Below are positions 1-64,000 of a stretch of 64,000 bases of DNA, piece after piece; the first letter of the stretch is position 1, and each line of letters opens with the position of its first letter. The notes beneath the pieces are model-generated. The model searched no databases, was not told the origin of the DNA, and saw only the letters and a list, made by a program, of their open reading frames with translations. The translations under genes were made by a program, and so were the position numbers. The DNA lies in the NCBI GenBank assembly GCA_027596195.1, contig JADGJG010000042.1, positions 1 through 64,000 of the forward strand. Reading direction: 5' to 3'. The DNA comes from Podochytrium sp. JEL0797 (taxonomy: Eukaryota; Chytridiomycota; Chytridiomycetes; Chytridiales; Chytriomycetaceae).

Positions 1-249
1 ACCCTTCAAGAAATCGCAACCGCTACGGGACTCGCAAAATCAAATCATGAGACTCGCCACAAAGACTCGCGCTCCACACATTACACGCAGGGCCCATCAG
101 CCAATCCTTGACTGGTGGGCCCGGGGAGACGGGAAACCACGTGAATTAACTCACCAGGCTGTTGTAGGAGAATGGAGGAAATCGAGTTTGATCGAGATTT
201 TTTGGAAATTCAATTTTATTTTTATTTTGTTGTTGTACAGTCTAGTTTA

Positions 250-796
250 TTAAACTACGTAGCCCCCTAATCCTATGTCCATCTCGGCAATCTCGACGTC
301 GGCATGGGCAACGAGGTAAACCGTGTGCTTGTCGGTCTTCCCCTGATGGAAAAAAAAAGAGTCATCAGCGAAATTAGAAATCATTCACGCACGAAATCAA
401 TCACACGAAATCAAACACACGAACGCACCTGGATCTCGAACGTCATTCCATAGATCACCAGTTTCCCGTCCACCATCTGCACTGGACAGAGCCCAAGGTG
501 AATGTGACGAAACTGAATCTTGCACAGTTCGTCTTGACGCAACCCCAACCTACATGCCAACAAACTCATCACCAACTGCCTCATCGCCGCAAACATTGCC
601 AAACCCCTCAGATACTCCACTAACTCCACCAGCTCGTGCACCATCAATGCACTATCACCATTCGGCATGTGCGAGCTCAGATCATTCTGGGCCTTCTGCC
701 ATGCATTCGTCACCACCGTCGCAATCCGCGGATTCCCCGTTCTCTTTGCCCACTGGCAGTTTGTGTGGTCGTCGCATCCCCTCGCTCCTTTGCATC
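250..796 (-). pseudogene. Tyrosine-recombinase-like gene fragment (5' incomplete)
   Basis: A minus-strand reading frame runs from about 796 to 429 and, after a 86-bp intron (GTGCGT...CAG, 343-428), continues in frame for 30 codons to a stop at 250. The stretch GLRQDELCKIQFRHI looks like the first catalytic box of tyrosine recombinases (arginine in a GLRxxEL context, followed by a beta-strand and then a GKTDK exon start). No complete catalytic domain with the downstream HxxR and tyrosine is visible, and the frame is closed upstream by a stop near 796. It could be the end of a Crypton-like or other recombinase element, or a domesticated gene whose 5' exons I cannot join. Family assignment is tentative. 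Confidence 0.35.
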
Positions 797-1081
797 AAAT
801 TTCTCCCAACAAAGATTGCATTGCTCAACATATGTGGAGAGGGCAGCATGGCTGCAGTTCAAGTGGATCTGGGAGATGGTTGCTAACAGCTGATTCCCAC
901 AAGTAGAAGACCTCCATCTCTCCATGCACGGAATCTTGTCGCTGTGCTTGTCCAGTTTGAACACCAACGACGCATCCATCATGAACTTGTCGACTGGCCG
1001 AGTTTTTCACTGCAAGTACATTGCAATACTCGCAGGGTTGATGGATGGAACAACCTCGTTGAACGTGTATGACGCCAAGAT

Positions 1082-1307
1082 GAGGCACAAGCCATCATGC
1101 ATTGCTGCTGGTTTTGTGCCCCTAGGATTCCGAAAACGGGTCCTAACCCAGTCCCACAAATGGGCATCCCAATACAAGGCTTACTAACATTAGCCCACTC
1201 AGAGAACCATTGCGCCGCTCACATTCACCTCGAGGTCACAAGCCACCATGCATTGCTGCTGGTTTCGCGCCCCTAGGATTCCGAAAGTGGGTCCTAACCC
1301 AGTCCCA
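1082..1307. repeat. Imperfect direct repeat, two 76-bp copies
   Basis: The sequence around 1082-1157 (core CCCCTAGGATTCCGAAA, then GGGTCCTAACCCAGTCCCAC) recurs at 1232-1307 with a handful of substitutions. The two copies are 150 bp apart start to start. They lie between the recombinase-like fragment and the hAT relic. No coding role is visible. Confidence 0.75.
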
Positions 1308-1427
1308 CGCAAAAAGGCAACTGGTGAAATGAGCCACAAAAAGCAACAAGTGAAATGAGCTGCTAGCATGGATCGAACCGAGAAATCTAGATCGAAATGA
1401 TCTAAAACCGTAATTCTGATCCTAAAT

Positions 1428-2042
1428 CTAGATCGAAATCACCCGAAGCTCCCAACAAAACTGAACCAAGTAAGACAACTCAGGGTCATCCTTGCACAGC
1501 TCCATCAAATCCAAGAACCCCATGTAAACTTCGGACAAAAGACACCCATCCACCTCCAATACCCCAATCAGTTTCAACAGTGGTCCCGTCACTTCAAGAA
1601 ACTCCGCCGCAGTATCCCAAAATCGACGTCTTCCACAATGGCCCTGTACTCTTCCGCCTTGGCAACACTGGACCCTGTCAGGCACTGGAGGATTTGGTGA
1701 CTCGCGAGCTGTTGATGAGCCAGTTGGTTGATGATGCTGCGAGAGACTGCAGTGTGTTGCAAATACCAGAAGGTTTCGACGATGGTGGACAGCTCCAGTG
1801 CAGATTCCATTTCCATGTCATGAACAAGCTCCTTTTGAATGTCACAGAACCTGTTCAAGCGGTGTTATTAGAAATCGTACCAACAAGAGCAAAATGGTTA
1901 GAAACAACAAGAACGCGTACTTGTGGAGGACTTGGTTACGATTCTTCACAAAGTTCATGAGTTTTGTCGACTTCTCCAACATCTGCGCAAACCGTTCTAA
2001 CTCGCAAATGTTCTTGACAAGGAGGTTGGCCGTGTGCGCACT
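1428..2042 (-). pseudogene. hAT-type (DUF659-like) transposase relic
   Basis: Reading the minus strand downwards from about 2042 gives a segment starting CAHTANLLVKNICELERF, the typical cysteine-histidine stretch at the start of the hAT catalytic core. It continues in frames that shift at least once (about 1860 and again near 1600) into a segment with ELSTIVETFWYLQHT and, further on, PLLKLIGVLEVDGCLLSEVY, which matches the usual order of hAT transposase motifs. Frameshifts and missing N- and C-termini show it is dead. The family call is inference from motif pattern. Confidence 0.6.
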
Positions 2043-2261
2043 TTTAATTTATTTTTATTCTAACCAGCGAATACGATAGTGCGAATACGATAGTATTTTA
2101 ATTGTTTACATGAGGCCTGTGTGATATTGAATTTCACTTGTTTCGCGCCTTTTCGTGTCTTTGGGGCCCAAAACACATATAACAACTTTTCAACGCGTGG
2201 AACCGCATAAGTAAAACGCCCATAAATTTCATCCAAAGCACTATATGTATCATAATTCAAT

Positions 2262-2678
2262 TCAATCATCATCAGGATACGTCTCAAACCCCTTCAACCC
2301 CTCACACCCGGCCCACCCAACCTTATCCCCCTCAAAAATATTCACTATCTCCACCCCCTTCCCTCCCTCTTCCAGCTCCAAAACCCCCATCGCAACATCC
2401 ACATTCCCCTTCCCATCCGCCTCAAAAAACATTTGACTCCCACACCCGCCACAAAACTTGCGCACAGCCTCCTTCGAAGACCGATACACGACTGGAACTC
2501 CTTGGATCACAAGTCCCGCTTTAGGCACAGTAATCCAAGAAAGGAATGGCGCGCCACAAGATTTACGACAAATGGAGCAGTGGCAGTGATACCCCTTCGT
2601 GATGGGTTCAGGCGTCGTAACCGTGAACGTGATGGCCTTGCAGAGACACGATCCGTGAGTTGTCGTCGTTGTTGTCAT
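2262..2678 (-). CDS. CENP-V/GFA domain protein
   Basis: Single-exon gene of 138 residues. The fold is recognisable from the zinc-binding cysteines: GSCLCKAI near residue 9, HCHCSICRKSCGAPF near residue 31, and KFCGGCGSQMFF near residue 74. Family members bind zinc. Bacterial relatives are linked to glutathione-dependent formaldehyde metabolism, but most fungal copies have no assigned substrate, so no reaction is claimed here. Length is normal for the family. The start is the only ATG before the first cysteine motif and is followed by a run of threonines. It is convergent with nothing; the FHA-RING gene follows on the same strand. Confidence 0.9.
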   Translation of the reverse strand: MTTTTTTHGSCLCKAITFTVTTPEPITKGYHCHCSICRKSCGAPFLSWITVPKAGLVIQGVPVVYRSSKEAVRKFCGGCGSQMFFEADGKGNVDVAMGVLELEEGGKGVEIVNIFEGDKVGWAGCEGLKGFETYPDDD

Positions 2679-2826
2679 TCTCGGTGTGATTTTCAGCTTC
2701 GAATTCGAAATGCTTTCAATTTCCCCGCCACGAGAACAAAACCCAATTTAAAAACAAGAATAACCACAAAAAGTTCTCTTCTCCATCTCCTTAATCAAAC
2801 CCTCATTCACCCTCCTGTCCCCCAAT

Positions 2827-4719
2827 CTACACATTCCCCCCAAGCTTCCTCCCCTCAACAACCCTCCGAAACCTCTCCAAAACCGCCCCCGTCTGCACCT
2901 CATCCAACCCGGGCAACACCTCCCCCAAAACTCCTTCCAAATCCTTCACAACATCCCCCTCCCCTCCCACCTCCTCCATCACCTGATCCCCCGCCACACC
3001 CGCCGGCGAATCCACCTGCCCCGCCACAACAGCACCCCCCTGCGCCTGCTCCACCCTCAAAACCCCCAGCCACTCCTCCAAACTCGCCTCCCCCGCAACA
3101 TCCCCGCCTTCCTCACCCTCAAACAAACTCTCCTCATCCTCCCCAACGCCCTTCTCCAAATTGGCCACCTGCCGACACAGAGGACACTGAAACATAACAC
3201 TACTCCCCAACAGCGGCATGACACACCGGAAGTGGAAGCAATGACTACAGGGGGCTAAGAACAGCGTTTGGAGCGGTGAGAGGGGTGAAAGGCAGATGCA
3301 GCAGTCTGTGCAGGATGTGGATGTGGCCGATTGGGAGGTTGGGTTCATGGCGGAAAGTAAAGCGCGGAGGGACGCACGGAGACGATACGGGTTGGGTTTC
3401 GGGGGGTCTTTGGACCGCATGGTGACAAAGATTTTCATGACGACGCTCTTGTACATGTCTGGAAAGGTGGGGTGTGTGCATGCGTTAGGTTTCGAAAACT
3501 AGGAATTCGATTCTCATGTTGAATTGTTCGATTCGCTCGCTCGTTTCCAATTTCGCCGGATTCGATCGAATTCCTTCACTCACTCCCGCCATTTCGACGA
3601 CTTCGCGTCGAACCACCCCACCCTCACTTCCCCTCATTCGCATCCGCTCTACAAAAAACAAAAAAACAACTCACCCTCCTGCCGTCCCTGATAATCCATC
3701 CCCAACTGCACAACATCCCCACTCTTGACCACATACTCTCTACTCTCCTTCCCGGATGGACTCAACCGATGTCGATTCACCCACGTCCCCGAACTACTCC
3801 CCACATCCTTAAACAGCACTTGTCCCTCGTCAGAAACCCACAACTCGGCATGAGCGCGGGACACGACTTTGGATTTGAATGCGATAAAATCGGGGGTTAG
3901 GGGGCTGGTGGCAGGGACGGGTGTAGGTGCAGAGGAGTTGGAGATGGCGTGGGATTCGAGGGGTGGTGGAGGGTGATCTGTAAATAACAAGGTCAGAACT
4001 ACAAAGGGGGGGGGTGTCCCCACGAAACAAAAAACAACGCACCCAAGAACCCTGACGTGGATTGATACGAACTCGGCAAGACGGGAATATCCGTTGGAAG
4101 GGATGGGATGGGGAGTTCGTTTTCGTGGACGGGTTCGTCGGGTTGGGCGAGGGGGGCGGGGGGTGGCTTTTGGGGTGGGAAATAAGGGGAGAGGGGGGTT
4201 AGTTTTTGAGTGAGGCGAATTGAGGAGAGATAGGGGGTGTATGAATGGTAGTATCTCCTTGAATCGGTGCAATCAACTCCGCAGCAGGTCATCTCCGTTT
4301 CCGCCCAAGTGTCTCGGGATACCCTTCCCTACAACAGTCACCCCCCCACCACACACAAACAAAGCACACACACACCTTCTTATCCACCTTCCTCCCAATC
4401 TTCAACACCATCCCCTGCTTCAAATCCCTCTCAATCGGCTCAAAATGAAACCGTTGCGCAGGCGTGCTCCCGGGAATGGCACCGAGGATCTGTGCATTCT
4501 CTCTACCAAACACGCCTAGTGAATCAGCAACCACGCCTAGAAGAAGAGACACACTCACCGATGCGGAAAGATCTGAATCTTGTACGTGTAAACCAGCGCA
4601 TTCCCGACCTCGTTGTTGCTCGCCGTAGTCGCAGACGAAGCACTCGAAGCACTCTGCGACAGCATCGGTGGTTCCACTACAGGAGTTGCCGCAGAAGCAT
4701 TCCCAAACCAAGACGCCAT
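2827..4719 (-). CDS. FHA-RING E3 ubiquitin ligase, Dma/CHFR type
   Basis: Five predicted exons (4719-4559, 4502-4376, 4292-4043, 3977-3675, 3458-2827) give about 490 residues. The FHA domain begins at VLKIGRKVDKK and continues in exon 4 with FKSKVVSRAHAELW and SSSGTWVN, the phosphothreonine-binding core. The exon 4/5 join produces DYQGRQEDMYKSVVMK, the end of the domain as in yeast Dma proteins. Exon 5 carries a C3HC4-type RING (CCICLSPLSPL ... CSHCFHFRC ... CPLC). Dma/CHFR ligases act in mitotic checkpoint and septation control in known fungi and animals. A long acidic glycine/valine-rich tail follows the RING. The start of exon 3 is uncertain: an acceptor about 45 bases upstream also keeps the frame. 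Confidence 0.88.
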
Positions 4720-4775
4720 TTCGATTTCAGAGTTGTTATTTTTTTCGAACTCGACAAAAAAATCCAATTTCAATT

Positions 4776-6908
4776 TCACACCTTGAACGACTTCAACGGA
4801 TCCCCCTTCCTCTTGTTTTTCTCATCCCCCCTCCCGCCTCTCGCACCCCCTCTCCCACCACCCCTCGCTCCACCCCTTCCCCTCCCCGCCTTCTTCTCAT
4901 TATGAAATGCCACCCTCTTATTCGCACCAATCTCCCCCTTGCCCCTCAAAACCTCCCCAACCCGCCTCGGCATCAAATAATCCGGCACATGCTTCATATG
5001 CTGCTGCACCCTCGCCGGATGAATCGCCTTGTCATGTTTCAACGCAGCCAGATCTTTGGGATTGTCTTCGAAATGGGCCTTGAGTTTCTCCGAATTGAGG
5101 ATCTCGTTTTTGAGTTCCTTGAGACGCGATTCACGGATCAAAGGTTTCGTGACGGATTTGAGCGCGTCTTGGACTCGGTATCGGAACGCATTCACAGCCG
5201 TCATGTCAAGAACATACGGGTTGATTTGAGTCTCAAGGGCTGGGAAAAAGAATTAATAAACACACACACACACCCAAAAACACTCAATAAAAAAAGCAAC
5301 CCACCCTCCTGCCTCTTCTCAATCCGCCTCCAAACAATCTCCTGCTCCTCATCCCCCTCAACCAAAAAACTCAACGCGTACCCTCTCCTCCCAACGCCTC
5401 TCGCCGTGCGCCCAACGCGATGCATGTACGCCGAAGCGGAGTCTGGTAAATCAAAGTTGATGACGGCGTGTACGTTGCGGAAATCGACTCCACGGGACAT
5501 GCCGTATTCTTCGGTGCTCGGTTTGCCCTTCTTTTTGGATTTGGATGTCGCGTCGGTGGTGGGCTTTCGTTTCTTGGAAGCGGTGGAGTCGTCGGTTGGG
5601 GTCTCTTCGGCGTCTTGGTCGGCGTCCTCGTCTTCGACTGCATCATCCTCGTCGTTGGCGGCGGCATCAACATCCATACCCTCCCCATCGACAGCTCCAC
5701 CCTCCCCACCCCCACTCTCAACGCCACCACTCTCACGAGCATCACCACAACTCGCATCCGTAGCAATCAACAAATCAAACACCCCCCTATTAAACTCCTC
5801 CACAACATGCACCCGACTCCTCACCGGAACCTCCTCATTCACAACCACACTCTTGATCCCAAACTGCTCCAAAAACAACTTGCACTTGTACGCCGTCTCC
5901 ACCGAATTCACAAACACAATCGTCTTGTGAGATCCCCATGGTGCGACTTTTAGTTTGAGCAAAAAGTAAAGCACCAAGAACCGCGTGGTATTCGCCTCCT
6001 CCTTCGGAATCCTCACAAAACTCTGCACAAGCCCACCCGACTCCCCGGCCCCCTCTTCCTCCGTCAACGTCAAAACAGCAGGATTCCTCAAAACCAACAC
6101 CTTCAACGCCTTGACATCACTATTCAAAGTCGCACTAATCAAATAACTCTGCACATGTTTCGAACATTTCGCGAGAATGGCTCTCAAATCCTCATCCGTA
6201 GATCCATAACTCAAGACCAGGTCGGCTTCATCAATCACCAAGCTTTCCAACGCTTTCAAATCAACCAACGCATCACCCGCGGATCCTTCTTCAGGTTCCA
6301 GGAAGGGAATCAATCGACTCGGCGTCGCGACAATGACATCGGGGCGGTCTTGGAGGATGGGGCGGAGAAGGGACATAGTGGAATCCGTGGCACTCAAGTT
6401 GACAGACGAGACGGTATCCTTGAGGTAAACACAGAGCTGCTTAATGGTCTGAGAGACTTGGTGCGCGAGTTCACGTGTGGGTACGATGATGAGGGCTCGG
6501 GTTGTTTTTGAGGTTGGATCGGATTCCTGGATCGATGTCGGAAGAGAGAGGGGTACGAAGGTGGGGGTGGTGTGAGTGGTTTGAAGGGGATGCGTTGAGA
6601 ATCGGGAATCACAAGAAAGCCGGCGTGTCGTTTACCTTGCTCAACAGAATCTTGTGAATCACAGGCAACAGATACGCAAGCGTCTTTCCGGACCCGGTTC
6701 TCGCCTAATCAAATACAACAAGATCAGATACAACACCCAACAACACAACACCGAATACCTTCGCCAACACATCCTTCCCCAACAACGCAATGGGAATACA
6801 CGCAGCCTGGACAAGCGTAGGCTGAGCAATCTGCATCGAAACCGCGAGGGATCGCACAAGGCGCGGATCGAGGCCAAACGAGTCGAACGAGGCAACTTCT
6901 TCCGTCAT
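4776..6908 (-). CDS. DBP9: DEAD-box RNA helicase DBP9/DDX56
   Basis: Four exons (6908-6759, 6704-6636, 6526-5305, 5239-4776) encode about 634 residues. All helicase motifs are present in order: Q motif region with TLVQAACIPIALLGKD, ARTGSGKT (Walker A, formed across intron 1), VPTRELA, ATPSRL, DEAD, SATL, a VFVN segment and HRVGRTARG. An acidic insert lies between LLIATDAS and RGVDFRN, as in DBP9 proteins. The C-terminus carries the family extension VNAFRYRVQDALKSVT and ends in an arginine-glycine-rich basic tail. DBP9 works in 60S ribosomal subunit assembly in the nucleolus. It is head-to-head with UBXD8, with only 30 bp between start codons, so the two probably share a promoter. Confidence 0.95.
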
Positions 6909-6938
6909 ATTTTGTTTGTGCAAAAAAAAAAAAATAAC

Positions 6939-8752
6939 ATGGACTCTTTGACTGAGGAGCAGTTGTTGAAACTCGGTGATTTCCAGGTAACTATTCTACG
7001 TGTTTCCTGTAGTATTTATTAACACATCCAATAGAACATCACTGGCATCGAAAGCGTCGAAACAGCACTGGAAGTGCTTTCGTTGCACCACTTTGACCTC
7101 GAGGTTCTTGTCTTGTTTCTCTCTTCGGTTCTCTTAATAACACTTCCTCTAGCGATCCGTACAGAGCATCTTTAATGGATCCTCGCACGATGCCTCCACA
7201 GTAACTGGCGAATCCAGCACCGGTTTGCGCCGCCGAATCCCGCCACAATCACCCACCCAACCAACCCCCACTGCTTCTTCACCCTCGGGAACACTGCGAG
7301 GAACCGGTCCCAGACCAAAAACCCCAATGGTACGTTACTTATTCATATCCATCCAAACTAATCACCATCACCCAATGCAGTCCTTCTGGCACCGCCTCTT
7401 CTACCCACTCACACTCTCCCTCCGCATCGCACACGTCCTCCTCCAATTCTCAAGTAACCACCCCCACCCCCTTCCCTCCTTAATAACTAACACCCGCACT
7501 TCCCCACAGCAACAATCTTCCCGCTCTCCCTCCTCTTCCCCACCCACCCCCGCCTCACACCCACCCCACCACAATCCCAATCCGCCCGGTTCCTTCTCGA
7601 CTTTGAACGCCTCCACGGCCCAACGCACCCGTCCTTCTTTCAAGGAACGTATTCGCAGGCACTTGAAGTCGCGAAACGTGAACTCCGCTGCCTCCTCGTA
7701 TACCTACACTCTCCAGAGCATGACGATACGGATGCGTTTTGTCGAGACGTATTAGGGAACGCGGATTTGTTGCAGTTTTTGCGGGAAAAGCGGTTCGTTG
7801 TGTGGGCAGGGGACGTCAAGGAATCCGAAGCCTTCGTGGGTAAATCACCCCCCTCCCTTTCCAAACACCTGCCCTGATTGTGAACCCGATCGAAATCGAC
7901 CCGATCCTCAACCCCCCACAAAAAACTGGCGTAATCACATTCTAAAAGCACACAACCACAGTCTCCAACACCCTCCTCACAACACGATTCCCCTTCCTCG
8001 CCCTCATCGCCCCCCAATCCTCCTCCCGCATGGTCGTAGTAGACCGCTTCGAAGGCCCCCTCACACCCGCTGTCCTCATCTCATCCCTCACGATCCAACT
8101 CGACCGCGTGAACACCGTCTTAACAAACGTCCGCTTAGATCGGTAAGACACAACCTCCGATTGCAGAAAGCAGGGGGTTATTGACTTTGAGGGGAAACCA
8201 GGGAACGACTCGACCAATCCCGAACCCTCCGCGACGCCCAAGACGACGCGTACAACGCCTCCCTCCGGGCCGACCAAGAAAAGGCCCGTCTCGCACTTGA
8301 AGCAACACAACGCGCTCAGCAAGAGAAGGAAGAATGCGACCGTCGAGAGCGCGAGATTGCTGAAAAGCGAGAATCGAAACGGTTGCGCAAGATTTTCTTG
8401 ACGGAGCATTTGGAGGCAGAACCAGAGTTGACGGGTGTCGGAGAGGTTGCCAAGATTGGAATCCGTCTCCCATCCGGAGAACGCGTGACGCGGCGTTTCC
8501 TCGCCACCGCTTCGATTCAGGTAACAAAAAACTCGCATTGGACCTCCCCCCATACTCATCCAAAATTCCACAACCCAGGACATATACGACTTTATCGAAA
8601 CACTCAACCTGACCCCGATCGAACTGGACTCTGATTTCGAAGTCATCAACACGTACCCGAGACGCGTTCTCACCAATAAATCCGAAACCGTCAAGGAAGC
8701 GGGTTTGTTTCCAAACGCGTCTGTTATGGTCGAAGAAATGGACAAGGAGTGA
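6939..8752 (+). CDS. UBXD8/FAF2-like UBA-UAS-UBX protein
   Basis: Eight exons (6939-6986, 7035-7103, 7153-7329, 7381-7453, 7510-7839, 7962-8142, 8202-8520, 8579-8752) give 456 residues. The N-terminus is a UBA domain (LLKLGDFQNITGIESVE...). A hydrophobic hairpin follows (SFWHRLFYPLTLSLRIAHVL), then a thioredoxin-like UAS domain, a charged coiled coil rich in RE/QE, and a C-terminal UBX domain (FIETLNLTPIELDSDF, INTYPRRVL). This is the architecture of FAF2/UBXD8 and yeast Ubx2, which recruit Cdc48/p97 to the endoplasmic reticulum and lipid droplets for protein degradation. The last exon is repeated in tandem downstream in decayed form. Confidence 0.93.
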
Positions 8753-8934
8753 AACTATTCAAACCAATAAAAAAGGTGGTTTATTTTGATGTTATGGCGA
8801 AAGTCGAAAACGCGACGATGAACAGAATCTCGAGATGCATTTCCAATACCCGTAGAACGCGTTCAGAGAGACATTTTTTTTCACTGATCGGCGTTCGCGG
8901 GATTCAAATTTCAAACGCGGGAACTTACCTTCCG

Positions 8935-9136
8935 AATATTTGTCCACAACAACTTGTTCCACTTTATCAAACTCTTGAAACAACACCCAATCGAACTGGA
9001 CTCCGACTTTGAGGTCATCAACACGTACCCGAGACGCATGCTCTCCAACAAGTTAGAAACTGTCAAGGGGGCGGGTTTGTTTCCAAACGCGTCGGTTATG
9101 GTTAAAAAAGGAATAAAAAAAGACAAACCAATGTAA
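8935..9136 (+). pseudogene. Tandem copy 2 of the UBXD8 terminal exon
   Basis: From about 8960 the DNA again encodes PIELDSDFEVINTYPRR and AGLFPNASVMV, nearly identical to the UBX end of the gene upstream. The shared ATCGAACTGGACTC anchor is at 8618 in the gene and 8990 here, so the unit is about 370 bp. The frame stays open to a stop at 9134-9136, but I see no convincing acceptor site immediately upstream. Read as a relic; use as an alternative last exon cannot be excluded. Confidence 0.7.
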
Positions 9137-9259
9137 ACACGGTTCGATTTTTCGATGTATATGCCGAAATTCGAAAACGCGTCCTTCAAAATCTCAAGAT
9201 GCATATCCGATGCCGTAGAACGCTATTGGGCAAATCCACACACTGGAACTTTACCTTCC

Positions 9260-9574
9260 CCTCTTGTACGAGTTTATCGAAAGTCGAAACCCTCAAACCA
9301 GTCCCTAATCGAACTAGACTCCAATTTCGGGGTCATCAACACGTACCCGAGACGCGTGCTCTCCAACAAGTCGAAAAGCGTCAATGAAGCGGGTTTGTTT
9401 CCGACCGCGTCGGTTGAAGGAGTGAACCTATCCAAACCAATTAACACTCTCATTATTCATGGTGAAACTACTCTTTACAAGATTGGGAATATTTCCAAAA
9501 GGCGTCGACCGCGGTCCACCAATGCAAATGCAATAAAATCAATTGTAAAAAAAAGCGATCTATTTGAATATTAA
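9260..9574 (+). pseudogene. Tandem copy 3 of the UBXD8 terminal exon
   Basis: A third copy encodes LIELDSNFGVINTYPRR followed by NEAGLFPTASV, with more substitutions than copy 2. Its anchor lies at 9308, 318 bp after copy 2. The frame then runs on into unrelated basic sequence to 9574. The flanking segment (about 9140-9240) also matches DNA downstream of the real gene, showing that the repeated unit includes 3' flanking DNA. Most likely decayed. Confidence 0.65.
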
Positions 9575-9585
9575 AAAACACAACG

Positions 9586-12500
9586 TCATTCTGAATCTCG
9601 AGACGTTTCCGACCGCCCAATTCTTCCCGGAGAAACACCGCCAGATGCATCAGGAGACCTCACTTTTGCAATCTTTGGCCTCGGACTAGGAGCCCTCCTC
9701 GCCCCCACAGGCGGATGCGGACTCGGAGATGTCGGACTGTGAACTGGTGGATCTGTCGCAACGAACAGTTCCGGTATCGGCTCAACCGTGATATGAGTGA
9801 CATGAACACGATCGACCTCTTCATTCTTGAGCGTGTCAATCACGGGACAATCAACCCCCTCCGAATCCCCTCCTCGTTTCGAACCATCCATCTCAAGAGA
9901 CTTGGAATCACTCGGCTCGGTATACTTAAAACTTGGCGCGAAGGAATACCTCGTCACAACAATTTCGGGAGTAATTTCCGTTTTCGGGACAGAAGATGAG
10001 CGACGCGGTGCTGCAAGTGGCGCAGCCACACCCCCTCCTTCAAACGCTGTAGACGCGGGCCGCATCGGCGAGGAAAGGAAAGCCGCAATACCCGAATGCG
10101 TGACAGAAAAGGACCTCTTAGAGGAGGAGGACCTGCCATTTGCCTGCTTCGGGGTGAAAGTAACTATCGATGTCCGTTCCTTCAATAGCCCTTGCTCCAC
10201 GCCATCCAGCGCATGACTTGACTTTACACGTTCCACTTCCATAACGTTGCTAAGCGTATGAATACTTTGCTTCATATCGAATCCAGTAAAATCGAAGCCA
10301 GTCATGGGCCGCGATTTGGCTTGCAATCTCCTGCCTCCAGATGTCGCAACAGACAGTCCTGCTTCCGACGCCCTGCTGATATGAACGTCCGGGAGTACTC
10401 CATACCCAGAAAGAATGTTGCACACTTTGAATTTCAACAGTTCGGTGAATATCCGAATGTTCTTCTTGGACCGTGCAAAGAGAATCGGGATCATTGGATC
10501 TACCATAATCATTTAGCTTCCATTTCAACAGTGAATGACTATTACCTTCAGCCCGAATCCCAGCCCGCACAGCCTCCAACTCATCCCGATCCAGCAACCC
10601 AATCCCCGCCGCCTTGGTCATAAACTCCTCCAACTTTTTCCACTGAACCTCTGTAAACACCAAATTCAACGTCACACCAGCATGCGCAAGGGAATGACTT
10701 GAATGGACGGCACCATCACCATCACTCCCAGACGGAATATATCTCCCAGGAATCAGTTTCTGAGTCCGAGAGAGCGAGCTGCTTCTGGGAACCGGAACAC
10801 GTGCTTGATCGTGTGTGAGGTGTTCAACGTGAAGATCTTTGGCGTTCTCTTCAGAGATTTGGAACAGTTCGGCATGGGAAGACATTTCGATTTCGTCTCT
10901 AGAAAAGTGTACATGAAGTCAGTTTTTGAAAAGTAGCAAAAACATGTAAACGTACCCAAATGCCGCAAAAAACTTTTTCAACGCTTCCTCTTGCATCCTC
11001 ATCTCTTTATCCGAAACTCCCTTCTGGAACTGCGCCATCGCATAATTATGCGCCAGAAAACAAACCACAAGCGAACACCCAAGAATCACCGGCGACAACC
11101 ACGCACTAATCGCGCTCCTCCGATAATACGCCGCCTTCGGAACCCCAAGTTCAAACCCAAACAACACGCCACAAACAACCCCACAATAAGCATACATGAA
11201 CCCCCGAATGCGATCAAACCACGCAACATGATTCGGCCTCCCAAACAACGAACAAGCCGACAAACACGCCATCATCACAAACGCACATGGCAGAAAATAC
11301 GCATTCGGGGTATTAAAATACAGAATGATCACCACCGTTTTGGAAATAGACTCCAAATAGATATTCCAATCCTTATCCTTGAAACTAAACTCTTTCCGAA
11401 TCAACTTCAAAATCTTGCAATACCGCACAACGCAGTTGGTAAACGCGCATCCGAGCCCAATACTCAACACGACCATGACCCAATGCCCGCCTTGCCAGCA
11501 AACAACTTGGTAACTGTTTTGATAGACAAAAGTTTGCGGGGAGAGTCGGCAATCAAACACCCTCGCCAATAGTTCCACACTCGGATTGAACGCAATCAAT
11601 GCAAAATTGGGCATGAAATCGGCCAACAAGGCGTGAAATTTCATCAACGATGGAAGAACATCCGGGTAATAAAACTCAATCATTCCATACAAGTAAGTAG
11701 TGTGAAACATCCCCACAAGCCAGAGAAACACAAGAACAGAGACGAGAACGTAATACCAAAACCAATCAAAGATCAACCCGATATACGAAACGACATCAAC
11801 ATAAATGTTGTGCTGTATCACTGAAGACCGGTTCATACAAAGGTATACAATCTGGAAGCAAGTGAAACACTGCGTGACGATGCCGAGCCAGTTTTGGAGT
11901 GTCCACTTGATTTTCTCTTTGGACAGCAGCGCACTTTTACGTTGATGTCTGATGTCATTCTCTGGATCAATTCTGCACATGTTGAGAACAAACGGAATCG
12001 CAGTCGACGCAATCAGGAGAATGTAAAACGCGAGATAGGAAGCCATTCCAATCGTTGTGTACGGGAACGAATTTAGGTTACTCCAGAATGGAATCGCGGA
12101 ATCCCATTCATAATTCGCTGTTGTACGTGTCATTAAATTATGAAGGGGGGGAAGAGAAGGGGGTCACGAACCTGTCTCATAAAACGCATTCTTTTCCGCA
12201 TCTGAATCAATCTCCAACCTGACGCTCACATTGTTGCAAGTCACAGCCACCAACGCATTCAAATTCCTATTCACCAAGGCACTCCCAACTCCACTCCACC
12301 CACTCGCCGTCAAACTTTGCGCAACTCCCGAATCCGTCAAGGTGAACTGCAACCACTCAACGAGATACTTGACCGCTAAGCAATCCACAACAGAACCACC
12401 TCCGTATTGAAAATAGTTTTGTCGCATCACCACAAATGACGCAAACGTAAGAGGATACGCCCCCGTCACATTCACATCCGTAAAAGACAGAAAATCATGC

Positions 12501-13519
12501 AGCACAGCACTAGAATTAAGTCCTTCCGAAACCGCTCCAACTGCAACCATAATTGCACTCAACACCGGAGAAACCAGTTCCCCTTTGACGTTCACAAGAT
12601 TCGCCACTGTCGGACTCCTCCCACTCGAAAACGCTTGAATCACAGCCTCACACCCAGTATATGTAATCGAATTGAACGTGATCCCTGAAATATACATGTT
12701 CTCAAGAACAGTACTCCCTCTGAGGAACCAACTCGGCCAGGGGTACAATTTTCCAGGAACAGATCCCGCAAACAACGCGCTATACCTCGCCAAATAAGCC
12801 GGGAAGGTATCCGACGCGTCGCTCGACACAATCACTGTAATCAATTCCTTCGGAAACACGATTCCAGGATTCCTCGATTGAAGCCGAGTGTCGTTCCACC
12901 ACGCAATCTGCCCAGAGAAAATCCCAGCCAACGCGCCGGCATCGAAATTCAAAACCTCACCCCCAATCCCCAACCCAGGCAGATTATACACAACCGCCAG
13001 CGCACCAACGGTCACAGGCAACATAATTGCCCCAGAATGTCGCGGCGACATGGGATTCACGTATCCACTTTGAAACTCAACAGAAGTGACCTCCACTTCA
13101 CTTCCAGCAAACATCACTCCACCGCTAAACAAATCCGCAACACCCTCTCCACTATTTGAAGATTCATACCCCAAATCGACTTGAAACCCCGGCGGAGCCT
13201 GAACTTCCGCTTCAAACAACTTGATCGAATTCCAAAACGTCGTGGAAATCACATTCGACCCGGATCCATTCACCATCACATGTTGAACCACAGTTTGAGC
13301 TTGCAAGTGCGTTTGAACAGACTCATCTACCATCTTATACAAGAGACCAGCCGCGATACAAAGAATCAAAATGGGAGTCAGCGCGGTGATGACTATCTGC
13401 GCGCGAACAGCGAAAGGCATTTCGGTCGGGGTATGGACGCGTTTTTGATAAAGCGCAGTTTGCAACGCTGATTTTGCTATGTCGGATGTAGACGGTGGAG
13501 CACAAGAGGGGACCGACAT
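9586..13519 (-). CDS. PstS-like phosphate-binding domain fused to a polytopic membrane protein (receptor-like)
   Basis: Four exons (13519-12172, 12117-10956, 10898-10546, 10499-9586) encode about 1258 residues. Residues 40-62 form a first membrane helix. A domain of about 350 residues follows that matches bacterial PstS phosphate-binding proteins: NGSGSNVISTTFWNSIK, ESSNSGEGV with FAGSEVEV, a VVYNLPGLG strand, ALAGIFSGQIAWWND, and a SSDASDT ligand loop. Exon 2 then supplies about seven or eight hydrophobic helices. A cytoplasmic-looking tail of about 420 residues, rich in serine and proline, ends the protein. A plausible topology puts the binding domain outside and the tail inside, so the protein may sense phosphate or a related anion. 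It starts a minus-strand block that continues with rhodopsin-like receptors. Function is inference; the fold call is firm. Confidence 0.85.
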
Positions 13520-13682
13520 GATTTGGGACGAAACGGGGGTCCGATCTTCCGAGTGTAAATCTCACAGGGACGTAAATCTATTTCATTTTCTCCTCTTTTC
13601 AGGATTTTGTAAAGCACGAGAGACTTTCTGGCGAAACCCACTTTGATTAACGGATTTTTTTCAATTCTTTTAGTCTATTTAA

Positions 13683-14809
13683 TCATTGAAAACAAAACCT
13701 CAACACTCCCTGTTTCACCCTCTTCACCGCAACAAAATACGCGTCCCGAAACTCGTTTTGAAACAACAGCACAATTAAAGCTGTCCAAAACGGATCCATT
13801 GCAGGAATAACTGTGGTGGCAAATTGAAGATTTTGGTTGTTTTGCACTTGAATCTCGGCATTGGAGTTGAAGATGCACACAAACATGACAATAATGTTGG
13901 GGCAGTAGAAGAGCACGAGGCCGATTCCCATGAGCATACATCGCGTTAGAGCCGATCTGCGTTTTTCCATATCCTTAAATTATCGAAAAATCTGACAAGG
14001 AATGCCTTACCTTTGAAGTCGCGTACTTATCTCCATTGACGACTTGACTGAAACCCCTGAAGGAAGCTCAACTGTAAACTTCCTCGAAAAATCCCTCGCA
14101 ATCACTGCGAAAGAATTCCAATACAACAATGCCACAGTGACGGCAACGAGAGGAAAGTAGGAAAGTCCGAGAACAAATAGCACGGTCTGTATCCTGCTCA
14201 TGTAGCATGCCTTTGTGGGGTATTCAATCGTACAGGGGACCGCGAAGGGTAAATACAACCAGCTGACACCGTCACGCTAATTTTTGGGAAGAGCATATTA
14301 AATCAAACCTCTTGCAAGGAAAAGAACCATACCGACACAGAAAACGAAGCAATGAAGAAGCCAGTGAAGACAAATGCTGATGAAAATATCAAACCAACGC
14401 CTAATCTGCTCAGTGGCTGGCTCCACCGAATCAGCGAGAATCGATCCATCGCCAGCAACAAGTTGGCCGCAAATACCATTGTCAAGACAAGATATGTGAT
14501 TGAAGCCAGCGTATCTCCCACATTCGGAATGTAAATACTAGTAACGGCTCCTGACTCAGATCCGAGCTCGGCACTCTCCACCCACAGCTCGTTCAACGCC
14601 ACAATCAACGAACCACTAACAATCGATGACCCGCAAAGGACAAGTACAGCGCTTCCAATGTGTGATTGCGACCGCCGGACGAGCTTGTCGTAATTCGAAA
14701 TGGTCACGGCCAAGAGACTCAGATTCAACAGGATTCCGAGGACTGAGATTGCAGAGGCCAAGTGGGAGCCAATGTAAAGCAGGTTGTAGGACGTGGTATT
14801 CGTACTCAT
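13683..14809 (-). CDS. Rhodopsin-like seven-helix receptor, copy 1
   Basis: Three exons (14809-14333, 14276-14011, 13956-13683) give 338 residues. Seven hydrophobic helices are visible. Helix 1 carries GILLNLSLLAV. The end of helix 3 has AMDRFSLIRWS, in the place of the class A D/E-R-Y motif. The second outer loop has a cysteine in AVPCT. Helix 7 and helix 8 read MDPFWTALIVLLFQNEFR, the counterpart of NPxxY and the following short helix. The start was chosen because MSTNTTSYNLL aligns with the start of all other copies and holds an N-glycosylation site. Ligand and G protein partner are unknown. Confidence 0.85.
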
Positions 14810-15132
14810 CCGTCTGCTTACTTCTCCCAAATGAATGAATAAAACAAAAGCCACATTTGCAATGACATAAGCCACTTGCAGACACGCACGTATATAATAA
14901 GGCCCAAGAAACAACCGTACCACCAACGCCGCTCCACAGGTCCATAGCAGTCACCTACACTTGTAAACGAACCCGAATTTGATTGTTTGACCCCTATACC
15001 GAGTTCTTTCAAAAAGGTGCGGCAATCATTTTAAGCTTAGAGGCATTTTCTGGTTTAAATGTGTCATGGCCCATGGACAGGGTAAAATAATGGTATTTCG
15101 TGTTCTTCCCACTAATTCTAATTAAATGACTT
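14810..15132. other. Spacer between receptor copies 1 and 2
   Basis: This 323-bp stretch is AT-rich and contains no supported gene. It should hold the 3' end of copy 2 and the promoter of copy 1. The copy 1 frame is open upstream to about 14926, but the extension has no counterpart in the better-aligned copies and is not used. Confidence 0.6.
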
Positions 15133-16266
15133 CTATTTTTTCCAAACCATCGAATCGCAAACTTTAAAAACACGCTCCCTTGTCCTCCTCACTCCTTGCA
15201 CATACGCGTCCCGAAACTCGTTTTGAAACAACAGCACAAGTAAAGCTGTCCAAAACGGATCCATAGCAGGAAGCACTGTGGTGGCAAATTGAACGTTTTG
15301 GTTGTTTTGCACTTGAATCTCGGCGTTGGTGTTGAAGATGCACACAAACATCATGATTATGTTGGGGCAGTAGAAGATAACGAGGCCGATTCCCATGAAC
15401 ATGCATCGCGTAAGTACAGATCTGAAATATTATATTTGTCAGTTCCGCCGGAATTTCCGTGTCACATTCTACCTTTGAAGTCGCGCACTTTTCTCCATCA
15501 TCGAATTAGCGGACATCCCCAACGGCTCCACTAAAAACTCCCTCGCAATCATTCTGAAAGAATTCCAATACAACAACGCCACAGCGATGGCAACGATAGG
15601 AAAGTATGAAAGTCCGATAACAAACAACACTTTCTGTATCCCGTCCATGTAACAGGCGCTCGTGGAAAAATCTTGCGTACAAGGGACGGCGAATGGCAAA
15701 TACAACCAGCTGACACTGTCACTCTAATTTTCAGGGAGAACCACGTCAATTCAAACCTTTTGCGAAAAAGCGAGCCATACCGACACAGAAAATGATGCAA
15801 TAAAGAATGCAGTGAAGACAAACGCGGATGCAAAGGTCAAACCAACGCCCAATCTGCTCAGGGACTTGCTCCATCGAATCAACGAGAATCGATCCATTGC
15901 GAGCAACAAGTTCGCAGCAAATACCAGTGTCAAGACCAGATACGTGACAGAAGCTAGCGTGTCTCCCACATTCGGAATGTAAATACCAGCGACCACTCCG
16001 TTCCCAGATCCGAGCAGGGAACTCTCTACCCACAGCTCGTTCAACGCCACAATCAACGAGCCACTAACAATGGATGAGCCACAAAGAACAAGCACGGCGC
16101 TGCCGATGTGAGATTGCGACCGCCGGACGAGTTTGTCGTAATTCGAAATGGTCACGGCCAAGAGACTCAGATTCAGCAAGATACCGAGGACTGAGATTGC
16201 CGAGGCCAAATGGCAGCCAATGTAAAGTAGATTGTAGGATGTGGCATCCGTCGAGTTGTTGCCCAT
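15133..16266 (-). CDS. Rhodopsin-like seven-helix receptor, copy 2
   Basis: Three exons (16266-15781, 15723-15473, 15421-15133) encode 341 residues with intron positions and phases identical to copy 1 (phase 0 after helix 4, phase 2 before helix 6). The N-terminus has NNST as a glycosylation site. The helix 3 motif is AMDRFSLIRWS and the helix 7 motif MDPFWTALLVLLFQNEFR. Differences from copy 1 concentrate in the outer loops (for example the segment after WVES), which fits diversification of ligand preference, but this is inference from reading, not a measured selection test. Confidence 0.85.
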
Positions 16267-16394
16267 TTGCGTGATTGCAATCGCAAGAGAAGGGAAAAAA
16301 AGCCACCTTTGATGAAACTGAATTTTTGCGGATCAGGCACTCCCGCAAGGCTCAGTAACACACGCATGACGGCCGATGCCGGAACGTTCACCTC

Positions 16395-16560
16395 GTCGTT
16401 TTAAATTCCAATACCGCTTTGAAACACAACAATTTGTATCAGGTCCATCGCAGGTCAGGTTGATTTGTACTTGAATCTCACCTGATTCGAGTTTAAGATG
16501 CAGTCGGGGCGGTAGAAGATGAAAATACCAATTCCTATGAGCTTATATCGCTGAATAGTG
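16395..16560 (-). pseudogene. Decayed receptor exon 3
   Basis: On the minus strand this DNA still aligns with the third exon of the neighbouring receptors: KLIGIGIFIFYRPDCI stands where intact copies have a MGIGLVLFYCPNII segment, followed by a decayed counterpart of NSNAEIQVQ. The plus strand shows the matching TCCATCGCAGG and GGGGCGGTAGAAGATGA blocks. Deletions remove the helix 7 part. It is the remnant of a sixth receptor gene lying between copies 2 and 3. Confidence 0.75.
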
Positions 16561-16619
16561 AGAATGACTTTTCGGATTCTATTCGGAGGAATTTTCTGGT
16601 GCACAGATTCCAATCCCCC

Positions 16620-16742
16620 TCCCCCTTCTCCCTCCCCCTCCATCAAACTCTCCTCATACTCCCCAACACCCTTCTCCAAATTCGCCACCTGCCAACACAG
16701 TGGACACTGAAACATGACACTACTCCCCAACAGCGTCATGAC
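16620..16742 (-). pseudogene. RING-exon fragment copied from the FHA-RING ligase
   Basis: About 120 bp encode LLGSSVMFQCPLCWQVANLE, matching the second half of the RING in the ligase at 2827-4719 almost residue for residue (one change turns CPLCR into CPLCW). Only this piece is present, with no FHA part and no first zinc site, so it cannot act as a RING. It sits directly upstream of the decayed receptor exon, 12 kb from its source. Confidence 0.85.
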
Positions 16743-16790
16743 ACCTCCGCTAGTTGGCCCTCTAAATTTTCTAGTTGACTGCGGTTGATT

Positions 16791-17922
16791 TCAATTACAC
16801 CTCATAGAATGACAAAATCGAAAAGCAAGCTCCTTCACCCTCTTCCATCCTTGCACATACGCGTCTCGAAACTCGTTTTGAAACAGCAGCACACTCAAAG
16901 CTGCCCAAAATGGATCCATCGCAGGAATCACTGTCGTGGCAAACTGAACACTTTGGCTGTTTTGCACTTGAATCTCGGCATTGGAGTTGAAGATGCACAC
17001 AAACATGATAATAATATTGGGGCAGTAGAAGAGAACGAGGCCGATTCCCATGAGCATACATCGCGTGAGTACCGATCTGGAAAATAGTATTTGTCAATTG
17101 TTCTTGTGGTAAATTTTCTACCTCACCTTTGAAGTCGCGTACTTTTCTCCATCATTGACTTTGCAGACACCCCCACAGGTATTTCCACTAAAAACTCCCT
17201 CGCAATCATTCTGAATGAATTCCAATACAACACCGCCACAAAGACAGCAACGATAGGAAAGTAGGAAAGCCCAATAGTGAACAACACAGTCTCTATCCCG
17301 CTCATGTAGCAGGCGCCAGTGACAAAATCTTGCGTGCAAGGGATCGCGAAGGGCAAATTCAACCAGCCGACACCGTCTCGCTAGTTTTTGAGAGGAACCG
17401 TTAAAAATAAACCTTTCGCCAAATAGAGAATCATACCGAAATAGAAAACGAGACAATAAAGAACCCAGTGAATATCATTGCGGATGCAAAGATCAAACCA
17501 ACCCCAAATCTGCTCAGTGTCTTGCTCCACCGAATCAGCGAAAATCGATCCATCGCAAGCAACAAGTTGGCCGCAAACACCAGTGTCAAGACAAGATACA
17601 TAACAGAAGCCAAGGCATCTCCCACAATCGGAATGTAAATAACAGCGACAGCTCCCGTCTGTGATCCGAGCTCGACACTCTCCACCCACAGCTCGTTCAA
17701 TGTCACCATCAATGAGCCACTAACTACGGATGACACACAAAGAACAAGCACGGCGCTGCCGATGTGAGATTGCGACCGCCGGACGAGTTTGTCATAATTC
17801 AAGATGGTCACAGCCAAGAGACTAAGATTCAGCAAGATTCCGAGCACCGAGATGGCCGAGGCCAAGTGGGAGCCAATGTAAAGCAGATTGTAGGATGCGG
17901 CATCTGTCGAGTTACTGCTCAT
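16791..17922 (-). CDS. Rhodopsin-like seven-helix receptor, copy 3
   Basis: Three exons (17922-17437, 17380-17127, 17076-16791) encode 341 residues with the same intron phases as the other copies. The start is MSSNSTDAASYNLL. It keeps AMDRFSLIRWS after helix 3, IPCTQDF in the second outer loop, and MDPFWAALSVLLFQNEFR in helix 7. No defect was found. The gene is flanked upstream by a 281-bp spacer and downstream by the RING fragment. Confidence 0.85.
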
Positions 17923-18204
17923 TTGTGTCTGTCACAGATGAATGAATGAAAAAAGAGCGACATTTATTTTTTGCGCATCTCCGGTGGCATGCACGCGCGC
18001 AAGCGTGTCATTGCCGAGGGCGTTACATTCATTTCTTTAAAACCATCACATCGCTTACGCCTTATAGTTTCCAAACGAGGGTTTACTTCTCCGAAATATT
18101 TTTGTATGGAAAGGTGATATTTAAATCGTCGACTAAATTACAATGGCAAGTCCGTTACCTTATCCACACATTTGCACCCTCTTTCTAATTGAATGCATTT
18201 GATT

Positions 18205-19348
18205 TCAAGTGCACCTCATAGAATTACAAAATCTAAACACACGCTCCTTCACCCTCTTCCATCCTTGCACATACGCGTCTCGAAACTCGTTTTGAAACAT
18301 CAGCACACTCAAAGCTGCCCAAAACGGATCCATCGCAGGAAGCACTAACATCGCAACTTGTACATTTTCGTTGTTTTGCACTTGAAGCTCGGCATTTGAG
18401 TTGAAGATGCACACAAACATGATAATAATGTTCGGGCAGTAGAATATGACGAGGCCCATTCCCATGAGCATGCATCGCGTGAGTGCGTATCTGAAATTTT
18501 TGGGGGCATCAATCTCCGAAACTCTGTCAAATTCTGCCTCACCTTTCAAGTTGCACACCTCTCTCATTCATCTCCTTCATTGACTCGGCGGCCACCCCGA
18601 GAGGTAGTTCCGCCGAAAACTCGCTCGTTATCACAGCGAAACAGTTCCCATACACCACCGCCACAGTGACGGCAACGAGAGGAAAGTAGGAAAGTCCAAA
18701 AACAAATAACACCGTTTGTGCCACGCTTCTATCGCATTCGCCGGTGGCAAAATCGATCGTGCAGGGGACCGCAAAGGGCAAATACAACCAGCTGACACCG
18801 TCTCGCTAATTTCCGGGAGAACCACGTCAATTCAAGCCATTCGTCAAAATAAAGAACAATACCGATACAGAGAACGAGGCAATGAAGAACCCAGTGAATA
18901 TCATCGCGGTTGCAAAGATCGAACCAACACCCAATCTGCTCAGTGGCTTGCTCCACCGAATCAGCGAGAACCGATCCATCGCAAGCAGCAAGTTCGCAGC
19001 AAACACCAACGTCAAGACAAAATACGTGACAGAAGCCAGTGAATCTCCCACAATCGGCTCGTAAATAACAGCCATGGCGCCAGTCTCGGATCCGAGCTCG
19101 GCACTCTCCACCCACAGCTCGTTCAACGCCACAATCAGCGACCCACTAACTATTGATGACCCACAAAGGACGAGTACAGCGCTTCCGATGTGAGATTGTG
19201 ACCGCCGGACGAGCTTGCCATAATTCGAGATTGTCACCGCCAGTAGACTGAGATTCAGCAAGATGCCGAGAACTGCTATTGCAGAAGCAACGTGGCTGGC
19301 AGTTATAATCATGCTGTAGGAAGTAGCATCCGTCGAGTTGTTGCTCAT
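18205..19348 (-). CDS. Rhodopsin-like seven-helix receptor, copy 4
   Basis: Three exons (19348-18863, 18805-18543, 18490-18205) encode 344 residues. It is the most divergent of the intact copies: the first helix begins TSYSMIITASHVAS, the second loop has a GECDRSVAQ stretch, and the segment before helix 6 is three residues longer (ERGVQLER). The core motifs AMDRFSLIRWS and MDPFWAALSVLMFQNEFR are kept. Upstream in-frame sequence is open to 19450 but does not align with the other copies, so the start at 19348 is preferred. Confidence 0.85.
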
Positions 19349-19567
19349 CCTTCTTAGATTATGTAATGAATAAATTAATTTGCGCATTCCGCTGGCGACG
19401 CGCACGCTGGCGTACGCAAGGCTCAGTTTGACATGTGCCGGCACATCCACTTGTCAGTTTTTAAATTCCAATACGCTGTGGTCCAACGCCGCTCCACAAG
19501 TGTGTAAATTGGAATATTTGTATTGGAAGTCAGCGTCACACATTTTCTAGTTGGATATCTTCTATTT

Positions 19568-20704
19568 TTAAAGCACCATTGACCTACAAAATTTAAACAC
19601 CCACAGCTTCACCCCCTTCCATCCTTGCACATACACGTCCCGAAACTCGCTCTGAAACAACAACACAATCAAAGCCGCCCAAAACGGATCCATCGCAGGA
19701 ATCACTGTTGTCGCAAATTGAAGATTTTGGTTGTTTTGCACTTGAATCTCGGCATTGGAGTTGAAGATGCACACAAACATGATAATAATGTTGGGACAGT
19801 AGAAGAGGACGAGGCCGATTCCCATGAACATGCATCGCGAGAGTACCGACCTGAAAATTTTGGGGGAGCACCTCAATTTTCGAAAGTCGGATAAATTTCT
19901 GCCTCACCTTTGCAGCTGGGTACTTTTCGGCATCATCGACTTTGCGGAAACACCCAAAGGAAGTTCCACCAAAAACTCCTTTGCAATTATTCGGAATGAA
20001 TTCCAATACAACAACGCGACAATTGGAAAGTAGGAAAGTAGGAAAGCCCGATAACAAAAAATACAGTCTGTATCCTGCTCATATAGCATGACTTTGTAGC
20101 ATGATTGACTGTACAGGGAACCGCGAAGGGCAAATACAACCAGCTGACACCGTCTCGCTAATTTTCAGGAGGACTACATTGAATCAAACCCTTTCACAAA
20201 GAAACAAAGATGCCATACCGCAACAGAAAACGAGGAAATAAAGAACCCAGTGAAGATCATTGCGGTTGCAAAGATCAAACCAACACCCAATCTATTCAAT
20301 GGCTTGCTCCACCGAATGAGCGAGAATCGATCCACCGCAAGCAACAAGTTCGCTGAAAACACCAGCGTCAAGACCAGATATGTGACAGAAGCCATCGAAT
20401 CGCCCACATTCGGAATATAAATCACAGCCACTGTTCCTGTCTGGGATCCTTGCTCGGCACTCTCCACCCAGAGCTCGTTCAGCGCCACAATCAACAAACC
20501 GCTGATAATAGACGAGCCACAAAGAACAAGTACAGCGCTTCCGATGTGAGATTGCGACCGCCCGACGAGCTTGTCAAAATTCGAGATGGTCACTGCCAAG
20601 AGACTGAGATTCAGCAAGATGCCGAGCACTGATATTGCAGAGGCCACGTGGCAGCCAATGAATAGGAAGTTGTATGATGTAGCGTCCGTCGAGTTGTTGC
20701 TCAT
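19568..20704 (-). pseudogene. Rhodopsin-like receptor, copy 5, frameshifted in helix 5
   Basis: The three exons lie at 20704-20219, 20157-19908 and 19850-19568, with all splice sites conserved, but their total length (1019 bases) is not a multiple of three. The break is in helix 5: the plus strand has GGAAAGTA twice in a row (around 20034-20048) where copy 3 has it once, and about 12 bases next to it are missing. After GLSYFP the reading frame goes out of phase and stops some 15 codons later. Exons 1 and 3 look otherwise healthy, so the loss is recent. A truncated product ending near helix 5 remains possible. Confidence 0.8.
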
Positions 20705-21046
20705 TCGAGTGAATAGTTTAGTGCGTCGGAGATGAATGAATGAGAATATCTAGAAAAATCTGAGAAGTTTCAGAAAAGGAGGAAGTTTCAGAGCAAGTAC
20801 GATTAGAGAGAAAATCCTTCAAGCACGCAAGACCCCGGTCGCTAAATTTCAGAAATCCCAATGTAGATTTCTCTAGAGAGGGAAAACTCAAATCAATTGC
20901 TTTTCCTTTCCTGACCGAAATCAGGTCCAATTTGTGAGAGTGTTCTCAAACGAGCACTTCGGGAATACCAGGTAAAGACCCAACCATATTACGGATTGTC
21001 CGAATTGCATGCGAGGACCTGAAAATATTTTATGTATTTTCTAAAC
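20705..21046. other. Spacer upstream of the receptor array
   Basis: No gene seen in this 342-bp stretch. It must contain the promoter of copy 5 and the 3' region of the first GT90 gene. Several short AGAAATTTC-like stretches are present but no clear element can be named. Confidence 0.5.
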
Positions 21047-22841
21047 TCAACAAGTCTGTTTCGTCCCATCGAAACACATGTTATACAAATCACGATACTC
21101 CAACAATAACAACGCAGAATAACACTGCACCTGCGATATCCTCCCCATCTGCCGCATCAACTCCCTCGCATTGACACTAATCTGCCTCGCCTTCTCATCA
21201 TTCTTGACCAACCACTCCATCCTCTCTTCCAAATCACTATAATCCAACGCAAACGGCACATAATGCACCCAAGGCACCAAATTCACCAAATACCAATCCA
21301 CAAACAACCCATTCCAAAGCACAACACTGTTACTCTCCAAATACAACTGAATCCTCCCACTCCAAGAATTCCCATCCACAACCACCAAATACTTGAACTT
21401 CATCGAAGTCTCCCAATTCACAGACTCCCGCACAGGATACATCCTCTCCAACACCTTCCTCGTCTCATCATCCGTTTGTGGGTACGCATTCAACCCAACA
21501 TCCACAACCACCACCCCTTCCTCTTTCACAACATCCGGAACATCCCCCTTCCCCGCGTCAAACACTCTCCCCGGATTCTGCCTCGCAAACCCCTTCTCCC
21601 AATCCAAAAGCAAAGTACGATGATACATGCTCCACGCATTTCCCGACCGATAACTCCCCCCCGTCGTGCTCCCCCTCCAAAACAACACATTCGCTTTATC
21701 CTCCCATGCAACGTTATCCTTCTTGGTATCCATCGAAATCCCCTGATGATAATGCAACGGCATCAACACGTCAACATAACAATCAATCTTGGCCCCAGAA
21801 ATGACAGGAGCGTCGTAATTCCGTGCATGGAAGGTATCCGGTCTCAAAAAGAATCCATGCACTTCCCTCGCCGTATTCAACCCGCCGGGGAGCAACTTCG
21901 TATCATACGTTTTGCGGAAACACTCGTTGTGATGGAAAATGTCGTTCATGGCGTGGTACTTCAGATTCGTGGGCGGCTGCACTAGGGTCGTTTGGGAAGA
22001 TCCGTTGACGCGGTGATAAATGCGGTTTGCGGGTCCAATATCGGCAGGAATGAGACGGGGCTCGTCGCTCGTGTTGATGACATAAGAGAACTCTTTTCCA
22101 CCCTAAAAATAATTGAGTTAGTACCTTTCGCGTCAGCCGCGAGTGCCAAAAGCAACCTCTCGCAAAAACATACCTCAAACAAAGGCGCAATCACTTCCAA
22201 CACCTCCTTCTTCGAAAACCAATCCGGTCCACCCACAAACTTACCATCCTCGTACGTGAATGGTCTATCTTCCCGAAACGGCTCCAACGTGCGTGGCTCA
22301 ATTCCGCCGCGATCCCTCCACCGCTTCAGATCCTTTTCGAAAATCTGCGAATAAAGCGACATGTTGCCGTTGGCGAAGCATCCGTTCTGGGTTGCAAATG
22401 CGTGCCATTTGACGAAGCCGGGAGGTGGCGGGCGAGAGAACTGTCAAAACAACCAAAGTCAATACGCACTCAAACAGGCGAATGCATCAGCCTTACCTTT
22501 TGCTCAAACTCTTTGGTCGCCTCTTGAAGGGGTGACAACGGAACCACCGGATCCACAATCTTCACCTCCTCCTCAACAACCTCCAATTCCGCAACAGTCC
22601 CATCTTCCTCCGCCTCCTCCTCAGACTCATAGTGGTGTCCAACCGGAGGCACGATAAGATCGATTCTCGAACTATTGCTGTTCTCGCTGGAAGCCAATCG
22701 GGCTGCATCAGGTGTGGCAGTGCTGGTATCAGGGATAGCTTCGACCACGGACGCTGTCGACAAGAGTTCGATGGCACTGCGCGCAATCACAAGCAGGAGG
22801 ATGCACATGACCACAATGTGGATCTTGCGTGGGCGTTGCAT
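21047..22841 (-). CDS. GT90 (CAP10-like) glycosyltransferase, copy 1
   Basis: Three exons (22841-22497, 22440-22174, 22102-21047) encode 555 residues. A single membrane helix near residues 7-25 followed by an acidic stem makes it a type II Golgi-type protein. The catalytic part matches the GT90/CAP10 family: FHHNECFRKTYD, KANVLFWRGSTTGGSY, KYLVVVDGNSWSGRIQLYL and LVPWVHYVPFALDYSDLEE. GT90 enzymes transfer xylose or glucose to proteins or polysaccharides in known fungi and animals; the acceptor here is unknown. ATG at 22841 is chosen; an upstream in-frame ATG at 22883 would add 14 residues. A near-identical paralogue follows in the same orientation. Confidence 0.9.
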
Positions 22842-23235
22842 GGCGAGGACGAGAAAGTGGTTTGTGATGGAAATAAAGAACAAATGCCCAGCGACTGATC
22901 ACGCATTGGAAAAATTTCATCTCGCTCTTTTTAATCAATCAGACAAGCGTTAGCAATATCATTCAGAAAAGACTTGTCCTTAGTGGGATATTCTCCAGAA
23001 ATGCTGTGTTTGGCAGCGGATTTCTTCTCGGCGGGATTCGCTTTGATTTTTATCATTTTATCGCCTGTTTTTAGAAAACATATACGGTCAAAAACACTGC
23101 ACTGAGGGTCCAACGAGGCAGGCTTTTGAGATTAAAGCGAAACTGAGTATCATATTTTCGTGATTCCCTCACCCAACGTTTAAAAACGGCGTCAAAAGTT
23201 CAATCTTAAACAACGATTCATTAATTATTCCAACC
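22842..23235. other. Spacer between GT90 genes
   Basis: This 394-bp stretch has no supported gene. It includes the 5' region of GT90 copy 1 and the 3' region of copy 2. Confidence 0.5.
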
Positions 23236-24936
23236 TCAACAAGAATACGTTATCCCATCAAGACACATATCATACAACTCCCGATACTCCATCAACAACA
23301 ACGCAGAATAACACTGCACCTGCGATATCCTCCCCATCTGCCGCATCAACTCCCTCGCATTCACACTAATCTGCCTCGCTTTCTCATCATTCTCAACCAA
23401 CCACTGCATCTTTTCCTCCAAATCACTATAATCCAACGCGAACGGAACGTAATGCACCCAAGGCACCAAATTGACCAGAAACCAATCGACAAACAACCCG
23501 TTCCACAACACAACACTATTCGTCTCCAAATACAACTGAATCCTTCCACTCCACGAATTCCCATCCACAACCACCAAATACTTGAACTTCATCGAATCCT
23601 CCCACCCCACCCCCTCCTTCACAGGATGCAGCCTCTCCAACACCTGTCTCGTCTCCTCATCTGTCTGCACGTACATATTCAACCCCACATCCACAATCAC
23701 AACACCTTCCTCTTTCTCTACGTCCGGAACGTCTTCCTTCCCACCATCAAACACCCGCTCTGGAAACCTCCTCGCGAAATCCTGTTCCCAGTCCAACAAC
23801 AAAGTCCGATGATACATGCTCCACGCATTGCCCGACCGATAACTTCCCCCCGTCGTACTCCCCCTCCAAAACAACACATTCGCTTTCTCCTCCCATGAAA
23901 CCGGATCCTTCTTGGTATCCATCGAAATCCCCTGATGATAATGCAACGGCATCAACACGTCAACATAACAATCAATCTTGGCCCCAGAAATGACAGGAGC
24001 GTCGTAATTCCGCGCATGAAACGTATCCGGCTTCAAAAAGAATCCATGCACTTCCCTCGCGGTGTTCAACCCGCCAGGAAGCAACTTCGTGTCATACGTC
24101 TTCCGAAAACACTCGTTGTGATGGAAAATGTCGTTCATGGCTGTATACTGCAGTTCCGAAGGAGGGTGTGTAAGTTTCGATTGGGAGGATCCAGTTGCAC
24201 GCTGGTAAACGTGATTCGCGGTCCCCACATCGGCAGGAACGAGACGGGGCTCGTCACTCGTGTTGATGACGTACATAAACTCTTTTCCACCCTTTAAAAC
24301 AATAACTAGTTGAGAATAAATGCGTTGGCGGAGGGGGGCTAAAGGAAAAAAATACCTCAAACAAAGGCGCAATCACATCCAACACCTCCCTCTTCGAAAA
24401 CCACTCCGGCCCACCCAAAAAAGTCACATTCCGATACGAAAACGGTGACTCCTTAATAAACGGTTCCAACGTTCTCACATCAATCCCCCCACGATCCCTC
24501 CACCGCTTAAGATCTTTTTCAAAAATCTGCGAATACAGCGACATGTTGCCATTGGCAAAACATCCATTCTCGCTCGCAAACGCATGCCACTTGTCGAATC
24601 CCAGTGGTGGTGGACGAGAAAACTGAATGAACGAATTTCAGGTCAAACGAATACGCGAAAGTATGGAGCTGACAAACTCACCTTTCCCTCAAACTCTCGG
24701 ACAGCATCTTGAAGTGATGTGAGCGGTCCCACCATCTCGACTGCTTCCATTTCCTCACCCCCTTTCTCAACCTGAACGACCAACGACCGCATCTTGCTGC
24801 TGTTCGCGCGGCGTAGTTTGGTTCGAGGCTCGTCCGAGTCCGACCCAAGAACCGACAAGCTCTGCCGAATCACAAGCATGACAACACAGAGGAGAAGCAA
24901 GTATCCCAGTTTAACCTGTTTGATACGGAACGTCAT
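23236..24936 (-). CDS. GT90 (CAP10-like) glycosyltransferase, copy 2
   Basis: Three exons (24936-24682, 24622-24356, 24291-23236) encode 525 residues. Exons 2 and 3 have exactly the same lengths as in copy 1 (267 and 1056 bases) and very similar sequence, including the motifs KANVLFWRGSTTGGSY and DGNSWSGRIQLYL. The N-terminal membrane anchor and stem (exon 1) are different and shorter, so the two enzymes may differ in localisation or partners while keeping the same activity. Clear tandem duplication. Confidence 0.9.
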
Positions 24937-25046
24937 TCTTTTTGTGAAAGTTGTGGCAATTCATTGGAATCGAACCACTCGGTGACAATGAATGAAGAAC
25001 ATTTCACGATCCCTCTAAACCAATATAAACAATTTTATTAATTCAC

Positions 25047-26154
25047 TCAATACTGCCTCTGCTGTCCACCACCGCCCGAGTACTGACTCCCACCCCCCAC
25101 CCTCGGCACCCCCACCGACCCCGCAGCCCGCTGCGGCGGCCCCGAAAACTGACTCGGCGGTCCCCTCGGCAACTGCTGAGAAGCCACCGACTGCGAATAA
25201 TACTGCTGCTGTTGTCCATACTGCTGCTGCTGCGGCGGGGGATACGCATACGCCTGTTGCTGCGAATTCGGAGACTGGACCCCAACAGGTCTGTAGACTT
25301 GCTGAGACTGGTACGTGACCGGTTGGGAAGAAGCGTATCCCTGCTGCTGAGTTGCATATCCCTGTTGATACGGCTGGTACTGATACCCTTGCTGCACCTG
25401 CTGAGGAGGTCCGTACGGCGCGGGTGGTCCGTACATGTTGTTCACATTGTACAACGACGGTTGAACAGACCCAGCCACAGAGCTCGCAGAAGAACTATAA
25501 ATGGACGGATTGACGGGCTTCAATTCAGTCGCCGACGTACTCTTCCCTCCCACAATATCCTTATAATCCACAACCGGTTCATTCAATGGCTCCGCAGAGG
25601 GAGAAAGAGGGGCTGGTTTGACTCTGTTACTCGCATCGATGCGTTCGCGTTCGGCTTCGACGGCGCGGGTTCGTTTCGACTGGATGTTGTTTTAATCAGG
25701 TGGTGCACGTGATCAAGAGATCTAAGAATACGCACATAGAGGAAGGTTCCGAGCGCAAGCACCAGAAGGATACCGAGGATACCGCCACCATACATCACAG
25801 GTTTCTGCCAAGCGGGTGCTAATACACTAATCAATCATAAACGATAACTGATCAAACAAACTACTCACCACTCGATCCCCCCTGCGTGGGAATCCCGAGA
25901 TTCCCCCCTGCCCCGGGCGGACTCGGCCCCCCAATCCCACCCACACTCCCCGTCCACTGCCCCACGGTGTTCGGGTTCCCATTAATTGCGCCCGGGTTGT
26001 TTGTCGTGATGGTCTGGACCGAGGGAAGCAGCCCGGCCTGACCGTTGATGGATCCCGGAGAGCGGAGGTACCACTGCTGTCCGGCACCGACTTTGCCCTG
26101 AGGGCCGAGGAGTTGGAACTGGAAGGATCCGTCGGAAGGACTCTGCCAGGTCAT
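25047..26154 (-). CDS. Single-pass membrane protein with Q-rich tail, paralogue 1
   Basis: Three exons (26154-25869, 25818-25736, 25679-25047) encode 333 residues. The N-terminal part holds FQLLGPQGKVGAGQQWYLR and a glycine/proline-rich stretch, with no classical signal peptide. Exon 2 encodes one membrane helix (GGGILGILLVLALGTFLY). The tail begins with basic SKRTRAVEAERER and becomes rich in glutamine, tyrosine and proline (YQYQPYQQGY-type repeats). No known family recognised. The same three-exon plan is found in the gene just upstream, so the pair arose by tandem duplication. Confidence 0.8.
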
Positions 26155-26215
26155 TTGCGAAATTGAATTTTTTTGTTGACGTGAGCAGAGTTCGAAAAAA
26201 AATCAATCTTGTTCC

Positions 26216-27372
26216 TCAATCCGTGTGCTCCTCACGACTGCGTCTCCTTCTCGCTTGGTTCATTTTCTCCATAGGTTGATAAAGCGGAACAAACGACTGC
26301 CGTCTCTGAACACGCGAATTATCGTGATAAAACGGAACAAACGGTTCGACAGACGAAACATCCGCAGTCAAGTGCATGGGGAAATAGTGCTGCTGCTGCT
26401 GATGCTGCTGTTGATGGCCCGAATTCCTGCGAGGATACAAATGCTGAACGTGCACCAGCCCCGGTGGCACTTCATTCTCCGCATGGACAGAATACACTTC
26501 CGAGCCTGCCATTGAGTGCCCTGAAGTAAATGCCTTCTGGTGCGCGAACGAATCTGATTGTCCATACCGCTGCTGGTACGCCACTTGATGGGGATACACA
26601 TCCCGTGCGTATTGCTCAATTAGTGACAACGCTATCGACTCCCGCCCTTCCGCATACTGCGGTGGTGGGGGCGCGGTTGCAAATTTGGGCGGCAACTCAG
26701 AAGCCGCGCGAGATTCTTGCTTGAATAGATTTTCTTGATTTTCATTGGTCACGAGTTCTTCTTTCTCCGGCTTCTTGAGCTTCGTCTGCAAAACAACGAC
26801 CGCGTTTGACTGAATCGTAGATAGCAGCGAATAAAAGATCAAGAGCAACTCACATATATGAACGACCCCACGGCAAACACGACAATAATCACACCAATCA
26901 CAGCACCAATCACGGTAGGAACTTTCCACGACGGCGTTGCATCTCCTAACAAACAAATATCAAGATTCACACTATCAAGATGCAATAAAAGCTTACCCGA
27001 AATCGCAGAGGCATGAACCAGCCCTGTCGTATTCACACCCGGCACCACCCCAACCGAATGATTCCCCACATTCCCACTCACCCCCGCAGTCCCTCCACCA
27101 GTCACTCCAATCCCTGCCTCCTTCGGATTCCCCTGAACTGCCGGCTGATTCATCTCCTTGATCTGCGCCGCAGTAGGATTCAATCCCTGCTGCCCATTAA
27201 TCGAATTCGCAGCGCGGAGGTACCACTGCGCGCCCGCGCCGACTTTCGTTTGTGGACCAAGAAGTTGGAAGCTCCAGCCTCCATCGGTGGGTGGCTTCCA
27301 TGCAGTTGTGGATGGATTCATTTGCATGTAATTGTGATAAAGGGAGTTGGCTGATGGGAACGACAACGGCAT
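26216..27372 (-). CDS. Single-pass membrane protein with Q/H-rich tail, paralogue 2
   Basis: Three exons (27372-26997, 26945-26854, 26785-26216) encode about 345 residues. The N-terminal domain FQLLGPQTKVGAGAQWYLR is the counterpart of paralogue 1. The membrane helix is VIGAVIGVIIVVFAVGSFIY, and the tail contains a histidine/glutamine run near GHQQQHQQQQH. In-frame ATGs at 27327 and 27321 align better with the start of paralogue 1, so the true protein may be 15 to 17 residues shorter. The conserved outer domain suggests a shared ligand or partner, unknown. The 283 bp upstream hold no gene. Confidence 0.78.
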
Positions 27373-27656
27373 GAAATTTCAGGGTTAGAATCCGAAACTA
27401 CCTCGTGCTTCTCCAGTACCCGCGTCAGCAAGAAACTAGTTATCGCAAAAAGCGGGTCTCGTTTGAAACCGTTGCAAGTTTGCATCTTGAGTGGTTCGAA
27501 ATCAGGCATATCCGATAATTCCTCACCATACAGAAATTCATAGAAGAGAGAGGTTAGATAAATAATTTCTGCATCAGAGTCGGACTCAAAAGGCTTTTTG
27601 TTTCAATCAAAAAACGCCGCTTGAATCCACCAAACCGACGCCCGCTTTCCAATACC

Positions 27657-28415
27657 ATGAATATCCTCACCCTCTGCCATGCACTTCCGGATCGCGATCC
27701 CAGCCCCTCTCTCACGGCCACACTCCCCACCGAGATCCTCATCCAAATCTTCACCCTCCTCCGAACCTCGAACCACGCCGCCCTCATGAACTGGCCTCAG
27801 GCGATGCCTTGCACACGGGCGCTACGCACAAACCTCTCACTGATGCACCTGGACCGCACGTCGCGCACCATCTTGTCCTCCAACACCTCGTTCTGGCTTG
27901 GATGCGACCAGGTCTGGACGTCCATCTCCCTCCTCTTTCTCGCCGATTCCCTTCCCCCAGATTGTTTTACAGATGTCCATTCCCTCTATCTGGAATGGCG
28001 TCAACTCCACAGCCAAAAATCCGCCTTCGCAACCCTCCTCGCAAAGTGCCTACACCTCAGACACGTTTACATTGAACGCTGCTTCCTACCCTCCCTCGAA
28101 AGCCTGCTGGACGCTTTCCAATCCTACGACCCGCTTCACTTCCCCACATTGGAATCCATCAACACCACCAAACACTCCAGCGTCCCAGATCCAATTACCC
28201 TGCTAGAATGCTTGATGAATGTGGCTCCTGATCCCGCAATCTCCTACTCTTCCAATCGCTCCATCAAGTTCGTCCTGCAGGATCGTCCCAACGTCAGAAC
28301 AATCGTGTTTGAATTCCCCATCCCATCCACAACCTGTTTCAACTGCAGCATGATTCAGAACCACAAGCTTACGAACGTTGTGATTTGCGACGGATGTGGC
28401 AAAGTCCGAATGTAG
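27657..28415 (+). CDS. F-box protein, locus 1 (C-terminally shortened)
   Basis: Single exon of 252 residues. An F-box is visible at residues 17-30 (TLPTEILIQIFTLL), followed by MHLDRTSRTILSSNTSFW, a segment shared by all members of this local family. F-box proteins link substrates to SCF ubiquitin ligases. Full-length relatives (347 residues, at 34909 and 44039) end with a zinc-ribbon region containing two CGK motifs. Here the protein goes directly from CDGCGK to VRM and stops, as if the DNA between the two CGK-coding segments had been deleted. The ATG at 27657 aligns with the family start. Confidence 0.8.
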   Translation: MNILTLCHALPDRDPSPSLTATLPTEILIQIFTLLRTSNHAALMNWPQAMPCTRALRTNLSLMHLDRTSRTILSSNTSFWLGCDQVWTSISLLFLADSLPPDCFTDVHSLYLEWRQLHSQKSAFATLLAKCLHLRHVYIERCFLPSLESLLDAFQSYDPLHFPTLESINTTKHSSVPDPITLLECLMNVAPDPAISYSSNRSIKFVLQDRPNVRTIVFEFPIPSTTCFNCSMIQNHKLTNVVICDGCGKVRM

Positions 28416-28600
28416 AATGAGGAATGAGCAGAAGAAAATAGGCATGTAATAAAGTGTTGGAAGTTAGTAGTGAGGTGGTGTTCATCCGTTGACGTCGAGA
28501 GGCGTTTTTCAATTACATATGAGCAGAGTATATATCATATCTGTAAAGAGGTCTTTATTAATATTCCAATATGGCATTCTCCCATCCCGTCTCCCACACA

Positions 28601-31283
28601 TCACATCTTCATCCCCGCCGTCAAAGTCTCCGCCCACTGCCCCTGCGAATCCAACCCATACCTCCACCCCATCGCACCCGCATTCCACCCCTTCGCTCCC
28701 GCCTGTTTCAAGCACGACTGCAACAACGCGGGGGACATGTACCCCGTGCCTCCTCCGGTACCCTCCGCCGTAACGGGTTTCCCAATCACGATTTTGTTGA
28801 GCGGGATTCCAGACGCCGCGATACCAAAAACGTTTGTTCCAAAGACCCAGGAGTTGGGGTCGTCTGAGAAGAGGAGGGTTTCGCAAGTTTCGTCTGTGTA
28901 CGAAAAATGTCGTCCCAATGTCAATTTTCGGACAAAAAACAGACATCGAATGAATGAAAACACTCACACGAAGGCGTGCCCTGGTTGTAAAACTGCAGGG
29001 AGGGGGGGAGGGTCAATTTTCGGACAAGGCAAGGTCGTAAATGAAAACATACCTGCACGTTGTAGAAATCAATCAAGTTGCCCACGGCTTTGTCGACCGC
29101 CAAATATGCGCCGGAGGGGTACACTTTTCCCGTGTTGTCGAAATACGGAGCTTGCGGCGCGTGGGAAATGAGGTACCGCGGACTCGGCAACTGTTTTCTC
29201 AACTCTTGAGTCAAAGCAATCAACCAAGCTTCTCCGCCGTGGCCGAGAGAACCTTCACAAAGAAAGTCAAACAAGTCGTTCCGGATGAAAAAAAACATGA
29301 AAAACTGTACCCGAATCCTCCCAATCCACATCCACACCATCCAACCCACTCGCCTTCACATACGCCGCCAAACTCTGCGCATCCGAAACCGCGTTGCGTC
29401 CATCCGTTGTCGGGTTGATTCCCCCGCCGTACGCTGAAACCATCACCTTCTTCCCCGCCGCTTGAAGCGCGCGCGCGTCCACGTTGTTCATGGTCCCAGG
29501 GGCCGTCCAGAAATCGAGGATGATGTGTGTGTATTTTGTGGAAAGCATGTCGGGGTAGAGGTCGTCCGAGTAAATGACCATGCGGGCGCCGTGGGATGAG
29601 GTGGCGCAATCTGGACAAAAAATCCGCGCCATATTTAAGTGTAACGTTTAAAAGGGAGGAGGAATGAGTTGTACCTGTACTAGCGCGACAAGTGCTCTTT
29701 CCCGCCGGCACGTCCGCCGTCGCTTCACAGCACACGAACCCGCTTCCTGAGCAAGTGTCAATATTCGCGCGACAGGTGGCGTAGTTGGCAATCACGTTGG
29801 GTTTGCAATCACTTCCAGGAGCGCCCGAACGACAGGTTGTCTTTCCAGTATCCCCTTTCCCCTCGCAACACACAAACGTTTTGTCTGAGCACGTGTCGAC
29901 GCCGTTGCGACATGCGGACCAGTTGGAAATGGTGGCGGCGGGTGCGGGGGTTGTGGATGTGGAAGTTGAGACGGGTTTTGTTGTGGTCGAAGTGGTTGGT
30001 TTCACGACAGGGGAGGATAGGGGTTGGGATACAGAGGTTGAGGAGGATTTGGAGGAAACTGGTACAGTCGTGGTGGAAACCGTTGATTTGGTTGGCAAGC
30101 TCGGCACCACAGGCGTAACTGAAGTGGTTGAAGACTTGGAAGAAACAGTCATAGTCGAGGAAGACACCTTTAATTTGGTCGACACACTCGACACAACAGG
30201 GACAACAGAAGTGGTTGAAGCTGGCGAACTCGACACAATAGGCGTAACCAAAGTGGCCGAAGAAGACTTTGAAGAAACCGTTGATTTGGTTGACGCGCTC
30301 GAAACCGAAGTCGAAGGACTAGAGGACACGGACGCGACATGACAATCATCTGATTCCATTTCCAACAATTTATAAACTTATACCAACCGTGAACGCGGTA
30401 CAAGAATATTGTGACTCACTTCCTGGCCCGCTCATTCGACAAGTCGCTTTCCCCTTCTCAACGTCTGCATTCGCCACGCAACACACGTACCCGGTTTTAC
30501 AAGAGTCCACACCGAGTCGACACGTGGCCCAGTTGGCGACAGTTGTGGCAGCTGGAGCCGCAGCGCTGGTGGTTGTGGTGGATGGTTTGACTGAAAAGGA
30601 ATTTTGTGCGTCAGTTTCTCGAGATTCAATCAATCAATCGGAACTCGTAACAACTCACTCAAAGAAGACGTCGTCGCGGGTTTGCTGGTAACAGACGCGA
30701 CGGAGGAAGAAATCACTGTCGGATTGAAAGAAATTAGAAAATCAAATCAAAATAGAAAATTCCTTCTCTACCTGATTTCGAGGTTGAAGCAGCAGTCGAC
30801 TGGGTCACACTCGCAGTAGAAGTCGCTGCCAATAAAAAATTGTAATCGCAATCAGCCGTGCTTTGAATTTTTTAGGATTTGATGACCCACCGCTTGGCTT
30901 TGGAGATGAGGTCGGCAAAGCAGATGAGGTCGTGGTCGCATAACCTATCATTCAACCCCGTTAATACCGAACATGCAATCAAAGAAGGAGAGCAACTTAC
31001 TTTTGAGCATAGAAATGATGGAGTCTGCACTCAACCCCATGTGAAGAAGGTTCTTCAACTGAGCATCCACGCTCTCCACAATCGATGCTGAGTTGCACGG
31101 TGCATTCACAAGAACACCTTGAGTGTTCATGACTTGACAAACGAGGTTACTGTTGCTCTGTTGGTGATGGTCAATACAGCTAACGGTGAATGCTATCGAA
31201 ACACGGCTCTTGCTCACCTGCGCGGCAGTAGAACCAATGAGTAGCCCTGCAATCAGCGCGTTGATCACTGATGAGGTCTTCAT
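28601..31283 (-). CDS. Modular secreted GH18 chitinase with cysteine-rich repeats
   Basis: Eleven predicted exons (31283-31218, 31157-31001, 30944-30891, 30825-30772, 30715-30659, 30590-30420, 30349-29675, 29610-29311, 29252-29053, 28992-28968, 28893-28601) give 683 residues. There is a signal peptide ending near GSTAAQ. A small N-terminal domain with two cysteines follows, then serine/threonine linkers and three cysteine-rich modules of about 40 residues (pattern W-x2-C-x6-C-x5-CC-x9-C, e.g. NWATCRLGVDSC, NWSACRNGVDTC). The catalytic domain carries GLDGVDVDWED, the GH18 signature with its catalytic glutamate. Predicted to cut chitin outside the cell. The modules may bind polysaccharide; I do not recognise a named CBM family. 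Confidence 0.88.
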
Positions 31284-31507
31284 GTTGCCGAAAACTGGTG
31301 GACTTGAGAGATTCTTTTTTGGACTCGGGCTTGCCCCTTTGCCCAGTCGCGGTTCCAGACTTACTGGGTTTCTGCGCTCGACTTACCTAAAGTATCGATG
31401 CATTCTTCATCAAAAGGAAGATAGTTAATAAGGAATGAAAAGAAGGGAGGGACGCGACGTTCAGGTCATATCATTTATCAAAACCGTTTGAAGCAATTCC
31501 AATCACT

Positions 31508-32819
31508 TCATTGCGAAACGCGAAACTTGTGCTTCCCTACACCCTCCACACCCGCACTCACACCCTCCAAAGTAACTTCATTCGCCACAAACACACCCCC
31601 CAAAGTCGAACCAGTGAGTTTCGCCAACGCGCGCTCATACCGCGGTTTCACTGCGATCGCAGCATACACGAGTCCCAGCAACACGGGCACCTCAATCAAC
31701 GGGCCAATGACAGCCGCAAACGCTTCTTTTGAGTCGATTCCGTACGTGGCCACAGCGACCGCGAGAGCGAGTTCGAAATTGTTGCCTGCAGCTGTAAAAG
31801 ACTGCGTGACGGCCAGAGAATGCGAACTACGCAGCATATACAGCGACGCGACAAACGTGGCAGAAAACACGATGGCAAAGTAAAGAAGAAGAGGCACAGC
31901 TGTGCGCAGGGCTTCAGGGATATTGTTGACAATCTGGTCGCCTTGCAGCACAAACATGACGAGAATCGTGTAGAGGAGTCCGAGGAGCGCGAAAGGGCCG
32001 ATGGTGGGAAGGAATTTGGTATCATACCATTGTTTTCCGAGGGATTTGGAGAAGAGGAAGCGGAGGACCAGGCGTGTGAGCATTCCGAGGGCGAGCGGGA
32101 TTCCAAGGAATACGAGTACCGAACGGACCACGAGCCACATGCTGATCATTTCCGTGTTGGAGGATGCGTCACCGCCAATCACGACGGTGAGGAAGTAAGC
32201 GACGGGTCCGTAGAGGCACAGTTGGACCAACGCGTTCAACGCGACGAGGATCGCGCACCATTCAGCGTCACCGCAGGCGAGTTGGTTCCAGATCAAGACC
32301 ATGGCAATGCAACGTGCTGTGCCAATGAGGATGATTCCGGTTCGTTGGTGGGGAAGGTCGGGGAGGGTGATCCAAGCGAGGGCGGTCATGAAGAGGGGGG
32401 CAATCACGACATTGATGGCGAGGGAGAAGAGAACGATGCGAAGGGCGGATTTCTCTTTGAGAAGGTGGTGGAGTTTTTCGTACTTGACTTTGCTGTTGGA
32501 ATTGAGTTGGTCAAAAATAGAACGTGTTGCGGGGGAATTCACAAACCAGAGCACGGGATACATCATGATGAGAAGACCAATAAAGATTGGAAGAGAGACT
32601 CCGACAATGGATCCCGAATTGAGGGCCGGTTTCGCAGAGGGTACATATCGGCCAATCAGCGTTCCAGCGACCATGGCTGTGGGAGTGAGATTTCAAACGT
32701 TAGGGATGTATGCAAGATTCGAACGGAGCCAAGAAAGTACCGATTAGAATATTGAGGGGAAGAAGGCGATCCAGCCATGACAGTTTGGCAACCACTGCGG
32801 AAGCTTCGACAGTGCTCAT
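31508..32819 (-). CDS. ACR3: Arsenite efflux permease ACR3
   Basis: Two exons (32819-32741, 32676-31508) encode 415 residues with about ten membrane helices. The family stretches LPIFIGLLIMMYPVLW, GIILIGTARCIAMVLIWN (with the conserved cysteine) and SFTAAGNNFELALAVAVATYG are intact. ACR3 pumps arsenite out across the plasma membrane or into the vacuole. Its start is 146 bp from the divergently transcribed ArsC gene, so both likely share a control region, and ArsH lies just beyond. The exon 1/2 join adds a single GCC codon (alanine) before MVAGTLIG. Confidence 0.93.
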
Positions 32820-32965
32820 GTTTGTTGGATGTTTGCTGGGTTGAAAATTTTCTGATCTCCATTTTCTTGATTTTTGATTTCTTGATTATTTGATTATTTG
32901 ATTTCGATCGAGAGAGTGGATCAGAAATGGGTGAATCTTGGCACAATCTTTCCTAAAATATCTCG
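32820..32965. promoter_or_regulatory. Shared intergenic region of ACR3 and arsenate reductase
   Basis: The two start codons face away from each other across 146 bp, which must hold both promoters. The stretch is AT-rich with repeated GATTATTTGATTATTTGATT blocks on the plus strand. No named operator is recognised. Confidence 0.55.
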
Positions 32966-33448
32966 ATGCAGCCCCAGAGAGTTCTCTTCCTCTGCACGCA
33001 CAACTCTGCCAGAAGCCAGGTTCGCTTTCGATTCTCCTGTTTCACCCGATACAGAAGCTGAAAACTAACGGCCCAAGAACAGATGGCTGAAGGTCTCTTG
33101 AACAGCCTCTCTGTCGGCCACTTTGTAGCCGAATCCGCTGGCACAGAGCAAACGCTCGTGCGCCCCTTGGCCATCCAAGCCCTCGCGGAACTAGGAATCG
33201 ACATTTCGCACCACACGAGCAAGACGCTGAACCAGTTTCTCGATCAGGAGTTTGACTTTGTTGTGACCGTGTGCGATAACGCGAACGAGGCGTGTCCCTT
33301 GTTTCGTCACGGGAAGCAGCGGCATCACTGGAGTTTCACGGATCCGAGCAAGGCTGTTGGTAGTGAGGAGGAGCAGTTGCAAGCGTATCGCGTTGTGAGG
33401 GATCAAATCAAGGAAAAGATTATGACAGTTCTCTTATTGGACCAATAA
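32966..33448 (+). CDS. Arsenate reductase, ArsC/low-molecular-weight phosphatase type
   Basis: Two exons (32966-33019, 33083-33448) encode 139 residues. The active-site loop CTHNSARS (Cx5R) lies at residues 10-16, split from MAEGLLNS by the intron. Further family features are VCDNANEACPLF with the second and third redox cysteine region and HWSFTDPS. This is the thioredoxin-type arsenate reductase typical of bacteria, not the yeast Acr2p (rhodanese-like) type. It reduces arsenate to arsenite, which ACR3 exports. The intron argues for an established nuclear gene rather than contamination. Confidence 0.93.
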
Positions 33449-33457
33449 AAACACCCT

Positions 33458-34355
33458 TCACATAACAGACAGAATGTCCACTTTCAGCTCCTCCTTCTCA
33501 TCCCCCTTCTCTCTCGCTTCCTCCCTCTCACTGAACCGGTCCAGCAACATCGCCTTGTTGCCTCTCAACAACAAACTAAACTTAAAAAACTCCTCTGCCA
33601 CATCCACCACGCGTTCACGGAATGAGCTCTTGCGAATCCTCCCCACTGGCAACCCCAGCTCATCCTCGACCCCGGGCAACATGTCAAACTCAGTCCACGC
33701 CTTTGGAATCGAACTCTGATTCGGAAGGGTGACCATACGCATCCATCGCCCGAGAATGCGTAACGCGCTCACGGTGTTGAAGGACTGTGAGCCTCCGTTT
33801 ACTTGGGAAACGGCGAGTGTGCGTCCTTGCGTTGGACGCACGGCGCCGATCGAGAGTGGGATCCAGTCGATTTGGTTCTTGAATACCGCGGTGAGGGTAC
33901 TGTGTTGTTCAGGGGAGACCCAGATATGGCCTTGGCTCCATTCCGAGAGAGCTCGGAGTTCGACAACCTGGGTTGATTACGACTAATGAAAAGGTAACCC
34001 GGAAAAGGAAATCAAGGAATGATAGCGAGAAAGCGCATACCTTTTCATGGTTCTCCGACACCTCGTCCTTGATGGGAAGTCCACGGGGATCAAACACTCT
34101 CACATCGCACCCCAAATGATCCAGAATACGCGCGTACTCATACGCCAACAGACGCGAATACGACGTCGCGCGCAGGGATCCGTAGAGCACGAGGACACGA
34201 AGGCTCGAGGGGTCTACTTGGCTGCTCGAATACCACAGCTGCTTGGCGCCGTCGAGCTCAAGGGTTGGCACCCAGTCGCCGTGGGTGGCGATGACAGCCT
34301 CTGGGAGACGGTAGGGTTTCCAATGGGGGGCGGATTGGGTAATGGCAGATAGCAT
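33458..34355 (-). CDS. arsH: ArsH-type NADPH-FMN oxidoreductase, copy 1
   Basis: Two exons (34355-34041, 33967-33458) encode 274 residues. The flavodoxin-like fold is shown by [20 protein letters not shown] (FMN phosphate loop) and by [20 protein letters not shown], plus [17 protein letters not shown] near the C-terminal half. ArsH proteins oxidise trivalent organoarsenicals and reduce flavin-linked substrates in known bacteria and fungi. Start chosen at 34355 by alignment with the second copy at 58278. It ends 10 bp from the ArsC stop, convergent with it. Confidence 0.93.
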
Positions 34356-34908
34356 TTTGGATAATGTATTTTGTCTCACTCATTAAAGCTGCTTTTATTG
34401 ACAATTCGTGAGAAAAGGTTCATTTTTTGCGCCGAAAGCAGAAAATCAAAAATTCAAATCATTGTGGAAATTCAAATCAAATGACGAGCAGAAGATATCA
34501 GAATATTCCTGATTATTCGGTTGTTTCCTCAAGAAACATAATCAACGAGACCCGGGGTGAATCGAATCAAACCGACTGGTGCGCAGCAAAATATCGGTCA
34601 CACCAAGTCCTTAAAACACACAGTTATTGTTGGCTTGTGCTTCAGGGATGTCCACGCCAACATCAAAATCCTATGCCTTGGTTCCCAGAATCTCGCATTT
34701 CTCCCTCCTCCTTTGTAAATGTCCAACCATGCACTCCAATACAGTCAGCGCTCGGGCGGCTGGTTCCAACGCGTTTCTTCCTGGCATTTGACAAATTCAT
34801 TTTTGTGGGATGGCCGGGCCCTGCCTCCAACCCTCTTTTGCTTTGCTGCGGGAGTGCCACTCTGAAAGCCACAGAGAAATTAAGAACTCACAGAATTTAG
34901 CGTACGCA
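34356..34908. other. Gene-free stretch
   Basis: This 553-bp region lies between the divergent ArsH and F-box starts and should hold both promoters. Open frames within it show no family resemblance. Confidence 0.5.
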
Positions 34909-35952
34909 ATGCCTCTCTTCACGCTGGGCAACGAATTCTCGGACACGGATTCTGGCCCATCTCTTACCACCACGCTTCCAACCGGCATCCTCCTCCGAAT
35001 TTTCACCATCCTCAGCAACGAGGCCAACATGATTCAGCACCTTCCCGTCACTGACGAACTCGTCACGCCAAGGTTATCACGCAAGCTGTGCGCAAACCTC
35101 TGGCTCATGCACTTGGACCACACCTCACGCACTATTGCGTCCAACAACGCATCCCTCTGGCAAGGATGCGACCGGGTGTGGACCGACTCCGGAGCTCTTC
35201 TCCTGTTTGCCGAGACGCTTTCTTCAGAATGCTTTGCACAAGTCAGAATGCTGTCGGTGGGAAGATGGCGATTCCGCGCCAACGAGTCCGCCATCGCCGC
35301 ACTGCTCGCCAAGTCCAAAAATCTCACCAAGCTTCAGATCGACTGCTCACTGTTTTCCGTGCAAAAACTCGTAAACGCGCTCCAATCACGTGCCTCACTC
35401 AATCTCCCCTCGTTGGAATACATCTCCTTGACCCGCACGGAGAACTCCACCTTTTCCGAGGCTAAGGCTCTGCAAGACCTGCTCGTGATCGCGTCGTCAG
35501 TACCGCACGCTGATATTTTAATTTTTCCGCTCCCTTGCACAGCTTGCACGTCCGAATTCGCCCTACTCGACACATCCAAAGAGAAATGCACGCACTGCAA
35601 GGCCACCCTTCCAAATTTTGGTCCCACGCGTATGACGGCCCAATCTGCGAACGTTCAATGCTCGGTGTGCCACAACTGGGAGGTCGATCGCTGGGAAGTG
35701 CTTGGTTCCACTTGCAGAAGCATGCGAAAGGGTTGTTTCAAGTGCGACAAGTCGCTGTCAAATGATTCCAAGAAGGATGTGACTTGTGACGGATTGGGCA
35801 GGGGCGTGTGTGATGAATGCCTTGGCTGGTGCCGGTTTCGATGGTGGTTGAAGAGCAATGATTCCACCGGAAGGGGGCGATGCGGAAAATGCCGACTGTG
35901 GAGTGGGCGGAAGAAGATGTGTGAAATTATTTGTTGGAACGTGCGTCGATAA
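34909..35952 (+). CDS. F-box protein with C-terminal zinc ribbons, locus 2
   Basis: Single exon of 347 residues. The F-box-like helix TLPTGILLRIFTIL begins near residue 24. MHLDHTSRTIASNNASLW follows, then a region with LLAKSKNLTKLQIDCSLFSV that is typical of the local family. The C-terminal 110 residues contain repeated cysteine pairs (CTACTSE, CTHCKA, CSVCHN, CFKCDK, CDECLG, CGKCRL), suggesting several zinc ribbons. One cysteine pair seen in locus 3 (CDGCGK) reads CDGLGR here, so one zinc site may be lost. ATG at 34909 aligns with locus 3. Confidence 0.85.
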   Translation: MPLFTLGNEFSDTDSGPSLTTTLPTGILLRIFTILSNEANMIQHLPVTDELVTPRLSRKLCANLWLMHLDHTSRTIASNNASLWQGCDRVWTDSGALLLFAETLSSECFAQVRMLSVGRWRFRANESAIAALLAKSKNLTKLQIDCSLFSVQKLVNALQSRASLNLPSLEYISLTRTENSTFSEAKALQDLLVIASSVPHADILIFPLPCTACTSEFALLDTSKEKCTHCKATLPNFGPTRMTAQSANVQCSVCHNWEVDRWEVLGSTCRSMRKGCFKCDKSLSNDSKKDVTCDGLGRGVCDECLGWCRFRWWLKSNDSTGRGRCGKCRLWSGRKKMCEIICWNVRR

Positions 35953-36585
35953 AAAACAATATAATCTGGTTGTGAGCGAGTCGGATATTTTGGGGTTTCG
36001 CATTTGACACAGGGATGGTGATGCCGGGTTTGTAACGGTTCTTTTCCATTCTCTGACTCTCCTTTCCTTTCTTCTTTCATTGACCCTATTTGGGATAGCG
36101 AAGGGTTGTTGTCGGAAACTGAGCAATGTGCGTCGTCTATTTTGCTGAATAATATACGTGTGTTTCTGTCTGCTTGGCCTTGTCCAGGTGCCTGCGCGTC
36201 CAAGCTCAAAACCAAAGCATTCCATGCATTCGCTATGCATTTTTTTTCTCGCTCACGTGGTTTTCACAGCTGACACTTCTGGGCCGATTTGGAATGCTGG
36301 GGTGCAATTCCTCTTTTTGACGTTGGGCGTGGATCTCTTCCGGTCTTCTCTTCTATTTCTCAATTAAAGCTTAAGAGTATCGAATTCATAGCTTGTAGAA
36401 TCCTCGGATAAGGCCTCCAATTGGGTTTCGCTTGGCGAAAAAGTTCAAATCGCGTCACACCCAAACCCAAGCCACAAAATGCTTTCTGTTCCTCGTCACG
36501 TGAACCCACACGTGTCCCAGAAATCCACAAGTGCCACCCCAATGGATATTTAACTGCAATCCACATTCTCGCTCCCTCCTACAAA
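35953..36585. other. Gene-free stretch
   Basis: I see no supported gene in these 633 bp; it precedes a secreted GH18 gene and should contain its promoter. Confidence 0.5.
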
Positions 36586-39011
36586 ATGCTCCTCCACCTC
36601 CTCTCCCTGGCCCTCGCCACCACCCCCGCGTTCTCTCTCGCCACCCCACCCGTGGGACCCAACTACGTGGGTGGATACGTCCTCTTTGGGGACCCCGCCA
36701 AGCTCGCGCTTCTCGCCCAGAATGCGGCCACGTTGCCCGTCAACCGCGTGTGGTTGTCTTTTGTGCGTCCCGACATGTACTACGTTCCTGGGTCGAACAG
36801 TCTTATTGGAGTTGGGTTGAATTACAACGAGACGCAGCAGGATCATGGGTTTGCGGAGATCAAGCAGTATGTGCAGCAGCTGCAGGCTGGTGGTGTTGAA
36901 GGTGAGCTTGCTGTTATTTTTGTTTTTCCCCAAGAGTCAAGCACTCAAATATTTTTATCAGTCTTTGCCTCCATGGGAGGATGGGACTACAACTGCTGGC
37001 CCTGGGCCTACGCCCTTAACTCCATCTTCAACTACGGTTCCTCCACTCCAACCTACCAATCCACGATCCAAAAGTACGGTGGCGGCAACATGGCCAATTG
37101 CAACGTTGCCAACCAGTTCTGTTACGCATGTGAACCCCCTTCGAATGGCAACACGTATGACTCGTTTTCGATCTTCCCCGAGCCGGCGAATAGTCCCACG
37201 TGGCAGCAGGCGCAGGCGTATGTGACGAGTGGAAGTAAGATGGGGCAGGCGCCGGTGTGGCATCCTGAATTGTTGGGTGGAGCGAGTTATCAGACACCTT
37301 CGAATGGAGTTGTGACTGTTCCAGGTATTTTTTTCCTGTCCTTTTGCGGATGTGTACTGACTTTTTTGTGCCAGGAAACAACACGTGGTCCGTCATGGGA
37401 CGCGACCCGTACCAGGACTTGGTCTACATGGCCAAAGACCTCGGCCTCGACGGTGTCGACATTGACGTGAGATATTTTTTCTCTCTATTTGGTTCCTCAC
37501 ACATGCTAATCACAATTCCTATTGTCAAAACAGTACGAGGAGTTCTGGCACGCTGATACTTTCAAGGTATTTCCCTTTTTTCCCCCTTTTTTTCATCTTT
37601 CTTTTTCTTATTTTCCTGATATTTTCCCCTTCAAAAAAAAGACAGACTCGTCGGCTCAAAAGAACTGTGGAAACGGATGCACCTTGTTCCAAACCGTCTA
37701 CAAATACTCCGCCATCCTCCAAGACGTGCGCATCAACATTCAAAACATTTACCCAACATTGAAGCTCTCCACGGCCGCTTCCGCCGCAGGCGCTTGGCCC
37801 GGAACCTGGTGGGGCGGAAACCTCAAGGGTCTCGTCCTCAACATGGTCCCCTCCTACCCCGACTTGGTCTCCTTCCTCGGTACGGGACCCAACGCGGGTG
37901 GATGGAACGTCATGTCCTACGACTTATCCAACTCTGCCATCAACTGCCCGACCCCGAGCACCTGCGCGCTTGACCAGCAAGTCGAATATTACATGGCGAC
38001 TTACGCGGCTGCTGGAATCCCCGCCAACCCCGGATACGAAATCGGAACCCCGGCGTACCCACCCGCCTCCACCGCCGCTTCCAACCAAATGCCCCTCTCA
38101 AACGCCCTCGCGGGGTTGATCCAGTCCAACACGCAGACATACTACCAAGCCGGATTCTTCTGGGAACTCTTCAAGCCGCAAGGCACGAACGCGGACGTGG
38201 ATGTGAGTGTGCTCGCTCAATCCCTCTGCAAGCAGATTCTCGGTGCCACAACGCCACGTTGTTCCGGCTCCATTCCCGTATTGGGCGATGCTCTTTTGCC
38301 AGGCAGTTCGACCACCGTAACTGTTACGGGCCCGACGGGACCCAAGCCACCTGGTCCTCCTACGTGTTACGCGCCTTTCAATGTGGCCACGCAGTACACG
38401 GCTGGAATGCAGTGTTCGTACCAAGGATACAACTACGTCGTGGCGTACTACGTAAATTTGGGGACTTTGCCAACGACGCCGAGTGCCGGGTGGACGCAGC
38501 AGGGGCTTTGTGTGTCTACGTCCGTGGCGACCTCGGCTGTGGTTAAGACTACGACGGCTGTTGTGAAGGTAAGCTTTGAAGATGTTTTTGTGGTTCAGAG
38601 GGATGTGTCTGAAAATTGAACGAAAACTCTTCACAATTTCATAGACTACCACGGCTGTTGTTCCACCCACGACCAGCACCCCTGCTGTGACCTCTGCTCC
38701 TGCTACTACTACTGTTGTCCAGACCACTGCCAAGGTGAATTCCCGCCCTTTCTTCCATTCTATCAAAAGCTTTCGTCTGACTTTTCATCTTTTTTCTAAA
38801 GACCACTACCGCCGTTGTTGTCAAGACTAGTACCACCGCTGTTGTGAAGACTACTACTGCTGTCAAGCCCACTACCACCGCTGCGGCGGGAGGAGCCATC
38901 ACTGGAACCGCGTGTTCCACCAATGGCGGAACTCAATGCGTGGCCAATGTGTTGTACCAGTGTGCGTACTACACTTCGACTTTGACGTGGGGAGTTTGGA
39001 CTACTTGCTAA
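36586..39011 (+). CDS. Secreted GH18-family chitinase-like protein with CBM5/12-like and C-terminal cysteine modules
   Basis: Seven exons (36586-36901, 36962-37324, 37375-37466, 37534-37566, 37642-38568, 38645-38734, 38802-39011) encode 676 residues. A signal peptide (LLHLLSLALATTPAFSLA) is followed by a catalytic domain with FASMGGWDYN and GLDGVDIDYEEFW, the GH18 signature; this signature is rebuilt only across the intron at 37467-37533. After the barrel comes a module with FNVATQYTAGMQCSYQGYNY, like chitin-binding CBM5/12, then threonine/valine-rich linkers and a short cysteine module (CSTNGGTQC). Predicted extracellular chitin-active enzyme. It is not closely similar to the GH18 gene at 28601. 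Confidence 0.87.
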
Positions 39012-39280
39012 GCGCTGGAGTTGGTTGTTTTTCGGTCTATGAATTTTTTTTCTGTTGCGTTGGATATCGGCCTGTGGAGGGAGGGCTGAAAGCTGTGAGA
39101 GCTTTTTTTTTGAGTTTTGAGAAGGAAGGTTTTTTGTCATTTAGAAATATAAATAAAAGTAGTCTTGTTTTTAGATGTTTTTTTAAAGTTTTTTAATGGT
39201 GCAGGAGATGCCGGAAGAAATCGAGAGCTCAAATTTTTTATTATTTCATAGAAGAAGGTAATTCTCGAGGTTTCAAAAAG

Positions 39281-40221
39281 CTAAAGAGAAGGCTGCATGA
39301 CCGGAATCGCGCACTCAATGCCCAAATAATTCAAATGCTGCGGCAGCGACCACAACAACACACTGTTTTGACAATTCGTATCCTCCCGCTGGTTCGGGAC
39401 TTCATCACACGTCACGAGTTGGTTCATTTCGTTGATCCAGTATTCGTTTTCGACGTGTTGAAAGTCGAGGGCTTGCGGGGGCTATTTGGGAAAGTGAGTT
39501 GGACGCGTTTTTCAGGATTAACCAAGCTTACCAGGTGTGGGATAATGTCAGTGTAGTGAACCACACGCGCCAAGAGCTTAAATCCCGCATTGTTCACATA
39601 GTTTGCGAATGCCTTGTTCCCCGTTCTCGGTTGACCCATTGTCACAATCTTGACCTTCTCTGCTGAAATCAAACCCCTCTCCAACCAATCCACCGCAGCC
39701 AACATCACCACCGCGCCGCCAAGCGAGTGTCCTGCGAATCGAATCTCATAATTGGGAAAAGCAGCGAGATAATCGAGGAACGTTTTCTCGAATCCCATAC
39801 GTTTGAGGTCCTTCCAAACGTCCCAGAATCCTTGGTGCACTTTCATGGTTGGACGTAAAGGTGAAATCAGGGTTTGAAGCGCTTCAGCGTCTTGCAAACA
39901 ACTAGCAACGGTGGCAGACCCGCGGACGGTGACAATGATTTCCTTGTTGGCGTGGTGAAGTGCGAGGAAGCCTTGGTTTGCGTTGTGGGGCGTTGTGATG
40001 AAGGTTTGGTTTGTTGTGGATGAGATGGTTGGGTCGTGGCAGTAAGCGCAGGACCAGGTTGTGATGCTCGTGTTGTCTTGGTAGGCGATGGCGGCGAGGC
40101 GCGCGTATTCGGTGAAGAGGGAGACCGTCGGAGAGGGGACGAGGGTGTAGTTTGCAGAAAGGAGAAGAGTGGCGGGTACGAGGCGGGCAATGAAAAGGAG
40201 GACAATAAGAGGTGCGATCAT
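39281..40221 (-). CDS. Secreted class 3 lipase
   Basis: Two exons (40221-39532, 39481-39281) encode 296 residues. A hydrophobic N-terminus (MIAPLIVLLFIARLVPATLL) acts as a signal peptide. The alpha/beta-hydrolase core shows IIVTVRGSATVASCLQD (oxyanion region), VHQGFWDVW, and the nucleophile elbow GHSLGGAVVMLAAV; the catalytic aspartate is likely in ARVVHYTDIIPHL, and the histidine in exon 2. This is the fungal lipase class 3 pattern, acting on acylglycerols or related esters outside the cell. The ATG at 40221 is used; the codon upstream is not ATG. Confidence 0.9.
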
Positions 40222-40588
40222 CAATTGGAGATTTTTGATTGTGGGCTGTGGCGCGTGCGACTTTTGATATGCTCGTTTTCGAGTTCGACTCCAAAGTGGA
40301 TCATCCTTTGTTCACTAATAAGCAGAACAAACGCGTCGGGAGCTGAACCTGAAGAGTCGTTTCATAATCAATATTCAAACAATGAATGGAAAATTACCCC
40401 TTCTATGGTGAACGTGAGAGATTACAAATCTAAGTGAACAAATCTAAGTGAGTTTTGTTAAAATCCTCTCACACCATCTCAAGCTCTGCTCATATCAGAT
40501 GGAATTATTGCGATTACATAACCAAGCTTCAGGGCATTTGCTCGAATTTTTGCAATTATCTCGTTCAAACTCGCAGAGATAATACGCG
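40222..40588. other. Gene-free stretch between lipase and GNAT starts
   Basis: A 367-bp divergent intergenic region; nothing recognised beyond presumed promoters. Confidence 0.5.
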
Positions 40589-41179
40589 ATGACACATCCA
40601 TCGGACATCACATTCCGCCGCGCCCAACCCATCGACACATCCTCCGCCACACTCCTCATCAACCGCAGCTGGATCGCAAGCTACGCTGACACTTTAATCA
40701 TGCCGCTCGAGTTTGTTTTGACAGCCAACGCCAAACGACTTGAATCGATGAATGAAGCGTTTGCGGAGGATAGAAGCCCTGCGGAGAGCTTATATTGTGT
40801 TGCAGTAGATGTGGCGGGGTGTGTGGTTGCTGTGTGTGAGTTTGGGGTTGCCGAGAGCTCCGGTGATATCGCGGACACTGAATTGGAGATTTTGACGATT
40901 CACGTGGATTCAGGGTGGCATGGGAAAGGGGTTGCAATGGGTGTTGTGTATGAGGCAGTGAGAGTGTGGAGGGAGTGTCATGCCGATGTGGACTTTTTAG
41001 GCACGCGTGTGGTGGTGCGGGCATTTGTCAAGAATGACCGGGCACGAGCGTTTTATGCAAAGATGGGAGCGGAGTGGAGAGAAGATTTTTGGACGAGTGA
41101 TTATGGGAGGGAGAGGGAACCGGCGGTTGTGTTGGAATGGAAATCGGTGGATGTGATGATGAAGCGGTTTCGGGGTTGA
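40589..41179 (+). CDS. GNAT-family N-acetyltransferase
   Basis: Single exon of 196 residues. The acetyl-CoA binding region is LEILTIHVDSGWHGKGVAMG, where HGKGVA corresponds to the Q/RxxGxG/A loop, followed by VVRAFVKNDRARAFYAKMGAE, the typical helix and beta-strand near the C-terminus. The N-terminus ITFRRAQPIDTSSA is the usual GNAT beginning. Substrate unknown. Downstream, convergent, is the GH19 chitinase. Confidence 0.88.
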   Translation: MTHPSDITFRRAQPIDTSSATLLINRSWIASYADTLIMPLEFVLTANAKRLESMNEAFAEDRSPAESLYCVAVDVAGCVVAVCEFGVAESSGDIADTELEILTIHVDSGWHGKGVAMGVVYEAVRVWRECHADVDFLGTRVVVRAFVKNDRARAFYAKMGAEWREDFWTSDYGREREPAVVLEWKSVDVMMKRFRG

Positions 41180-41292
41180 TCATTTTGACACTCGGATAAA
41201 CATATAGGAGATAACTGTTTATTTTACTAACTGGGTTAATCGCGTCTGAAATTCGAATACGTCGGGACACACACAACCCAATCCTAGAAAAA

Positions 41293-43472
41293 TCAACAAT
41301 ATGCAGCATCATTCGAATACCCAACAAATTGCTTCTCAAAGCACTGAATATGCTGCGCGCGTTGATCCGCGATCCCATTTCCACCCTCGCTGGGACACTC
41401 GACGGGCCCATTGATTGCAGACACCGAGTTTCCAAGAGTGTATCCATCCCTCTGCAAACGGGGTTGTACGGTACTCGTCCAATACCATTGCACAGACTGC
41501 CAGTTGACAGTAGGATTGTTCATGACGAGGTCGGGATTCCAAACCACTTCAGGGTTTCCAATGGCATCGGCAAACGATTGGTAGTTTGATTTCCACGAGA
41601 GCTGAATATAGCCGCGACCGTGGTACCAGCCGTAGGGACAGTTGTCCGTGACAGTGTTGACGCCTTTGCACTTGATTTCCTCGACGAAATGGTACGAGCC
41701 GGATTCGTGGGCTGTGTTTCCGACGAGAAGCGCGAGTTCTTTCAGGCCGCCTGGGAGTGGGGAGGAGAATCCTGAAGTCAACTCATTGTAGAGAGTGGGC
41801 CGAGAAATTCCGAGACACGTGGAGATTGCGGAGTTGAAGGACGATTCCGAGATGAGGCTGCTGATTGAATCTGACCAAAAAAAAACGCGTAATTTTAGTA
41901 CGACGTTTTGGCACATGAGGTATACAGCGCTTTTTACCTTCCCTCGGGCGACAAGTATTCTTGCCCGCAGCAACGTCCTCAGCCGCCATGCAACACACAA
42001 ACCCGCTACCCGAACAATTGTCAATATTCGCGCGGCACGTGGCATAGTTGGCAATCACGTTCGGTTTGCAATCGCTTCCAGGAGCGCCCGAACGACAGGT
42101 TGTCTTTCCAGTATCCCCTTTCCCCTCGCAACACACAAACGCTTTGTCTGAGCATGTGTCGACGCCGTTGCGACATGCGGACCAGTTGGAAATGGTGGCG
42201 GCGGGTGCGGGGGTTGTGGATGTGGAAGTTGAGACGGGTTTTGTGGTGGTCGAAGTGGTTGGTTTCACGACAGGTGAGGACACGGATTGCGATACAGATG
42301 TGGTAGAGATCGTGGTCTTGGTTGATACACTCGACACAACCGGAGCAACAGAAGTGGTCGACGAAGGCTTGGAAGAAACCGGCACAGTCGACGAGGAAAC
42401 TGATGATTTGGTTGGCAAACTCGGTATAACAGGCGTAACCAAAGATGTCGAAGAAGACTTGGAAGAAACTGGCACAGACGAGGAAGGAAGAATTGATTTG
42501 GTAGAAACACTCGAAACAGAAGTCGAAGCAGTGGAGGACGCGGACGCGACATGGCAATCATCTGATTCCATTTCCCAAAATCAGCAACCATCCTAGCCTT
42601 GATAGAAAAAGAAACTTGCAACCCACTTCCTGGCCCACTCAAGCGACAAGTCGCCTTTCCCATCGCAAAGTCTGCGTTCGCCACGCAACACGCGTACCCG
42701 GTTTGGCAAGAGTCCACACCGAGTCGACACGTGGCCCAGTTCGCGACAGTCGTGGCCGCGGGAGCCGCAGCGCTGGTGGTTGTGGTTGGCTTGGCTGAAA
42801 TGTGGTTTTCTGCGTCAGTTTCTCGAAAGTTCAATCAATCAGCTCACCCAAAGAAGACGTCGTCGCGGGTTTGCTGGTAGCAGACGCGACGGAGGAAGAA
42901 CTGACTGTTGGATTGAAAAGAAGTTGAGAAAATAAAAAGAAAATACCAAATTCCTTCTCACCTGATTTCGAGCTTGAAGAAACAGTCGGCGAGTTCACGC
43001 TCGCAGAGGAAGTCACTGTCAACAAAAATTTGTAATCGCGATCAGCCGTGCTTTGAATTTTTAGGATTTGATGACCCACCGCTTGGCTTTGGAGATGAGA
43101 TCGGCAAAGCAGATGAGGTCGTGGTCGCATAACCTATCATTCAACCCCGTTAATACGGAACATGCAATCAAAGAAGGAATGCAACTTACTTTTGAGCATA
43201 GAAATGATGGAGTCCGCACTCAACCCCATGTGAAGAAGGTTCTTCAACTGAGCATCCACGCTCTCCACAATCGATGTTGAGTTGCACGGGGCGTTTACAA
43301 GAATACCCTGCGTGTTCATGACTTGACAAACGAGGTTGCTGTTGCTCTGTTGGTGATGGTCAGTAGAGAACACGGTCCATGCAATCGAAGGAAAGTTCCT
43401 GCTCACCTGCGCTGTAGTAGAACCAATGAGGAGACCCGCAATCAGCGTGCTGATCACCGATGAGGTCCTCAT
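41293..43472 (-). CDS. Modular secreted GH19 chitinase
   Basis: Eight exons (43472-43407, 43346-43190, 43133-43080, 43015-42962, 42904-42848, 42794-42627, 42561-41938, 41870-41293) encode 585 residues. The signal peptide, the two-cysteine N-terminal domain, linkers and the three cysteine-rich modules are paralogous to the GH18 gene at 28601-31283, and the first five exons have identical lengths. The last exon, however, encodes a GH19 lysozyme-like catalytic domain: LVGNTAHESGSYHFVEE (with the catalytic glutamate), YGWYHGRGYIQLSW and WQSVQWYW. GH19 enzymes cut chitin by inversion. GH19 is rare in fungi. Confidence 0.9.
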
Positions 43473-44038
43473 GTTTCCAGCTTGGTGACTGGTGGACTTG
43501 AGAGATACTTTTTTGAACTCGGGCTTGCCGTTTGCCCTCGTTTGCCCAGTCGCGGTTCCAGGCGTGCTGGGTTCCCAAGTTCAACTTCCACGACGGGACC
43601 GTACATTCTCTTTATCGAAAGAGTAATAAATAAAGTAAAAAAAGTAGTTGAACAGAACTGAAGTGGTTTTTAAAAAAAGGGTGGGGGAGACGCGGTTTTT
43701 CGATTGAAACAATAGAATTCTGCAGCGACAGAAAGAAATCGTGCACCAACCTCTTCCAGTGAGTACATCCACGACACCGTTGTCACTGCTTCTTGATATT
43801 TGGAGACAATGCAGGTCGAGATAGGAGAGCGAAACCCTCATGATCAATGAAGAAGACGATGGCGCCTTCGGCACAGGGAGCTTAGAAGTGGAAGAGCCGG
43901 TTCGACAAGTTGGATTTACGGGCTAGACTGATGAAGAGAGGATCGCGCACGTGCTTCCACAAATTGGTCTGCCCGGCGAGTATAAATCGAATCCCAAATT
44001 CCCTGGGCGCCCAAATATTTTCGCCGCATCTCGACCCA
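43473..44038. other. Gene-free stretch between the GH19 and F-box locus 3 starts
   Basis: A 566-bp divergent intergenic region. The part near the chitinase is similar to the region upstream of the GH18 gene near 31284-31380 (TGGACTTGAGAGAT and CCCAGTCGCGGTTCCAG), so the duplicated segment includes the promoter. Confidence 0.65.
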
Positions 44039-45082
44039 ATGACTCTCTTCACGCTGGGCAACGACCTCCCAGACCCGGATTCTTTGTCCCTTACCACCCC
44101 GCTCCCCTCAGTGATCCTCCTCCGAATCTTCACAATCGTCAGCAACGAAGCCGACCCGATGTGGCTCTATACCAGCACTCACAAACTCGTTACGCCAAGG
44201 TTATCGCGCAAGCTGTGCGCAAACCTTTGGCTCATGCACTTGGACCACACGTCGCGCAACATTGTGTCCAACAACGCCTCCCTCTGGCAAGGATGCGACG
44301 AGGTGTGGACCAACGCCAGCGCTCTTCTTTTGCTCGCCGAAACGCTTTCTCCAGAGTGCTTTGATCAGGTCCTTATCCTGTCGGTGGGAAGATGGCGATT
44401 CCGCGCCAACGAGTCCGCCATTGCCGCACTGCTGACCAAGTCCAAAAATCTCACCAGGCTTCAAATCGACTGTTCGCTGTTTTCCGTGCAAAAACTGGGG
44501 GACGCTCTAAAATCATGTGGTCCACTCAATCTCCCCTCCATGGAATACATCTCCTTGACCCATACCGAGCATTCCACTTTCCCCGAGGTGAAGGAACTGC
44601 AGAACCTCCTGGTGGTCGCGTCTTCAATACCGCACTCTCATATTTTGCTTTTCCCGCTCCCTTGCACAACCTGCACGTCCGAATTCGCCCTGCTGGACAT
44701 GTCCAAGGGGAAATGCACGCACTGCAAGTCCGCGCTTCCGAATCTCGGTCCCGCGCGTATGACTGCCCAATCCGTTAGCATCCAATGCGTCGAATGCGGT
44801 AACTTGGAGAACAAGCGCTGGGAAGTGATCGGTTCCAATTGCAGCAGCACGCGAACGGGCTGTTTCAAGTGCGGCAAGTTGCTGTCGAATGATGCCAAGG
44901 AGGATGTAACATGTGACGGATGTGGCAAGGGTGTGTGTGATGAATGTGCTGGCTGGTACAGGTTTCGGTGGTGGTTGAAGCGCAACGATTCCACCGGAAA
45001 GGGGCAATGCGGAAAATGTCGAATGAGGAGTGGGTGGAAGAAGATGTGTGAAATATTTTGCTTGAATGAACCTCTTATATAA
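44039..45082 (+). CDS. F-box protein with C-terminal zinc ribbons, locus 3
   Basis: Single exon of 347 residues, the same length as locus 2 and very similar throughout. The F-box-like helix is TPLPSVILLRIFTIV, the family signature MHLDHTSRNIVSNNASLW, and the zinc-ribbon tail has all cysteine pairs intact (CTTCTSE, CTHCKS, CVECGN, CFKCGK, CDGCGK, CDECAG, CGKCRM). It is the best reference for the family. Probable SCF adaptor; the tail may bind a substrate. Confidence 0.86.
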   Translation: MTLFTLGNDLPDPDSLSLTTPLPSVILLRIFTIVSNEADPMWLYTSTHKLVTPRLSRKLCANLWLMHLDHTSRNIVSNNASLWQGCDEVWTNASALLLLAETLSPECFDQVLILSVGRWRFRANESAIAALLTKSKNLTRLQIDCSLFSVQKLGDALKSCGPLNLPSMEYISLTHTEHSTFPEVKELQNLLVVASSIPHSHILLFPLPCTTCTSEFALLDMSKGKCTHCKSALPNLGPARMTAQSVSIQCVECGNLENKRWEVIGSNCSSTRTGCFKCGKLLSNDAKEDVTCDGCGKGVCDECAGWYRFRWWLKRNDSTGKGQCGKCRMRSGWKKMCEIFCLNEPLI

Positions 45083-45125
45083 TCAAGTTTAAAGTAAGAG
45101 TTGAAGATAAAAGGAATGGCATTAT

Positions 45126-45540
45126 CTACGAGCGGAATGGCACCGATGAGGCGGGCATCGTCGAGGAAGTGAGCAACAAGATTTGACATGTGACAGCGCC
45201 GTGGGGATAATTTTCGGTGCGCGGAGTTGGATATGCCAGAAGAGTTGATTTTTGTGAAACACAGTGCTGCAGGTTAAGGCGCTCGGATTTGCTGCCGGCA
45301 GACTGTTTTTTTGAGATCAGCCAAATGGCAATGGCGAACGACTCAACGACTTGGCCGAGATGATTTGGAAAAACTCTTTCGACACGCGTCGTAGCACGAG
45401 GACTTGCTTTGTGGGGATCTTGACAAGGATGAATGTCTTGATCTCGGGTGGGATGTGTGGGATCATTGACGACACGGTGAGGTGTGCGATTCGAAGATTG
45501 CGGCGTGGGGCGGTCGAGAGCGCTGTCATGCAGTTTCAGT
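45126..45540 (-). pseudogene. Truncated copy of the F-box/LRR gene
   Basis: On the minus strand 45529-45320 encodes IPPEIKTFILVKI and KQVLVLRRVSKEFFQIISAK, matching residues 22-60 of the gene at 53787. After that the frame breaks and later pieces (LNLQHCV, SSVPFRS) match other frames of the same gene. No leucine-rich repeats remain. Relic of a duplicated F-box/LRR locus. Confidence 0.75.
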
Positions 45541-45706
45541 GACAAACAAATTTTCTTGACCCGCGTTGATTTTAAACAAACCCACTGAGCCTTCCTTTCA
45601 ACAAAAACTAATTTTATTATGGAAACACTTTCTAATCCCTTCACCCCCAAATTTTGTTTATTTCAAAACCGCGAGCCACCTAGTTTCTCGACACCTTTTT
45701 AACATT

Positions 45707-45960
45707 TCACCCGCGAATCGAATCATCCCCATCTTCATACGAATTTGACTTGTGTTTGGGGTACAAGTCGGAAATCGGGTGGTGCTTTGCCCTAGTATGA
45801 GAAACGCGAACCAAAAAGTAAACTCCCCAACTCACCAGTCATCTACTTTCGTCACATGAATCCAATCCGCCACCCTCGGACGACTCGCCAACAACGTCTC
45901 CATCGCGTCCCTCCCAAAGAAAGGCGGAGGCTTCTCATTCAACTTTGGATCCTTCCGGCA
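45707..45960 (-). pseudogene. Relic of the 3' end of DUS3, intron included
   Basis: The minus strand encodes KLNEKPPPFFGRDAMETLLA and [10 protein letters not shown], matching the end of DUS3 exon 3 at about 50600-50690, then an intron-like stretch, then GKAPPDF followed by a one-base insertion that shifts the frame before the final stop region. Because the intron is kept, the copy arose from DNA, not from a processed transcript. Confidence 0.8.
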
Positions 45961-45975
45961 CATACCTGTGCGTGA

Positions 45976-46300
45976 AGGACATCCAGTCGAGGAGGTATCG
46001 ACGAGTTAAGTGCAAGGCTTTTTGTTATCAGGTTCCCCCGACTTGCATTCCGTAGCGGAGGCAGAAGATGTCCCACATGCGTTCTTGCACGGCTTAAGAT
46101 GGAGGTGGCCCCACGAACCCCAAGCGCCCCCAGCCATGTATTCTCCCGGCGTCGACGCAGAGGAGGAGCTTTTTTGAGGGTGATTATTGTAAAACATTTC
46201 GCTCCGATCCCAGCATTTCCCACCTCAATAGACTCAATGAAATAAGAATATATTAAAAATGAGAACCAGAGAACGAGCAAAAGCCAGAGCCCATGACCCA
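45976..46300. other. Gene-free stretch
   Basis: These 325 bp contain open frames on the minus strand (for example 46197-46006, serine- and glycine-rich, with several cysteines), but no family resemblance or conserved partner. No gene is called. Confidence 0.4.
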
Positions 46301-48010
46301 TCAAAACACTCCAACCTCACCACGGCCACCACGACCAACTCCCCTTCCCCTCCCCGTTACACCACCCACACTCCCCTCCCGATCCCGCATCAAAGACCCA
46401 CCACCACCAACCTCGGGATGATTCCACCACCCCTCTCCAACCCTCACCCCCCTCCGTCCAACATACTCAAACTCTTGAAACGACCCCACATTCTCGCGAT
46501 TTCGTAGGGAAGATACCAAAGCAGTCACATCCAACGGCTCATCATCCTCCACAACCCCTCTCCCCACTTCATTCGAAACTGAAGAAACGGTCCAAGAAAT
46601 CGAAGGCGGGCGGGGAAACACTACCGACGCAGGATCGACCACGTGTTTTGGCATGGCAGGTTCATTTTCATGGGTTGTAGTGGTGGTAGACGACAAGGTT
46701 TGAGAACTGGTGGTGGAACAGGTGTAGAAAGTGGTTGGTGTGTTTTGTGGACGCGTGGGAAGGGGTGGCGTGTCTGTGCCGAGTTGACCGACCTATATTC
46801 ATGTCCCACGAAGCGAGAATCGGTTAAAAACGACATGACCAACTGACGCGTTCTTACCAAAGGAGCAGAGTGAAACTCAGAATCAAACATCATGGACCCT
46901 CGACGCGGAATCGACGCCACATTCGCGGCTGCCGCAGGTCGATGCAACATGTCCCGAATGGATCGGCTCACGCTTCGAAAGAGGGATGGTTTGCGTTGAA
47001 TAGGGATGGAAGGTTCGAATTGAGCTTGGACGCGGTCGGGTGTTGTGGTGGTACGGTTCGGGAACAGGGAGACACTGACGCTTCGAAAGAGGGACGGTTT
47101 CCGACTCGTTGATGCACCCAAACCCCGCTCCGAACGCGTCTGACGTTCATCCCCAGTTTCAAACCCCTCCCCCACACCACCAGAACCACTCATCTCCCTG
47201 GATGCACACACAACCGGCGACCCCAACACATTCACATCCCTCCCGACCCAAACACCAACGCCCTTCCCCTTCTTTTCCCACACCTCGCCCTGCCTCTTGC
47301 CTACAAACACGCCCCACCATTGCCTTCTGGGCCCCCTCGGCGTCGCCTCACACGCAAACTCGACGTCTCGACGGGGTGTCATCCTGGAACCAGAAGCAAG
47401 ATCCGCATGCACAGAAATCTCCGTATGCCGTCTCACACGTTTGAATCGGTGCAGAAACGAGACCCGTCCACGGCTTCCTGATTCGCTCCCCAAACTGACA
47501 AAACTGGCGGGTCGGCCAATCATGAGGTGTGCCGGTTCTTCCTCCCTCACTTCGAGACTGGATCGGCGACGGCGCGGGATGGATCCCCGCGTGACGGGGA
47601 GGTAATGCGATTGCGAGTCTGGCGGGTAGATGTCGTCCGTGGGGGGTTGAAGAAGTGAGTTGAAGGAGTGATGCGTGGTGGTGGGTTTCGTGGAGAGGAG
47701 GGGGGCCGGGAATGGCGAGATGGAGTCTGTTGGCGGGGCGGGGATCTTTTGTTGGTGCGAGTCAATTCAAAGATGTGTCAAATGCGCCAAACAGAATACA
47801 AACCTCTTTGGTGTGAAATATACCAGGGGTCGTACACCCAGTCCCATACAAGGACGCGTTGGTGAATGTACCATCAGTAAACGAACTCTTGCGCGAAGAA
47901 TACGGCACTTCAATCGGATTCTCGGTGTTTGAATCGTCACCATGCAGCCAAGCCTCGGATTGGATGTGCAGAAGGAGGCTTTCGACGCGTGCGGTGATGC
48001 TGTCAACCAT
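46301..48010 (-). CDS. Hypothetical serine/arginine-rich protein
   Basis: Three exons (48010-47804, 47745-46858, 46792-46301) keep one frame for about 528 residues. No known domain recognised. The middle exon is basic and serine-rich and contains two similar segments, RKPSLFRSVSVSLF and RKPSLFRSVSRSIR, that look like repeated short motifs suitable for phosphorylation. The C-terminal exon has a threonine stretch and ends in a glycine/arginine-rich tail. An upstream in-frame ATG at 48100 would lengthen the protein by 30 residues. Exon boundaries are my reading and less certain than elsewhere. Confidence 0.55.
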
Positions 48011-48395
48011 TTGTGTCTGTTTGTGGAAGAATGGGTTCAGAAAAGGGGAGAGGGGTGGCGCGGCCCTTTCGGTTGCGTGACAAGGGGTGTGTTCAATCAA
48101 AACAAACGTGTGTTGTAACGGAGTATCACAAGGCGATTGAAGTTGGTTACCGTGGCAAATGCGGGGGAGAGAAAGCCGTTTTGCAAAAAAGCGGGTGGGT
48201 TCTGCCAGGGCTTTTCAATTCCCGCCCAAACCCAGAAAAGAAACACGTGGTGTGAAGTGACAATTAATAAACGAGAATTCGAACTGAGGGATTGTTGCCA
48301 CCAGAATGGAAACTTGAATTCTTGAAAACAAGATCGAGCTCGACGGCAGTTCAATTTTTTTTGGTTTTTTTTTTCTCACAATTGGTTACCACTCG
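48011..48395. promoter_or_regulatory. Divergent intergenic region before DUS3
   Basis: A 385-bp stretch between the starts of the hypothetical gene and DUS3; presumed to hold both promoters. A pyrimidine/T-rich block (TTTTTTTTGGTTTTTTTTTTC, about 48354-48375) lies just upstream of the DUS3 start. Confidence 0.45.
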
Positions 48396-50847
48396 ATGTC
48401 ACTTGATCGAAACAGCGGCAGCTCAAAGGGCATTGCTCCCATCAAGGTTTGCTGGTCATTCTACTCACATTCCCACAATCTGATCACTACTCAACTACTT
48501 GAATTCACAGCAAGAGTTCCGCTTCCCCGACCCCAAAACCTGCGACTACCGCACCCACCACGACCAACCAACCGACACCTCCTCTCTCCCCTCGAAAGAC
48601 TCTCCCTCCACCGCCAAACGCGCTCTCGACTCCCCTTCCCCCGAATCCCACCCCACCACAAAACCCTTCACGCAAGACCCCACCCCCACCACCCTCCCAC
48701 CCCCGCAAGACCCACGCGACTCCAGAAACCCCAAAAAACGCGGCCAAAACAAAAAACGGCGCGACGTGAACCGTACCGGTGACGACGCGATTCATCTTTG
48801 TAGCGCGTTCATGGCAAACGACTGTTCCCGTGGAGAATCGTGCAAGTTTTCGCATGATGTGGATGCGTATTTGGCTTCTAAAGGACCGGATGTGGGGGGT
48901 GTTTGTGTGTTGTTTAAGGAGTATGGGCAGTGTCGTTTTGGGGCGCGATGTCGCTATGCTGGCGCGCATACGGTGGTTGGAGAGGATGGGAAGAAGAGTT
49001 TTGATCTTGTGGATGAGGAGGTAGTTAAGCAAGTCGGCGCGTCCAAAAATGTGCTCAACAAGGTGTTGAAGAGTGAACTCGATGCCGTCAAGAAGCAGTT
49101 TGGAAAGAACAAGGACACGGAGGCTGTTGAGGATGTCAAAAAGTGGATTGAGAAGGGGAAAGAGTTTCACACGTGGAAGGCAAAGTTTGCTGTTGATGCG
49201 ATTCGTAATATGAAGGAAAAGATTGCGGCGGAGCAGGAGGCTGCGGATGCTGTTGCTGCCAAGGGAGAGGAGGGTGCCAAGGTTGCAGAGGATGCAAATG
49301 CCGTTGCTACAGGAGATGCCGCTTCGATTGTCGAACCAACTCCCACCGAATCCGCCTCCACCCCGATCCCTATCGAAACTCTCAAAGTCGAAACCCCCTC
49401 CATCGAAACCCCACGCGAAGACCAAGACGAAAACTATTTCGACTCCCAACTCGCCAAATCCCTCACCTACCTCCCCGTCACCACCATCACCGACTACGAA
49501 ACCCGCATCACTGCCCACCGCGCTTTCGACGCCGAATTCATGGGCCGGTTCCGGGACGTGGGCAAAAAGCCCTTCACGTGGGAAGGCACGTATCTTGCGC
49601 CGTTGACGAATGTGGGGAATTTGCCGTTTAGGCGGTTGGCCAAGGAGTTTGGTGTGGATATTACGTGTGCGGAGATGGCATTGTCCAACAGTTTGGCGAA
49701 TTACGAAGGCAACGAATGGGTGAAGATTCTTTTGTCTCATTTCCCTTCTCTGCGAACCACCTTTTCTCACCACACCCCCAAAAAAACAGGCCCTCGTCCG
49801 CCGGCACCCCTCCGAAACAAAATTCGGTCTCCAAATCTCTTCCGCCAACGGCCTCTCCTCCGCCCGCGCCGGAGACCTCCTCAACACCCTCCTCTTCAAC
49901 ACACCCACCTCCACCCCCTTCGACTTCATCGACATCAACGCCGGCTGCCCCATCGACCTCATCTTCAAATCCGGCGCCGGCAGCGCCCTCATGTCGCGCA
50001 AGAACCGTCTCCGCGACATCATCTACTCACTCCGTCGAACCCTCCCCGTTCCGATCTCCGTCAAACTCCGCACGGGGATCCAAGACGCCTCCAACACGGC
50101 GCACAAACTCATCCCGCACCTCGCTGAATGGGGAGCCAGCGCTGTAACCTTACACGGCCGGTCGCGTCAACAACGGTACACGAAATCCGCCAACTGGGAG
50201 TACATCAACGAATGCGCCAAGATTGCGGAAGCTTCGGGGATTCCGTTCATTGGAAACGGAGACGTTCTCGGTTTCGAAGACTATTACGCCGAAATGCCTG
50301 GTACCACCGGCGGGAAGGGGCTCTTGCGGGCGGATGCGGGTGGTGTGAAGGGTGTGATGGTTGGTCGCGGGGCGCTGATTAAGCCGTGGATCTTCCAAGA
50401 AATCCGCGAAGAACGCGTCTGGGACATTTCCTCCTCCGAACGCTTCGCCCTGTTCCAAAAATTCGCAAACTACGGGATGGAAGTCTGGGGAACCGACACG
50501 AAAGGCCTGAACCTCACGCGTCGGTACCTCCTCGACTGGATGTCCTTCACACACCGTTACGTCCCTGTCGGGCTGTTGGAAGTCCTCCCGCCAAAATTGA
50601 ACGAGAGACCTCCTCCCTTTTTCGGGAGGAACGAGATGGAGACGTTGTTGGCGAGTCCGAAGGTGGCGGATTGGATTCATGTGACGGAGATGATTTTGGT
50701 AAGTGTCGCGATGTGTGTTCGTCGCGTGTTTATTGACTGTTGGTTTGCGTTTCCTTGCAGGGCAAAGCACCCCCCGATTTCCAATTCGTACCCAAACACA
50801 AGTCGAATTCGTACGAAGATGACGGGGATGATTCGATTCACGGGTGA
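48396..50847 (+). CDS. DUS3: tRNA-dihydrouridine(47) synthase DUS3
   Basis: Four exons (48396-48446, 48511-49719, 49790-50698, 50761-50847) encode 751 residues. The first exon ends GIAPIK, the conserved DUS3 N-terminal tag. Two CCCH zinc fingers follow ([19 protein letters not shown] and [16 protein letters not shown]). The flavin-binding catalytic barrel shows [62 protein letters not shown] and [17 protein letters not shown]3 makes dihydrouridine at position 47 of tRNAs. The usual catalytic cysteine segment is near [13 protein letters not shown] partial duplicate of its 3' end lies 4.6 kb upstream on the other strand. Confidence 0.94.
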
Positions 50848-50939
50848 AAAAGATTCTGTTTTCGAGACATTCAATAATAAACAAACTTGGCTCGATTTTG
50901 AAACTTGAAAGTACTCCCCCTTCCCCATACCTGCGTTAG

Positions 50940-51431
50940 TGAGTTTCGTTCGAGAAGAATCGAGGCAACAATCTCTCAGGCGTCATTCCCGCCGAAATGG
51001 GGCAACTTGCGAATTTGACGACCCTGAACCTCAGCGAGAACAAACTCCTTTCTGGCCGCTTACCACCAGAGTTAGTCAATCTCCACGAACTCGGCGTTCT
51101 CAACCTGTACAAGACAGGAGTGCATGGTCCGATTCCCGAGGACTGGAGGGATCTGTCGAATTGGCGAATTATCCGGATGGATGGCCGTTTAATCTTGAAG
51201 GGCACAATTCCTCGCGAGTTTGGACGTCTTGAAGTTCTGATGGGTTTCCGTTTGCGCCGTGTGGGGCTGTAACTTGGATAGTTGGATTTACGCGAATTGG
51301 GAGAAGTTGGGGTTTTGGCGGAACTGGACCTTCGCAGAAACTCGTTGACTGGTCAAATTCCGAGAGAAGTGAAGATATTGGGCTGTAAATTGTTGCTGGG
51401 GGGAAATACACTGAGGAAGGAGAGGATTTAA
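50940..51431 (+). pseudogene. Leucine-rich-repeat relic A
   Basis: Reading from GNNLSGVIPAEMGQLANLTT, the DNA encodes about four plant-type leucine-rich repeats (LxxLxLSxNxLSGxIPxxLxxL) to a stop at 51270-51272; after a frameshift the same pattern resumes (ELDLRRNSLTGQIPREV) to a stop near 51431. There is no F-box part. It resembles the second half of the gene at 53787. Confidence 0.72.
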
Positions 51432-51481
51432 AAACTGGCACGCAACACACTGACAGAATACGAGCTTCTATTGCACATGCA

Positions 51482-52288
51482 TCACACTCGCGTTCCAAAG
51501 AAACCGAACACCCACGCAACCACCAAACTCGCCACAAAAAAGAGCAACAACACGTCCACAGGAATATTGACCTTTCGCTTCCCCTTCTCCACTTGAACCT
51601 CTCGGCTCCCCACACCATGCTTCTTCTTTTCCGCGTCATCATCCGCAACTGTCTCTGCAACGAGCCCAAACTCCACACACCGCCCATCCCACTCTGCACC
51701 CACGACTTTCACCGCATGCAGCACCCCACCCGCCCACGCAACCCAATCCAACACCATCGGATTCTCGTTACTCTCCCGAAACTTGCCCGACACATATTCG
51801 CCAAACAAGACCCCCGGCTGCTTCTTCCGCACCTCCATAAACGGCTCAAACCCCTTGCGAAACGCCATTGGGAAACTCTGCCTCTCAAAGTCTTCGAAAT
51901 GGTCCAAATACACTTTCACGAGTCCACGGAGGTACGCGTGATAGCTCATATCACTCGCAAATGTGCCAGGCCTCACTCGATTCACCATCTCCCTCGCCTC
52001 GCACCACTCCTCTTCACTCACAGGGATGCTCAACGTTTCTGCTTTGACTCCATCACGGGGTTTCTTCTCTGGATCGGAAGGAACGATAATCACTTGGGCC
52101 TCGAGTGTGGAGAGTTCAAGCGGGAGCGTCTCTGGTGGGGTGAATGTCGCAGTGGAGAGGGCCAGCCAGAAGGATCCTTGTGGTGTTTCGTATCCAAGGA
52201 AGAGTGTGCCGAATGGGTTAAGGGAGAGGGTGATTGGGGCGAGGAGGAGGGAGTTGTCGAGCGGTTTCGGTTGAGACTCGTCGGCCAT
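51482..52288 (-). CDS. Hypothetical tail-anchored protein
   Basis: Single exon of 268 residues, no recognised domain. The body is soluble and acidic, with FERQSFPMAFRKGFEPFMEV and LDWVAWAGGVLHAVKV as its most structured-looking stretches. The last 22 residues form a membrane helix (VDVLLLFFVASLVVAWVFGF) preceded by basic residues, so the protein is probably tail-anchored in the endoplasmic reticulum or a related membrane, facing the cytosol. It is divergent from the HAD gene with 156 bp between starts. Confidence 0.7.
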   Translation of the reverse strand: MADESQPKPLDNSLLLAPITLSLNPFGTLFLGYETPQGSFWLALSTATFTPPETLPLELSTLEAQVIIVPSDPEKKPRDGVKAETLSIPVSEEEWCEAREMVNRVRPGTFASDMSYHAYLRGLVKVYLDHFEDFERQSFPMAFRKGFEPFMEVRKKQPGVLFGEYVSGKFRESNENPMVLDWVAWAGGVLHAVKVVGAEWDGRCVEFGLVAETVADDDAEKKKHGVGSREVQVEKGKRKVNIPVDVLLLFFVASLVVAWVFGFFGTRV

Positions 52289-52444
52289 TTTCTATGGAGA
52301 TTGCAAATGGCGTATTCGTTCCCACCCACAATTAAACTCAGACTTCTCGCTCCATCCCTTATAAAACTTATAATTATTCCATCGAAAATAAACTTGTGAT
52401 CGCGTTTCTTCGTTTTTGACTTCAAAATCTGATCGAAATCGAAC

Positions 52445-53272
52445 ATGACACCTCGATACAACCTTCTTGCCCTTGATCTCGACGGCACGACCCTCAACGG
52501 CGATGGAATCGTTACTGCCCGCACCCAAGCGGCACTTGCCAAAGTTGCTTCCACTGGTACCCTCATTGCCCTCTGCTCCGGACGCTCCACCTGCACAATG
52601 GAACCAACGGCAACTTCGCTTGGCCTTCCCGTCCACATTCTGTCGTACAACGGCGCCATGGCGTTGGATGCGGAACGCAACTCTCTTTTCGCCACCACAA
52701 TGACACACGAACAAGTGGATCACGTCCTCGATGCTGCCAAACACCTCGGGAGAACTGTCAACTTTTACGACACTCAAGCGATTCACGCAATTGCAGAGAC
52801 TGACGAACACAAGGCACTGATTGAGCGATACCGAATCCTCACTGGTGCCACGTACCACATCATCAACGATTACCGCACCCTCACCCACCTGCCCCCGAAG
52901 CTCCTGATCCTCGGAAACGACGCCAAACAAATCACAGCGCACCTCGAGACGCACACAACCAACCTCAAACTCATCTCAGACGATTTTTTTGTCGAATGTC
53001 TGCCCCTCGGTGTCAACAAGGGTGCCGGGTTCGTGCGCATGTGCCAGGCACTCGAGATTCCACTTGCGAATACGGTCGCGTTTGGGGACGGGTGGAATGA
53101 TTTGGAGTTTTTGGAGAATGCGGGGTTGGGTGTGGCCATGAAGAATGCGCGGAAGGAGCTTCAAGAGCGGGCCGACAAGGTCACTGCGTTTTCAAACAAA
53201 GAGGATGGCTTGGCGATCGAGTTGGAAATGATGCTGGAACAGGGACTTTTTGGAGCCAAGGTGGAAGAATAA
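52445..53272 (+). CDS. HAD-superfamily Cof-type sugar-phosphatase-like protein, copy 1
   Basis: Single exon of 275 residues. Motif I is LLALDLDGTTLNGDG (nucleophile and acid-base aspartates), motif II is in LIALCSGRST, the lysine of motif III lies in LPPKLLILGND or the later GVNKGAGF, and motif IV is VAFGDGWNDLEFLENAG. This is the type IIB (Cof/YidA-like) group of phosphatases acting on sugar phosphates or similar small molecules. The substrate is unknown. A paralogue is at 62140, and a decayed piece of its 3' end is directly downstream at 53590. Confidence 0.92.
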   Translation: MTPRYNLLALDLDGTTLNGDGIVTARTQAALAKVASTGTLIALCSGRSTCTMEPTATSLGLPVHILSYNGAMALDAERNSLFATTMTHEQVDHVLDAAKHLGRTVNFYDTQAIHAIAETDEHKALIERYRILTGATYHIINDYRTLTHLPPKLLILGNDAKQITAHLETHTTNLKLISDDFFVECLPLGVNKGAGFVRMCQALEIPLANTVAFGDGWNDLEFLENAGLGVAMKNARKELQERADKVTAFSNKEDGLAIELEMMLEQGLFGAKVEE

Positions 53273-53299
53273 ACTCTGTTTCGGTCCAAGGCGGTCTCA

Positions 53300-53454
53300 A
53301 TGTTGATATGTTTAGAAACGGGCATGTGAGCGTGAAGTTGATGGCTCCAACAAGGGATGGATGGGGCTCGGGAGTGCTGGCTTGAGTGTGGGTTGAATCC
53401 GAGGGCAAGGCGCACGCTTGTGAAGAGGAGGATCAGCATGCTCTGTGTTGCCAT
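53300..53454 (-). pseudogene. Relic of the MFSD1-like transporter's last exon
   Basis: The minus strand encodes ILLFTSVRLALGF, matching LILFTSVHLALGF in exon 4 of the transporter at 55224, and the DNA alignment continues for about 150 bp with small gaps. The plus strand shows the common blocks GGGGCTCGGGAGTG and AATCCGAGGGC. Too short and frameshifted to function. Confidence 0.8.
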
Positions 53455-53589
53455 AAACGCGTCTGCTTCGCGTTAGGTAATTTGTAATCCAAAGCGAAGA
53501 TCAACGAGGTTGCGCTCGAGGCGAGTTTCTTACTAGTTAATCATGTCATCAATGAACTTTCCGAGAAACAAAGACGCCGAGTGGTATCG

Positions 53590-53718
53590 GTGAATGCGGG
53601 GAGGAAATGCAAGAGCGGGCTATACATCCGCGTTTTCGAACAACGGGGACAGGTTGGCGATCTAGTTGGAAAAGATGACGGAACAAGGGTTATTTGAGCC
53701 CAAGATGGAAGAATAGAC
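53590..53718 (+). pseudogene. Relic of the 3' end of the HAD gene
   Basis: The DNA follows the last 130 bases of the HAD gene at 52445: CAAGAGCGGGC, then TTGGCGATC and GAAGAATAG in place of the last codons. Point changes and small indels have broken the frame. The following GACACTGTTTCG also matches the gene's 3' flank. Confidence 0.8.
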
Positions 53719-53786
53719 ACTGTTTCGATGCAAGGCAGTCACCGCCTATGCCAGGGGTCTGGCCTGTGATAAAAAAAGTTTGACAG

Positions 53787-54728
53787 ATGACAGCTCCTCC
53801 CCGCCGCAGCCTTCGAATCGCACAGCTCGCGTTGCCGCAGACACCAGTCCCACACATCTCACCGGAGATCAAGACACTCATACTTGTCAAGATCGCAACA
53901 AAGCAAGTCCTCGTTCTACGCAGAGTGTCCAAGGAGTTCTGTCAAATCATCTCAGCCAAGATATTCGCCGCTGCAAATCTGGATCACTTCGCGCCTAAGA
54001 CTCAAAGCAGACTACATAATTACAAACTCTCAGATTGGGATCGAACCATTCTCTTCCTTGCCCCTCTCGAGTTCCAAAACTTCTACACGCGCATTTACAT
54101 GTCCGATCTCACGGAAATGGCCTGTTCGCAGCAAATCCAAGCCCCTATCCCTGCAGCACTGTGTTCTATGCGAACTCTTCGCTCCTTATGTCTCGCCAAC
54201 ACTGGTCTTGTCGGTGCCATTCCGCCCGAAATCGCTGGGCTGAAAGCTCTTCAACTGCTGGATTTGCATGACAACAACCTGTCAGGTGACATTCCTGCAG
54301 AGCTCGGGCAGCTGGTCCATTTGAGGAACCTGAACCTCAGCAAGAACAGCCTCTTGTCTGGTCGCTTACCGCCAGATTTGGGAAACCTCCAAAAGCTCGA
54401 AACCCTCAATCTGAGTTTGACAGGAGTGTCGGGTCCGATTCCCCCGCAGTGGGAAAACCTCCAGAAGTTGGAAGCTCTCCAACTGAACGAATGCTTTAAA
54501 TTGTGGTGCGGTATCCCTCGCTGGTTTGGAAATCTCTGTTGTCTGGAAAGCTTGGAAATGAGTTATTGCAATCTGGAGGGTTTGATTCCCCGCGAATTGG
54601 GTGAACTCCATTTGGAAATTTTGAATCTGGAAGGAAACTTTTTACGTGGAAAAGTTCCGATGAGTTTGGAGAGGGTGGCTTTTTTAAACGTGTTTGGAAA
54701 CGACGTGACTATTCCATTTCGCGACTGA
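53787..54728 (+). CDS. F-box/LRR protein with plant-type leucine-rich repeats
   Basis: Single exon of 313 residues. The N-terminus has an F-box-like helix (ISPEIKTLILVKI, then QVLVLRRVSKEFCQII). Residues 110-300 contain about seven leucine-rich repeats of the LxxLxLxxNxLxGxIPxxL type, e.g. LQLLDLHDNNLSGDIPAELG and LETLNLSLTGVSGPIPPQW. This repeat type is best known from plant receptor proteins and also occurs in some fungi and protists. The protein has no signal peptide or membrane helix, so it is likely cytosolic, perhaps selecting substrates for an SCF ligase. Three relics of the same gene family lie within 10 kb. Confidence 0.82.
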   Translation: MTAPPRRSLRIAQLALPQTPVPHISPEIKTLILVKIATKQVLVLRRVSKEFCQIISAKIFAAANLDHFAPKTQSRLHNYKLSDWDRTILFLAPLEFQNFYTRIYMSDLTEMACSQQIQAPIPAALCSMRTLRSLCLANTGLVGAIPPEIAGLKALQLLDLHDNNLSGDIPAELGQLVHLRNLNLSKNSLLSGRLPPDLGNLQKLETLNLSLTGVSGPIPPQWENLQKLEALQLNECFKLWCGIPRWFGNLCCLESLEMSYCNLEGLIPRELGELHLEILNLEGNFLRGKVPMSLERVAFLNVFGNDVTIPFRD

Positions 54729-54789
54729 AATCCCTATTGGAGAATAAACGGGGTTAAATGTTTCGTTACGCATTCTTATAGGGGGTTAT

Positions 54790-55200
54790 TCCACCTGAAA
54801 TCGGTTCAATGACATATCTTCAACAATTGCGTTGCCGAACTGGGGGAACTGGTCAATTTGACGGGCCTGAATCTCAGCAAGTATCATCGCTTGCCATCAA
54901 AGCTGGGAAACCTCCACAAGCACAGAGTTATCAATATGCGCGAGTCGTCGCGAGTAAGGAAAATATGGGCCGATTTCCGCAGAGTGGGGAAACTTTTGAA
55001 GAATTTACGATGCAACGTTCCTCGCGAGTTTGGAACACTTGCAACTCGGGTATGCTTGTCCTTGTCCGGCTACAACTCCACTGATTCGATTGCACGCGAA
55101 TTGGACCACCTCGCAGGTATGAGGCACCTATACCTTAAAAGAAACGCGTTTTCTGGCGAAATTGCAGCAGGATTGAAGAGGTTCGAAACAGGGTATATTT
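54790..55200 (+). pseudogene. Leucine-rich-repeat relic B
   Basis: Directly after the F-box/LRR gene the DNA again encodes LRR pieces in shifting frames: VIPPEIGSMTYLQQL, LVNLTGLNLSK, SKLGNLHKHRVINM, NVPREFGTLATR and LYLKRNAFSGEIAAGL. At least two frameshifts separate them. Relic of a tandem duplication of the gene at 53787. Confidence 0.72.
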
Positions 55201-55223
55201 CACTTTTGCGAGATCGAATAAAA

Positions 55224-56796
55224 TTACTTCAAATTCCGAGCTCTCTCGCACCACCAATTCCAACCACTCCCCAACGCCCCAACACCCGCAATCCCCGCAA
55301 AAAACAACTCCACAAATCCCCACCGCTGCATCCCAGGAACCGTCAAAATCCTTGCCACACACATGGGCACAATCGCCAACGTGATGTTCTGTACACACAC
55401 AAGCACACCAAACGCAAGTCCAAGCATTTTCACAGACACCCCTTCCTCTTGCTGAATACGCGCTTCTTCCCTTCGAATGCAAATGTTGACGAACGGGTAT
55501 GTGAGAGTAAAGTTGATGGCACCCACGAGACCAATGAGGATGAAGGGGGCGGTGGGGCTCGGGAGTGGGGCGAATCCGAGGGCGAGGTGCACGCTCGTGA
55601 AGAGAATCAGACTCAGGAATTGAACAAGGAATCCGGAAGCGGTTGGTGTGAGATAGCTTCCGCAGATGGTCAAAAGCATTGTGAGTGTGATCATTGGAAT
55701 GCTGGGATGAAAACGCGACACGTCAATAGCTGAAAATTATATCCCAGAAGCTTCAAACATACCTCATCGCGAACCCTGCAGACACAGTGTCGCCGGTATA
55801 CCACTTTGACATCAAAAAGTCGAGAGCCGTGTTGTTGAAGCAGTAGTACGGAACCGTGAACGCGACAAAGGTCAAACAAACGACCCAAAAGTTACGAGGC
55901 AAATGCGACAAGGTTGCTGAGATGCTTGGCAACGCGATTTCTAAGTCCTCTAACTCGGGTGTTTCGATTGGAATGGACGGATCAGACAGCAACGCCGTCG
56001 TCTCAGTCGGTCGTTGTACTTGGGGCGTCGGAATATCTGAAGTCAGATTGAACAGGACGGCCGTGCAGGTGAAAGAAAGGAGACACGCGCATGTGGCGCC
56101 AACCAAGGCAACTTGAATCCCAAAGTGCCAATCGAGAATCGGGGAGATCAACGCGTTGGCAATCGAACCGAGTTTCCCAATCATCGCGTTCATGGACGTT
56201 GCGAGCAACAAAGACTTGTCATCGCCTTCGAAGCATTTGGCGATCAGTACGGCCTGCGCGACGCCACAGCCTTCTGCTCCGATTCCGAAAAGGAAGCGTC
56301 CCTGGTGATAACGTTGAGAATAAACCCAGCACGGTTTCAAAGCGAAAAACAACTCACAAAGAGCGCCAGATTCACTTTCCCGGATGCCAATCCAACATTG
56401 ACGCACATCTGCCCCATGAGAATAATCGAACTGAAGATCAGCAGAATCCGTCTGCATCCAAACGTGTCCGTGAGTTTCCCGCCAAAGAAGGGCAGGATCG
56501 TGTTGGGAAGGCTGAAGAAGACAAACATGCGGCTGAGTATTATCTAGAGAGCAACCGGGTTATTAGTAAGAAGTGGGATAACTGACGATCGAACCAACCT
56601 GCCACTCGCTGTAGTTGATATCGAGATAGTTCTGCAGCTGCACATTTAAACTGGCTGGGGTATCGTAAGCGTAGTAGGTCCCGAACTGAATGGAAACGAG
56701 GAGGAGGAGGACGATCCGCTTCATCCCGTGATTGATATTAGTTTGAACCCTTTCCGGGGGCGTTCGATCCTTGTATGTTTTTTGCGGATTTCGCAT
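55224..56796 (-). CDS. MFSD1-like major facilitator transporter
   Basis: Four exons (56796-56599, 56543-56358, 56301-55763, 55701-55224) encode 466 residues with about twelve membrane helices. The first helix carries FGTYYAYDTPASLNVQLQNY and the loop after helix 2 has FFGGKLTDTFGCRRIL, both characteristic of the MFSD1 branch, whose animal members are lysosomal dipeptide exporters. A central loop between helices 6 and 7 is hydrophilic and contains ETTALLSDP, like a dileucine sorting signal. Exon 3 starts GRFLFGIGAEGC. The predicted role is vacuolar or lysosomal export of small peptides or a related solute (inference). Confidence 0.88.
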
Positions 56797-58277
56797 GACT
56801 CGAGATAAATTCACCTAAATGATCCGAGAAATTATTAATATAAGCTCATACCTTCACGCAGTATTCACAAAATCAAAGCAGAGCCGAATGATTCGAGTAA
56901 CGACGCAAAGGGAAAACTGGGAATGGCCCGGAATACCTTTTCGGAGATGATCATTTACCTTGTCGCCGTTCACTTCTGCGTTCTGGAACACGCGCAACAT
57001 GCGTGATCATGCCAGTGTTGAATGATATTATAATTCCTCATACACCAGAACGCGTCCCTTACGATTTCAAGCAGATTGATGCATTTGTAAAGAACCGTGA
57101 TCGCGAAAACCGGTATCGTTCGGAGGAGTGAATGTGTTTCAAGTGTGCGTTGTTTTTCATTTCATTTCGCAGCAGCGGTTTTCAAAAAATATATTTGTGA
57201 GTGGAAGTAGGAACAACACTTTTTAAAAAGTGGTGGCGTCTCGAACTGGCGAATTGGAAGTTGGAATGGTTGCGATGAGGGATCGAGACGCGCTTTGCCG
57301 TTCGGCTTCCAGTCGATACAAATGATTTCGAGATTGTAACAAAACACCCGTCTGGTAACAGTATGTGAGCCACACGCTGGAATTAATGGCCATAATCCTG
57401 CGGGATGTAGAAGATGTCGGGCTGGGAGCGCGGTGGTAATTGACGGGCCAGAATGCGGTTCCGGGAGTGCGTTGAACCGCTCACTTTCCACAGCTTCTGG
57501 AGAGAGGGCATAATTTGAATTCAGAAATAAGAATAATATATGAATATTTTAACGATTTGCATTTTCAAACACCTCGCAAGATTCAAACGGTGGTGGAAGA
57601 CCGATGAAAGAGGCCATTTGCGCAGTTCTTTCGACTGTTGAAATCAAATATCCATCAAATCTCTCGTGGTCGCCTTGGCAGTCACGTGCTGGAATGGAGA
57701 AATTTCCACGCAGATGCCCAAAAAGGAAGAAGAATCTTCATTAATTCGAATGTTAGAGGATGAGGTCCCGGGGGCACAAGCAAACAGACTCATGCAGCCT
57801 CGACACAAGCGCGCGCTCAGGCACAGCCCCACAGCCACGCACCACAAGCTTGCAAGTCGCAACTCGCTTTGTTTAATGCACGAGGACTCGTTTCAGTCAC
57901 TGCTGCGAGTTCGTCGAGCGAGTCAAGACTGGCAGGGCGAGTCGTAAAAAGGAGGAGGCGACACGCAGGTTTAGGAAGATATAAAATGGCCGAGGTCATG
58001 GACAATGTCACCATAATCTCAAAGAGATGCATTGATTCGCGTATTGAGGAATCGTGGATAGTTGATTGTCCGAACGAGCCCACGTTCGTGTCGTGTTTTG
58101 GTTGGGGAAGCAATATTTTTCACGTCATATCGAAGGGTATGGAATTTTCTCCCGTCCTTTGATTTGAATTTTCAACGCTCTGAATTTATGATTTTCTGAT
58201 TACAACGCCAATTCGAACCCTTACGCACGAACTGCCGATAAAAGCGGTCCAGCCCACCAGAGATAACTCCATCCAAA
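56797..58277. other. Gene-poor stretch with one F-box relic
   Basis: Nearly 1.5 kb between divergent MFS and ArsH starts. Apart from the F-box relic at 57390-57490 no gene is supported. Open frames on the plus strand at 57666-58162 show no family resemblance. Confidence 0.55.
57390..57490 (-). pseudogene. F-box family relic
   Basis: The minus strand reads NALPEPHSGPSITTALPAR, aligning at DNA level with the N-terminus of the F-box locus 2 protein (DSGPSLTTTLPTG). The match ends after about 90 bp. Short, hence moderate confidence. Confidence 0.55.
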
Positions 58278-59169
58278 ATGCAATCCGCCATCGCCCAAAC
58301 CGCCTCCCATTGGAAACCCCACCGTCTCCCGGCCTCCGTCATCGCCACACACGGCGATTGGATTCAAACCCTCGAACTCGACGGCGCCAAACAGCTATGG
58401 CGCACAAGCAGCCAAGTAGACCCATCGAACCTTCGTGTGCTCGTACTGTATGGATCGCTACGAAAGACATCGTATTCACGTCTGCTGGCGTACGAGTACG
58501 CGCGAATTCTTGAACATTTGGGGTGCGATGTGAGAGTTTTTGATCCCCGTGGACTTCCCATCAAGGACGACGTGTCCGAGAAACACGAAAAGGTATGCCC
58601 CATTACTCACCCCCCTTTGTTAAAAATCGAATTCAACCCAGGTCGTCGAACTCCGATCCCTCTCAGAATGGAGCCAAGGCCACATCTGGGTCTCCCCCGA
58701 ACAACACGGAACCCTCACCGCAGTCTTCAAGAACCAAATCGACTGGATCCCACTCTCCATCGGCAGCGTGCGTCCAACGCAAGGACGCACCCTCGCCGTA
58801 TCCCAAGTAAACGGCGGCTCGCAGTCTTTCAACTCTGTCAACGCGTTGCGAATTCTCGGTCGATGGATGCGCATGGTGACGATTCCGAATCAGAGCTCGA
58901 TTCCAAAGGCGTGGACTGAGTTTGACATGTTGCCCGGGGTCGAGGATGAGTTGGGGTTGCCTGTGGGGAGGATTCGAAAGAGCTCGTTCCGTGAACGCGT
59001 TGTCGACGTGGCGGAGGAGTTTTTCAAGTTTAGTTTGTTGTTGCGTGGAAATACAGAGATGCTGGTGGACCGATTCAGCGAGAGGGAGGAAGTGAGAGAG
59101 AAGGGGAGACTGTTGACGCAGGCTGAGAAGGAGGAGCTAAAAAAAGTGGACATTCTGTCCCTTATGTGA
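58278..59169 (+). CDS. arsH: ArsH-type NADPH-FMN oxidoreductase, copy 2
   Basis: Two exons (58278-58592, 58642-59169) encode 280 residues. Exon 1 has exactly the same length (315 bases) as in copy 1 and the intron is at the same codon. The FMN loop [20 protein letters not shown] and the [17 protein letters not shown] segment are intact. The C-terminus is a few residues longer ([13 protein letters not shown]). Both copies appear functional. This one lies 24 kb away from the ACR3/ArsC cluster with no other arsenic gene next to it. Confidence 0.92.
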
Positions 59170-59256
59170 GGTTTATTGATCAAATATAAACACTATTATA
59201 TCTTTTCCTTGATTTGGTCGCTCGCAACGCGATACACTTGCAACTACTCCTCCTCA

Positions 59257-60072
59257 CTACCAACTGCCTTGCCCGAATCCGTGAAACACCAATGACGCCG
59301 CTGCCGCCTCGAAGCAATCGGTACAGACCTCGAATGGGTTGTAAACATCTACGAAGGCAAATGCAAACGCGCATCTTGCGCAGACGGGCGGTGAAATTGC
59401 AATATCCGACGGTGGTATCGAAGAGACGCCCACCAGGCAGTTATGTAGAGCCTTCACCTGGCGGTAGGTGAATTTTTCGGTGCCCCACAATTCAATGGAG
59501 TACATGCACGGTAGATGAAGTGAGCCATGCGTCTGGAGCGCGTCCACGAGATTTTCCAAGGAAAACAACGAGCAGTCGATCTGAATCTCTTGGAGATTTT
59601 TGCACTTTGCCAGCAGCGCTGCAACGGTGGGCTCACTCGCACGGAATCGCCCCCTTTCCACAGTCAGGCTGATGACTTCCGCAAAACACTCTGTCGTAAG
59701 AGTTTCGGCCAGTAGGAGGAGAACCCCGGGGTGGTCCCCAATCCAGTCGTATTCGCGCCAGAAGGACGAGTTGTTTGCCACAATTGTGCGTGACGTGCGG
59801 TCCAGATGCATCAGCCAGAGGTTCACACGCAGCGTGCTTGACAAGTTTGCCATAAAAAGTTGGTCAAGGCTGTGAGGGCGCACAAGCGGGTCAGCCTCGT
59901 CGCTGAGGATTGTGAATATTTGGATGAGGATCTCTGTGGGGAGTGTGGCGGTGAGAGACGGTCTGGAATCGAGGGCGGGGAGCGCGTGGCGTATCGAATG
60001 TTGCCATGACAAACACAAAAAAATAAACTCTGATGAGCAATCCGCGCACGCCCAGCCAGACTCCCAGCACAT
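59257..60072 (-). CDS. F-box protein, locus 4 (C-terminally truncated)
   Basis: The frame encodes the local F-box family: TLPTEILIQIFTILSDEADP, MHLDRTSRTIVANNSSFW and LLAKCKNLQEIQIDCSLFSL. The C-terminal zinc-ribbon region is cut short after CARCAFAF and CTDCFEA, and it ends at QGSW. The first in-frame ATG (60072) lies 40 bp inside the opposite-strand bZIP gene, and the residues before the F-box do not match other family members, so the true start is uncertain and the locus may be a pseudogene. Its stop is 88 bp from the convergent ArsH copy 2. Confidence 0.6.
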   Translation of the reverse strand: MCWESGWACADCSSEFIFLCLSWQHSIRHALPALDSRPSLTATLPTEILIQIFTILSDEADPLVRPHSLDQLFMANLSSTLRVNLWLMHLDRTSRTIVANNSSFWREYDWIGDHPGVLLLLAETLTTECFAEVISLTVERGRFRASEPTVAALLAKCKNLQEIQIDCSLFSLENLVDALQTHGSLHLPCMYSIELWGTEKFTYRQVKALHNCLVGVSSIPPSDIAISPPVCARCAFAFAFVDVYNPFEVCTDCFEAAAASLVFHGFGQGSW

Positions 60073-60740
60073 CCCCACCGCCCCTTGTCCCCCGCAAGCG
60101 TGGGCGACCACCGCGGCAAATCAGCACTTCAGAGGCAACGCTGATCCGCAAACAGCAGCTGCGCACGGCGGCAGCGGCGTTTCGAAAGCGGAAGTCAAAC
60201 GGAGTTACCTCAGAGACCCAGCTGTTGAGGCTGCAAGTGCAGGTGTTGCAGGCGGAGAATGCGCGGTTACTAGGAAGTCAAGGGGGGAGGGAAGGGAGTC
60301 TAGGGGGTGGGCGTCTAGGGGGGAGTCTAGGGAGTCTAGTAGATCACGACGAGACTCGAGGCACCGAAAGCGTCGCACATCGACAACTCGCCCCGCTCGA
60401 ATCTCTCGTCGGCGGAATCGCCTTCGCAGGGTGCATCGCCACTCTCGCCACGGCGTGGACCCAGTTTGCCAATGAGTGCGCGAGTCGTATTTCCACTAGT
60501 GCCAACACGTGTTCACCACCTGCCCTGACCGAAATGCGAAAAGCCTCGCAATGCATCATCGATTCGTGTGCATCCAAGGCTGACAAAATGCTCGCCGAAC
60601 GCATCATTTCGACTGTCAAACACGACCATCTGTTGTTTCTGGCAAATTGGGCGAAAAGCGTCTGTGACGTGATGGGGGAAGCGGATGGTGCCTCAGCAGT
60701 GGAGTTGGTGAAGGAGTGTTGCAAATGTGTCGATGCTTGA
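60033..60740 (+). CDS. bZIP transcription factor
   Basis: Single exon of 235 residues. The basic region reads QLRTAAAAFRKRK, close to the fungal bZIP pattern with alanine-phenylalanine-arginine, and is followed by a short leucine zipper (LLRLQVQVLQAENARLL). An AT-hook-like RKRGRPPRQ lies just N-terminal. A glycine/serine-rich linker encoded by a GTCTAGGGGG-type repeat separates it from an alpha-helical C-terminal domain rich in alanine and cysteine (CIDSCASK-type spacing), which could be redox-sensitive as in Yap1-like factors, but this is only a suggestion. Target genes unknown; ArsH is nearby. Confidence 0.85.
   Translation: MSNPRTPSQTPSTSPPPLVPRKRGRPPRQISTSEATLIRKQQLRTAAAAFRKRKSNGVTSETQLLRLQVQVLQAENARLLGSQGGREGSLGGGRLGGSLGSLVDHDETRGTESVAHRQLAPLESLVGGIAFAGCIATLATAWTQFANECASRISTSANTCSPPALTEMRKASQCIIDSCASKADKMLAERIISTVKHDHLLFLANWAKSVCDVMGEADGASAVELVKECCKCVDA
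60288..60345 (+). repeat. Short tandem repeat inside the bZIP gene
   Basis: GTCTAGGGGG-like units recur about five times in 58 bp, encoding the glycine/serine linker. Likely length-variable between strains. Confidence 0.7.
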
Positions 60741-61108
60741 ATTCTTGAATCAAGGGTGGGATGAGAAATCCAAATATATATGTTGAGAAAGTGTTTAAAT
60801 TGGATAGGACGCTTGACCCAACAATGTATATTGACGATAAAATGTACTTCAGTTATTTATTTGGTATTTATCGTGTTTCAGATTCCTGTGCCACCCGAAC
60901 GGCTGTCAACAACGGACAACGGTCGGACACAAGGATAGAGTAGGTCCCCGCCCAGTCTCTCTAGCGTATCCAACGCCTCTCCCTTCCCTCGCCCCTTCCT
61001 CTTCCTCCCAAATATTACGTAAAAATTTGAAAATTTCAATTTCTACAGTTCAATTTGTTTCCGAACGCGTTTCAATTCCACCGAAAAACACGCAAGAACC
61101 GAGACGAA
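60741..61108. other. Gene-free stretch
   Basis: 368 bp between the bZIP stop and the GPI-protein start; AT-rich first half, pyrimidine-rich block near 60960-61010 that is probably part of the downstream promoter. Confidence 0.5.
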
Positions 61109-61681
61109 ATGCAGGTCCAACTCCTAACCCTCCTCTCCCTTGCGGCTTCCATCCTCGCCCACCTCTCCATCATCGAACCCACCGGCAACCACGAATACAA
61201 AGTCGGCGACACCATGACCATCACTTGGACTAATGAGGGATACGACCCCACTACTCCACTCTCTTTTGAGCTCGCGGACGCCTCCCAAGGCGCCAATCGC
61301 ATCACACCTATCGGTGTTACACTTGTGACCAACACGACTGTTGGTGCGTTGCAGGTCACGGCCACGATTCCCGCGGGTGTGGCGAATGGTGCTGCTTACT
61401 GCGTCCGTGCGGATATCAAGAACCCGACGGCGTTTGATTACTATTTTAGTCCCGTGTTTCCGATTGGGGTTCCGGTGGGAAGTGTCGTGGTGGTAACCTC
61501 GTCAGCGGCAGGGGCGGCGGGTACAAGTGCTGGCGCTGGTTCTGGGTCAGCGGCTGCTGGCTCTGCGGCTGCTACTACAGCGAGTGTAGGAAAAGTGGGT
61601 ACTGCGACAACGACAAGTGGGGCGCAAAAGATTGGTGCTTTGTTGAGTTTTGCGGCGGGGATGATACTGTTTGCGTTTTGA
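61109..61681 (+). CDS. GPI-anchored Kre9/Knh1-like cell wall protein
   Basis: Single exon of 190 residues. There is a signal peptide (QVQLLTLLSLAASILA). The Kre9/Knh1-type beta-sandwich domain begins with IIEPTGNHEYKVGDTMTITW and continues with FELADASQGANRI and AAYCVRADIKN. An alanine/serine/glycine-rich stalk follows. The last 15 residues are hydrophobic (GALLSFAAGMILFAF), as expected for GPI-anchor addition. Such proteins sit at the cell surface and are linked to wall glucan assembly in yeasts; the exact role here is unknown. Start at 61109 gives a proper signal peptide. Confidence 0.88.
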   Translation: MQVQLLTLLSLAASILAHLSIIEPTGNHEYKVGDTMTITWTNEGYDPTTPLSFELADASQGANRITPIGVTLVTNTTVGALQVTATIPAGVANGAAYCVRADIKNPTAFDYYFSPVFPIGVPVGSVVVVTSSAAGAAGTSAGAGSGSAAAGSAAATTASVGKVGTATTTSGAQKIGALLSFAAGMILFAF

Positions 61682-62139
61682 AAGTTGTTTATTTTTCCTC
61701 GGCCCATTTCTTTTTTTCAAAATAATTCGTTTTTCACATTCCAGTGCACCAAACAATCACCGTTAACATTTTCTCCAATTCCTCCGCGATCCCGTCCTCA
61801 TTGTTTGTAGTAAAGATTCAGGAATGTGTAGTGAATGCAGAGACTTGTTCAGTGACGGGTGTCGGAGAGGAGTGGAGAGTGAAACCGCAGGGTAGTTTTC
61901 GGTTTTCGGTAACCGAAAGGCGGGGTATGTCTGAAAACAACCCACAAATTCGAGCCGGCACTACCAACACTTTCTCACATTTAAAGCTTGAGCCAAGGCT
62001 TTGAAGAAAGAACTGCGTAACGCCAGCCGAACGCCCAGTCCCAGACGCGCCACCCCACTACAAGATTGGTCATCAATTTTTTATTTCGAACTCCAATCGG
62101 ACCAAACAGCAACCTCCCCCGCCCCACAAACCCCCAAAA
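61682..62139. other. Gene-free stretch
   Basis: 458 bp between the GPI protein and the second HAD gene. No gene seen. Confidence 0.5.
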
Positions 62140-62982
62140 ATGTCACCCAAGTACACCCTCCTCGCCCTCGACCTCGACGGAACCCTCCTCAACAACACCC
62201 ACACCATCTCCGAGCGCACGCAAGCGACCCTCGCCAAAGTCGCTGCCACTGGAGCCCTCATCGCCATCTGCTCGGGTCGTGCAACGTATTGCACGGAACC
62301 TTTCGCCGCGCCTTTTGATTTCCCGGTGCATCTCCTCACTTTCAATGGTGGGATGGCACTCGCGCCGTCTCTTGCTGAGGGATCCCCGCGCCCCGTCCTC
62401 TTCTCGGAAAAAATGACGCAGGAGCAAGTCACCCAAGTCCTCACCGCCGCCGAAAAACTCAACAGAAACCTCAACTTCTACGACTCAGACGTCATCCACG
62501 CTGTCATCCGTAACCCGGAACAAGCGGCCCTCGTACACCGCTACAAAACGCAATGCAATGCCCCATACAATATCATTGAGGATTACAAAACCCTCACACA
62601 TCTTCCGCCCAAGCTCTGCGTGTTTGCCAACGACTCTGCCCGTGTGGCAGAGTACCTCGAATCCCACACCACAGGCCTCAAGATCATCAAAGAAGAATAC
62701 CACGTCGAATGTCTCCCACCCTTGACCAACAAAGGCGATGGATTCGTGCGCATGTGTTCCGCCCTTGGGATCCCCATTTCCCAAACTGTCGCGTTTGGGG
62801 ACGGATTGAACGATTTGGAGTTTGTCAAGAACGCGGGGAGGGGTGTGGCGATGCGGAATGGGAAGAAGGAGGTGTTGGAGTCTGCGGATTATGTGACTGA
62901 GTTTACGAATAACGATGACGGGGTGGCGGTGGAGTTGGAGAGGATGTTGGCGGAGGGGTTGTTTGGTGCACCGGAATGTTAA
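62140..62982 (+). CDS. HAD-superfamily Cof-type sugar-phosphatase-like protein, copy 2
   Basis: Single exon of 280 residues, homologous over the whole length to the gene at 52445. Motifs: LLALDLDGTLLNNTH, LIAICSGRATYC, LTNKGDGFVRMCSALGIP and VAFGDGLNDLEFVKNAG. The cap domain differs most, as expected if the substrate differs. Intact by all visible criteria. Confidence 0.92.
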   Translation: MSPKYTLLALDLDGTLLNNTHTISERTQATLAKVAATGALIAICSGRATYCTEPFAAPFDFPVHLLTFNGGMALAPSLAEGSPRPVLFSEKMTQEQVTQVLTAAEKLNRNLNFYDSDVIHAVIRNPEQAALVHRYKTQCNAPYNIIEDYKTLTHLPPKLCVFANDSARVAEYLESHTTGLKIIKEEYHVECLPPLTNKGDGFVRMCSALGIPISQTVAFGDGLNDLEFVKNAGRGVAMRNGKKEVLESADYVTEFTNNDDGVAVELERMLAEGLFGAPEC

Positions 62983-63056
62983 TAAGGATACGCGTTTCTT
63001 TAAAAATAAACGAATTCAATGAATTGTTTCAGGGCCAAAATCAAAAAACGCCGAAA

Positions 63057-63866
63057 TGGCTTCCGGCCCCTCTCTCACCGCCACACTACCCACCGAGATC
63101 CTCATCCAAATCTTCATAATCCTCAGCAACGAGGCTGACCCTCTTTTACGCCCAAATTCACACAAGCTCGCCACGCCGAGGTCACAAAAGCTGCACCCTA
63201 GACCGTACCTCACGCACCATTGTGTCGAATAACGCCTCCTTCTGGCAAGGATGCGACTGGCTGTGGGACAACTCCCTGGCACTCCTCATGCTTGCCAACA
63301 CGCTTGCGCCAGAGTGTTTTGCGCATGTCACCAGCCTGACTGTGAAAAGTGACCAATTGCGTTCGCACGATTCCGCCGTTGCCGCACTGCTCGCAAAGTC
63401 CGCACATTTCGAAACTCTTTACATCCAATGCACAATGCCATCCCAAGAAAGCCAGGCGGACGCTTCCCAGTCGCACAATGACCCAGTCCACACCCCCGCC
63501 TCGGAATCCAACACCTTGTTGAACACAAAACATGCCATCTTCGCTGAAGTGAAGGCTCTGCTACAGCGTATTATGGGCGTGTATTCGGTTCTCGATCCTT
63601 TTATTTTCCAAGAACTGGACACAGAATACTACGTCACATATATCGTTCTGGACACGGGTCACCCAGTGGAGATCGAATTCGATTTCACCCCCGCGTTGCC
63701 GATTTGTTTCAAGTGCCGCAAAAATCAGTCGCACGAAGCCGAGCCGTTTGTAACCTGTGACCGATGCGGGAAAATCTTGTGTGCTGAGTGTGTTGATAAG
63801 CGGTGGTGGTGGTGGTGGAAGCGCAACGATTCCTCAGCGCGTTGCGGAAAATGTCGAATGAGGTAG
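63057..63866 (+). pseudogene. F-box family pseudogene, locus 5
   Basis: It starts MASGPSLTATLPTEILIQIF (complete F-box), but between SQKL and LDRTSRTIVSNN about eight codons are missing and the frame shifts, giving a stop after about 57 residues. From 63222 a second frame is open to 63866 and encodes the rest of the family protein, including SNNASFWQGCDW and a zinc-ribbon tail with CFKCRK, CDRCGK, CAECVD and CGKCRM. Two frames of one formerly intact gene. Confidence 0.82.
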
Positions 63867-64000
63867 GGCTCGGCGGTCCGGATAAAGAGCGGGTTTTGTG
63901 ATTGGATCCGCTCCGGTCTGGCGTCATTACACATACGGAGCGGATGGCAGTCCGGATTCGAGAAACGAATCCGCTCCGATCCGCTCCGGAACCGTGTAAA
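63867..64000. repeat. Right-edge GGATCCGCTCCGG-type direct and inverted repeats
   Basis: The last 110 bases contain ATCCGCTCCG at least three times on the plus strand (about 63905, 63969, 63980) and its reverse complement CGGAGCGGAT once (about 63937). The inverted arrangement with short spacing resembles the end of a repetitive element that continues beyond the window. Confidence 0.55.

Follow-up and report, generated by a model that had tools for sequence, protein, structure and literature searches.

Bacteria import phosphate with an ABC transporter whose substrate-binding protein, PstS, works with an ABC permease and an ATPase. In Podochytrium sp. JEL0797, a domain of this type forms the outer part of a membrane protein encoded in the window, by which we mean the whole stretch of DNA analysed here (the first 64,000 nucleotides of contig JADGJG010000042.1; host assembly, 24.4 Mb). 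The domain resembles PstS over nearly its full length, and solved PstS structures were the top PDB matches of the family profile (best E 6e-30). Unlike PstS, the fungal domain is membrane-tethered, fused to a helix bundle and provided with two invariant cysteines, and the window copy is without the phosphate site. Moreover, no ABC permease was found in the genome (PF00528, zero matches with 14/14 controls positive, in an assembly that is possibly incomplete).

Membrane receptors with outer binding-protein domains are already known in early-diverging fungi. The class C GPCR SPPG_06488 of the chytrid Spizellomyces punctatus carries a PBP_like_2 domain, according to the available text of its description (PMC3251606). 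Compared by that description only, it is likewise a chytrid membrane protein with PF12849 on its N-terminal side, whereas the membrane part of the window family is not 7tm_3 by profile and a signal anchor stands in front. Furthermore, the accessible section of a second paper describes some 100 class C GPCRs from anaerobic gut fungi, almost half of them with a type II binding domain that resembles sugar binders (PMC5168858); the combination of such a domain with membrane helices in early-diverging fungi is shared, whereas the receptors in that section are sugar-binder-like with a class C core and the present family joins PstS to an unclassified core. Ionotropic glutamate receptors also combine a membrane core with an external type II clamshell, although their domain is split in the chain, as stated in the same section (PMC5168858), whereas that of the window family is continuous and accompanied by no Ion_trans or Lig_chan match. 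Class C homologues as a whole are described as enriched in Blastocladiomycota and Chytridiomycota in the part of a further report available (PMC12842992).

The initial annotation had proposed the locus as an undescribed system. Among the best-ranked matches listed, no description of a PstS-fused chytrid family was found in the open-licence literature, nor, among the literature listed, of a PstS-like domain on an unclassified core with a split into site-keeping and site-losing clades. Close precedents, namely class C GPCRs that carry binding domains of bacterial kind, appear in the available portions of two papers (PMC3251606; PMC5168858), and we do not claim a new principle. Chemical sensing by chytrid zoospores is poorly understood, in the words of the excerpt at hand (PMC12115818), and the family offers concrete sensing candidates whose binding domain is of known kinship. 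It also provides a natural experiment, with two clades that share the same core with and without the ancestral phosphate-site arginine, and a clear example of how a binding protein of prokaryotic type came to be incorporated in a eukaryotic membrane protein.

Gene structure and family distribution

A signal-anchor helix, a PstS-type domain and a multi-helix membrane part had been read as one in-frame gene of four exons, and this architecture was borne out: exon coordinates, the GT-AG ends of the three introns and the joined frame all agreed (Table 1), anchor and binding domain were both present, and the fusion is encoded in a single gene kept across six genera. Splicing across 12171-12118 is supported because the proteins of relatives cross that junction unbroken, and their uninterrupted alignment there speaks for one gene rather than two across 12118-12171. 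The window protein corresponds to database record HDU98_007778 (P0001; 100% identity over 98% of the searched stretch), an NCBI model which looks chimeric at its start, its first ~90 residues deriving from a neighbouring tandem gene at 14303-14950. The start codon of the initial annotation is preferable, since the N-terminus that it gives resembles, by eye, that of the relatives.

Table 1. Features of the PstS-like fusion gene, in positions of the window.
Feature	Position	Strand	Residues or length	Content and basis
Gene, four exons	13519-9586	minus	3777 nt / 1258 aa	joined frame
Exon 1	12172..13519	(-)		N-terminal segment, signal-anchor helix and PstS-like domain; splicing, PF12849 match
Signal-anchor / first membrane helix	13337..13393	(-)	aa 43-61	similar N-terminal hydrophobic stretch in relatives, absent in P0012
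PstS-like binding domain	12230..13282	(-)	aa 80-430	TIGR00975, profile against solved PstS
Degenerate anion loop VSSDASDTF	12803..12829	(-)		PstS counterpart R-x-D-x-S-G-T; alignments
Cys380	12380..12382	(-)		invariant in 12/12 members
Cys428	12236..12238	(-)		invariant in 12/12 members
Intron 1	12118..12171	(-)	54 nt	GT-AG ends; stop if retained
Exon 2	10956..12117	(-)		multi-helix membrane module (nine long helices, model) and first part of LKKFFAAF stretch
Loop with Cys639 and Cys656	11498..11551	(-)		short strands between helices 4 and 5 (model)
Intron 2	10899..10955	(-)	57 nt	GT-AG ends; stop if retained
Exon 3	10546..10898	(-)		last part of LKKFFAAFGDE stretch and beginning of conserved tail region
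Conserved tail region			aa 918-986	exons 3-4
Intron 3	10500..10545	(-)	46 nt	GT-AG ends; frame shift if retained
Exon 4	9586..10499	(-)		remainder of conserved tail region, variable tail, stop codon

Three protein searches gathered a fusion family of 14 database proteins, the window gene's own record included, from Podochytrium, Obelidium, Siphonaria, Entophlyctis, Physocladia and Rhizoclosmatium, all six genera being placed in Chytriomycetaceae. The first search returned ten matches, the window gene itself among them, and both parts of the fusion were present in all ten at E<=0.001 (P0001 included). The membrane part of P0007, used as query in the second, gave twelve matches, two of them new, and a profile of the membrane part plus tail gave five in the third, again with two new. 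The models of P0014 and P0015 (from Rhizoclosmatium globosum and Obelidium) begin only halfway through the membrane module; they are probably truncated and were excluded from the 12-member counts, in which P0012 was retained although its anchor and the greater part of its membrane module are missing. In the alignment, a piece of the membrane part is also missing from the models of P0004, P0005, P0006 and P0008. No relative with a different outer domain was seen within the three protein searches, and queries with P0007, PF12849 and the membrane exon detected no family locus in the own genome besides the window gene.

The outer domain: PstS kinship and phosphate site

The expected kinship of the outer domain with PstS was confirmed by profile matches: at E<=1 the joined protein matched a single Pfam family, PF12849 (PBP_like_2; 43.9 bits, cut-off 27), which was found in 10/12 members, and the NCBIfam PstS model TIGR00975 matched all twelve at E<=0.1. 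P0007, the only member with a score given, reached 136.5 bits over profile positions 1-286 of 315, below the equivalog cut-off of 205. In the first structure model, of low confidence (pLDDT 49.8), PstS matches superposed poorly (TM-score 0.22). Both cysteines of the domain, Cys380 and Cys428, may be linked in a disulfide.

When 93 outer domains (those of the 12 fungal members, E. coli PstS and 80 loci) were placed in a tree, the fungal rows were split off by a branch with a support of 100/100 and a length of ~3.0 changes per column, and no near prokaryotic neighbour was present among the 93. Since similarity was the criterion for inclusion and prokaryotes were the only outsiders, the tree speaks to kinship, and not to donor or date. 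The initial annotation had the domain acquired from bacteria; profiles and tree uphold its kinship with prokaryotic PstS, but no donor emerges from them, and the capture of the domain from a prokaryote is what we infer from that kinship. Within the family, clade A (P0007-P0012) and clade B (the window gene and P0002-P0006) were supported by 99/91 and 98/90, respectively, and both were recovered in the membrane-part tree with 100/100; the two parts have therefore been inherited as a unit.

The PstS phosphate site, which we take to consist of T10, S38, D56, R135, D137 and S139-G140-T141 (list and numbering as in E. coli structure work), was compared in two alignments of the family outer domains, one with E. 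coli PstS and one with 80 stretches retained from 558 confirmed prokaryotic ones. Arg135, Asp56, Ser38 and Gly140 occurred in 80/80 prokaryotic rows, and Asp137, Ser139 and Thr141 in 79/80 each, while position 10 was Thr in 44 and Ser in 36. In clade A, Arg135 was kept by all six members and the Ser-Gly-Ser/Thr loop by four, with P0010 and P0011 deviating at several positions. In clade B, Arg135 was kept by none of the six, being replaced by Ser, Thr or Leu, and the 139-141 loop was deleted in four and altered in two, where its placement differed between the two alignments. The window protein reads N, S, E, S and D at the site, followed by the deleted loop.

The ligand-loop motifs that had been noticed in the window protein thus do not hold, its phosphate-site Arg having become Ser and its Ser-Gly-Thr loop being deleted. 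Consequently, the receptor for phosphate or another oxyanion that had been proposed finds no support for this gene, because both the anion loop and an arginine present in every prokaryotic row are lost. The site data favour a phosphate reading for part of clade A and directly oppose it for the window gene; the four clade A members with the whole site probably still bind phosphate or a similar oxyanion. The replaced residues of clade B differ among its members, with no common new set, and this variety would fit relaxation as well as a new ligand.

At the protein level, and with species sets that differ between the clades, mean pairwise identity in clade B (15 pairs) was 39% for the outer domain and 62% for the membrane part, and in clade A (15 pairs) 52% and 54%, respectively; between A and B it was 35% and 47.5%. 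The membrane core of clade B is thus strongly conserved, whereas the outer domain is drifting or adapting.

The membrane module, the tail and the proposed function

The membrane part had been described as about seven or eight helices. Its multi-helix nature is supported, but the count ranges from seven hydropathy peaks in the window protein at one threshold to ten when hydropathy is averaged over relatives at a lower threshold, with nine long helices in an AlphaFold2 model of the membrane part only (weak to moderate; pLDDT 62.2, pTM 0.61, 15 rows). In its membrane part, the window protein matched no Pfam family above cut-off, and the weak Pfam matches in that part of the 12 members were scattered, one member each (E 0.041 to 0.087). 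Likewise, a sequence search of the PDB with the profile of membrane part plus tail gave three matches, none below E 1.7 and all in the tail section. Comparison of the helix part with GPCR and transporter families recognised no known family by profile, and by this measure the module would belong to no Pfam class and is treated here as unclassified. Cys639 and Cys656, conserved in 11/11 rows with letters there, are predicted to form a disulfide within the core loop.

Downstream of the last helix, the LKKFFAAF stretch is followed by a region of ~70 residues common to most members and then by the variable tail. A tail of 420 residues rich in serine and proline had been described; it is present and comprises 448 residues, but its enrichment is only mild (Ser 12.3% and Pro 7.1%, against 9.1% and 4.3% in the preceding part). 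An odd helix number, together with an outer domain on the outside, would put the tail in the cytosol.

We regard the family members as candidate environmental sensors of clamshell type on an unclassified core, a reading to which we give an even chance. It is the likeliest because no ABC permease was found, the clade B core is better conserved than the binding domain, the tail holds two conserved stretches and fungal precedents exist. The readings overlap, and their likelihoods need not add up to one. In the proposed mechanism, the signal-anchor helix, an extracellular PstS-like clamshell, a membrane module with some nine helices and a tail in the cytosol would make up one polytopic protein of predicted topology. 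A ligand would shut the outer clamshell and so pull on the membrane helices on either side of it, the anchor and helix 1; the signal would then be relayed onward by the conserved core with the LKKFFAAF stretch and tail region. In clade B, as the site is gone and the core is tightly held, the outer domain has probably turned to a different ligand or keeps hold of the core ligand-free, and the window copy probably senses something other than phosphate. More tentatively, the family may represent a novel receptor class, with some nine helices in a core that has no relation to GPCRs, channels or carriers. In this view, the core was fused to a captured prokaryotic PstS in one chytrid family, whose clade A sensors would have kept to phosphate and whose clade B sensors would have been re-purposed, and all of these may be zoospore chemoreceptors.

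The main rival, which we hold to be rather unlikely, is a carrier, or a transceptor, with a tethered clamshell that would bind a solute and pass it on to the membrane module for transport. Its kinship with PstS is that of a transport feeder, and a helix bundle with conserved charged residues would suit a carrier as well as a receptor; however, no transporter profile exceeded its cut-off in the membrane exon of the window gene, where at E<=10 only MgtE appeared (E 0.34, 11.6 bits against 27.6). Moreover, the capture site is lost in clade B while the core is kept, and the two conserved cytosolic stretches would still require a role.

A sensor could also be a divergent GPCR, whose seven-helix core had drifted past profile recognition, and we consider this unlikely, even though the seven hydropathy peaks of the single sequence would suit it. 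Chytrid class C GPCRs with outer binding-protein domains do exist, one of them with PF12849 in the text available (PMC3251606), and the own genome holds 48 matches to 7tm_3 (43 over the cut-off, counted by exon stretch). Yet this same profile, so readily found elsewhere in the genome, matched the membrane part in 0/12 members, comparison of the membrane profile with five class C cores of the own genome gave a probability of 0.2% (hhalign), and the model contains nine long helices.

A further reading, which concerns the outer domain and overlaps the others, would make the window copy a decaying relic or a ligand-free structural subunit. The lost phosphate site and the lower conservation of the clade B outer domain relative to the core agree with it, but the frame is open over 1258 codons and clade B comprises six genes from five genera with the core identity given above, and we judge it quite unlikely. 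No clade A partner was found in the own genome, in an assembly that is possibly incomplete, and the window gene can therefore not be explained just as the silent member of an A-B pair.

Least probable of all is a ligand-gated channel with a type II binding domain and a pore, as in ionotropic glutamate receptors: such domains do serve ligand-gated channels, according to the accessible text of PMC5168858, and RR_TM4-6, a ryanodine-receptor membrane profile, was weakly matched by one of the 12 members (E 0.082), but no Ion_trans, Lig_chan or TRP profile was among the five Pfam families matched by the 12 members at E<=0.1, and the binding domain is continuous with no pore inserted.

Genomic neighbourhood

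On the minus strand, five similar tandem genes at 13683-20749 are predicted to be multi-helix, carry a DRF motif after helix 3 and look, by eye, like rhodopsin receptors. The fusion gene had been placed at the head of this block, and the block had been taken to strengthen a sensory reading; the gene actually sits at its low-coordinate, downstream end, and the block is without profile support, no Pfam match having been obtained for any of the five copies by exon or for one hand-joined copy. Just downstream of the fusion gene, one short coding-like stretch (TDAFGNKPASLTVSDLL...RLGYVLMTSKSESSSIG) recurs at 7942-9574 in several degenerate copies, as judged by eye.

Elsewhere in the window, two neighbouring ORFs of glycosyltransferase family 90 (PF05686) lie at 21048-22102 and 23237-24372 (-). 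A transporter of the sodium-bile-acid-symporter family (PF01758) at 31509-32692 (-) is located near an FMN reductase gene (PF03358) at 33459-34379 (-), with a similar reductase at 58242-59169 (+); transporter and reductase presumably resemble the Acr3/ArsH arsenic pair. Finally, five similar ORFs with CxxC pairs were distinguished by eye at 27558-28415, 34792-35952, 43886-45082 (+), 59257-60120 (-) and 63120-63866 (+), four of which begin, also by eye, in an F-box-like manner.
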